Under the pieces are notes generated by a model. The model was not told the DNA's origin, did not search any database, and saw only the letters and a list, made by a program, of their open reading frames with translations. The translations under genes and the position numbers were made by a program. From Aquificaceae bacterium (GTDB lineage: Bacteria > Aquificota > Aquificia > Aquificales > Aquificaceae), in assembly GCA_025062075.1 (NCBI GenBank), contig JANXBA010000025.1, positions 1-40,350 on the forward strand: a stretch of 40,350 nt of DNA, read 5' to 3'. Shown here in pieces: positions 1-40,350 of the stretch; the first letter of the stretch is position 1, and every line of letters starts with the position of its first letter.

Positions 1-130
<130 letters not shown>

Positions 131-217
131 AAAAACCTTACGGGTCCTTCCTCCTTATTCAGTTGCCAAGATGACAAGGGGCTGTCGCCAGCCCCTCACT
201 CTCTGAGCAGACTATTA

Positions 218-246
218 ATTATAGCCAAAGTTATCGCTCCTGTCAA
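218..246 (-). promoter_or_regulatory. rRNA promoter P2 (proximal)
   Basis: Minus strand TTGACA (241-246), 17-nt spacer, TATAAT (218-223). Confidence 0.9.
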
Positions 247-313
247 GGGCTTTCTCGCCCTCTCGGGTTCATTCAACAAGGGGCTTCGTAAACCCCTCAC
301 TCGCAGAGCTATT

Positions 314-342
314 ATTATAGTCAAAAATTTTCCTGCTGTCAA
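314..342 (-). promoter_or_regulatory. rRNA promoter P1 (distal)
   Basis: Minus strand TTGACA (337-342), 17-nt spacer, TATAAT (314-319). Confidence 0.9.
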
Positions 343-587
343 GGGGTCAAACGGGAGAATGCTTAAAATTTCTCCAAAGCAGGAAAGACAAGGTTTGTAA
401 AAAGCCATGTCTCAAGGAGTGGTAAACATCTTGCTTACCGCCATCCTTTAAGTAAGACCATAAGGTAGAGGGAGTTAGGAACGCCTACCTGAGTTTTTGC
501 GTTTTTCTGCGTGCACTGTAGAATTCTTGCCGTCAAACACTCTCAGGGTCAAACGCGCACGGTTTGTCTTAGTATAATGTCTGAAGT

Positions 588-1499
588 ATGGACTTGGAGG
601 CAATAAGGCTGGAGATAGGTAGGGTCCTGAGGGGTAAAGAGGGAGTTATAAACTACTCGCTGATATGCTTGCTGTCGGGAGGGCACCTTCTTCTGGAGGA
701 TGTGCCGGGTGTTGGCAAAACCACCCTTGCCTTAGCTATGGCGCGTGTGCTTGGCCTTTCTTTTACCAGAGTTCAGTTCACCAGCGACCTTCTACCTTCG
801 GACATCTTGGGTGTGAATGTCTACGACCAGTCGAAGAAGACCTTCGTCTTCAAGAAGGGTCCGGTCTTTAGTAACTTGGTGCTTGCGGACGAAATAAACA
901 GGTCAACGCCCAAAACTCAGAGCGCTCTTCTAGAAGCGATGGCAGAAGGGAGAGTTTCGGTAGATGGCGTAACTTACGAACTGCCTCAACCTTTCTTTGT
1001 GATAGCCACTCAAAATCCAGTGGAACAGCACGGCACCTATCCTTTACCTGAATCTCAGTTAGACCGCTTTAGCATGAAGTTAAGTCTGGGTTATCCTGAC
1101 CCGGAGACGGAGGCCCAAATACTGCGAGGAGAAAACCCGTTAGAAAAAGTAGACAAGTTAAAGCCTCTCTTAAAACCCCAGGAGCTCCTGTCCGCTATGG
1201 AGAGCGTCAAGAGGATGTATGTTTCCTCCGATGTGTCCAAGTTAGCGGTGAGCATAGCTCAGGCCACGCGACAGGACCCACGGGTCTTACTGGGCGTGTC
1301 CACCCGCGGGCTGATACACTTGATAAGCTGTGCACGTGCTATGGCTTACACCAAGGAAAGAGACTTCGTGGTTCCCGAGGACATACTGGAGTTGACTCCT
1401 CTTTGTCTTGCCCACAGATTGATAGTCAGAGAGGGGGAGTCACCTACCGCAGTCCTGCAGGACATCGTAGAGAAGGTAAGAGCTTCACTGAGGGTTTAG
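588..1499 (+). CDS. MoxR-type AAA+ ATPase
   Basis: ORF 303 aa; Walker A GVGKTT, LADEINRSTPKTQSALLEAMAEGRVSVDG and ATQNPVEQHGTYPLPESQLDRF motifs of the MoxR family. Confidence 0.95.
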   Translation: MDLEAIRLEIGRVLRGKEGVINYSLICLLSGGHLLLEDVPGVGKTTLALAMARVLGLSFTRVQFTSDLLPSDILGVNVYDQSKKTFVFKKGPVFSNLVLADEINRSTPKTQSALLEAMAEGRVSVDGVTYELPQPFFVIATQNPVEQHGTYPLPESQLDRFSMKLSLGYPDPETEAQILRGENPLEKVDKLKPLLKPQELLSAMESVKRMYVSSDVSKLAVSIAQATRQDPRVLLGVSTRGLIHLISCARAMAYTKERDFVVPEDILELTPLCLAHRLIVREGESPTAVLQDIVEKVRASLRV

Positions 1500-1921
1500 C
1501 GGTCTATCCAGGGTTTTACCATGTGGTCGTAGACCACTGAACCTCCTAAACTTCCCTGCAGGAAAGTAAACAACGCACCCACGAGGAGCATCAAGGAGAA
1601 AAGAGTTCTCCAGAGGGGTCCTCTGGAAGCGCTGAGCCTGACTCCCATCAGCAGTGCGAAGTATATGCCCATGACTAGGCCAAGGTACTTGTGCACTTTG
1701 AAAGTCTCTATCTGATAGAGTTTGTCCTCTATGGGCTCGTAAGCTATCATGCCACTCACCGTGGCACCTATCACGGAGAGGCTCGTCAGAAGGGAAAAGA
1801 GCAGGTGTAAACTGTCAAGGTCTTTCTTTTTGAGTCTGTAGTAGATGTCAAGCACCACAAGAGCGAGGGGCATGGCCACTGCAAAGTGCGTGAAGGGAGG
1901 ATGAAGCTTTATTACATCCAT
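1496..1921 (-). CDS. DUF2231-like membrane protein
   Basis: ORF 141 aa, four hydrophobic segments, N-terminal LHPPFTHFAVAMPLAL pattern. Confidence 0.75.
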   Translation of the reverse strand: MDVIKLHPPFTHFAVAMPLALVVLDIYYRLKKKDLDSLHLLFSLLTSLSVIGATVSGMIAYEPIEDKLYQIETFKVHKYLGLVMGIYFALLMGVRLSASRGPLWRTLFSLMLLVGALFTFLQGSLGGSVVYDHMVKPWIDR

Positions 1922-1940
1922 GCTTTCCTCCTACTTTAGG

Positions 1941-2016
1941 TGGTGGAGCGGAGGGGACTTGAACCCCCGACCTCCTACACGCCAAGCAGGCGCTCTCCCA
2001 ACTGAGCTACCGCCCC
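1941..2016 (-). tRNA. tRNA-Ala (GGC anticodon), CCA encoded
   Basis: Reverse complement GGGGCGGTAGCTCAGTTGGGAGAGCGCCTGCTTGGCGTGTAGGAGGTCGGGGGTTCAAGTCCCCTCCGCTCCACCA folds as a cloverleaf; G3-U70 Ala identity pair; anticodon loop TTGGCGT. Confidence 0.95.
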
Positions 2017-2029
2017 TACAGATTTTAGT

Positions 2030-2058
2030 ATTTTAGTCCAAACTCCCGCGCCTGTCAA
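2030..2058 (-). promoter_or_regulatory. Promoter of tRNA-Ala
   Basis: Minus strand TTGACA (2053-2058), 17-nt spacer, TAAAAT (2030-2035). Confidence 0.8.
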
Positions 2059-2087
2059 AGGGACATGCAAGTTCTGTGGGCGGGTCT

Positions 2088-3206
2088 TTACTGTCTCTTT
2101 ATCTCAACCCTTCCGCCCATGCCGACCCGGAGAAGACTCAGGTCGCCCCTGGTTATTCTTATCTTAATCGGTATGCGCTGGACCACCTTAGTAAACTCGC
2201 CTGCGGACACGTCCCTCGGTACCAGCGCAAAGGTGCTGGCTGAGGCCGGGCTTATCTCCTCCACCACACCTTCAAAGACTACGCCTGGGTAGGCGTCAAG
2301 GGTCAGGTAGGCCTTCGCACCTACCTTAACTCCTCTTAGTTTTGTCTCTTCCAGAAGGGCCTCTGCGTAGTGAGAGCCCCTCTCTATCAGAGCGTATACG
2401 GGCTGTCCAGGGCGCACCGTGTCCCCGGGGCTTACGAACCTTTTGGCAATCACCCCATCTACGGGAGAGGTAAGCTCGGTCTTCTTCAGGTCAAGCAGAG
2501 TTTTTGAGAGCTGGGACTGGAGAGCTCTTATCTCCTCCTCTAAGGCCCTTTTCTGTTCTTGGAGTTCTTGCAGTCTCAAAACTTCTGCCTTTGAGCTCTG
2601 GAGCTCCTTCTGTGCCTTTGAGTAGAGACTTCTGACCTCCTGTAGGCTTTCTTCTAGAGCTTTTTTCCTCAAGATCTGACTTTGGTAGAGCGTGTCCGCC
2701 TGTTCAAACTTCTGCCTTGGGATGAGTCCCTCCTTGAGGAGGTTTTCCAGTCTGTCGCGCTCTCTGCGCGCCTGCTCCACTTGGAGCTCTACTTCCCGCA
2801 CCTGCAGGCGTAGAGAGGACTCGCGGGCGGAGAGCTCCCTAAGAGTGTCCTCCGAGATGCTTATCTTGAGCTTTACTTGCCTACTTAACCTTTCTATCTG
2901 GAGGGCGAGTGCGTCCCTCTGGGCGACCATAGAGGCCAGCCTGCTCTTGTGACCTTCCACCGCAAGCCTGTAGCTCTCTGGCTCTACCCTTGCCAGCACT
3001 TCACCTTTGACGACACTCTGGCCGGTGTCCTTGTATAGCTCCGCCACCCTGCCTTCTACTTCAAAGGAGAGGTTTACCATCCTGTCTGACTTTATGAAGA
3101 CCGCCTCCGTTATGGCGTACTCCATCCTGTGCCTTATCCACCTGTAGGAGAGAAAGCCAAAAGCCACGAGCATAAGCAGTATTAGGAGAAGACCAAGCTT
3201 TTTCAT
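2088..3206 (-). CDS. HlyD/EmrA-type membrane fusion protein
   Basis: ORF 372 aa; N-terminal TM, biotinyl-lipoyl-like halves around a long coiled coil, TSPVDGVIAKRFVSPGDTVRPGQPVYAL. Confidence 0.88.
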   Translation of the reverse strand: MKKLGLLLILLMLVAFGFLSYRWIRHRMEYAITEAVFIKSDRMVNLSFEVEGRVAELYKDTGQSVVKGEVLARVEPESYRLAVEGHKSRLASMVAQRDALALQIERLSRQVKLKISISEDTLRELSARESSLRLQVREVELQVEQARRERDRLENLLKEGLIPRQKFEQADTLYQSQILRKKALEESLQEVRSLYSKAQKELQSSKAEVLRLQELQEQKRALEEEIRALQSQLSKTLLDLKKTELTSPVDGVIAKRFVSPGDTVRPGQPVYALIERGSHYAEALLEETKLRGVKVGAKAYLTLDAYPGVVFEGVVEEISPASASTFALVPRDVSAGEFTKVVQRIPIKIRITRGDLSLLRVGMGGRVEIKRQ

Positions 3207-4453
3207 AAGCTACCTACCTGCCTTAGGAGTTCGTAGTAGGCCTTCAGAAACTCGTAGTAGGCGAGGACCCTTGCCTTCCTTGCCTGCGTGAGGCTTGCCT
3301 CCGCCTGAAGGAGCTCCGTCCCGCTTATGATTTGATTCCTGTACTGCTCCAAGGAAAGCCGGTAGAACTCCTCCGCAAACCTGAGAGACTCCTCCGCCAC
3401 CCTTAGGTTGTCCTTGGCGGTGTGCAGGTTCTCGTAGGCAACCCTCACGCCCAGAGCTACGCTCTCCCTCAAGTCTCGGAGCTCCTCCGAGAGGCTTTTC
3501 TTCTCCTCCTCTATGGCCAAAACTCTGTAGTAAGGGGCAAGGGACTGGAAGTTAAGGCTCACTCCGGCCCCAAGCACCAGAATTCCCTTGGGGGAGATAA
3601 GAGGGTTCTGGTCTGAGTAGTTGTAGCTCGCCTCTAAGAACACCTTTGGGTAAAACTGGGAGAGCTCCGCCTTCCTTCGCAGAGTGACCGCTTTTTTTCT
3701 CTCTTCTGTAGCCTTCAGAAGAGGTCTGTTTTTGAGAGCCTGCTGGAGGAGCTCCTCCAGCACAGGCACCGCCGGTTCTACCTTGGGTGGCAGGAGACTT
3801 TTGAGCTTTTCCTCCTCAAGGCCGGTGAGCCGGGAGAGGTCCGCCAAGGCCACCAAATAGTCTCCCTGCGCCCTGCGCAGGTCTCTTTCTACCTCCGCCA
3901 GCCTCACCCTTGCCTGAAGCACGTCCGTGACCGCCACGAGACCCTCCCTGAAGAAGGCCTCCCGCTGACTGAGGTCCGCCCGCACCGCCTCCCTCTGCTT
4001 TTTGACCACCTCTATGAGCTCGCCTGCGGAGAGGACCGCAAGGAAGGCCTTCACCACCGCAAGCCTCACCTCAAGCCTTTTCTCCTCTAGCTCCTCCTGG
4101 GCTATTCTGAGAGAGCTCCGGGAGATGTCCACAAGGGAGCTCCTAAGACCTCCGTCGTAAAGAGTCTGCCTCAGACCAAGCTGGAGCTGGTTGTAGCTCC
4201 TTTTGGAGCTCTGTATGGAAAAGGCAGGCAAGTTGAAGGACTGTCTCTGAGCTTGTAGGGAAAGCCTGTAGGTGCCGAAGACCTCAGGGTAGTAAAGCTG
4301 GCCCTCCGCCTGAAGGTTTAAGCGGGCGGACTGGACTGCGTGCCTCCTTGCCTGCAGGGCCGGGTTTTTCTCCTCTGCAAACTTCAGGAGCTCCTCCAAG
4401 CTCAGCGAGAAGGAAAGGGACAGACTAAGGAGCAAAAAGAACGCTACCCGCAT
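3203..4453 (-). CDS. TolC-family outer membrane efflux protein
   Basis: ORF 416 aa; signal peptide and repeated TolC helical pattern (NPALQARRHAVQSARLNLQAEGQLYYPEV). Confidence 0.9.
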   Translation of the reverse strand: MRVAFFLLLSLSLSFSLSLEELLKFAEEKNPALQARRHAVQSARLNLQAEGQLYYPEVFGTYRLSLQAQRQSFNLPAFSIQSSKRSYNQLQLGLRQTLYDGGLRSSLVDISRSSLRIAQEELEEKRLEVRLAVVKAFLAVLSAGELIEVVKKQREAVRADLSQREAFFREGLVAVTDVLQARVRLAEVERDLRRAQGDYLVALADLSRLTGLEEEKLKSLLPPKVEPAVPVLEELLQQALKNRPLLKATEERKKAVTLRRKAELSQFYPKVFLEASYNYSDQNPLISPKGILVLGAGVSLNFQSLAPYYRVLAIEEEKKSLSEELRDLRESVALGVRVAYENLHTAKDNLRVAEESLRFAEEFYRLSLEQYRNQIISGTELLQAEASLTQARKARVLAYYEFLKAYYELLRQVGSL

Positions 4454-5019
4454 GTCAGCCCCCTGAGGATGAACTCAAGTCCTTCTCTGGCCTCCTCCAA
4501 AACTTCTTTTAGGCTTGCCCCGTTTAGCAGGAGCTTTTCCACATAGACCAGCCTCATGTACCCCAGTATGAGGTTAACCAGCGTCTCCGGGCGTCCGCGC
4601 CTGAACTCTCCCCTCTCGTAGCCCCTTCCTACCATCTGACCAAGCAGAGCTCTTATCTCCTCCATGTGCTTGTAGTAGAGCCTGCGGAAGCTCTCCTTAC
4701 TGCAGAGAAGCTCAAAGAAGAACACGTAGGCGATGTGCCTGTCCTCGTAGCACTCCGTTAGAAACTCCTCTATGTGGCCCTTTATGGCTTCCTCCGAGGA
4801 GACGTCTCGCTCCAGCCAGCTTCTCATGATGCTTTTGGTTTTTTCCGCCATCTGGTTTACTATCTCCTCCATCAGCTGGTCCTTGCTGTCAAAGTAGAAG
4901 TAAAAAGCCCCCTTAGACAGACCTGCGTGTCTGACGATTTCCTCCACGGAGGTGTTGCTGTAGCCCTTAGAAGAGAAGAGCTCCTTGGCGGCGTTTATTA
5001 TTCTTTCCCTTGCGTTCAT
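4444..5019 (-). CDS. TetR/AcrR-family transcriptional regulator
   Basis: ORF 191 aa; MNARERIINAAKELFSSKGYSNTSVEEIVRHAGLSKGAFYFYFDSKDQL is a typical TetR HTH. Confidence 0.95.
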   Translation of the reverse strand: MNARERIINAAKELFSSKGYSNTSVEEIVRHAGLSKGAFYFYFDSKDQLMEEIVNQMAEKTKSIMRSWLERDVSSEEAIKGHIEEFLTECYEDRHIAYVFFFELLCSKESFRRLYYKHMEEIRALLGQMVGRGYERGEFRRGRPETLVNLILGYMRLVYVEKLLLNGASLKEVLEEAREGLEFILRGLTCG

Positions 5020-6230
5020 CGGGTGAGCCTCTCCAACCTTGCCAGCGCAATCTGGTACTGAAGCAGGGCAAAGTAATAGCTCTGGAGGAGGGAGTTGTAG
5101 TTGCTTACTGCTTCCAAGACCTCCAACTGGGTGGCCACGCCGAAGCGGTAACGCTCCGTGGAAAGTCTTAGGGCCTCCTTCGCAGACTGCAGGGAGAGTT
5201 CTAAAGCCCCTATCTGAACCTGCAAAGACCTTATGTCCTCTAAGGTTTTCTGAAACTCCGCCTTAACCCTGCGCTCGGAGTCCTTTAACTGCTCCGCCTG
5301 CTTTAGCACCTCAAGTCTTGCCTGAGCCACGCTCGCCTCTCGGGCAAAGCCGTCAAAAACTTTGTAGCTCAGCCGGGCACCGAAGGCGTAGCCGTCCACC
5401 ATCTCAGTCTTCCCTCCCACCCTTGCGGTGTTGCCCTGATAGCTCAGAAAGACATCCAAGCTCGGGTAATGCTGAGCCCTCTGCACCTCCACCGCCCTCT
5501 TGGCAACCTCCAAGCCCTTCCTGACTACTCTTAGGGTGGAGTTCTTTTCCAAGAGGGTCTCCTCCACCTTGGGCGGTGGCTGGTAGGTGAGCCTGCCCTG
5601 AAGCTCCGGCACGCCGTCTATCTGAAGAAAGACGCCAAAGTCTTGAAGGCTCTTTTGGTAGTCCGCCCTTGCGCTCTCTACTTGAGCCTTGGCGGTCTCT
5701 ACCTGAGCCCTTGCCCGCAGGAGCTCCACTTTGGGTGCAGTCCCCGCCTGGAACCTGCCTTCGGTCCGCCGGAGGTTCTCCTCCCAGTATCTGAGGTTTT
5801 CCTGCAGAAGGTTTAGAACCTCCCTCTTGTAGAGGAGGGCGTAAAAGAGCTGTTTTGTCTGAAACTCCACCTCCAGAAGAGTATCCCGACGCACGAGTTC
5901 TTGGAGCTCCTTTTGCTCCCTTGCCAGCTTCAGGCTTTCCAAGACTGCCCTGTCAAAGACCGCCTGCTCCAACTCAAGGTTGAAGCTGTGCCTGTTTTTA
6001 GGGGTAAAGCCGAAGGCTAACTCCTCGCTCAGTCTAGTGTAGCCGTAGAAAAAGCTCAGCTGGGGGAGTATGCCCGCCCTCGCCCTGCGGATGCTCTCCT
6101 CCGCCTTTTTCAGTTCAAGAAGCGAGAGCTTGGCGGACAGGTGGTTTTTAAGGGCAATCTCCACCGCCTGTTCAAGGGTCAGGGCCATGCCCACAGTAAG
6201 ACTAAGGAGGAGCAAAACAAGTGCCCTCAT
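5016..6230 (-). CDS. TolC-family outer membrane efflux protein (second copy in the operon)
   Basis: ORF 404 aa; signal peptide, TolC-like helical repeats. Confidence 0.9.
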   Translation of the reverse strand: MRALVLLLLSLTVGMALTLEQAVEIALKNHLSAKLSLLELKKAEESIRRARAGILPQLSFFYGYTRLSEELAFGFTPKNRHSFNLELEQAVFDRAVLESLKLAREQKELQELVRRDTLLEVEFQTKQLFYALLYKREVLNLLQENLRYWEENLRRTEGRFQAGTAPKVELLRARAQVETAKAQVESARADYQKSLQDFGVFLQIDGVPELQGRLTYQPPPKVEETLLEKNSTLRVVRKGLEVAKRAVEVQRAQHYPSLDVFLSYQGNTARVGGKTEMVDGYAFGARLSYKVFDGFAREASVAQARLEVLKQAEQLKDSERRVKAEFQKTLEDIRSLQVQIGALELSLQSAKEALRLSTERYRFGVATQLEVLEAVSNYNSLLQSYYFALLQYQIALARLERLTR

Positions 6231-7282
6231 CTTACTTCCACTTTCATGCCCTGCTGAAGCACATAGGCGTTCTCCAGCACTACGCTCTCCCCTTCCCGCA
6301 GGTCTCCCTTTACGTAGACCACGCCCTGACCCTGCTTTAAGACCTCCACCTGCACGGGCTGGGCGGTTCCTTCTTTGACCGTCCAGACCACCTTTCTACT
6401 GCCCTGGAGCACCACCGCCTGCTCAGGCACCACGAAGGCCCTTTCCTTGCCCGTGATGAGGCTAACTTGACCATACATGCCGGGCCTCAGAAGGCCCTTT
6501 GGGTTGCTAAGGCGGGCCTTTACGGTGATGAGTCTGTTGTTGTCCGCCACCGGGGAGACGAAGAAAACCCTACCCTCAAAGGTGCCAAAGGGCTCTACCT
6601 CCACTTTCACCGTAGAGCCCGTGCGGGCATAAGAGAGATACTCCTGAGGCACTTGAAAGACAAATCTGATAGGGTCAAGGGTCACCAGCCGCAGAGTCTG
6701 GGACTGGGGCGTCACGTAGTCTCCTAAGTTTACAAAGCGCTGGGCGATATATCCCGCAAAGGGTGCGGTCAGGGTGGTGCGTTGAAGGTTTAGCCTTGCA
6801 TTCGCCAGCTGGGACTGAAGGCTGTTGAGGAGCTCCTCCTGCACTTTGAGTTGGGTCTGGAAGCCTTCAAACTCTTCGCGAGCTATGAGCTCCTTCTCAA
6901 AGAGTAGTCTTCTCCTCTCTGCTACTGCCTTTAGGTTTTCGTAGTTCGCTCTGGCCTGAGCCAGCTGGGCCTCAAGCTGTCTGAGTGCGTTCTCGTAGTC
7001 CGCTGGGTCTATGCGCAGTAGAGCCTGCCCGGAGCTCACAAGACTGCCCTCTTCCACCATAAGGCTTAGCACCCTACCGCTGACCAGCGGTCTTAGAATC
7101 ACGTCCTTCTCGCCCTCGAAGTAGCCCTTCGTGACGTACTCTATGGGGACCTCTTCCGTCTTGAGTTGATACAGGCTCACCACCACCTTCCTCTCCTGAG
7201 GTCTGCCAGCTGAGGCTTTCTCCTCTCTTTGACAAGACAGGAAAAACAAGGTCAAAAAGATAAGTGCCAAGGACCTTACCAT
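6227..7282 (-). CDS. RND-type efflux periplasmic adaptor (HlyD/AcrA family)
   Basis: ORF 354 aa from 7291; second ATG at 7282 preferred because the upstream ATG overlaps the TATAAT box; lipobox-like LFFLSC, barrel-sandwich and coiled-coil pattern. Confidence 0.88.
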   Translation of the reverse strand: MVRSLALIFLTLFFLSCQREEKASAGRPQERKVVVSLYQLKTEEVPIEYVTKGYFEGEKDVILRPLVSGRVLSLMVEEGSLVSSGQALLRIDPADYENALRQLEAQLAQARANYENLKAVAERRRLLFEKELIAREEFEGFQTQLKVQEELLNSLQSQLANARLNLQRTTLTAPFAGYIAQRFVNLGDYVTPQSQTLRLVTLDPIRFVFQVPQEYLSYARTGSTVKVEVEPFGTFEGRVFFVSPVADNNRLITVKARLSNPKGLLRPGMYGQVSLITGKERAFVVPEQAVVLQGSRKVVWTVKEGTAQPVQVEVLKQGQGVVYVKGDLREGESVVLENAYVLQQGMKVEVR

Positions 7283-7289
7283 GGTGACC

Positions 7290-7311
7290 ATTATATACTG
7301 ACTGGTCGGTA
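7290..7311 (-). promoter_or_regulatory. Efflux operon promoter with TetR-type operator
   Basis: Near-palindrome TACTGAC-TG-GTCGGTA (7296-7311) directly abutting TATAAT (minus, 7290-7295). Confidence 0.7.
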
Positions 7312-7361
7312 GGTAAACGTCTGAAATGGCCTTTCAGTAGCCTTATACTATAATCCCAAGC

Positions 7362-8249
7362 ATGGGAAGACATCTCATCTCGGCAAGGGACCTAAGCAAG
7401 GAAGAGGTGGAGTCTCTGTGGACTCTTTACAGAGAGTTTAAGGGTGGGAGAAGAGAACTCTTGGAGGGGGACGTGGCCTTGCTTTTTCTGGAGAGCTCTA
7501 CGCGCACCCGTCTGTCCTTTGAAAAGGCCTGCAGGCTTTTGGGGCTTAGAACTTACTACGTGGGCAGGGGGGAGAGCTCCATGGAGAAGGGGGAGAGCTT
7601 CTACGAGACAGTGAAGACCTTGGGAGCTCTCGGCTTTGGGGCTTTCATCTTCAGGGTGCCCTTTGTCTTTTTTCCCTACGGGCAGTATCTTGGGGAAGGT
7701 ATGGCTCTGATTAACGCAGGGGACGGCACGCACCAGCACCCTACTCAGGGGCTTATTGACCTTTTCACTGCGCTGGAGGTCTTTTCCACGCTGGAAGGGG
7801 TGAAGGTGGTCTACTTTGGCGACCTTCTCCACAGCAGGGTCTTCAGGTCCGGGGCTTACCTTTTTAAGCTCTTCGGTGCAAGGCTGGGCGTGTGCGGACC
7901 AAGAACGCTCGTACCTGCGGACCTGTCCCCCTTTGGCGTGGAGCAGGTCTTTGACAGCCCGGAGGAGGCCATAGAGTGGGCGGACCTTTGCGTGTGGCTG
8001 AGGCTCCAAGAGGAGAGGTTTCAGGAGAACTACGTTCCCAGCAAGGAGAGCTACTTTCTCCAGTTTGGCCTCACCGCAGAAAGGCATAAAAAACTGAAGG
8101 GCTACTTCATGCACCCCGGGCCCGTCAACCTCTACGTGGATGTAGAGGCACAGGTGCTCTACTCCCAGAAGTCTCTGGTGCTGGAGCAGGTCAGAAACGG
8201 ACTTTTTGTGAGAATGGCGGTCCTCTACAGAGCAATAGCCAATGGGTAG
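7362..8249 (+). CDS. pyrB: Aspartate carbamoyltransferase catalytic chain
   Basis: ORF 295 aa; FLESSTRTRLSFEKA and HPTQGLIDLFT motifs, C-terminal MHPGPVN. Confidence 0.95.
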   Translation: MGRHLISARDLSKEEVESLWTLYREFKGGRRELLEGDVALLFLESSTRTRLSFEKACRLLGLRTYYVGRGESSMEKGESFYETVKTLGALGFGAFIFRVPFVFFPYGQYLGEGMALINAGDGTHQHPTQGLIDLFTALEVFSTLEGVKVVYFGDLLHSRVFRSGAYLFKLFGARLGVCGPRTLVPADLSPFGVEQVFDSPEEAIEWADLCVWLRLQEERFQENYVPSKESYFLQFGLTAERHKKLKGYFMHPGPVNLYVDVEAQVLYSQKSLVLEQVRNGLFVRMAVLYRAIANG

Positions 8250-9432
8250 GGTTCTGCTCGGCGTGAGCTCCAGCATAGCCATATACAAGGCCTGCGAGCT
8301 GGTAAGAGAGCTCCGAAAGGCCGGACACGAGGTGAGAGTGGTGCTCTCCCCCTTCTCGGAGAGGTTCATAAGTAGGCTCACCTTTGAGGCCCTCTCGGGC
8401 CACAAAGCCTACGTGGACTGGGAGGAGGACCCACTCCTGCACATCAACCTGCCCCGTTGGTCTGACCTTTTTCTGATAGCACCCTGCAGTGTAAATACCC
8501 TCTCTAAAGTGGCGCTGGGCATAGGGGATAACCTGCTCACCACCTGCGCCCTGTCTCACAAGGGAGCTCTCCTTGTGGCACCTGCGGGGAACGTGGAGAT
8601 GTACAAAAACCCAGCGGTGCAGGAGAACCTAAGAAGGCTACGGGAGAGGGAGGTAACGGTGATAGAGCCGGAGGAGGGAAAGCTCCTCTGCGAGGAGGAA
8701 GGTCAGGGAAGGCTTGCCTCCGTTGGCAGGCTTTTAGACTGGGTGGAGTACGCCCTGAGACCTAAGCCCTTAAGGGGCAAAAAGGTGCTTATCACCGCAG
8801 GGGCTACCAGAGAGTTCATAGACTCGGTGAGGTTTATCTCCAACCTCTCCAGCGGTGCCATGGGCTTTTCTCTGGCGAGGGTCTTCAGGTGGTACGGAGC
8901 TCAGGTCAAAGTGGTGGCAGGCTTTACCACGGCGGAGGAGCCTCCGGAGGTGGAGGTCCTCCGGGTGACCTCAGCCCAAGAGATGAGGGAAAAGGTCATG
9001 GAGCTGAAAGACTGGGCGGACATAATTTTGATGAACGCGGCGGTGGCGGACTACAGACCCTCCACGAGCTTCTTAGGCAAGCTGAAAAAAGAGGAAAGCC
9101 TTTCCTTGGAGCTAGTGAAGAACCCAGACATACTCCTTGAACTTGGCCAGCAAAAGGGCAACAAGGTGCTAATCGGCTTTGCCCTGGAAGAGGAGGAGTA
9201 CCTCATAAAGAGGGGGGAGGAGAAGCTAATTAGGAAAAACTTGGACGCGCTGGTGGCAAACCCTCTCTCCGTCATGGGAGAAAAGTCCTATAGGGGCGTG
9301 CTTCTCCTCAGAGACGGCAGGACCTTCCCCCTGCAGGCGGAGGACAAGCTAAAGTCCGCGGAAGCGCTCCTTCTCACGCTAACGAAGGAACTCCTGAAAG
9401 ACCTCCTGCAGGTCCACCTCAAGCCCCTGTAA
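8242..9432 (+). CDS. coaBC: Bifunctional phosphopantothenoylcysteine decarboxylase / phosphopantothenate-cysteine ligase
   Basis: ORF 396 aa; Dfp pattern LLGVSSSIAIYKACELVRELRKAGHEVRVVLS, ITAGATREFIDSVRFISNLSSGAMG, MNAAVADYRP. Confidence 0.95.
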   Translation: MGRVLLGVSSSIAIYKACELVRELRKAGHEVRVVLSPFSERFISRLTFEALSGHKAYVDWEEDPLLHINLPRWSDLFLIAPCSVNTLSKVALGIGDNLLTTCALSHKGALLVAPAGNVEMYKNPAVQENLRRLREREVTVIEPEEGKLLCEEEGQGRLASVGRLLDWVEYALRPKPLRGKKVLITAGATREFIDSVRFISNLSSGAMGFSLARVFRWYGAQVKVVAGFTTAEEPPEVEVLRVTSAQEMREKVMELKDWADIILMNAAVADYRPSTSFLGKLKKEESLSLELVKNPDILLELGQQKGNKVLIGFALEEEEYLIKRGEEKLIRKNLDALVANPLSVMGEKSYRGVLLLRDGRTFPLQAEDKLKSAEALLLTLTKELLKDLLQVHLKPL

Positions 9433-9761
9433 GAGCCCAGAGCTCACCTTACCCTTCTCGGTGGCGTAAGAAAAGAGCTCGTAGCCCCTGTCCTGCAAGA
9501 AGTAAACCATTCAAGAGGAAAGACAAGCCAGTACTCCTTTAGCCTATAGCTCTCGTAAACCTTCATCTTATCTACCAAGTCTCTTCTACCACCAAGTCTG
9601 GCACGCCGTAAACACGGGAGAAAGAAAAACTTCTCCTACACCCACCTTCTCCACAAACCGTTGGGCGCAGGCATCTCGCAGACCTCACCCTCCAAGAGCT
9701 CCAGCCAGGATTCCTCTGGATAGAACCTGAAGAACTCCTCTGCGCTAACTTTTCTCCGCAT
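9379..9761 (-). pseudogene. Decayed Uma2-family (DUF820) endonuclease-like gene
   Basis: No intact ORF, but successive frames on the minus strand read MRRKVSAEEFFRFYPEESWLELLEGEVCEMPAPN / FVEKVGVGEVFLSPVF / VYGVPDLVVEE / LVDKMKVYESYRLKEYWLVFPLEW / VYFLQDRGYELFSYATEKGKVSSGLLQGLEVDLQEVFQEFLR-stop. Confidence 0.72.
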
Positions 9762-9765
9762 AGGC

Positions 9766-11358
9766 TTACACTACCACCTGCTTGACGAAGATAATCTGGG
9801 GAAGTCTTCGGAGCTCTTCCAGCACTGGCTCGGGGACTGGGTCGTCTAAGTTTAGAATGCCTAAGGCTATACCGCCCTTTTTCTCCCTGCCCAGCCTAAA
9901 GCCTGCGATGTTCACGCCTGCGTTGCCCAGTATGCTACCTATCCTGCCTATCACGCCCGGCACGTCCCTGTTTTCAAAGACCAGCATGATGCCCTCGGGC
10001 TCCACGTCCACCCAGTAGCGGTCAATCTGGAATATGCGTAGCAGGTGTCCCTCCAACACGGAGCCGGAGACTACACGCTCGCCCCCGTCCGCCTTTGCCA
10101 CCACCCTTATGTAGTGCTTGTAGTCTTGACTCTCTTGGGAGGTGAGCTCTTGCACCTTTATGCCCCTGTCTCTGGCTACGTAGGTGGCGTTTATTATGTT
10201 CACTGGAAAGTCCACGGTCTCTTTTAGGATGCCCATGAGCACTGCGGAGGCCACGGGGTGGAAGTGCGGGGCTATGTCTCCCCTTACCTCTATGTGCACC
10301 TCCTTTATGCCCTCCTCCGCCCACTGGACCAAGAACCTGCCCATCTTCTCCGCCAAGTCCAGATGGGGTTTTATGAGGGTGAGCACCGACAGGTCGGGGA
10401 AGGGGGCGTTGACCACATACTCCACCGTCTGACCCTTCAGCGCCTTTATCACCTGCTGTACCACTATCACCGCCACGTTTTCCTGAGACTCGTAGGTGTT
10501 GGCACCTATGTGAGGAGACAGGGACACGTTGGGAAACCGGGAGAGTCTGTCCACGAACTCCTTGGAAGGGGGCTCTACGGAGAAGACGTCAAGACCTGCG
10601 CCGGAGAGCCTACCCGTCTCCAAGGCCCATATGAGGTCCTCCTCCTTGACTATGCCTCCGCGGGCGCAGTTTATCAGCACCGCACCCCTTTTCATGAGCT
10701 CAAACTCCCTGCGGGTAATCATGTGTTTGGTCTCGTGGGTCAGGGGTGCGTGGATGGTAAGCACGTCCACCAGCCTGAGCATGTCGTGCAGGTTGTCGAA
10801 GAGCTTCACGCCCAGCTTGTCCGCCTTCTCCCGGGGTATGTAGGGGTCGTAGGCGTAAACGGTCATGCCGAAGGCTTTTGCCCTTATGGCCACCTGAGAG
10901 CCTATGTTGCCAAGACCTATGATGCCCAAGGTTTTTCCGTAGAGCTCCCTGCCCATGAATTTCTTCCTGTCCCAGCGACCCTCCACCATGCTGTTGTGGG
11001 CGGTGTGGGCGTCTCTTAGCACGTTAAGCATGTGGGCAAGAGTGAGCTCCGTAGCCCCGATGGTGTTGGCACCGGGGGTGTTAACCACCAGTATGCCCCG
11101 TAGGGAGGCGGAGTCTATGTCCACGTTGTCCACGCCCACGCCCGCCCTTCCTATGACCTTCAGGTTTTTTCCTCTCTCTATGAGCTCTGCGGTCACCGGC
11201 GTCCTGCTTCTGGTGATGATGCAGTGGTAGCTCTCTACCACCTTGAGGAGCTCCTCGTAGGATATGTCTGGCTCGTTGTCCACGTGAAAGTCCGGCTCCT
11301 GTCTGAGAAGCTCAATGCCCTTTTCTGAGATGGGGTCCGTGATGAGTATTCTGTGCAT
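9766..11358 (-). CDS. serA: D-3-phosphoglycerate dehydrogenase
   Basis: ORF 530 aa; GKTLGIIGLGNIGSQVA, NCARGGIVKEEDL, GAGLDVF, C-terminal ACT domain; SD GGAGGT upstream. Confidence 0.96.
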   Translation of the reverse strand: MHRILITDPISEKGIELLRQEPDFHVDNEPDISYEELLKVVESYHCIITRSRTPVTAELIERGKNLKVIGRAGVGVDNVDIDSASLRGILVVNTPGANTIGATELTLAHMLNVLRDAHTAHNSMVEGRWDRKKFMGRELYGKTLGIIGLGNIGSQVAIRAKAFGMTVYAYDPYIPREKADKLGVKLFDNLHDMLRLVDVLTIHAPLTHETKHMITRREFELMKRGAVLINCARGGIVKEEDLIWALETGRLSGAGLDVFSVEPPSKEFVDRLSRFPNVSLSPHIGANTYESQENVAVIVVQQVIKALKGQTVEYVVNAPFPDLSVLTLIKPHLDLAEKMGRFLVQWAEEGIKEVHIEVRGDIAPHFHPVASAVLMGILKETVDFPVNIINATYVARDRGIKVQELTSQESQDYKHYIRVVAKADGGERVVSGSVLEGHLLRIFQIDRYWVDVEPEGIMLVFENRDVPGVIGRIGSILGNAGVNIAGFRLGREKKGGIALGILNLDDPVPEPVLEELRRLPQIIFVKQVVV

Positions 11359-11393
11359 TTTTTGACCTCCGGAGACTAGTATATTAGAATAGC

Positions 11394-11795
11394 ATGAAGC
11401 TGGACCTAAGCAACCTTATAAAGACAGAGACATGGACGGAGGAGAGCTTTAAAGCCTACCTGCGAAGCACGCTGGTAGAGCTCATAAAGTTAGAGCTTGA
11501 GAACCTACCCCGGGAGGACTGGGAAAGAACCCTGCGGACTTGGAGAAAGATATGTGCCTTCTGCGCACAGATGAAAAAAAGGCAAGAGCAGGAACGGTTT
11601 GAGCTCTACAAAAGGTTTGGCTTTGACCCCACCATGGTGCACATATCGGAGAGCGTGGTAGAGAAGCTCCGCACTGCCCAGGAGTTAGGGCTTATGAAAG
11701 AGGGAGAGCCCCCGGACAAGATAATAAGGCTCGGGCTTGAAGCCCTACAGGAGAGCTCCGAGACCGCAGAGTTCATAAAGAGGTTCTTCGCCTAA
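11394..11795 (+). CDS. Hypothetical protein (133 aa, charged, helical)
   Basis: Complete ORF between divergent serA and convergent GT9 gene; no family recognised. Confidence 0.65.
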   Translation: MKLDLSNLIKTETWTEESFKAYLRSTLVELIKLELENLPREDWERTLRTWRKICAFCAQMKKRQEQERFELYKRFGFDPTMVHISESVVEKLRTAQELGLMKEGEPPDKIIRLGLEALQESSETAEFIKRFFA

Positions 11796-12587
11796 AGGCC
11801 TGAGCGGGAGTAGGCTCTGAGAAAGAGCTCAAAAAGCCTCTCTGGGTTGAGACACTCCCTCTCCTGACAGACCTGAGGAAAGCACGGGCTACAGGGCAGG
11901 TGGAGACTGAGTTGAAAGACTGCTTCTCCCACTGGCCTCCACAGGAGCGGGTCCGTCGGTCCGTAAAAGACAAAGGTAGGCACTCCGCAGTAGCTGGCTA
12001 AGTGAGAAAGACCGCTGTCAAGCCCCACAAAGACGCGCGCACTCTTGAGAGCTTTGGCAATCTCCAAGGGTGAGAAGCTCTCAAAGTACTCCTTGACGTG
12101 GTCTTTTAGCCACTGGTCCGCCTCGCCTACGAGGTATACGGTCTTCAGGCCTCTCCTCCTGAGGAAGTCCTCCACCCTGAAAAAAGAGCTCCAAGGGTGG
12201 GTTCTTCTGGGGAGAACCGCTGGAGGGGTGCAGGACCGCACATCTCCTTAGCGGGCTACTCTCCAAAGGGCTCAGGGGCAAGCTCTTAGAAAACTCCCCC
12301 TCAAGACCCAAGCTCCGGAGGTAGTATTCCACCAGCCAGACCCTTTCAGGAGGAAAGGGGTCTATGTTCCCTCCGAAGGAAATGAACACTTTTCTTTCAA
12401 ACTCCTGCTGTGGCACTTCGGAGCTCACCGCGTCCGCCCAGCCCACCTCTTTTGCTATGAGGTAGTAGTCCGTGTTGCCCACCGCCCATACCCTTTTGCC
12501 TGACCTTTTTAGGAGCTCCAGCAGGGGGAAGGTCAGGAGCGTGTCACCCAGACCGCCGCGCCTGTAGACCAGCCACCTCTCCCGCAT
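11792..12587 (-). pseudogene. Glycosyltransferase family 9 (heptosyltransferase-like), frameshifted
   Basis: Two ORFs (12081..12587 and 11792..12241) are the N- and C-terminal halves; N-half MRERWLVYRRGGLGDTLLTFPLLELL, C-half FVGLDSGLSHLASYCGVPTFVFYGPTDPLLWRP; frames join at an A6/T6 run at 12180-12185. Confidence 0.8.
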
Positions 12588-12596
12588 GCGGAGTGC

Positions 12597-13385
12597 CTAC
12601 ACCTTTCTGAACTCTTCGGGAAGGTCTCTGGGGGGCACGCCTGTGTACTCGGTCTCCCTCTCCTCGTCCAGCCTTTTTGAGAAGGGCTTTTCGGTGGTGA
12701 GCTCCTCGTACACGTGGGCTACCAGACCCGGCACTCTGCCTATGATGAAAAAGCCCTTGCCTAAGCGCCAGTCAAAGCCCATCTCGGAGGCAATCGACGC
12801 GATAGCCCCGTCCACGTTGAGCACTAACTTTTTCCCTTTCTGCTTGCCTATCTCCTCCTGCACCTCCTCCGCAAACTGACAGTGCCTGTCGTAAAAGCCC
12901 AAGCCCTTGGCAACCTCCATAAGCCTCTTGGTTCTTGGGTCAAAGTCCTTGTAGTACCTGTGTCCGTAGCCGGGTATGGGTCTCTTTGCCTCCAAGTATT
13001 CCCTGACTATCTCCTCCACTGCCCTACCGCTCCGCACGCCTTCTTGGATGAACTTCATGGCGTCCTCCAAGGCTCCACCGTGAGCGGAGCCAAAGGCCAA
13101 GACACCTGCGGCCACACCTACGTTAAGAGAGTTTCCTCCCGAGGCCACAGCTCTGGCGGAGATTACCGAGGGCGGGGCTATGCCGTGGTCTATGATGGAG
13201 ACCAGCATGGCCTCCATCATCTCGGACTCTTTCTCGCTGGGGAGCTCGCCCTTAAGGAGCAGGTAAATAGCCTGGGCAAAGCTTAGGTTGCCCACAAGGT
13301 CCAAGAGCCTGTAGCCTCTGATGTAAGTCTCGTGGCCTACGTGCTGAGTCAGAGCGGTTCTCCACTTTTTCTCCATTCTATCCAC
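12597..13385 (-). CDS. ccl: Citrate synthase-family protein, probable citryl-CoA lyase
   Basis: ORF 262 aa, short citrate-synthase fold; GSAHGGALEDAMKF, PIPGYGHRYYKDFDPRTKRLMEVA, LNVDGAIASIASEMGFDWRLGKGFFIIGRVPGLVAHVYEE. Size and sequence style match the citryl-CoA lyase of Hydrogenobacter. Confidence 0.8.
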   Translation of the reverse strand: MDRMEKKWRTALTQHVGHETYIRGYRLLDLVGNLSFAQAIYLLLKGELPSEKESEMMEAMLVSIIDHGIAPPSVISARAVASGGNSLNVGVAAGVLAFGSAHGGALEDAMKFIQEGVRSGRAVEEIVREYLEAKRPIPGYGHRYYKDFDPRTKRLMEVAKGLGFYDRHCQFAEEVQEEIGKQKGKKLVLNVDGAIASIASEMGFDWRLGKGFFIIGRVPGLVAHVYEELTTEKPFSKRLDEERETEYTGVPPRDLPEEFRKV

Positions 13386-14712
13386 CTCCGAGGAGTTCTC
13401 TGTTTACGCGCACCTTGTTTTTCCTCTTCAGGTGCTCTATGTACTGAGACAGAACCGCCTGAGCCTTTAGGCTAAGGAGGTCTTTCGTGGTCTCTTCTTT
13501 TTCCTCCTCGCTCAGCTCCTTTTTGTCTCTTTTTTCTACCAAAAGCACGCCGTAGCCCTGACGGAGGGGGTAGGGTCCAAAGACCCTGTCCTGCGAGAGG
13601 GCTATCCGCACCAGGTCCTTCTGGTCAATATCCACCAAAACTCTCAGCTGGCTCATCGGGGTGTCGGAGAAGTTCAGGGGCTTTAGGTCGGGCCTTTTGC
13701 CCTCCTTGAGAGCTCTGGCCACCTCCTGCGCCTTTTTGAGAGCCATATCGCCTGCCTTTTCCTCTAAGAGCCTTTCTTTTACCTTTTCCTTGACGGTTTC
13801 AAAGTCCTCGTAGCCTGCGGGAAGCACCTCCTTCAGGTAGAGCACCACGTACTCCTCCCCCTGCTTGGTGATGCTCACCCGGTCCTGCGGTGTCAGGCGC
13901 TGGGCCTCTGCGCTCAGAGCTCCTTCCAACTTGGGTAGGTCTTCGGACAGTCTAAGCTCCTGCGGAGCTTGGGGCTCTCTTCCTGCTTTGAGCTCCCTGT
14001 AGAGACTCAGAGCTCTCTCCTTGTCCTTTTCTCTCCAGACCCAAAGACGCTTCCCTTCCTGTTTTTTGAAGGTCTCCCTGTTTTTCTGATAGTAGTCCAC
14101 GAGCTCCTGGGTGGTGGGGCTGTACTGGTCTTTTACCTGCGAGGGGGACACCACATAGAGACTGCCCTTAAGCAGGGTGGTCTCCACTAGGAGGTTAAGC
14201 TCTAACTCTTTGTCTGTAAGGTAGACGCCGTTGGTGAGCAGGGCTATGAGCTTCTGCACTGCTATGGTCTTTTTCAGGTACTCTTCATACTCTTCCGGCG
14301 TCATCCCGGCCCGGGCCACTGCCTCCCTGTACTTGTTGACGCTGAAAAGGCCGTTTTCTTGAAAGGTGGGGTCTGACTTTATGACTTCAACCACCTCTTC
14401 GTCGCTGGCTATGAGGGAAAGGCTCATGGCCTGCTGGTAGAGCAGTTCCTGGGCGGTCAGGTTGGAAAGCACCTGCTCTCTGACCAAGTCCTCCATCTGC
14501 TGGCTGTTCAAGAGCTGGGAAAATCTCAGGAGCTCCCTTCTGTAGTCTCTCAGGGTCACACAGCCCGAGCCCACCTCCACCACGCACCTCTTGGAGGGTG
14601 TGGTCATGTCCTCCACTCCACCTGCGAAGAAGAGCCACAGGAAGAAACCTCCCGTTGCCAGCGCTATAACAGCTAAGGTAAAGCTCTTATACCTGTGAAT
14701 GAAAGAATACAT
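13378..14712 (-). CDS. PpiD/SurA-like periplasmic peptidyl-prolyl isomerase/chaperone
   Basis: ORF to 14730; N-terminal TM anchor and SurA_N-type helices (LVREQVLSNLTAQELLYQQAMSLSLIASDEEVVEVIKSDPTFQENGLFSVNKYREAV). Start at the second ATG (14712) preferred from -10 position. Confidence 0.82.
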   Translation of the reverse strand: MYSFIHRYKSFTLAVIALATGGFFLWLFFAGGVEDMTTPSKRCVVEVGSGCVTLRDYRRELLRFSQLLNSQQMEDLVREQVLSNLTAQELLYQQAMSLSLIASDEEVVEVIKSDPTFQENGLFSVNKYREAVARAGMTPEEYEEYLKKTIAVQKLIALLTNGVYLTDKELELNLLVETTLLKGSLYVVSPSQVKDQYSPTTQELVDYYQKNRETFKKQEGKRLWVWREKDKERALSLYRELKAGREPQAPQELRLSEDLPKLEGALSAEAQRLTPQDRVSITKQGEEYVVLYLKEVLPAGYEDFETVKEKVKERLLEEKAGDMALKKAQEVARALKEGKRPDLKPLNFSDTPMSQLRVLVDIDQKDLVRIALSQDRVFGPYPLRQGYGVLLVEKRDKKELSEEEKEETTKDLLSLKAQAVLSQYIEHLKRKNKVRVNRELLGGG

Positions 14713-14763
14713 GTTGGAAGATTTTAGCATATATTATTCTGAATTCCTTGTCAGGAGGGAAAC

Positions 14764-15207
14764 ATGTTAGACAGGGAACGCCTTGAAATCCTAAGAAACA
14801 AGCTCCTGGAGGAAAAGGCCAAGCTTCTGGAGCGCTACAGGAAAAAGGAGGACACTCAGGCACGCATCGAAGAGGAGGCAAAAGAACCCGGAGACTTGGA
14901 GGACATAGGACAGATGACCTACACTCAGGAGCTCTTAGATAGCCTCTCTAGCAGGGAGTTTTTCCTCATAAAGGAGATTGAGCATGCCCTGAACAAGATG
15001 CAGGCGGGCACCTACGGCATATGCGAGTACTGCGGTGAGGAGATACAGTACGAAAGGCTCTTGGCGATACCCTGGACCAGATATCACGCCCACTGCGCGG
15101 AGAAGGCGGAGGAGGAGGGCATAGTGCCCACCTACCCAGCCTTTACCTTTGAAGCCACCATACCCGAAGAGGTAGAGCTCCAGAGAGAAGACATCACCGA
15201 GGCATGA
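14764..15207 (+). CDS. dksA: DksA/TraR-type zinc-finger protein
   Basis: ORF 147 aa; ALNKMQAGTYGICEYCGEEIQYERLLAIPWTRYHAHC four-cysteine-type finger; SD AGGAGG upstream. Confidence 0.88.
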   Translation: MLDRERLEILRNKLLEEKAKLLERYRKKEDTQARIEEEAKEPGDLEDIGQMTYTQELLDSLSSREFFLIKEIEHALNKMQAGTYGICEYCGEEIQYERLLAIPWTRYHAHCAEKAEEEGIVPTYPAFTFEATIPEEVELQREDITEA

Positions 15208-16364
15208 ACTTTGAGTTCTACCTGCCTGTTGAAATACTCTTCGGCGTAGGAGTGGTGGACAAGGTAGGACAGGTAGGAAAGCGCTTCGGCTACAGAGTGC
15301 TTGTGGTCACCGGCAGGAAGAGCACGAAGGAAAACGGAGCTCTGGACAGGGTGATACAATCCCTGAAGACAAACGGGGCTGAGGAGGTGCTCGTCTTTGA
15401 CCGCATAGAGCCCAACCCCACCGACAAGAGCGTAAACTCAGCCAGCGAGATAGTGGTGAGGGAAAAAGTAGACTACATAGTGGGGCTGGGAGGCGGAAGC
15501 AGTTTGGACTCTGCCAAGGCGGTGGGGTTAGTCTCTTCCAACGAGGGCTGTGCTTGGGACTACGTGAACTACCCCGAAGGTCCTCGCCTCGTGCCCTTTC
15601 TTAACAGACCTGTCATCTGCATACCCACCACCGCAGGCACGGGCAGTGAGGTAAACAGGTACTCTGTGCTCTCCAACCCGATAAGAAAGGAGAAGATGGT
15701 CATATCCCACTCCCTCAACTACCCAAAGGTGGCCCTGATAGACCCCTCCCTTACCCTGAGCATGGACGGGAAGCTGACCGCCATCACCGGCGTGGACGCC
15801 CTCATGCACGCCCTTGAGTCTCTCACCAACAGGCTCTCCAACCCCCTTGCGGAGGACCTGGCAGTGAGAGCCATAGCTCTCATAAAGAAGTGGCTTCCTG
15901 TGGCGGTAGAGGAACCCCAAAACCTTGAGGCCAGAACCTACATGAGCTACGCCGCAATGCTGGCGGGTATAGCCATCGACAGGAAAAGGGTAGCACTCAT
16001 CCACGGCATGGAGCACCCCGTCTCCGCCCACTATCCGCAGGTGGCCCACGCGGAGGGCTTAGCAGCCTTGGCGGTGGCGGTAACCGAGTTTAACTACAGG
16101 GGGAACCCAGAAAAGTACGCCCTCTTTGCGGAGCTCATGGGCTACCCGCCAGAACCTCATATGGCGGTAAGAGCTCTGGAGGACTTTCTCTGTAAGGTGG
16201 GCATGCGACTGAGCCTGAAAGAGCTGGGCGTAGAGAGGGAAAAGCTGGAGAGGCTTGCCGAAGATGTTTACATGCTGGCCAGAGGGCTCTTCCCCATAAA
16301 CCCGGTAGAGCCAACTCTGGAGGACATACACCGGCTCTACGAAAAGGCATACGAGGGATACTAG
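15204..16364 (+). CDS. Iron-containing alcohol dehydrogenase
   Basis: ORF 386 aa; VDYIVGLGGGSSLDSAKA, PTTAGTGSEVNRYSV, DALMHALES, HGMEHPVSAHY. Confidence 0.93.
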   Translation: MNFEFYLPVEILFGVGVVDKVGQVGKRFGYRVLVVTGRKSTKENGALDRVIQSLKTNGAEEVLVFDRIEPNPTDKSVNSASEIVVREKVDYIVGLGGGSSLDSAKAVGLVSSNEGCAWDYVNYPEGPRLVPFLNRPVICIPTTAGTGSEVNRYSVLSNPIRKEKMVISHSLNYPKVALIDPSLTLSMDGKLTAITGVDALMHALESLTNRLSNPLAEDLAVRAIALIKKWLPVAVEEPQNLEARTYMSYAAMLAGIAIDRKRVALIHGMEHPVSAHYPQVAHAEGLAALAVAVTEFNYRGNPEKYALFAELMGYPPEPHMAVRALEDFLCKVGMRLSLKELGVEREKLERLAEDVYMLARGLFPINPVEPTLEDIHRLYEKAYEGY

Positions 16365-16453
16365 GCGTAAGCCTATATGACCTAGAGCATAAGCGTGTTA
16401 TGCATTTTAGTCTATATTTGAATATTCCAAAACTCTTAAAAGGAGGTACAACC

Positions 16454-16909
16454 ATGTACGGAAACTACATAGTGGATGTGCCCGATGATGCGGTGGTAAA
16501 CATCAACTACGTGGTGCTCAAAGAGGGTGTCACGGTAGACGACGTGTCTGAGAAGATAGCCTACCTCTGCGAGCACGTGAAAACTTACCACTCAGACACG
16601 GGCTTTTACGGCGGGTTTGTGGCTCTCAACACCGGTGGTGTGTCCCTTGAGGGCTCTACCGTAGGTCAGACCACCGAGCACCCTCTCAAAAACAGAGAGG
16701 TTCTCATCATAACCTTCTGGAGGTCCATGGAGGACCACGAGGAGTCTCACAGGAGCGAGGGCTTTAACAAGCTCTTCAAAGAGCTGACCAGCTTGGCTGA
16801 GAGCACCCACGAGATAATGTACCAGATGCTGTGGCAAGGCAAGGCCTACGACCCTGAAATGGCCAAGAAGGCAAGAGAGGCCAAGGAGAGCCACTGCTCC
16901 AGCTGCTAA
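16454..16909 (+). CDS. Hypothetical protein, possible dimeric alpha/beta-barrel (ABM-like) domain, C-terminal CSSC
   Basis: ATG at 16454 preceded by AAAAGGAGG; 151 aa from this start; FWRSMEDHEESHRSEGFNKLFKEL resembles ABM-type folds, tentative. Confidence 0.7.
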   Translation: MYGNYIVDVPDDAVVNINYVVLKEGVTVDDVSEKIAYLCEHVKTYHSDTGFYGGFVALNTGGVSLEGSTVGQTTEHPLKNREVLIITFWRSMEDHEESHRSEGFNKLFKELTSLAESTHEIMYQMLWQGKAYDPEMAKKAREAKESHCSSC

Positions 16910-17253
16910 CCTTCCCAGTACTCCGCCCCGCAGTCTTCCTTTTCCCACACCACTACCCGGGAGACTGTGGGGTACCTCTCCTTTAACTTTTTGTAAATCC
17001 ACATGGCCATGTTCTCGGCGCTGGGGGAGAAGTCCACCAGCTCGTTCAGAAGCCTGTAGTCGGGCAAGAGTTCTTTGAGAAAGCTCTCCACCTCTAAAAA
17101 GTCGTAGCCCATACCGCCTGCGTCCACGCTGTCCGCTCTTATGTGTACTTCCACCGTCCAGGTGTGTCCGTGAATGGGCTCGGGCGCCCCGTGGTAGTCC
17201 GTCAGAAAGTGAGCCCAGCTGAACCTTTTCCTGACTATCACGTTCCAGGGCAT
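16906..17253 (-). CDS. queD: 6-pyruvoyl-tetrahydropterin synthase / QueD-like
   Basis: RKRFSWAHFLTDYHGAPEPIHGHTWTVEVHI, PSAENMAMWI; start at 17253 overlapping the upstream stop (TGATG). Confidence 0.88.
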   Translation of the reverse strand: MPWNVIVRKRFSWAHFLTDYHGAPEPIHGHTWTVEVHIRADSVDAGGMGYDFLEVESFLKELLPDYRLLNELVDFSPSAENMAMWIYKKLKERYPTVSRVVVWEKEDCGAEYWEG

Positions 17254-17504
17254 CAGTCTATCTCCTCCCCGCGAAGCAACCTCTGAGCGTAGTTTACGCA
17301 GGCCAGCACCATAAACCAAAGGGCGTGGTTCTGCGTGTCTTCAAACTCTTCCTTTACCCACAGACTTCCGTCTTCCCTTTTGACGAGCTTTACATACTCC
17401 AGAGCTCTCAGAGCAAGGGCCCTGTTTGAAACCTTCTGGAGAATCTTCTCCTTTACGTCTTCAGGCAGAGGCAACTCTTCCATTCTCTTCCTCCCTGCAA
17501 ACAA
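17253..17504 (-). CDS. Hypothetical protein (83 aa)
   Basis: ORF coupled between PHP protein and queD; no family recognised. Confidence 0.55.
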   Translation of the reverse strand: MFAGRKRMEELPLPEDVKEKILQKVSNRALALRALEYVKLVKREDGSLWVKEEFEDTQNHALWFMVLACVNYAQRLLRGEEID

Positions 17505-18510
17505 ACAGAAAAAGTGGCTTCAGCCCAAAGCACAAACTCCCAAGCCTGAAAGCATAAGTATAACCCATGAAGACCTGAGTGCCCGGCGGGAGAAAAAACT
17601 CAAAGAAGGAACCCTCCTGCCACTCCTCCTCCTGCAGGCTTTTCCTGTGAAGTAGGCACTCGGCGGGCGGGAAGACCTTGAGGGACTGCCCATCTCTCCA
17701 GAAGAGGGTAGGCTTTTCGCTGAAAGATATGAGAGTGCTACCCGTCTTCAAGCTCTGGAGAAACTGCTCTCTGTCTGTCACCTTCTGGTCCGTCAGCAGA
17801 AAGTTTCTCATGAGGCGGAAGCTGTAGCGGTAGGAAGGGAAGAGAAACCTAATGCCCACCTCCCGTATGTAGACCTTCACGTGGTGGTCCAGACCGCCTA
17901 CCACCCTGTTGGCTATGCGCATCTTCAGGTACTGGGTTGCGTACTTCTCCAACGGGATTATCTTCTTCAGAGACTCTACGGCACGGCTTCTGGACAACAA
18001 GCCCACCAGCAGAAGGTAGGGAAGCATGAGAAAGAGCATGCCCTTTCTCTCCAGCAGGGCGTCCTTTAGGTCTATCAGCTCAAAGAGGTACTCCTCCGGA
18101 AGCTCCAGTTGCCAGCGGTATTTTTCCTTGAAAGGGTGGGCCACAACTCGGAGCTCTCCCGCCAAGAGCAGGTCTCCCAGCACTCTACCCTCTTCTCCCA
18201 AAAGCTTTTTCTCCATGCCCGCCACTATCCTGTCGCCCGCAAAGTGCTTTACGCGGTCGTCCTCGTGGTCGGTCACTATCACGTAGTCTATGCCCTCCCT
18301 TCTGGCAGCCTCCGCTATGTCTTCAGGCTTTCCCAGAGAGTCGTAGGAAAACTGACTGTGAACGTGAAGCTCAAAGGAGTATATGTAAAGCTCAGGAAGG
18401 GCGTAGAGTTCTGCCCTGCTCTTTTTTGTCCTGAGCCTTTTTACCGGGTAGAGCTCGAGGAGGAGAAGGTAGAGACAGAGCAGGAGAAAAAGGGCAAAAA
18501 AAAGCTTCAT
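17461..18510 (-). CDS. PHP-domain protein with N-terminal membrane anchor
   Basis: Start at MKLFFALFLLLCLYLLLLELYPVK (18510); FELHVHSQFSYDSLGKPEDIAEAARREGIDYVIVTDHEDD and VVAHPF PHP motifs. Confidence 0.85.
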   Translation of the reverse strand: MKLFFALFLLLCLYLLLLELYPVKRLRTKKSRAELYALPELYIYSFELHVHSQFSYDSLGKPEDIAEAARREGIDYVIVTDHEDDRVKHFAGDRIVAGMEKKLLGEEGRVLGDLLLAGELRVVAHPFKEKYRWQLELPEEYLFELIDLKDALLERKGMLFLMLPYLLLVGLLSRSRAVESLKKIIPLEKYATQYLKMRIANRVVGGLDHHVKVYIREVGIRFLFPSYRYSFRLMRNFLLTDQKVTDREQFLQSLKTGSTLISFSEKPTLFWRDGQSLKVFPPAECLLHRKSLQEEEWQEGSFFEFFLPPGTQVFMGYTYAFRLGSLCFGLKPLFLFVCREEENGRVASA

Positions 18511-19691
18511 CCCACTCCGAGCTTTTGTCTTACCTCTTGCACAGTCTGGAGGGCTACGGCTCTGGCCTTTTCTGTGCCCGAGGAGACCACCTGCAGGAGG
18601 GCGTCTCTGTCCTTTGCCACGGACTCCCTCCTTTCCCTGAAGGGGGCCAGAAAGCCCTGGAGCTTCTCCAACATCAGCCTTTTGCAGTCCACACAGCCAA
18701 GCCTTCCGCTCCTGCAGTCTCCTTCTATCTCCTGAGCGTTTTCCTGCGGGCCAAAGAGCCTGTGGTAGAAAAAAACAGGACATATTTCGGGCCTGCCAGG
18801 GTCGCCCCTGCGGAGCTTCTGGGGGTCGGTGAAAAAGCTCATGACTTTTTTCTCCACCTGCTCTGGGCTGTCTGCGAAGTAGATGGCGTTGTCGTAGGAC
18901 TTGCTCATCTTTCTGCCGTCGGTGCCGGGCAGGCGAGGCGTCTGGGTGAGCATAGCTTGAGGCTCTGGAAAGGTCTCTCCGTAGAGGCCGTTGAACCTTC
19001 TGGCTATCTCTCTTGAGAGCTCCACGTGCGGAAGCTGGTCCTCTCCCACGGGCACCGCCTGGGCCTTGTATATGAGTATGTCCACTGCCTGAAGCACTGG
19101 ATAGCCCAAAAAGCCGTAAGTGTCCGTGTCGTAAAAGTCTCTTTTGGACACGTTGAGCTCCTGAAGAAGGGACTTTTCTAAATACCCTTCAAAAAGGGCT
19201 TGAATCATGGCGTCGGAAAGGTAGTCAAGCAGGAGCTCCTCCAACGCTTCAAAGTCCTCTACCTTGTAGGGTAGCCTTGCCAAAAAGGTCTTTACGTGGT
19301 CTCTCAGCCCGCCCCTGAAGGTCAGGCTCAGGTCGGTAAGACGCAGGAGGTTGTACTTGGTGTCTTTGTAAGTGGGGTTCCACTCCAGCCAGCTCTTGGG
19401 CGTTATCATGGAAAAAATAAGAAAGAGCTCCGCGTGCTCTTTCACCTTTGACTGGAGGAAAAGAGTGCTCTTGCTCGGGTCAATGCCTAGGGCAAGCCAG
19501 TCTATGAGCATGTCCTGTGTGTGGTTGGGTATCTCTTCCACCCTTCTGTAGCCCGTGGTAAGGGCGTGCCAGTCTGCCACCATAAAGAAGGCCTCGTGCT
19601 CCTCCTGTAGCTCTACCCAGTTTTTTATCACGCCGAAGTAGTGCCCAAGGTGGAGCTTGCCCGTAGGTCTCATCCCACTCAGAACTCTCAT
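18507..19691 (-). CDS. trpS: Tryptophanyl-tRNA synthetase
   Basis: Starts MRVLSGMRPTGKLHLGHYFGVIKNW; GRKMSKSYDN KMSKS motif. Confidence 0.97.
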   Translation of the reverse strand: MRVLSGMRPTGKLHLGHYFGVIKNWVELQEEHEAFFMVADWHALTTGYRRVEEIPNHTQDMLIDWLALGIDPSKSTLFLQSKVKEHAELFLIFSMITPKSWLEWNPTYKDTKYNLLRLTDLSLTFRGGLRDHVKTFLARLPYKVEDFEALEELLLDYLSDAMIQALFEGYLEKSLLQELNVSKRDFYDTDTYGFLGYPVLQAVDILIYKAQAVPVGEDQLPHVELSREIARRFNGLYGETFPEPQAMLTQTPRLPGTDGRKMSKSYDNAIYFADSPEQVEKKVMSFFTDPQKLRRGDPGRPEICPVFFYHRLFGPQENAQEIEGDCRSGRLGCVDCKRLMLEKLQGFLAPFRERRESVAKDRDALLQVVSSGTEKARAVALQTVQEVRQKLGVG

Positions 19692-19735
19692 CCCGTATAG
19701 TATAAGGCAGGGCAGGCCTGCTAAAATATAGGCGG

Positions 19736-20062
19736 ATGGAAGGCATAAACATAGAAGACTTTCACAAGTTGGACCTAAGACTGGCAAAGGTGCTCTCCGC
19801 AGAACCCGTGGAGGGTTCGGAGAAGCTCCTCAAGCTCAGGGTCTCCTTAGGTCAGGAGGAGAGAACCCTCGTAGCAGGCATTGCCAAACACTACCGACCG
19901 GAGGAGCTCCTGGGCAAGAAGATTCTTATGCTTGCCAACCTCAAACCCAGAAAAATCTTCGGTATAGAGTCTCAGGGTATGGTGCTGGCCCTCTCAAGCG
20001 GGGACAGACTTTCCCTGCTGGTCCCGGACAGGGACATAGAGGAAGGGAGTAGAGCAAGCTAA
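19736..20062 (+). CDS. tRNA-binding protein, Trbp111/MetRS C-terminal-like
   Basis: ORF 108 aa; DLRLAKVLSAEPVEGSEKLLKLRVSLGQEERTLVAGIAKHY...GKKILMLANLKPRKIFGIESQGM is the OB-fold tRNA-binding domain. Confidence 0.92.
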   Translation: MEGINIEDFHKLDLRLAKVLSAEPVEGSEKLLKLRVSLGQEERTLVAGIAKHYRPEELLGKKILMLANLKPRKIFGIESQGMVLALSSGDRLSLLVPDRDIEEGSRAS

Positions 20063-20973
20063 AACCGCAAGAACTCTTTCAGACCCTCCACCCGCAGGTC
20101 AAAGTCCAGGTAGTAGAGGTTGTCCGTAGGCGGTAGCTTTACCGCATCTTTCATCGTGGTTATGTAAAGCTGGTCCTTTCGCAAGATAAAGTCTCTGTAG
20201 TGGTAGTGGTCAGGAAAAGATAGCCTGCGGACGGTTTTTATACCTAACCTCTCAAGGGTGAGGAAAAACTGCCGGTTGTCCCCAAGGCCCGCAAAGGCGG
20301 TGAATTCTAACTCCCTGAAGTTATCCAGCTCTCTTAGGTCGCTGGTCCTTATCACCTTCCAGCCTTCTCGCACCATCTTCAAAGTTGGTTTTGAGGGATG
20401 TTGCCAGTCAAAACTTTCAAGCTCGCCGTAGGACAAAACCAGAAGGTCCGCCCTCTCCAGGGAGCTCAGAGGCTCTCTCAACCTTCCGAAGGGTAAAAGC
20501 CTGTCTGAAAAGTCCCTCTTTCGCAGGAGCAGTATGTCCAAGTCCCGGGCCATTCTCCTGTGCTGGAAGCCGTCGTCCAGAATAAAGAGGTCTGGTTTTA
20601 GGCTTTTGAGGGCAAATTGGGCACCTCTACAGCGATCCTCGTCCACCACCACGCTGGCGTGTCTTAGGACCTTTGCCAGCATGTAGGGCTCGTCCCCCGC
20701 TTCCTGCCAGCCCCTCAGGACATGCCCCCGACTGGAAACGAGAAGAGTTCCCTTGCTACTTCTGCGGTAGCCTCTGGAGAGAAGACACACGTGCAATTCA
20801 GGAAGAAGGTTGGCAATGTGTCGCACCAGAGAGCTCTTTCCGCTCCCGCCCAGGGAGAGGTTGCCCACTGACACCACGGGCACACAGAGCTTGCACACCT
20901 TTAGGACTTTACGGTCGTAGAGCCAGTTTCTCAGTCTTACTCCGTAGTAGTAGGGATTTATAAGGTCAGACAT
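20059..20973 (-). CDS. lpxK: Tetraacyldisaccharide 4'-kinase
   Basis: Starts MSDLINPYYYGVRLRNWLYD; VSVGNLSLGGSGKSSLVRHI, DDGFQHRRMARDLDILL. Confidence 0.94.
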   Translation of the reverse strand: MSDLINPYYYGVRLRNWLYDRKVLKVCKLCVPVVSVGNLSLGGSGKSSLVRHIANLLPELHVCLLSRGYRRSSKGTLLVSSRGHVLRGWQEAGDEPYMLAKVLRHASVVVDEDRCRGAQFALKSLKPDLFILDDGFQHRRMARDLDILLLRKRDFSDRLLPFGRLREPLSSLERADLLVLSYGELESFDWQHPSKPTLKMVREGWKVIRTSDLRELDNFRELEFTAFAGLGDNRQFFLTLERLGIKTVRRLSFPDHYHYRDFILRKDQLYITTMKDAVKLPPTDNLYYLDFDLRVEGLKEFLRF

Positions 20974-21925
20974 TCTTCCTTGCGTCCCTGAGCAGTAAAA
21001 AGAGGAGAAGCAGACCGCCCAGGAGGGCGCTGGCATACTGAGTTACGAACCTCCACAGCAGGGAAAAGCTACCCAAGAGGGAAGCCTCGAGAAAGGAGTC
21101 AAAGACGTACAGAGCTCCCACCTCGCCCACACCGCTACCGCCGGGTGTCGGGCTTATGAATATGGCGTACAGGAGCGTAAGCTGGTGCTCCACAATGAAA
21201 ACAAAGTCAGGCTCCGGGTTGAAGCTCTTGACCAAAAAGGCTCCAGAAGCCAGAAAGGACAGGTAGAGCAAGAAGCTACTGATGCAGGCCAGCAGGAGGC
21301 TAGGCTTTCTGTCCCGCAGGAAGATGCGCAACACCACCGTGTACCTTCTTACGGTGTACCTAAACCCTTTTAGCAGGTTCTGGTTTTGGGGAGCTCCCTT
21401 TCTTGACAAGAGTCGGACAAGCACGTAGAGGAGGGCAAAAATCCCAGCAAACAGGACAAGCACCGCCAAAATCTTGAGAGAACCCGTAGGGTTTTTGTAA
21501 AAGTGATACAGAGTATAGGGCAGGACAAGGAGAAAAAAGGTCCCTCCCGTCAGAGTTTTCATCGTAACTACGCCCATCACTTTGTAGAGCTTGCTCCCCC
21601 TTCTGGAGAGGGCGTACACGGACATGAACTCTCCACCCATGTGAGCTGGAGTTATAGTGGCACCGAAGGCGTTTACAAAAGACACCAAGTATCCGTACAT
21701 GAAAGAGTACCTGACCTTCATAGCTCTGGAAAGAATAAAAAGCCTTAGGTTGTCAAAGGTGTGATACAGAAATATAGAAAAAAGGGACAAGAGCAGGTAT
21801 TTCTTGTCCGCCTGCAAGAGCAGTGGCAGGAAGTCCAGACTGAAGGACTTTTTGGTCAAATACAGCGCAGAGCCTGACACAAAAATCAGAGTAAGGAGCG
21901 CACCAAACAGGATTGACCGAGGCAT
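20966..21925 (-). CDS. UPF0104 / lysylphosphatidylglycerol-synthase-TM-type membrane protein
   Basis: ORF 319 aa; multiple TMs, FGATITPAHMGGEFMSVYALSRRG and SPTPGGSGVGEVGA motifs. Confidence 0.85.
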   Translation of the reverse strand: MPRSILFGALLTLIFVSGSALYLTKKSFSLDFLPLLLQADKKYLLLSLFSIFLYHTFDNLRLFILSRAMKVRYSFMYGYLVSFVNAFGATITPAHMGGEFMSVYALSRRGSKLYKVMGVVTMKTLTGGTFFLLVLPYTLYHFYKNPTGSLKILAVLVLFAGIFALLYVLVRLLSRKGAPQNQNLLKGFRYTVRRYTVVLRIFLRDRKPSLLLACISSFLLYLSFLASGAFLVKSFNPEPDFVFIVEHQLTLLYAIFISPTPGGSGVGEVGALYVFDSFLEASLLGSFSLLWRFVTQYASALLGGLLLLFLLLRDARKNV

Positions 21926-21949
21926 GACCGGCCCTATATTTTAAAGCCT

Positions 21950-22537
21950 ATGCGCATTCTGCTGATAGATAACTACGACTCTTTTACCTACAACCTAGTC
22001 CACTACCTGCAGATGCTCTCCGCCCAGGTAGCGGTCAGAAGAAACGACCAAATAACCCTTGAGGAGGTCTCCAAGTCCAAACCCGACGCGGTAGTGATAT
22101 CCCCTGGTCCCTGCACTCCCAAAGAGGCCGGCGTGTCGGTGGACCTCATAAGGGAATTCTACAGAGACATACCCATACTGGGCGTGTGTCTGGGACATCA
22201 GGCCATAGGCTATGCCTTCGGCGCACAAATAGTTAGAGCCAAAAATCTGATGCACGGCAAAACCTCCCTCATACACCACAGCTCTGAGGGCATCTTTGAA
22301 GGCCTTAAAAACCCCTTTCAGGCGGTGCGCTACCACTCTTTGGTCATAGACAAGTCCACTCTACCTGCCTCTCTCAAGGTCACCGCCTGGTCCGAGGACG
22401 GGGAAATCATGGGCATCCAGCATCAAGAGTATCCCCTCTTCGGCGTCCAGTTTCACCCCGAGTCTATCCTGTCAGAGGAGGGCATGCACCTTCTGGAAAA
22501 CTTCCTGAAAATAGCCCAGAGCAAGGTTCTGCTATAA
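21950..22537 (+). CDS. Aminodeoxychorismate/anthranilate synthase glutamine amidotransferase subunit
   Basis: ORF 195 aa; LLIDNYDSFTYNLVHYLQ, SPGPCTPKEAG, PILGVCLGHQAIG, GVQFHPESI. PabA versus TrpG cannot be decided. Confidence 0.95.
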   Translation: MRILLIDNYDSFTYNLVHYLQMLSAQVAVRRNDQITLEEVSKSKPDAVVISPGPCTPKEAGVSVDLIREFYRDIPILGVCLGHQAIGYAFGAQIVRAKNLMHGKTSLIHHSSEGIFEGLKNPFQAVRYHSLVIDKSTLPASLKVTAWSEDGEIMGIQHQEYPLFGVQFHPESILSEEGMHLLENFLKIAQSKVLL

Positions 22538-22542
22538 TGTAA

Positions 22543-24020
<1,478 letters not shown>

Positions 24021-24402
24021 GCTTCCCCCTGATTTCTGGAGGTATGGAGACGATTTTCCCCTCTTTTACCACGCAGTGTTTGGTTCTGCCCCGAGCCCTC
24101 AGAAGGCCCTCAGATACCAGCTGATAGTCAAAGCAAAAGCGGTAGCGGTCTATATGGCTTAGCTCAAGCAGGACTTCAAACTCGCAGTCGTAGGCTAAGG
24201 GCTTTAAAAACTCGCACTCTGCGGAGAGCAAGACCACTTCTAAACCCCTTTCTCTTAGGAGGGAGTAGGGGTGGCCCAGGTGTCTGAGGAGCTCGCCTCG
24301 GGCCTCTTCCAGATATCTGAAGTAGTTAGAGTGGTGAACTATGCCTTGGGCGTCAGTCTCGTAGAACTGCACCCGCCTGCGGTAGAGAAACACTCTCCTA
24401 TT

Positions 24403-25221
24403 TTAACCGAACCTTCCCGTGATGTAGTCTTCCGTGAGCTTGTTGTCTGGTCTGGTGAATATCTTCTCAGTGGGTCCAAACTCTATGAGCTCTCCCAGGT
24501 ACATGAAGGCGGTGTAGTCGGATATTCTGGCAGCCTGTTGCATGTTGTGGGTAACTATGACGATGGTGACCCTCTGCTTTAGCTCCACGATGAGGTCTTC
24601 TATCTTTGAGGTGGATATGGGGTCAAGGGCGGAGGTAGGCTCGTCAAAGAGTAGCACCTCAGGCTCTACTGCGATGGCTCTGGCTATGCAAAGTCTTTGT
24701 TGCTGACCTCCAGAGAGGGAGTAGGCGTTGGTATGAAGCCTGTCCTTTACCTCGTCCCACAGGGCTGCACCTTTGAGGGCCTTTTCCACGGCATTGTCAA
24801 GCAAGTTTTTGTCTTTTATACCTCTTATCTTCAGGCCGTATGCCACGTTCTCGTAGATGCTCTTCGGGAAGGGGTTGGGTTTTTGGAAAACCATGCCTAT
24901 GCGCATTCGCACGCGAAGAGGGTCTGTTTTGCCGTCCACCAAGTTTGTGCGGTCTGGGTAAATGGTAATCTCCCCCTCGTAACGGGCGCCGGCGTACAGG
25001 TCGTGCATGCGGTTAAAGGCTCTCAGTAGGGTGGTTTTACCACACCCAGAGGGACCTATTATGGCGGTGACCTTCTTCTCGTATATGGGGAAGTTAATCC
25101 CTTTGAGGGCATGATAGCTACCGTAGTAGAAGTTGAAATTTTTAACCTCTATTTTGAGGTTTACTGCTCCCGTGCTCAGACTTACCTTTCTCTGCTCTAC
25201 CATCTTTGTGGGGTTTACCAT
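24403..25221 (-). CDS. pstB: Phosphate ABC transporter ATP-binding protein
   Basis: ORF 272 aa; [56 protein letters not shown]. Confidence 0.97.
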
Positions 25222-26159
25222 TGGTACTTCCTCCTTACCTTGTATCTAAGGTAAAAGGCGATGGAGTTCATAATCAGGGCTATAACCAGCAGTATGAAGC
25301 CTGCAGCCGCCGCATTGGTGTGAAACTCTTCCTGAGGTCTGGAGACCCAGTTATACATCTGTATGGGTAGGACGGTGAAGGGAGACAGGAGCATGCCTAT
25401 AAAGTTCTCCCAGGGCTCAGGAGGCAAGAAGGCTATGAAAGTAAGTGCACCTATCGTCACGAGAGGTGCGGTTTCTCCTATAGCCCTAGATATGGCTATG
25501 ATAAGACCTGTTAGTATACCGCTTAGCGAGTAGGGTAGTATGTGGTGAAACAAGGTCTCCCAGCGGGTTGCGCCCAGCGCGTAGGCTGCCTCTCTTATGG
25601 ACCTGGGTATTCTCCTTATGGACTCGCGGGTTGAAACCACCACCACTGGTAGCATGAGAAGTCCCAGCGTGAGACCTGCGGTTAGAATGCTCTCGCCGAA
25701 CTTAAACCTGTAGACAAAGACGCCCAGTGCCAAAAGTCCGTAAACGATGGAAGGCACCGCCGCCAAGTTGGATATGTTTGCCTCTATGATTCGGGCAATC
25801 GTGCCCCTTCCGCCGTATTCCTCTAAGTATATGCCCGCAGGTATGCCAAGAATTACCGCCCAGAAGATAGCCCCGGCCATCACGTAGATGGTGCCCACCC
25901 AGGAGGAAAGAATGCCGGCCTCCTCTGGGAATCTGGAAGGGTAAGAGGTGTAAAAACTGCCATCCTTTATCCTTGTCCAGCCGTCTATGAGAAGGTCCAA
26001 CGAGATAACAAGGAGGAAGAGCATTACCAGAATGGTGGCAACTATGCCCACTATTTCAAAGATGGCATCTTTCCTCCTAACACTTATGGTGTAGGCTTGT
26101 ACGTCAAATTCCTTGAGTCTGGTCTCTACTTCTTTTCTTAACTCTACACTCTGCTCCAT
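25215..26159 (-). CDS. pstA: Phosphate ABC transporter permease
   Basis: ORF 314 aa; permease signature [30 protein letters not shown]; follows pstC. Confidence 0.95.
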
Positions 26160-26160
26160 G

Positions 26161-27084
26161 TTAGTACCCTATTGCCTTTGATTTAAGGTAGACTGCTATT
26201 GAGTTGAGTATGAGCGTAATTATGAACAGCGTAGAACCTGCGGCGAAGATAGAGAGATATTCAAAGGAGTTGAAGGGGAGGTCTCCCAGAGCTACCTGCA
26301 CGATGTAGCCTGTTATGGTCTGTATGGGCTCAAGGGGGTTGGCGGTTATCTGAGGGTACATTCCAGCAGCCACCGCAACCACCATGGTCTCACCTATGGC
26401 CCTTGAGAATCCCAGAAGGTATGCGGAGAGCACACCGGACTTGGCCGCAGGAAGGACTACTAGGAGGGCAGTCCTGAGCTTGGAAGCCCCCAGAGAGTAA
26501 GAGGCTTCTCTCAGATACTGTGGCACTCCCTTGAAGGCGTCTTCTATCATGGAGGCGGTGTAGGGCAGTATCATCACGCCTATGACGATACCTGGGGACA
26601 GTGCATTCATCCCCTCCACAGGAACGCCGAGAGGTTCTAAAAGTCTCTGTAGGATAGGCGTTATAAACAGGAGTGCAAAGTAACCATAGACCACCGTGGG
26701 CACAGCCTCAAGAAAGTCAAGCCAAGGCTTTACCGTCTCTCGCACCTTCCAGCTGGCGTATTCGCTTAGATACACCGCCACCAGTATGCCCAAAGGCACC
26801 GCCACTACCATGGAGATAAAGGCTATAAGAAAGGTCCCGTTCAGGAGAGGCCATATGCCTATCTGTTTGTTGTGGAAAGTGGGCGTCCATTCAGTCTCCG
26901 TAAAAAACCTTATGATAGAAGTGGGGAACCCACCCCCCTCAGGGTGGGTAAAGAACCGCACCGTATCCACCACCAGCACCCAGACTATGGCAAAGGTGAC
27001 GAAGATAGAAACCGCCCCCATAAACATCAGGAAGAGAAAGACCGCAACATCTATGGCCTTCTTCGCTCCAATAGATAGCGTCAT
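26161..27084 (-). CDS. pstC: Phosphate ABC transporter permease
   Basis: ORF 307 aa; LREASYSLGASKLRTALLVVLPAAKSGVLSAYLLGFSRAIGETM. Confidence 0.95.
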   Translation of the reverse strand: MTLSIGAKKAIDVAVFLFLMFMGAVSIFVTFAIVWVLVVDTVRFFTHPEGGGFPTSIIRFFTETEWTPTFHNKQIGIWPLLNGTFLIAFISMVVAVPLGILVAVYLSEYASWKVRETVKPWLDFLEAVPTVVYGYFALLFITPILQRLLEPLGVPVEGMNALSPGIVIGVMILPYTASMIEDAFKGVPQYLREASYSLGASKLRTALLVVLPAAKSGVLSAYLLGFSRAIGETMVVAVAAGMYPQITANPLEPIQTITGYIVQVALGDLPFNSFEYLSIFAAGSTLFIITLILNSIAVYLKSKAIGY

Positions 27085-28085
27085 TGTCTGGCTTCCCTCT
27101 TAAGGAGCTCGTCTATGGTAAGGCCTACCTCTGGCTCACCACCGAACACGGTGCCTAACACCCTCTTGTTAAACCTCTCCTCCGCAAGCTTGTAAGCTCT
27201 GTCGGGAAGTGCTATGTAGCCCACCTGTTTGGCTATCCTGCCTGCATTCTTGAGGTAGAAATCTACGAATTCCCTAACTTCAGGTTTTTCCTGCACCGCT
27301 TTGGCGTTCACGTAGATGAAGAGAGGTCTTGACAGAGGCTGATACTGGCCCTTCTGCACCGTCTCGTAGGTGGGAGCAACGCACTGACCGGTCTTGGGGT
27401 TCCTTATCTGGATGGCCTTCACTCTACCTTTGTTCTCCTCCACGTAGGCCAGTCCAAAGTAACACAGAGCTCCTCTCTCCCTCTGGGCGAACTGCACCAG
27501 CACGTTGTCGTCTTCTGAAGCAAGGTAGTCGCCCCTAGAGGACTTGGCCTTACCCACTATAGCTTCTGTGAAGTAGTCAAAGGTGCCAGAGTCAGAACCT
27601 GCACCGCAGAGTTTAATCTCCGTGTCTGGCCAGTTGGGGTCAAGCTGTTTCCACGTGAACTTCTTACCCTGAGACTCTGGCCTCCAGATTTCCCTGAGCT
27701 GTTCCACCGTCATGCAGGTAGCCCATATGTTTCTGGGGTTCACCACCACCGCAAGACCGTCGTAGGCTACGGGGAGCTCTATGTACTGTATGCCGTTGGC
27801 TCTGCACTCGTCCATCTCTCTCTTGAGTATAGGTCTGGAGGCGTTGGATATGTCCGTCTCGCCCCTACAGAACTTCTTGAAACCGCCACCCGTACCGGAT
27901 ATACCCACGGTCACCTTCACGGCACCCCTCTTGGCCTTCTGGAAGTCCTCGGCTACACCTTCAGTGATGGGGTAAACCGTAGAAGAGCCGTCGATTCTGA
28001 TAACCTGCTGAGCCTTTGCGGGCAGGGACAGGAGACCCAGTGCTCCTACCGACAAAAGAGCGGTCTTCAACACTTTCCTTCTCAT
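27081..28085 (-). CDS. pstS: Phosphate ABC transporter substrate-binding protein
   Basis: ORF 334 aa; signal peptide then [23 protein letters not shown]...[36 protein letters not shown]. Confidence 0.96.
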
Positions 28086-28118
28086 CTCAGCACCTCCTTA
28101 AAGATTTTCCTTATAAGT

Positions 28119-29879
28119 TTAACTACTGATTGTTAAGATTTGGTTAAGGTGCTCAACTGCTAACGCGCTGCCTGGATGACTCTTTGCTTTTCTCTTCAGT
28201 TGGGCGCACCTTTTGGATATGTCTACCATATCGGGAGAGCCCTTCACTAAGGCCATAGACACGGTAGCTAAAGGAAACTGCCTAAGTTTCTCTTCTCTGT
28301 CCTTGCCTACGAAGTAACCTCTTTGGCGGTCTTCAGGACTGTAAAACTCAAGCAGTCCTTCTTGTAGCTCTCTTAATAGCTCTAAAAGTTCTCTTACAAG
28401 CTCTTCTACTGGTATGTCCCTTATTAAAAGCACGAAGTCGTCACCTCCCACGTGGCCTACGAAGACTTTACCTTCCATCCTCTGAGCAAAGGAGCTCAGT
28501 ATCACGCCTACCTTCTTTATCATCTGGTCTCCCGCATAGAAGCCGTAAGCGTCGTTAAAGGCCTTGAAGTTGTCCAAGTCTACGTAGCACGCCCAAAAGT
28601 CCTGGCCAAACTCCGAGAACTCTTTGGCCTTTTCCTGAAGGGCTGTGTTACCCGGGAGCTGCGTGAGAGGGTTTCTTTGAAGAAGTTCCTGCGAAAGCCT
28701 CTCGTAAAGGTACTTCACCAAAAGATGCTTTTCCACCAAATAAATCTCTCCTCCTTCTCTCCTTACGAAGACGGGCTGATTAGAAGAGATGAGAGCATGA
28801 TACAGCTTTTGCACCTTGAGGGTCTCGGTGGTCAGCTGAGGCACGCTGTCGAGCTCAAGGAAAAGACCGTCCATCCTAAGCACTACATCTTTCAGGGGCT
28901 TGTAGTAGTAGAGGTTTTTCTCCATATCACCTACGCTGTGCTTAAGCTTCCACAGGTCAATCAGATACTCTTTCTGTCCAAGCTGGAGCACCACATACCT
29001 GTGCGCTAATTTCTCTGTTGCCCGCAGAAAGTTACCAAAGCGCTCCTCCAGGTCGAGCTGTAAGACTTCAAGCCTGTTTCCTTCAGGCAAGTTTTTCTCA
29101 GCCCACTTGATGTTCACCTTTATCTGAAGGTGCTCTACCTCCTGCCCTGGCAGAGGCTTGGAGAAGTAGTAACCCTGAGCGTATTGACCGCCGAGTTCCT
29201 GAACTACGAGCTTTAAGTCCTCCTCGTGCTCTACCCCCTCGTAGATTACCTTGGCACCTATGTTAAGGCTCATCTCGGAGAGCACCTTAAGAAGCTGGTA
29301 CTTTATCTTGCTCCTTGCGGAGCCGGCTACCAACTCTCTAGGTAGCTTAATAAAGTCCAGCATACCTTCCAGCTCAAGAAGCACCTGCAAGGAGTTGTAT
29401 CCGATTCCTAAGTCGTCTATGCACAGGAGGAAGCCATATCTCTTGTAGCGGTCCAGCGCAGTCCTCAGGAGGTTTATGTCTTTGACTCTCTCTACTTCGG
29501 CAATCTCCAAGGCTATACGCTTTGGGTCAAGCTCGTACTCTTCTGCGAGCTTCACGGTGTCACACCCGTGGAAATCGGTGGAATTTAGATGGTCTGGAAA
29601 GGTGTTTAAGAAGAGGTATCCCTGAAAGCCTACTGGGAGCTCTCTCATGGCTAGCTCCCTACAGAGACAGTCTATCTCTGTCACCAAGTTAAGGTCGCTG
29701 GCTATTTGGAAAATTTTAATTGCTGGCACAAGAGAACCACCAAACTTGAACCTACTTAGAGCTTCAAGACCAATCACCCTTCCGTCAACCAGGTGCACTA
29801 TGGGCTGGTAGCAGGTGGAAACCTCTAACTTACCTAGAAAGTCCTTTTTAAGAGTGTCCTTTAGACTATTCAAGGACAT
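28119..29879 (-). CDS. EAL-(CBS-like)-GGDEF protein, c-di-GMP turnover
   Basis: ORF 586 aa; N-terminal EAL motifs (YQPIVHLVDGRVIGLEALSRF, IDDLGIGYNSLQ, YEGVEHEEDL, AQGYYFSKPL) then C-terminal NPLTQLPGN...VGHVGGDDFVLLI. Confidence 0.9.
   Translation of the reverse strand: MSLNSLKDTLKKDFLGKLEVSTCYQPIVHLVDGRVIGLEALSRFKFGGSLVPAIKIFQIASDLNLVTEIDCLCRELAMRELPVGFQGYLFLNTFPDHLNSTDFHGCDTVKLAEEYELDPKRIALEIAEVERVKDINLLRTALDRYKRYGFLLCIDDLGIGYNSLQVLLELEGMLDFIKLPRELVAGSARSKIKYQLLKVLSEMSLNIGAKVIYEGVEHEEDLKLVVQELGGQYAQGYYFSKPLPGQEVEHLQIKVNIKWAEKNLPEGNRLEVLQLDLEERFGNFLRATEKLAHRYVVLQLGQKEYLIDLWKLKHSVGDMEKNLYYYKPLKDVVLRMDGLFLELDSVPQLTTETLKVQKLYHALISSNQPVFVRREGGEIYLVEKHLLVKYLYERLSQELLQRNPLTQLPGNTALQEKAKEFSEFGQDFWACYVDLDNFKAFNDAYGFYAGDQMIKKVGVILSSFAQRMEGKVFVGHVGGDDFVLLIRDIPVEELVRELLELLRELQEGLLEFYSPEDRQRGYFVGKDREEKLRQFPLATVSMALVKGSPDMVDISKRCAQLKRKAKSHPGSALAVEHLNQILTISS
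28131..28147 (-). promoter_or_regulatory. PHO-box-like direct repeat upstream of pstS
   Basis: Plus TGTTAAGATTTGGTTAAG, i.e. GTTAA at 28132 and 28143 (11-bp spacing), 46 bp upstream of pstS ATG. Confidence 0.55.
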
Positions 29880-31110
29880 TCCTGAGCTTTTTCTGAAGGT
29901 GCATGTTTGCCCTTGAACGCACCACGGGGTACTGATGTTGGGCCAACAGTCTTAACAAGTTCATGGCTTCTGACGAGCTCATCCTGGAAAGAGCATCCGC
30001 TATCTCCATGAGGATGAGCGGGTCTGTCTCCCTGGAGGCCATCAGTTCTAAATGAGGTAAGGCAATTTCTAAGTCCTTTCTACCTACGGTGTATATGACG
30101 TTCTTTCTCATCTCCTTCACGGGATGCTCTAAAGCCATTATGAGTTTGTATTCGTAGGGCAGTTGGTGGAACTCGGTAAGGTCGTAGCCACACGCAGGGC
30201 ATACTTTGTCTTCCTTTTCTACCACGCTCCAGCAGGCAGGACAGAAGTAGAGTATGGGATTATCTGGGTCGTGCTTTAATATTTTCAACTGCTTGTGCTC
30301 TTCTATGAAGAGCAGCGGGTCTAAGTGTTCTACATCGGTGAAAAGTTCAGAGGAAACCATGAGCTCGTAGAAGGAGGCTTCATCTTCAAGGCCCTCGCGG
30401 TAGATTTCCTCTCCCTGCACGTAGACCGCATACCCGTACTTCTCTGGTGAGACGCTAACCACCAAGGCGGTTCCCTGCGTTTTATCCACGGGAACGCTTT
30501 GGAGGTTGTTGTAAAGACCGACAAGCTCGTAGTCCAAGAGCAAGAAGGCCAGGAGCTCTTCAGAGAGTTCGTAAACCCTAATGGTGCAGATGTCCTTGTT
30601 TAGGTCTTCTAAGAGCTCCTTGAGAGCTTTTTCCCCCTTGTCTTCTCCGTAGAGAGCCTTGACCACCATACCCTTCTGCAGTAGCAGGTATCCCTTTTTC
30701 AGTTTTACCCTGTTGTCAATGCTCATGAACCCAGTGGTCTCAAAGTCTATGAGCTTTTTGAAAAACTCTCTGATGTTGAAGTTTATACTTTCCATGTTTA
30801 TCCAGAGGGGTTTTTCGCTGTAAAGGGGCAGTTTATGCTTTTCGTGCAAACCAAAGGCGTGTATTACGAAGTTTTCCAGCGTGGGAAAAAAGCTCACTAA
30901 TTCAAACTTTTGCGCATGTTCTCCGAGCACCTTGCCTTCCAGTATGGGGAGAAACTCGAGTCCTTCTGCTGACTGAAACATAAAATACCCAGACCTGAGG
31001 GAACTCTTGACCGCTTCAAGAAGCCAGGAGAAGTTCAGCATGTCCCTGTGAAAAGGTCCGTACAAAGGCTTTAACTTGAGACTGCACTCAGCGAGCAGAA
31101 GCTGTTGCAT
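29866..31110 (-). CDS. Uncharacterised protein with central CxxC zinc ribbon and C-terminal HEAT-like repeats
   Basis: ORF 414 aa; CPACWSVVEKEDKVCPACGYDL; C-terminal helical repeats; coupled to neighbours by overlaps. Confidence 0.75.
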   Translation of the reverse strand: MQQLLLAECSLKLKPLYGPFHRDMLNFSWLLEAVKSSLRSGYFMFQSAEGLEFLPILEGKVLGEHAQKFELVSFFPTLENFVIHAFGLHEKHKLPLYSEKPLWINMESINFNIREFFKKLIDFETTGFMSIDNRVKLKKGYLLLQKGMVVKALYGEDKGEKALKELLEDLNKDICTIRVYELSEELLAFLLLDYELVGLYNNLQSVPVDKTQGTALVVSVSPEKYGYAVYVQGEEIYREGLEDEASFYELMVSSELFTDVEHLDPLLFIEEHKQLKILKHDPDNPILYFCPACWSVVEKEDKVCPACGYDLTEFHQLPYEYKLIMALEHPVKEMRKNVIYTVGRKDLEIALPHLELMASRETDPLILMEIADALSRMSSSEAMNLLRLLAQHQYPVVRSRANMHLQKKLRNVLE

Positions 31111-31618
31111 TGAGCACCTCCTTTAGTATAAGGCGAAAGGTCTCCGCCACGCCTATACCCGCAGAGGCCACAGCTTCTACCACCGTGTATCCGTTAAAAG
31201 CCTGCTGTATGACAGTTAGGGGTAGAGCTCCCTTTACGTCTCTCTTGTTTGCCTGAATTACGGTGGGTACTTTCGAAAGCCTGTATTGTTTCAACTCTTC
31301 GTAGGCCCTCATGTTCTCCTCTATGCTTCTTGTGGAGTCAAACACGAAGACCATACCGTTTACCTGACCGAACAGCCAACTTCTAAGAAGTCTAAACCTC
31401 TCTTGCCCGGGCGTGGTGAAAAGGCTTATGTTGACCTCTTTGTCGCCAGAACGGGTCTTTATGTTTAGGGCAAGCATGTCTATGTAGACGGTTCTGTCCT
31501 CCTTCGTCTTCTGGTGCACGCGGTCGGACACGTAGCCGGGGTAAATTTCCTTGAGTTTTTCTAAGTTCGTGGTCTTTCCCGCCATTCCAAGACCGTGGTA
31601 CAGGATGTGCACATTCAT
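31088..31618 (-). CDS. MglA/Ras-like small GTPase
   Basis: ORF 176 aa; G1 GLGMAGKTT, G3 FTTPGQERF, G4 NKRD. Confidence 0.92.
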   Translation of the reverse strand: MNVHILYHGLGMAGKTTNLEKLKEIYPGYVSDRVHQKTKEDRTVYIDMLALNIKTRSGDKEVNISLFTTPGQERFRLLRSWLFGQVNGMVFVFDSTRSIEENMRAYEELKQYRLSKVPTVIQANKRDVKGALPLTVIQQAFNGYTVVEAVASAGIGVAETFRLILKEVLNATASAR

Positions 31619-32064
31619 AGCACAAGCTCGTCAAACCTCACTACTCTGGTCTCTTTTCTTCTCATGGCGTTCTCCAGTATGGGAGCTATGTCCTTTACCA
31701 GTCTCTCCTTTAGGAGCTTTACGGTTCCCAAGGGGACTTTGTGGGAAAACACGGACGAAAGGATAAAACGCTCGTTTACCATCTGCACGTACATGTTCTT
31801 CTCTATCCCCGCAAAAAACATGTTCCTCTTTGAGGATATTATATTTTCTAGCTGGTCTACCGCACCCACCACTGCCGCTCCTATGACTGCTACCCTGTAG
31901 GCCAAGGGCTTATGACTCTGCATGTAAGGTGCGTAGCTTACCAACCTGCCCCCGTCGTCCATCAGCACCACCAAGTCAAGAAGAAGAGAATTTTTAAAGT
32001 CCTGAAGTTTCTTACTTATCTCGTTAAGCTCCTGGTCTTTTAGGCTGTAATTTACCATATCCAT
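31615..32064 (-). CDS. Roadblock/LC7-domain-like protein
   Basis: ORF 149 aa overlapping the GTPase start (ATGA); LVVLMDDGGRLVSYAPY...VIGAAVVGAVDQLENI pattern of roadblock/MglB-like folds. Confidence 0.75.
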   Translation of the reverse strand: MDMVNYSLKDQELNEISKKLQDFKNSLLLDLVVLMDDGGRLVSYAPYMQSHKPLAYRVAVIGAAVVGAVDQLENIISSKRNMFFAGIEKNMYVQMVNERFILSSVFSHKVPLGTVKLLKERLVKDIAPILENAMRRKETRVVRFDELVL

Positions 32065-32115
32065 GATTCAACCTCCTGGTCTAAGAGTAGAGTATATTAA
32101 ACTAAGGGCGGAAAG

Positions 32116-32132
32116 TGTTAAATTTTTGTTAA
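32116..32132 (-). promoter_or_regulatory. PHO-box-like direct repeat upstream of the roadblock/GTPase operon
   Basis: Plus TGTTAAATTTTTGTTAA: GTTAA at 32117 and 32128 (11-bp spacing), same arrangement as the pstS site. Confidence 0.45.
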
Positions 32133-32169
32133 GAGCTCTGGCAAGGTATGCGTTTATAATTATAGCGTA

Positions 32170-32257
32170 GGCGAGGTGCCGGAGTGGCCGAACGGGGCGG
32201 TCTCGAAAATCGCTGTGGGTTTACAGCCCACCGGGGGTTCGAATCCCTCCCTCGCCG
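32170..32257 (+). tRNA. tRNA-Ser (CGA anticodon), CCA not encoded
   Basis: GGCGAGGTGCCGGAGTGGCCGAACGGGGCGGTCTCGAAAATCGC + long variable arm + GGGGGTTCGAATCCCTCCCTCGCCG; acceptor GGCGAGG/CCTCGCC; TATAAT at 32155-32160. Confidence 0.95.
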
Positions 32258-32269
32258 TAGGAGAAAGGC

Positions 32270-32845
32270 ATGAGCTACATCGTAAGAGAGCTAAAGCCTG
32301 CCTTTGAAAGGCTCGCCGAGCCAGTAGTATCCTTCTTGCAGAGGTTGGGGGCCACGCCTAACACGGTCACCCTTACGGGCTTCCTCTTGGTGGTCTGTGG
32401 TTCCGTCTTTCTCTACTACGGGAACTACCCGGCGAGTTTTTTTCTCCTTTTGGGTGGTGGGCTGGCAGACGCTCTGGACGGGAGTCTGGCAAGACGTATG
32501 GGCAGGAGCTCACCCTTTGGTGCCTTCTTGGACTCTCTCGTGGATAGAGTGTCGGACGCCTTACCTTTTGTAGCACTTGCCCTCTCCTGGCAAGACACAG
32601 AGCTCTCTCTTCTTGCTCTGATGGCTTTGCTTTTTTCCTACACGGTGAGCTACGCTCGGGCAAGGGCAGAAGGTCTGGGATACGAGCTGAAGGTGGGACT
32701 CTTTGAACGAACGGAGAGGTGGATTCTTCTCTTGGCGGGGCTTCTTCTGAACGTCCTGCCTTTGGCAGTTGCTCTCATAGCCTTGGGCTCTTTTATAACC
32801 ACACTTCAGAGAGTTTATACTTTTAGAAAACTGGCGAGGAGGTAA
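32270..32845 (+). CDS. CDP-alcohol phosphatidyltransferase family protein
   Basis: ORF 191 aa; DALDGSLARRMGRSSPFGAFLDSLVDR matches the DG(x)2AR(x)8G(x)3D(x)3D signature. Confidence 0.93.
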   Translation: MSYIVRELKPAFERLAEPVVSFLQRLGATPNTVTLTGFLLVVCGSVFLYYGNYPASFFLLLGGGLADALDGSLARRMGRSSPFGAFLDSLVDRVSDALPFVALALSWQDTELSLLALMALLFSYTVSYARARAEGLGYELKVGLFERTERWILLLAGLLLNVLPLAVALIALGSFITTLQRVYTFRKLARR

Positions 32846-32848
32846 AGA

Positions 32849-33283
32849 ATGTTGCCAAAGGAACTTTTAGAGCTCATGCAAAGGGTTGGCGTGTTTCCTA
32901 CAGTGCTAACCACGGTAGACAAGGAAGGCAACCCTCACCTTACTTTTATAACGTGGGTGTATCCCACTGAAGATAGAACTGTGAGGATAGCCCTGAGCTC
33001 CAACGCCAAGAGTGCTAAAAACATACTGCAAACGGGCAAGGTGGGCCTGATGCTCATAGCTCAGGACAAGGCCCTTGCCTGCTACGGAGAGGCCAACCTC
33101 TTGAAGGAGAGAATAGAAGAGGTGAAGTTCCCCGTATCGGTTTTTGAGGTAAAACTTACCAGCACAGAAAACAACCTCTTTCCAGGGGGTACCATAACTG
33201 GCACCATACCTTTCATGCACACGGGAGACCTGCAAGGTGCGGGCGAGCTTGACCAGCTGGTGCTGGAAGCTCTAAAAGCTTGA
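32849..33283 (+). CDS. Pyridoxamine 5'-phosphate oxidase-like FMN-binding protein
   Basis: ORF 144 aa; VFPTVLTTVDKEGNPHLTFITWVYPTEDRTVRIALSSNAKSAKNILQTGKVGLML; SD GAGGAGG. Confidence 0.78.
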   Translation: MLPKELLELMQRVGVFPTVLTTVDKEGNPHLTFITWVYPTEDRTVRIALSSNAKSAKNILQTGKVGLMLIAQDKALACYGEANLLKERIEEVKFPVSVFEVKLTSTENNLFPGGTITGTIPFMHTGDLQGAGELDQLVLEALKA

Positions 33284-34035
33284 TGGAGAGCATCGTAGAA
33301 GTAAGCGGTCTTAATCTTACTCTGGGTGGGAAGAGCATACTCAAAGAGGTGAGCTTTCAGGTTTACAAGGGGGAGGTCTTTACCATTCTGGGTGGAAGCG
33401 GAAGCGGAAAAACCACCATAACCAAATGTCTGGTGGGTCTGTACAGGCCTGCATCGGGTAGGGTGCGGGTCTTTGGCAAAGACGTGGCCTTGCTCAGTCA
33501 GTTGGAGCTGGACGAGCTAAGAAAGGGCATTGGATACGTCTTCCAAAGTGGAGCGCTTTTTGACAGCCTAAAAGTCTGGGAGAATGTGGTGTTCTACCAT
33601 CTGGAGCATCACAGCATGGACAGAGAAGAGCTCAAGTCTACGGCGCTCAAGTATCTGAACATGGTTGGTCTGTCGGAGGAACACTTAGACCTTTATCCTT
33701 CGGAGCTCTCCGGAGGTATGCGGAAGAGGGTGGGAATAGCCAGAGCCATAGCCACAGAACCCCGTCTTCTAATCTACGACGAGCCCACCTCTGGCCTTGA
33801 CCCCATCACCAGCAGGCTCATAGACGAGCTCATCCTGTGGCTGAGAGGCAGGACGGGTTCCTCCGCCATAGTGGTGTCCCATGACCTGGTCTCTGCTTTT
33901 TCCATATCAGACCGCCTACTGGTGCTCAAGGAGGGTCGGGTGTTGCAGGTAGGCACGCGGGAAGAGCTCCTCAACTCATCCATACCCTTTGTGAGGGAGT
34001 TTCTGAAAAAGGGGCTTGGCAACTTCAGCGTCTGA
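33283..34035 (+). CDS. MlaF/Ttg2A-like ABC transporter ATP-binding protein
   Basis: GGSGSGKTTITKCLVGLYRP, YPSELSGGMRKRVGIARAIATEPRLLIYDEPTSGLDPITS; ATG at 33283. Confidence 0.9.
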   Translation: MESIVEVSGLNLTLGGKSILKEVSFQVYKGEVFTILGGSGSGKTTITKCLVGLYRPASGRVRVFGKDVALLSQLELDELRKGIGYVFQSGALFDSLKVWENVVFYHLEHHSMDREELKSTALKYLNMVGLSEEHLDLYPSELSGGMRKRVGIARAIATEPRLLIYDEPTSGLDPITSRLIDELILWLRGRTGSSAIVVSHDLVSAFSISDRLLVLKEGRVLQVGTREELLNSSIPFVREFLKKGLGNFSV

Positions 34036-34879
34036 GCCTAAACTTCCTGAAAAGTCTCACCAGTGCGACGGCCAACAGGCTCCACCATCCGCCACCCGTG
34101 CCAGTGGAGCAGCCTCCCCCACCGCCACCTGCAGGAGGAGAGGTATTCTCCAGCAGAACGATGGGGTCTCTTATCACGTTTGGCGTAAGGTCTGTGTCCA
34201 TGAAAGAGTTGTCTTGCACCACGAAGGTGACTACAGAGCCCCGTATGTCTGCCTGAGAGGTTATGTCGTAGAGGGTTCCACCCACCTGTTTGAGTAGCCT
34301 ACTGCCTGCAGGTATGGGTCTTGGAAAGACCAGGCGCACCGTCTCGTAACCCGTGTTCGTGGTGAGGGAAAACTCTATGGCTCCGTAAGGTGCCACGAAG
34401 CCTTCAGGAGGCGAGAAGGTAATCCCACTCTGCCTGAAGCTAAGAATCTGGGAAGAGGTCTCCAGTCTCACCAGGCCGACGAGAGTGTCAACGGTCCGCG
34501 TGTAGGCAGGGTCTACGTTGGGCGCAGTGGGAGGTGGGTTAGATATGGGGGGAGCGGACCTTATGAGGACAAACTCGGCTATACAGCTTTTGTTGGAATC
34601 TACGATTATGGTGCAGTTTCTGTTAGTTCCACAACTGGCGCAGTCGCCTCTCCACTCAGAGAAGGCAGAGCCCCTGTCTGGAGTAGATTGTAGCGTCACG
34701 TTAGCTCCCGCAGTGAAGTTAGCAGAGCAGGTGCCACCGCAGTTTATACCAGCAGGACCGCTTATAACACTTCCGGTGCCGTTCCCCACTTTGTTAACGG
34801 TCAAGGTGTGAGTTTGCGGAGTTTGTGCATAGGCCATCCCTAAGGATAGGGAAGCAATCAAAGACAGCTTTCTCAACAT
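34025..34879 (-). CDS. Exported protein: InlB-type bacterial repeat + choice-of-anchor-U-like domain + CTERM-like tail
   Basis: ORF 284 aa; signal peptide; HTLTVNKVGNGTGSVISGPAGINCGGTCSANFTAGANVTLQSTPDRGSAFSEWRGDC; C-terminal GGGGGGCSTGTGGGWWSLLAVALVRLFRKFRLRR. Confidence 0.75.
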   Translation of the reverse strand: MLRKLSLIASLSLGMAYAQTPQTHTLTVNKVGNGTGSVISGPAGINCGGTCSANFTAGANVTLQSTPDRGSAFSEWRGDCASCGTNRNCTIIVDSNKSCIAEFVLIRSAPPISNPPPTAPNVDPAYTRTVDTLVGLVRLETSSQILSFRQSGITFSPPEGFVAPYGAIEFSLTTNTGYETVRLVFPRPIPAGSRLLKQVGGTLYDITSQADIRGSVVTFVVQDNSFMDTDLTPNVIRDPIVLLENTSPPAGGGGGGCSTGTGGGWWSLLAVALVRLFRKFRLRR

Positions 34880-34890
34880 GGCTAACCTCC

Positions 34891-35580
34891 TCAGAAGGGC
34901 CTACATTGGTCTCCTGGGCTTTGGTAGTCAGAAAGTCTAAAACCGAAGGAGTAGTTAACTTTCCTGGTTATGCCCGAGCTTAGCTCCACCAAGTCTAGCT
35001 CAAGGTTGGCAATACCGCTGCAAATGCCCCTGTAAGAGAGTATTTGAAACTCCGTTTGGCATCCGTCCTGATTTACGAAGACATAAGGCACCTGAACTAA
35101 GAGATTTCTCTTCATTTCCTGGGTTATGGGCTGTAAGGTTACGGTAGTCTGCCCGTTGGGTAAAAGGGAAACGCCCACCGGAAATTCGTAGACTCCGGGT
35201 ATGCAACCTGTGAAGCTTATTCTGTAGCTCCTGAAGAGCACCGAAGATGGGCTTGCGGGTATAGCTCTTCCAAAAGGGTCCCTTATGGGGTCAACAAAGA
35301 AGGTGAGCCGAAGAATTTCGTTGGTTATGTTGTAGGAAATGCACGCGTCGCCCACTCTCGCAACCTGGTCACATCTAGGGAAACCGGAGTTAACGCTCGC
35401 AGTTGTAAGAATGTGATTGACCACGTCCACGTCAAGGAACTCGGGGTCGCCTCTTAAAATACTCACCGTCACCGTGTTAAAGGCGAGCATGTCGCCGGAC
35501 AAACCTTTAGAACTACCCCCACATCCTACTATGGACAGTGCGGTAGCAACCACCCAAGCACCAAAGTAAGACCTTTTCAT
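34891..35580 (-). CDS. Hypothetical lipoprotein
   Basis: ORF 229 aa; signal peptide with lipobox LSIVGC; SD GGGAGGA. Confidence 0.7.
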   Translation of the reverse strand: MKRSYFGAWVVATALSIVGCGGSSKGLSGDMLAFNTVTVSILRGDPEFLDVDVVNHILTTASVNSGFPRCDQVARVGDACISYNITNEILRLTFFVDPIRDPFGRAIPASPSSVLFRSYRISFTGCIPGVYEFPVGVSLLPNGQTTVTLQPITQEMKRNLLVQVPYVFVNQDGCQTEFQILSYRGICSGIANLELDLVELSSGITRKVNYSFGFRLSDYQSPGDQCRPF

Positions 35581-35595
35581 TTTGTTCCTCCCTTC

Positions 35596-36678
35596 TCAGT
35601 CTGGGTACTTTTCTTTTATTATAAGCACTTCCTCCAAGTTCTGGAAGAAAACTTCCAAAAGTTCAGGGTCAAAGTGTTTGCCCGAGAGCCTTCTCATGTA
35701 GTCGAGTGCCTCCTCCACGCTCCAGGCAGGTTTGTAAGGTCTCTTGGAGGTAAGGGCGTCAAACACGTCCGCTATGGAGGTTATGCGGGCTTCCACGCAT
35801 ATCTCCTCCCCTCTCTTTCCGTAGGGGTAGCCCGTCCCGTCCCACCTTTCGTGATGCTCCAGAGATATGCGCGCTGCCATCTGTAGGAGCTCGTTCTCGC
35901 TGTCCTTGAGAATTTCGTAACCTATTATGGTGTGCCTCTTCATGATTTCCCACTCTTCCCCTTCCAGTTTGCCCTTCTTGAGGAGTATGGCGTCCGGCAC
36001 GCCTATCTTACCTATGTCGTGCATGGGTGCAGCCATTTGCAAGTTGTAGCAGTACTCCTCGTCGTATCCCGATTTTTGGGCTATCAGACTTGCGATGAGA
36101 CCGATGCGCACTATGTGGTTGTACGTTTCCGGGTCCTTGTATTCGGCGGCATGGGATAGTCTCATTACCGTTTCCCTGTAGGCGGACCTTATCTTTTGGT
36201 AGAGCAGGCCAGCCTCTATTGAGTTGCCTGCGTAAGTGGCCAGCAGTTGCAAGAGCTCCATGTCCTCCAAGCTGAAATCTCCGCTGAGCTTGTTAATGGC
36301 CTGAAACACCCCTATGACCCTACCTCTGCTGTCTGTCAGAGGAACTGCCAGTATGTTTCTGGTTATGTATCCGGTGGCTTTGTCTACTTCTTTGTTAAAA
36401 CGCGGGTCCGCATAGGCATCATGTATAAGCAGAGGTTCACCTGAAGCAAAGACCGCACCCACCACGCCGGCATTGGCTGGGACCTCTATTTTGACATTTC
36501 CATGGGCCACCATGGTGTAGAGCGTGTCTTTAGAGCTGTCGTGGAGAAAAAGGCTACACCTGTCCACTTCAAGTAAGTCCTTGGCTAAGTCCGCCAGCAG
36601 GGGTATGAGCTTCTCTGCGTTGCGCTCTCTGGCTATGCTCCCTGCAGAGCTAAGCAGACGTTTGAGCTTATCAGACAT
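35596..36678 (-). CDS. GAF + HD-GYP domain protein (putative c-di-GMP phosphodiesterase)
   Basis: ORF 360 aa; GAF region (DSRGRVIGVFQAINKL), then AAPMHDIGKIGVPDAILLKKGKLEGEEWEIMKRHTIIGYEIL and HHERWDGTGYP. Confidence 0.93.
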   Translation of the reverse strand: MSDKLKRLLSSAGSIARERNAEKLIPLLADLAKDLLEVDRCSLFLHDSSKDTLYTMVAHGNVKIEVPANAGVVGAVFASGEPLLIHDAYADPRFNKEVDKATGYITRNILAVPLTDSRGRVIGVFQAINKLSGDFSLEDMELLQLLATYAGNSIEAGLLYQKIRSAYRETVMRLSHAAEYKDPETYNHIVRIGLIASLIAQKSGYDEEYCYNLQMAAPMHDIGKIGVPDAILLKKGKLEGEEWEIMKRHTIIGYEILKDSENELLQMAARISLEHHERWDGTGYPYGKRGEEICVEARITSIADVFDALTSKRPYKPAWSVEEALDYMRRLSGKHFDPELLEVFFQNLEEVLIIKEKYPD

Positions 36679-37363
36679 AAGCTATGCTCCTGAGGTAGGA
36701 CTTTAGCCTGTCTGGGTTGAACTTCACCTTGTAGAGCACCTCTTCCTTTCCGTCCTCACCCAGGAGTGTGGACTCCTCCGCCTCCACGACGCCAGCCCTA
36801 ACAAAGGCGTTTATGATGCTTTCTACTTTGCTGCTTTCCAATCCATACTCCGTGCAAAATTTTCTAATGTACAGCTCCGTAACACTCTGCTCCGCTTCGC
36901 CGTAAGAAGCCTCCTCTACCCTCCTGTTCTCCAAAAGGTACATGCCCAATACGTACATCAACTTTGAAGTCATTATGCTTATGACCCTTCTGTTTAGGTT
37001 GTTGATGCGTTTTGACAGCTCTTTCAACATGGTGTGGGCAAGCTCTGGCACACGGCTTACTGCGGAGAGGAAAGTCTCTACATCAAAGACCAGGGCGGTC
37101 ACTACGGAGGAAGCTCTTACTGTGGCAGTCCTCTCCCCCTCTAAGAAGATTCCCATTTCGCCGAAGATACTCCCAGGGCCAGCCAGACCCACGAAGACCT
37201 CGTCTTCACCTACCCCCTTCTTAAAGACGGAGGCGTGTCCGCTCAGCAGGACGAAGACCTTGTCAGCTTTTTCACCCTCCTTTAGGATAACATCGCCCAT
37301 GTTGAACTTGACCTCTTCTCCTAATTCCTTTATTTTGCTTATCATTTCCTCCCTTAACTGCAT
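36671..37363 (-). CDS. Crp/Fnr-family cyclic-nucleotide-binding regulator
   Basis: ORF 230 aa; cNMP-binding pattern GDVILKEGEKADKVFVLLSG...GSIFGEMGIFLEGERTATVRA; C-terminal winged-helix-like region; SD GGAGGT. Confidence 0.88.
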   Translation of the reverse strand: MQLREEMISKIKELGEEVKFNMGDVILKEGEKADKVFVLLSGHASVFKKGVGEDEVFVGLAGPGSIFGEMGIFLEGERTATVRASSVVTALVFDVETFLSAVSRVPELAHTMLKELSKRINNLNRRVISIMTSKLMYVLGMYLLENRRVEEASYGEAEQSVTELYIRKFCTEYGLESSKVESIINAFVRAGVVEAEESTLLGEDGKEEVLYKVKFNPDRLKSYLRSIAYV

Positions 37364-37396
37364 AACTCTACCTCCGGACGGTTTAGTTTTATTATT

Positions 37397-38191
37397 TTAA
37401 ACCGTTAGCTTGCGTTTACCCACTATGGGATACACTTTGTAGTCTAATTTTCTGAGTTCTTCCAACACTTCCTTCTCGTGAGAGGGTTTGATGTGAACTA
37501 CATACACCCGTAGGTCTTTCCTGCTTATGAGTTTTATGTCTTCTCTCAAGCTCTGAGGAGTGTGGTGCAGGCTTGCCTGCGCTACCATGGACATGTAAGA
37601 AGGGAAGGACACATCCACCAAAACTAGTTTTATCTCGGGGTCTTCCTGTATCATCTTCCACAGCTCCGGGTTGCGGTAGGTGTCTGAGGTGTATACTATC
37701 CCTCTGCCTTCCCTCTTGACGATAAGGCTTACGGTAGGTACCGTGTGTCTGCTCTCCACTGGTATGAGCCTGTAGCCGTCTATGTGGTACTCCTGTAGAG
37801 GTTTTATCTGCACGTACTCAACGGCATACTCATCGGTGGTAGGAAGCTTCAGAGAACTAAACTCAGGCCACACATCCCAGTTCATGATGTTTTTCCTCAA
37901 AGAGTCCAGCGTCTCAGGCAGACCGTATATCTTGAGAGGCTTTTCTCTGAGGCCGTATGTGTAGTCTATGAGAAAGGGTATGTCAACCAAGTGGTCCAAG
38001 TGAGAATGTGTTAACACTACGTGCTCCACCTGCAGGAGTTTATCTCTACTGAGGGCAAAAATGTTGCCAGCGTCCAGCAGAAGGCTTTCTGGTAGGTAAA
38101 GGCACATGCTGTACCTGTCTTTTGCCCGGCCTCCAGCACTTCCCAGCACGTAGAAAAACCAGCCGTTACTTTTCTTTTGCCACATACACAC
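37397..38191 (-). CDS. MBL-fold hydrolase, probable class-II (PDE1/CpdP-type) 3',5'-cAMP phosphodiesterase
   Basis: ORF 264 aa; VVLTHSHLDHLVDIPFLIDYTYG, ESRHTVPTVSLIVKREGRGIVYTSDTYRN. Confidence 0.82.
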   Translation of the reverse strand: MCMWQKKSNGWFFYVLGSAGGRAKDRYSMCLYLPESLLLDAGNIFALSRDKLLQVEHVVLTHSHLDHLVDIPFLIDYTYGLREKPLKIYGLPETLDSLRKNIMNWDVWPEFSSLKLPTTDEYAVEYVQIKPLQEYHIDGYRLIPVESRHTVPTVSLIVKREGRGIVYTSDTYRNPELWKMIQEDPEIKLVLVDVSFPSYMSMVAQASLHHTPQSLREDIKLISRKDLRVYVVHIKPSHEKEVLEELRKLDYKVYPIVGKRKLTV

Positions 38192-40223
38192 CCTCCCATC
38201 TCTCCGGCGGTTCCAACACCAGTTGCCTGCAACGCTTTAACATGGCTTCAGAGGGACCGTCGTTAAATTTTAACACGAGCTCTTCAAACTCTATCATGGC
38301 CTCTTCAAAGTGGCCTTTAAAGTATCTGTCCAGAGCTCTCTCGTAGAGCTCCTTCAAGAGCCTGTTGTTAGGGGTGTCTTCCATAAGCTCGTAGAGTAGA
38401 ACTGCCTGACTTTTCCCCTTTACCGCCACTCGGTCCAGAGGTCTTAAGAGAAACTCCTCTTCAAGCCCTTTTGCGGTAAACTGGCTCAAGATGATGTTCG
38501 TGTTGTAGAGTTTGTTGAGTCCCTCAAGCCTTGAGGCCAAGTTGACCGTGTCTCCTATGGCGGTGTAGTCAAAGCGAACCCTTGACCCCATGTTGCCTAC
38601 GACCGCGTACCCTGTGTTTATGCCTATGCCCACGTTCAGCTCAAGCCCAAACTTGGCCTTAAAGCCAGCGTTGAGCTCTTTTAGCCTTCTCACCATTCTC
38701 AAGGCGGTCCTACAGGCCCTGTCCCTGTGCTGTGGTAGGTCCAAGGGGGCGTTAAAAACAGCCATGATGGCGTCTCCTATGTACTTGTCCAGCATCCCGC
38801 CCTCCTCTAGCACTATAAGGGTCATGGGCTCTAAGTATTCGTTGAGCAGGGAAACCAACTTCTCCGGGTCAAGCCCTTCTGAAAGGGTGGTAAAACCGCG
38901 CAGGTCTGAAAACAGCACCGTTATCTCCCGCTTCTCTCCTCCCAGCTTGAGCTTTTCTGGGTCCTTCAGGATTATTTCTAAGAGCTGAGGGGAAACATAG
39001 CTGGAGAAGGCCTTTTTTAGCTCACCCACCCTGCGTTCAGAGGTGTAGTAGAGGTAGGTTTCTACCGTCAGGTAAGAAAAGCTCAGAGAAAGCAGGGGAT
39101 AGAAGAAGGGCACGTAAACCTTCATGTAAACAAACAGGAGCACGCAGGCAGAGAAGACGGACAGAAGCAGTGTTAAGTACATTACCGCCCTGTGTCTTAA
39201 CTTTTTCAGGGCAAGGAATGAAAGGGGGAGCAAACCCAAGAAGGGCACCAGCACATAAAGGCTCTGGGAAAAATCTCTTACTAAGTCTCTGGTGAGAAGG
39301 TTGGAAAGGGCGATGTAGTGCAGGTACACGCCAGGAGTGGCCGGGTCAAGAGGAGTGGGCCTTATGTCGTAGATGCCTATTTCAGTAGCTCCCACCAAAA
39401 CCACTTTGTCCTTCAAGGATACCTTTCCCTGCAGCACTTCTACCGCAGGCACTACTTTTACCGTCTTTGTGGAGGGAAAGTTGAGGAGAAGGGAGTTCCT
39501 GTTGGAAAGCGGAAGAGTAAACTCACCGAGCTTTGCCTCCTCTATGCCCGAGGAGGATACCACGAGCTCTAAGTCCTTGTTCTCTAAGAATCTGTAGGCC
39601 TGTAAGGCCATGGAGGGGAAGATACTGCCTTGGAACATGTAGGCCACAGGATACCTTCTGTACAGACCGTCAGGGTCAGGCTCGGAGTTGAAAGGTGCTT
39701 GGGCCAAAACTGCACTGGCTATGGGTCTTACGCTGAGCTCCACAAAGGGAAACTCCTTTATGCCCACTCTGCTTTCCAACTTTTTGACCCTTAGAAGTTC
39801 GCTGTCTCTGAGAAGGTCTGCCTCTTCAGAGGTGGCGGTTTTGGTAGCGTCCCTGCGGAAGAAAAAGCCCATTATAGCATTGCTGGTCTCCTGCAGAGCT
39901 CTTGAGAGTTCTTTGTCGCCCGGTGCAGGCTCGGAGAAGACCATGTCAAAAAGCACCAGGTTTGCCCCTGAGAGTTCCTGCACAAGTTCTGCCATAGTCT
40001 GCCTGCTCCAAGGCCACCTGCCCAACTGGTTTACGCTCTTTTCGTCTACCGCCACCACCACCAGGTCAGGGTGGGGCTCGTGTTCCTTCCCCAAAAAGTG
40101 CTGGAAAAGGTAGAGACTGTCCTCTACTCTGAGACGGACCGCTTCCATAAAACTCGGCTTGAAGTGAAAAAGAAGGAGCAAAGCCAAGCTCAAGGCAAAG
40201 TTTATGAGGGCTACCTTATGCAA
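38166..40223 (-). CDS. CHASE2-domain class III adenylate/guanylate cyclase (TTG start)
   Basis: ORF 685 aa; extracytoplasmic CHASE2-like region, TM helices, then EITVLFSDLRGFTTLSEGL...GGMLDKYIGDAIMAVFNAP...RFDYTAIGDTVNLASRLEGLNK. Confidence 0.94.
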   Translation of the reverse strand: MHKVALINFALSLALLLLFHFKPSFMEAVRLRVEDSLYLFQHFLGKEHEPHPDLVVVAVDEKSVNQLGRWPWSRQTMAELVQELSGANLVLFDMVFSEPAPGDKELSRALQETSNAIMGFFFRRDATKTATSEEADLLRDSELLRVKKLESRVGIKEFPFVELSVRPIASAVLAQAPFNSEPDPDGLYRRYPVAYMFQGSIFPSMALQAYRFLENKDLELVVSSSGIEEAKLGEFTLPLSNRNSLLLNFPSTKTVKVVPAVEVLQGKVSLKDKVVLVGATEIGIYDIRPTPLDPATPGVYLHYIALSNLLTRDLVRDFSQSLYVLVPFLGLLPLSFLALKKLRHRAVMYLTLLLSVFSACVLLFVYMKVYVPFFYPLLSLSFSYLTVETYLYYTSERRVGELKKAFSSYVSPQLLEIILKDPEKLKLGGEKREITVLFSDLRGFTTLSEGLDPEKLVSLLNEYLEPMTLIVLEEGGMLDKYIGDAIMAVFNAPLDLPQHRDRACRTALRMVRRLKELNAGFKAKFGLELNVGIGINTGYAVVGNMGSRVRFDYTAIGDTVNLASRLEGLNKLYNTNIILSQFTAKGLEEEFLLRPLDRVAVKGKSQAVLLYELMEDTPNNRLLKELYERALDRYFKGHFEEAMIEFEELVLKFNDGPSEAMLKRCRQLVLEPPERWEGVYVAKEK

Positions 40224-40350
40224 GGAGTTCTCACTTCAGGGTCTCGTGGATTTGTGTAGTCCGTGTTGGAGCGGTTCTGCTGAAGCTCCTGTTGAGCGTC
40301 CAACCTCCTTACGAAGTCTGCCCCTACTATGTAAGAACTACCTGCGGTGG
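40211..40350 (-). CDS. C-terminal fragment of an unidentified protein (runs off right edge)
   Basis: Open frame to the window edge: ...TAGSSYIVGADFVRRLDAQQELQQNRSNTDYTNPRDPEVRTPCIR-stop; overlaps the cyclase start. Confidence 0.55.
   Translation of the reverse strand, partial: TAGSSYIVGADFVRRLDAQQELQQNRSNTDYTNPRDPEVRTPCIR

Follow-up and report, generated by a model that had tools for sequence, protein, structure and literature searches.

Four minus-strand ORFs at positions 35596–40223 encode a CHASE2 cyclase, an MBL hydrolase, a Crp-like cNMP protein, and a GAF-HD-GYP protein; the window, meaning the whole stretch of DNA analyzed, is 40,350 nt long. The cyclase and MBL genes overlap by 26 nt, a 33-nt gap separates the MBL gene from the Crp-like gene, and the latter overlaps the HD-GYP gene by 8 nt. 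This layout was confirmed as given in a preliminary description of the locus, as were the motifs reported there: SDLRGF and DKYIGD in the cyclase, THSHLDH in the MBL protein, and FGE...ERTA in the Crp-like protein. Pfam searches likewise returned the proposed families, namely CHASE2 (7.5e-46) and Guanylate_cyc (2e-24) for the cyclase, PDEase_II (36.3 bits, curated cut-off 23.7) and Lactamase_B_2 (51.6 bits) for the MBL protein, cNMP_binding (1.1e-19) for the Crp-like protein, and GAF (8.3e-22) and HD_5 (3.1e-37) for the HD-GYP protein, which also carries HDIGK and WDGTGYP motifs.

The preliminary description overlooked a FecR-domain gene upstream of the cyclase gene and two secreted-protein genes 3′ of the HD-GYP gene. 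The FecR-domain gene overlaps the start of the cyclase gene by 13 nt, and only its last 45 residues lie inside the window. Their translation, TAGSSYIVGADFVRRLDAQQ...RTPCIR*, resembles the C-terminus of the FecR protein of genome G009, which ends RQPCIR*; Pfam FecR matches for the orthologues in G009, G002, G017, G060, and G054 range from 1e-10 to 1e-18. The lipoprotein-like protein, for which a Pfam search gave no match, has a 40% identical counterpart at the equivalent position in G009 and is absent from the Persephonella cluster, and the choice-of-anchor U protein also has a downstream orthologue in G009. Promoter and terminator counts at the locus were no better than those of shuffles.

Table 1. 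Genes of the locus, listed from the 5′ end of the minus-strand cluster.
Feature	Position	Strand	Basis
FecR-domain secreted protein, C-terminal 45 residues	40211..40348	-	Truncated by contig end; resembles G009 FecR C-terminus
CHASE2-transmembrane-class IIIb adenylyl cyclase (predicted), 685 aa, TTG start	38166..40223	-	Pfam, PDB matches, invariant residues
MBL-fold class-II-PDE-like phosphodiesterase, 264 aa, predicted cAMP hydrolase	37397..38191	-	Pfam, metal ligands, AlphaFold fold match
Crp-like cyclic-nucleotide-binding protein (predicted), divergent winged-helix C-domain, 230 aa	36671..37363	-	Pfam, invariant residues, model
GAF-HD-GYP predicted c-di-GMP phosphodiesterase, PmGH family, 360 aa	35596..36678	-	PmGH homology, invariant residues, GAF comparison
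Lipoprotein-like secreted protein, possible operon member	34891..35580	-	15-nt gap after HD-GYP
Choice-of-anchor U surface protein, possible operon member	34025..34879	-	NCBIfam NF041766 5.5e-13

The best PDB matches of the cyclase are adenylate cyclases (6fht, 3r5g, and 2w01). Among 12 orthologues, the metal-binding aspartates D440 and D484 are invariant, and so are K480/T554 and N561/R565, which we take from general knowledge to be the ATP-type specificity residues and the NxxxR transition-state residues, respectively. These features point to a class IIIb adenylyl cyclase, predicted to make cAMP. It is the sole class III cyclase of the window's genome, which also encodes three GGDEF, three EAL, and one PilZ matches.

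The cluster is kept in relatives; its loss there would have counted against the preliminary description, and no refuting condition set there that could be checked computationally applied. In the heat-loving Aquificales, the gene set is predicted to make and degrade cAMP and probably also to sense it. Cyclase and MBL genes occur in the identical 14 of 61 Aquificales genomes, and this coincidence (14/14 versus 0/47; Fisher p ~4e-14, kinship ignored) places the gene set far above chance. The HD-GYP gene is present in 13 of these 14 genomes and in none of the others, and the Crp-like gene in 10. Within four genera of mixed content (g1, g6, g14, and g15), the module genes are either jointly present or jointly absent. 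Gene order is FecR-cyclase-MBL-Crp-HDGYP in the window's family and HDGYP-FecR-cyclase-MBL in Persephonella as well as in a second genome from that family, with mostly overlapping genes in both arrangements. G009 and G002 additionally have a TPR protein gene upstream, and their cyclase, PDE, FecR, and TPR genes are all adjacent.

The module is not an Aquificales speciality. In Campylobacterota, the order is FecR-cyclase-HDGYP-MBL, again mostly with overlapping genes. Among 200 Sulfurimonas-family genomes, 44 encode GAF-HDGYP-MBL in a single ORF; the fusions examined keep their catalytic motifs. The fusion genes usually lie directly 3′ of FecR and cyclase genes in the loci examined from Sulfurimonas relatives, and a Sulfuricurvum has the reverse-order fusion MBL-GAF-HDGYP. 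A class III cyclase was detected in 39 of the 44 fusion genomes, compared with 1 of 20 genomes without any match; it went undetected in the other five, and no cyclase gene was present around five Campylobacterota fusion loci, as far as their flanks were examined. Together, these data show that the FecR protein, CHASE2 cyclase, MBL protein, and GAF-HD-GYP protein form one conserved functional unit. Co-occurrence, permuted gene orders, and fusions in both orders thus support one part of the packaging originally proposed, in which a c-di-GMP phosphodiesterase accompanies the enzymes that make and degrade cAMP. The joining of predicted cAMP- and c-di-GMP-destroying enzymes in one protein elsewhere suggests, in addition, that one messenger controls the other.

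As originally proposed, several lines of evidence relate the MBL protein to class II phosphodiesterases rather than RNase Z enzymes. Its dinuclear metal ligands (H62, H64, D66, H67, H149, D170, and H233) are invariant among 13 orthologues, all of which match PDEase_II, and the score rises to 59 bits in the fusion protein. The best PDB fold match of its AlphaFold model (pLDDT 93) is yeast PDE1 (4ojv). We class the protein as class-II-PDE-like, not as an equivalog, because the PDEase_II match in the window protein spans residues 55–144 only and the NCBIfam cyclic-nucleotide PDE equivalog NF041851 scores 23 bits against a cut-off of 400. Family and fold suggest that it breaks down cAMP. Viral copies of this phosphodiesterase were sought, and none was found.

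The MBL protein also shows similarity to models of RNase Z and PhnP. Were it a tRNA-processing enzyme of the RNase Z type, present in the operon by chance, the RNase Z model matches (1.9e-11 to 5.2e-9) and the lack of any RNase Z above the TIGR02651 cut-off in a search of the window's genome would both be explained. However, these matches reach only ~40 bits against cut-offs of 250–315 (40.5 versus 292.95 for TIGR02651), and the gene is strictly linked to the cyclase gene and fused to that for HD-GYP; its absence from 47 of 61 related genomes indicates that it is not a housekeeping gene. On the basis of the scores and the patchy distribution, RNase Z identity was rejected, and we give it almost no credence. 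A second possibility is that the MBL protein completes c-di-GMP breakdown (pGpG to GMP) or cuts another phosphodiester. Such a role would account for its physical fusion to HD-GYP, is compatible with the low NF041851 score, and has precedent in related MBL folds that cut RNA and other phosphodiesters. Yet the MBL gene is confined to exactly the cyclase genomes, whereas nearly all Aquificales genomes examined have GGDEF and EAL proteins; the PDEase_II and yeast PDE1 matches also speak against it, and PmGH, the HD-GYP enzyme of P. marina, hydrolyzes c-di-GMP to GMP unaided (PMC4159591). We consider a role outside cAMP breakdown unlikely.

The Crp-like protein had been proposed as the cAMP readout. 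Its phosphate-binding cassette (G68, E69, R78, and T79) is invariant among 10 orthologues, and its predicted model has a winged-helix fold with a full-length match to Thermus CAP (4ev0). In a classical cAMP-Crp operon, this protein would be the main readout and regulate genes including its own operon, with HD-GYP as one target; the intact cassette and the overall Crp-like fold are what such an operon would lead one to expect. Against this, four of the 14 Aquificales modules lack the gene, as does every one of the 20 Campylobacterota loci examined. In all 10 orthologues the C-domain is acidic, with a net charge between −2 and −7; it has lost the usual recognition-helix residues and DNA contacts, and gives no significant HTH_Crp match, HTH_Crp_2 being detected in one of 10 orthologues at E = 0.18. 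A classical operon of this kind is very improbable. The Crp-like protein is accessory, with a divergent DNA-binding domain, and is not the core readout of cAMP, a correction to the original proposal.

The HD-GYP protein aligns with PmGH (4mcw) over its whole length (445 bits, E = 1.4e-132). Metal and catalytic residues D182, H188, H220, D221, K224, H249, H275, H276, and D304 are invariant among 10 orthologues. In a test for the trinuclear subgroup, every PmGH His/Asp ligand and the GYP motif were present, and ligand Glu185 was E or D among the orthologues. The window protein is accordingly described here as a predicted c-di-GMP phosphodiesterase, by analogy with the known activity of the P. 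marina orthologue. The PmGH gene itself heads the HDGYP-FecR-cyclase-MBL operon in P. marina; the structure paper, in the text available, mentions neither an operon nor cAMP (PMC4159591).

PDB matches of the window GAF domain include CyaB2 (4.9e-29), PDE5 (1.9e-26), PDE2A (8.2e-26), and PDE10A (3.7e-24). Matches of the cyclic-nucleotide type span about 1e-21 to 1e-29, and the nearest GAF outside cyclic-nucleotide enzymes matches at 4e-10. CyaB2 is also the best match of the fusion-protein GAF (7.6e-33). In the NKFDE signature, N129, K130, F135, and D139 are invariant, and the last E is replaced, mostly by a hydrophobic residue. Not every PDE GAF domain binds a nucleotide. Of the two candidates, the GAF domain of HD-GYP is more likely than the Crp-like protein to be the conserved cAMP readout.

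Alternatively, the cyclase, MBL, and Crp-like proteins could form a cAMP loop to which GAF-HD-GYP is a parallel, merely co-regulated output, its GAF domain binding another ligand or only dimerizing. The PmGH dimer does depend on its GAF domain and a long helix, with no GAF ligand reported in the available text (PMC4159591), and G018 and G026 carry the HD-GYP gene at another place in the genome, distant from the cluster. Parallel outputs nevertheless seem doubtful, as HD-GYP tracks the cAMP genes in all but one of their 14 genomes and in no other, is fused to a predicted cAMP phosphodiesterase in another phylum, and has a GAF domain of the cyclic-nucleotide type.

We favor, as reasonably probable, a model in which the module turns an envelope signal into cAMP, and cAMP then sets c-di-GMP. 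The CHASE2 domain, together with the FecR-domain protein, would sense a periplasmic or envelope condition, and the class IIIb cyclase, judging from its residues, would produce cAMP. Binding of cAMP to the GAF domain of the neighboring or fused HD-GYP protein, a gating step that we infer from sequence comparison, would alter its c-di-GMP phosphodiesterase activity, most likely upward. Hydrolysis by HD-GYP, the step known for the P. marina orthologue, would lower c-di-GMP, and the class-II-like MBL phosphodiesterase, on the basis of family and fold, would degrade cAMP and reset the switch. In Aquificaceae, the Crp-like cNMP protein may serve as a second, optional cAMP reader. There is perhaps an even chance that PmGH-type HD-GYP proteins are cAMP-gated c-di-GMP phosphodiesterases and that the fusions of Sulfurimonas relatives are self-resetting converters, which read cAMP and destroy both cAMP and c-di-GMP.

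If true, a direct enzymatic route from cAMP to c-di-GMP, conserved in at least two phyla, would exist beside the usual transcriptional (Crp) route. PmGH, the structural paradigm for HD-GYP enzymes, belongs to the HD-GYP family of the module, and the model makes a concrete, testable proposal for the signal detected by the sensor domain of this best-known HD-GYP structure. The analysis also identifies one protein chain in which degradation of cAMP and of c-di-GMP appear to be combined. PmGH-type HD-GYP proteins have no predicted membrane anchors, and one has already been crystallized.

A CHASE2-cyclase/PDE/FecR/TPR cluster is already known in Campylobacterota, for which one pathway and horizontal transfer to other phyla were proposed (PMC9239204, mBio 2022). 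Its core genes are those of the Aquificales module, including FecR and, in G009 and G002, the upstream TPR gene, but GAF-HD-GYP, its PDE fusion, and Aquificota go unmentioned in the available text of that paper. In the literature searched, we found no link of HD-GYP to this cluster, and a search for cAMP or a fused PDE in connection with GAF-HD-GYP yielded only Bd1971, Lcd1, and the Campylobacterota cluster. PmGH is orthologous to the window HD-GYP protein, with identical metal and catalytic residues and its own gene inside the module, but was studied as an isolated enzyme (PMC4159591). Class II PDEs (yeast PDE1; the atypical Rv1339, PMC9293780) share with the MBL protein the MBL fold, the HxHxDH site, and the PDEase_II profile; the MBL protein differs in its 18% identity in the fold alignment, its linkage or fusion to HD-GYP, and a substrate that is predicted only. 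Besides PmGH, the GAF domains of CyaB2, PDE2A, PDE5, and PDE10A are the nearest solved to that of the window, in which the TGYxT motif is kept, but the output is HD-GYP and the final NKFDE residue is replaced. Bd1971 of Bdellovibrio (PMC6717892) is a cAMP-controlled c-di-GMP phosphodiesterase, as proposed for the window HD-GYP protein, but combines EAL with a Crp-type cNMP domain and has no fused cAMP phosphodiesterase. In Lcd1 of Leptospira (GAF-GGDEF), as cited in PMC6416229 and PMC6717892, a cAMP-binding GAF domain alters c-di-GMP metabolism, but this protein is a diguanylate cyclase without a PDE fusion and acts in synthesis, whereas HD-GYP acts in degradation.

The four genes of the preliminary description are real, lie on the minus strand and are tightly packed. 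Its cyclase carries both the CHASE2 and class III catalytic domains, with metal-binding aspartates that are unvarying in 12 aligned orthologues; Lys480 and Thr554, which we take to be the ATP-specifying residues of class IIIb enzymes, are likewise invariant. Because none of these residues varies, cAMP is the predicted product of this enzyme, the sole class III cyclase in its genome. The first 13 nt of the cyclase gene are shared with a FecR-domain gene that is cut off by the contig end, and the C-terminus of the partial protein matches the intact FecR neighbor in another Aquificales genome (G009). Past the HD-GYP gene by 15 nt is a lipoprotein-like gene with zero Pfam matches, whose G009 orthologue also comes after HD-GYP. 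A nearby choice-of-anchor U protein ends in GGGGGGCSTGTGGGWW-hydrophobic-RLFRKFRLRR, which resembles a C-terminal sorting signal built around a cysteine; the G009 ORF is far longer (613 aa).

The cluster is conserved among relatives. In a survey of 61 genomes of the order, the cyclase and the class-II-PDE-like MBL-fold hydrolase (MBL) occur in the identical 14 genomes (Fisher p ~4e-14, or 2e-12 when restricted to genomes of at least 90% completeness, neither corrected for relatedness); in one of these, G031, a contig end leaves just a fragment of the cyclase. An HD-GYP protein of the type crystallized from Persephonella marina (PmGH) is found in 13 of the 14 and in no other genome, the lone exception being 76% complete. 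Within four mixed genera, the module genes are present together and absent together.

The HD-GYP protein in the window is an orthologue of PmGH, a c-di-GMP phosphodiesterase, and retains all of its metal-binding His and Asp residues. The nearest solved relatives of its GAF domain are those of CyaB2 and mammalian PDEs, many orders of magnitude above the next GAF of another kind, and the TGYxT threonines, which contact cGMP in PDE2A, are conserved. Genome G054 represents P. marina itself or a near twin, as its protein matches the crystallized PmGH at all but 2 of 355 positions, where the genome encodes Cys and the crystal has Ala. Its module genes overlap and run in the order HD-GYP, FecR, cyclase, MBL; targeted searches of the structure paper (PMC4159591) found no mention of an operon or cAMP.

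The MBL is a putative cAMP phosphodiesterase: it scores above the cut-off of the Pfam class II PDE model, which matches every family member, but the model covers only part of the window protein. None of its seven metal ligands varies across 13 orthologues. The best fold match of its AlphaFold model (pLDDT 93) is yeast PDE1, closely followed by YhfI/ElaC homologues, RNase Z and Apyc1. There is a slight chance that the protein is instead an RNase Z in this genome, where only two weak MBL matches and no canonical RNase Z above the TIGR02651 cut-off were found; against this, RNase Z models score well under their cut-offs and the gene is missing from 47 of the 61 related genomes. We file it as class-II-PDE-like. 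The mycobacterial cyclic nucleotide PDE Rv1339, modeled on YhfI, has been termed an atypical class II PDE (PMC9293780).

The proposed Crp regulator has an intact phosphate-binding cassette and a predicted Crp-like fold along its full length, but no Crp helix-turn-helix was detected. Its C-domain is net acidic in 10 of 10 orthologues (−2 to −7), versus a mean of +2.5 (range −5 to +7) in 14 paralogues. Present in 10 of 14 modules, it counts as an accessory in the family to which the window belongs. Crp-like cNMP proteins adjoin MBL in L170, after a CHASE2 cyclase, and in L187; thus, a Crp-like partner recurs outside Aquificales.

Coordinates of features in the window and in loci read in other genomes.
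Locus	Position	Strand	Feature
Window	37397-38191	-	MBL
Window	34891-35580	-	Lipoprotein-like gene
Window	34025-34879	-	Choice-of-anchor U protein
L114 (P. marina)	8884-11427	-	847-aa EAL-domain protein, an additional c-di-GMP enzyme of the locus, whose gene converges on that of MBL at the operon end
L117 (genus g3)	6038-10196		Divergent CHASE2-type cyclase (~32% identical), immediately preceded by the gene for a 695-aa subtilase containing PKD/TIG domains; MBL and HD-GYP together on the opposite strand
L118 (genus g3)	3832-7990		As L117
L125 (genus g3)			As L117
L159 (Gallionellales)	1255-14007		Betaproteobacterial cluster
L170 (Archangiaceae)	4957-8744		Crp-like cNMP protein
L187 (FCPU426)	1710-3159		Crp-like cNMP protein

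A scan of named genomes placed MBL next to CHASE2 cyclases in numerous members of Proteobacteria and Campylobacterota. MBL and GAF-HD-GYP form a single 646-aa protein in Sulfurimonas OB8; in a Sulfuricurvum the order is reversed (MBL-GAF-HD-GYP) and the GAF-HD-GYP part is less closely related. Full-length fusions occur in 44 of 200 genomes of the Sulfurimonas family; a class III cyclase is present in 39 of these 44, versus 1 of 20 genomes without a match. Among 20 loci read, nine are arranged FecR-cyclase-fusion (the cyclase being split into two ORFs in L242), six have FecR, cyclase, HD-GYP and MBL as separate genes, and five carry the fusion with no cyclase in the flanks. Both catalytic sites are conserved in the fusions read, three of which do not match a strict GYP pattern exactly. 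The L159 cluster comprises a CHASE2-Ser/Thr kinase, an FHA protein, a CHASE2-cyclase, MBL, a cNMP-rhodanese protein, a GAF-MshEN-T2SSE ATPase and a GAF-HD-GYP, with a pilin gene nearby; similar clusters occur at L168, L172, L185, L204 and L207. This gene content suggests that the cAMP module is linked to ATPases of pili or of type II secretion.

Genomics establishes the linkage of the module's enzymes; cAMP gating of HD-GYP is inferred. In the least complicated account, cyclase-made cAMP would bind the GAF domain, cAMP-bound GAF would gate c-di-GMP hydrolysis by HD-GYP, and MBL would remove cAMP; judged from other GAF enzymes, our guess is that the effect would be activation. A CHASE2 cyclase/cAMP phosphodiesterase/FecR/TPR cluster was described in Campylobacterota in 2022, in a paper whose section on combined pathways reports ECF parts clustered with cAMP or c-di-GMP enzymes and contains no mention of the module's HD-GYP or the fusion (PMC9239204). 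Relative to prior reports in the open-access literature, the new points are the membership of HD-GYP in the core, its fusion to MBL, the genomic setting of PmGH and the spread of the module in Aquificota; earlier notice outside that literature is possible. Earlier examples of a c-di-GMP enzyme placed under cAMP control are Bd1971 (PMC6717892) and Lcd1.
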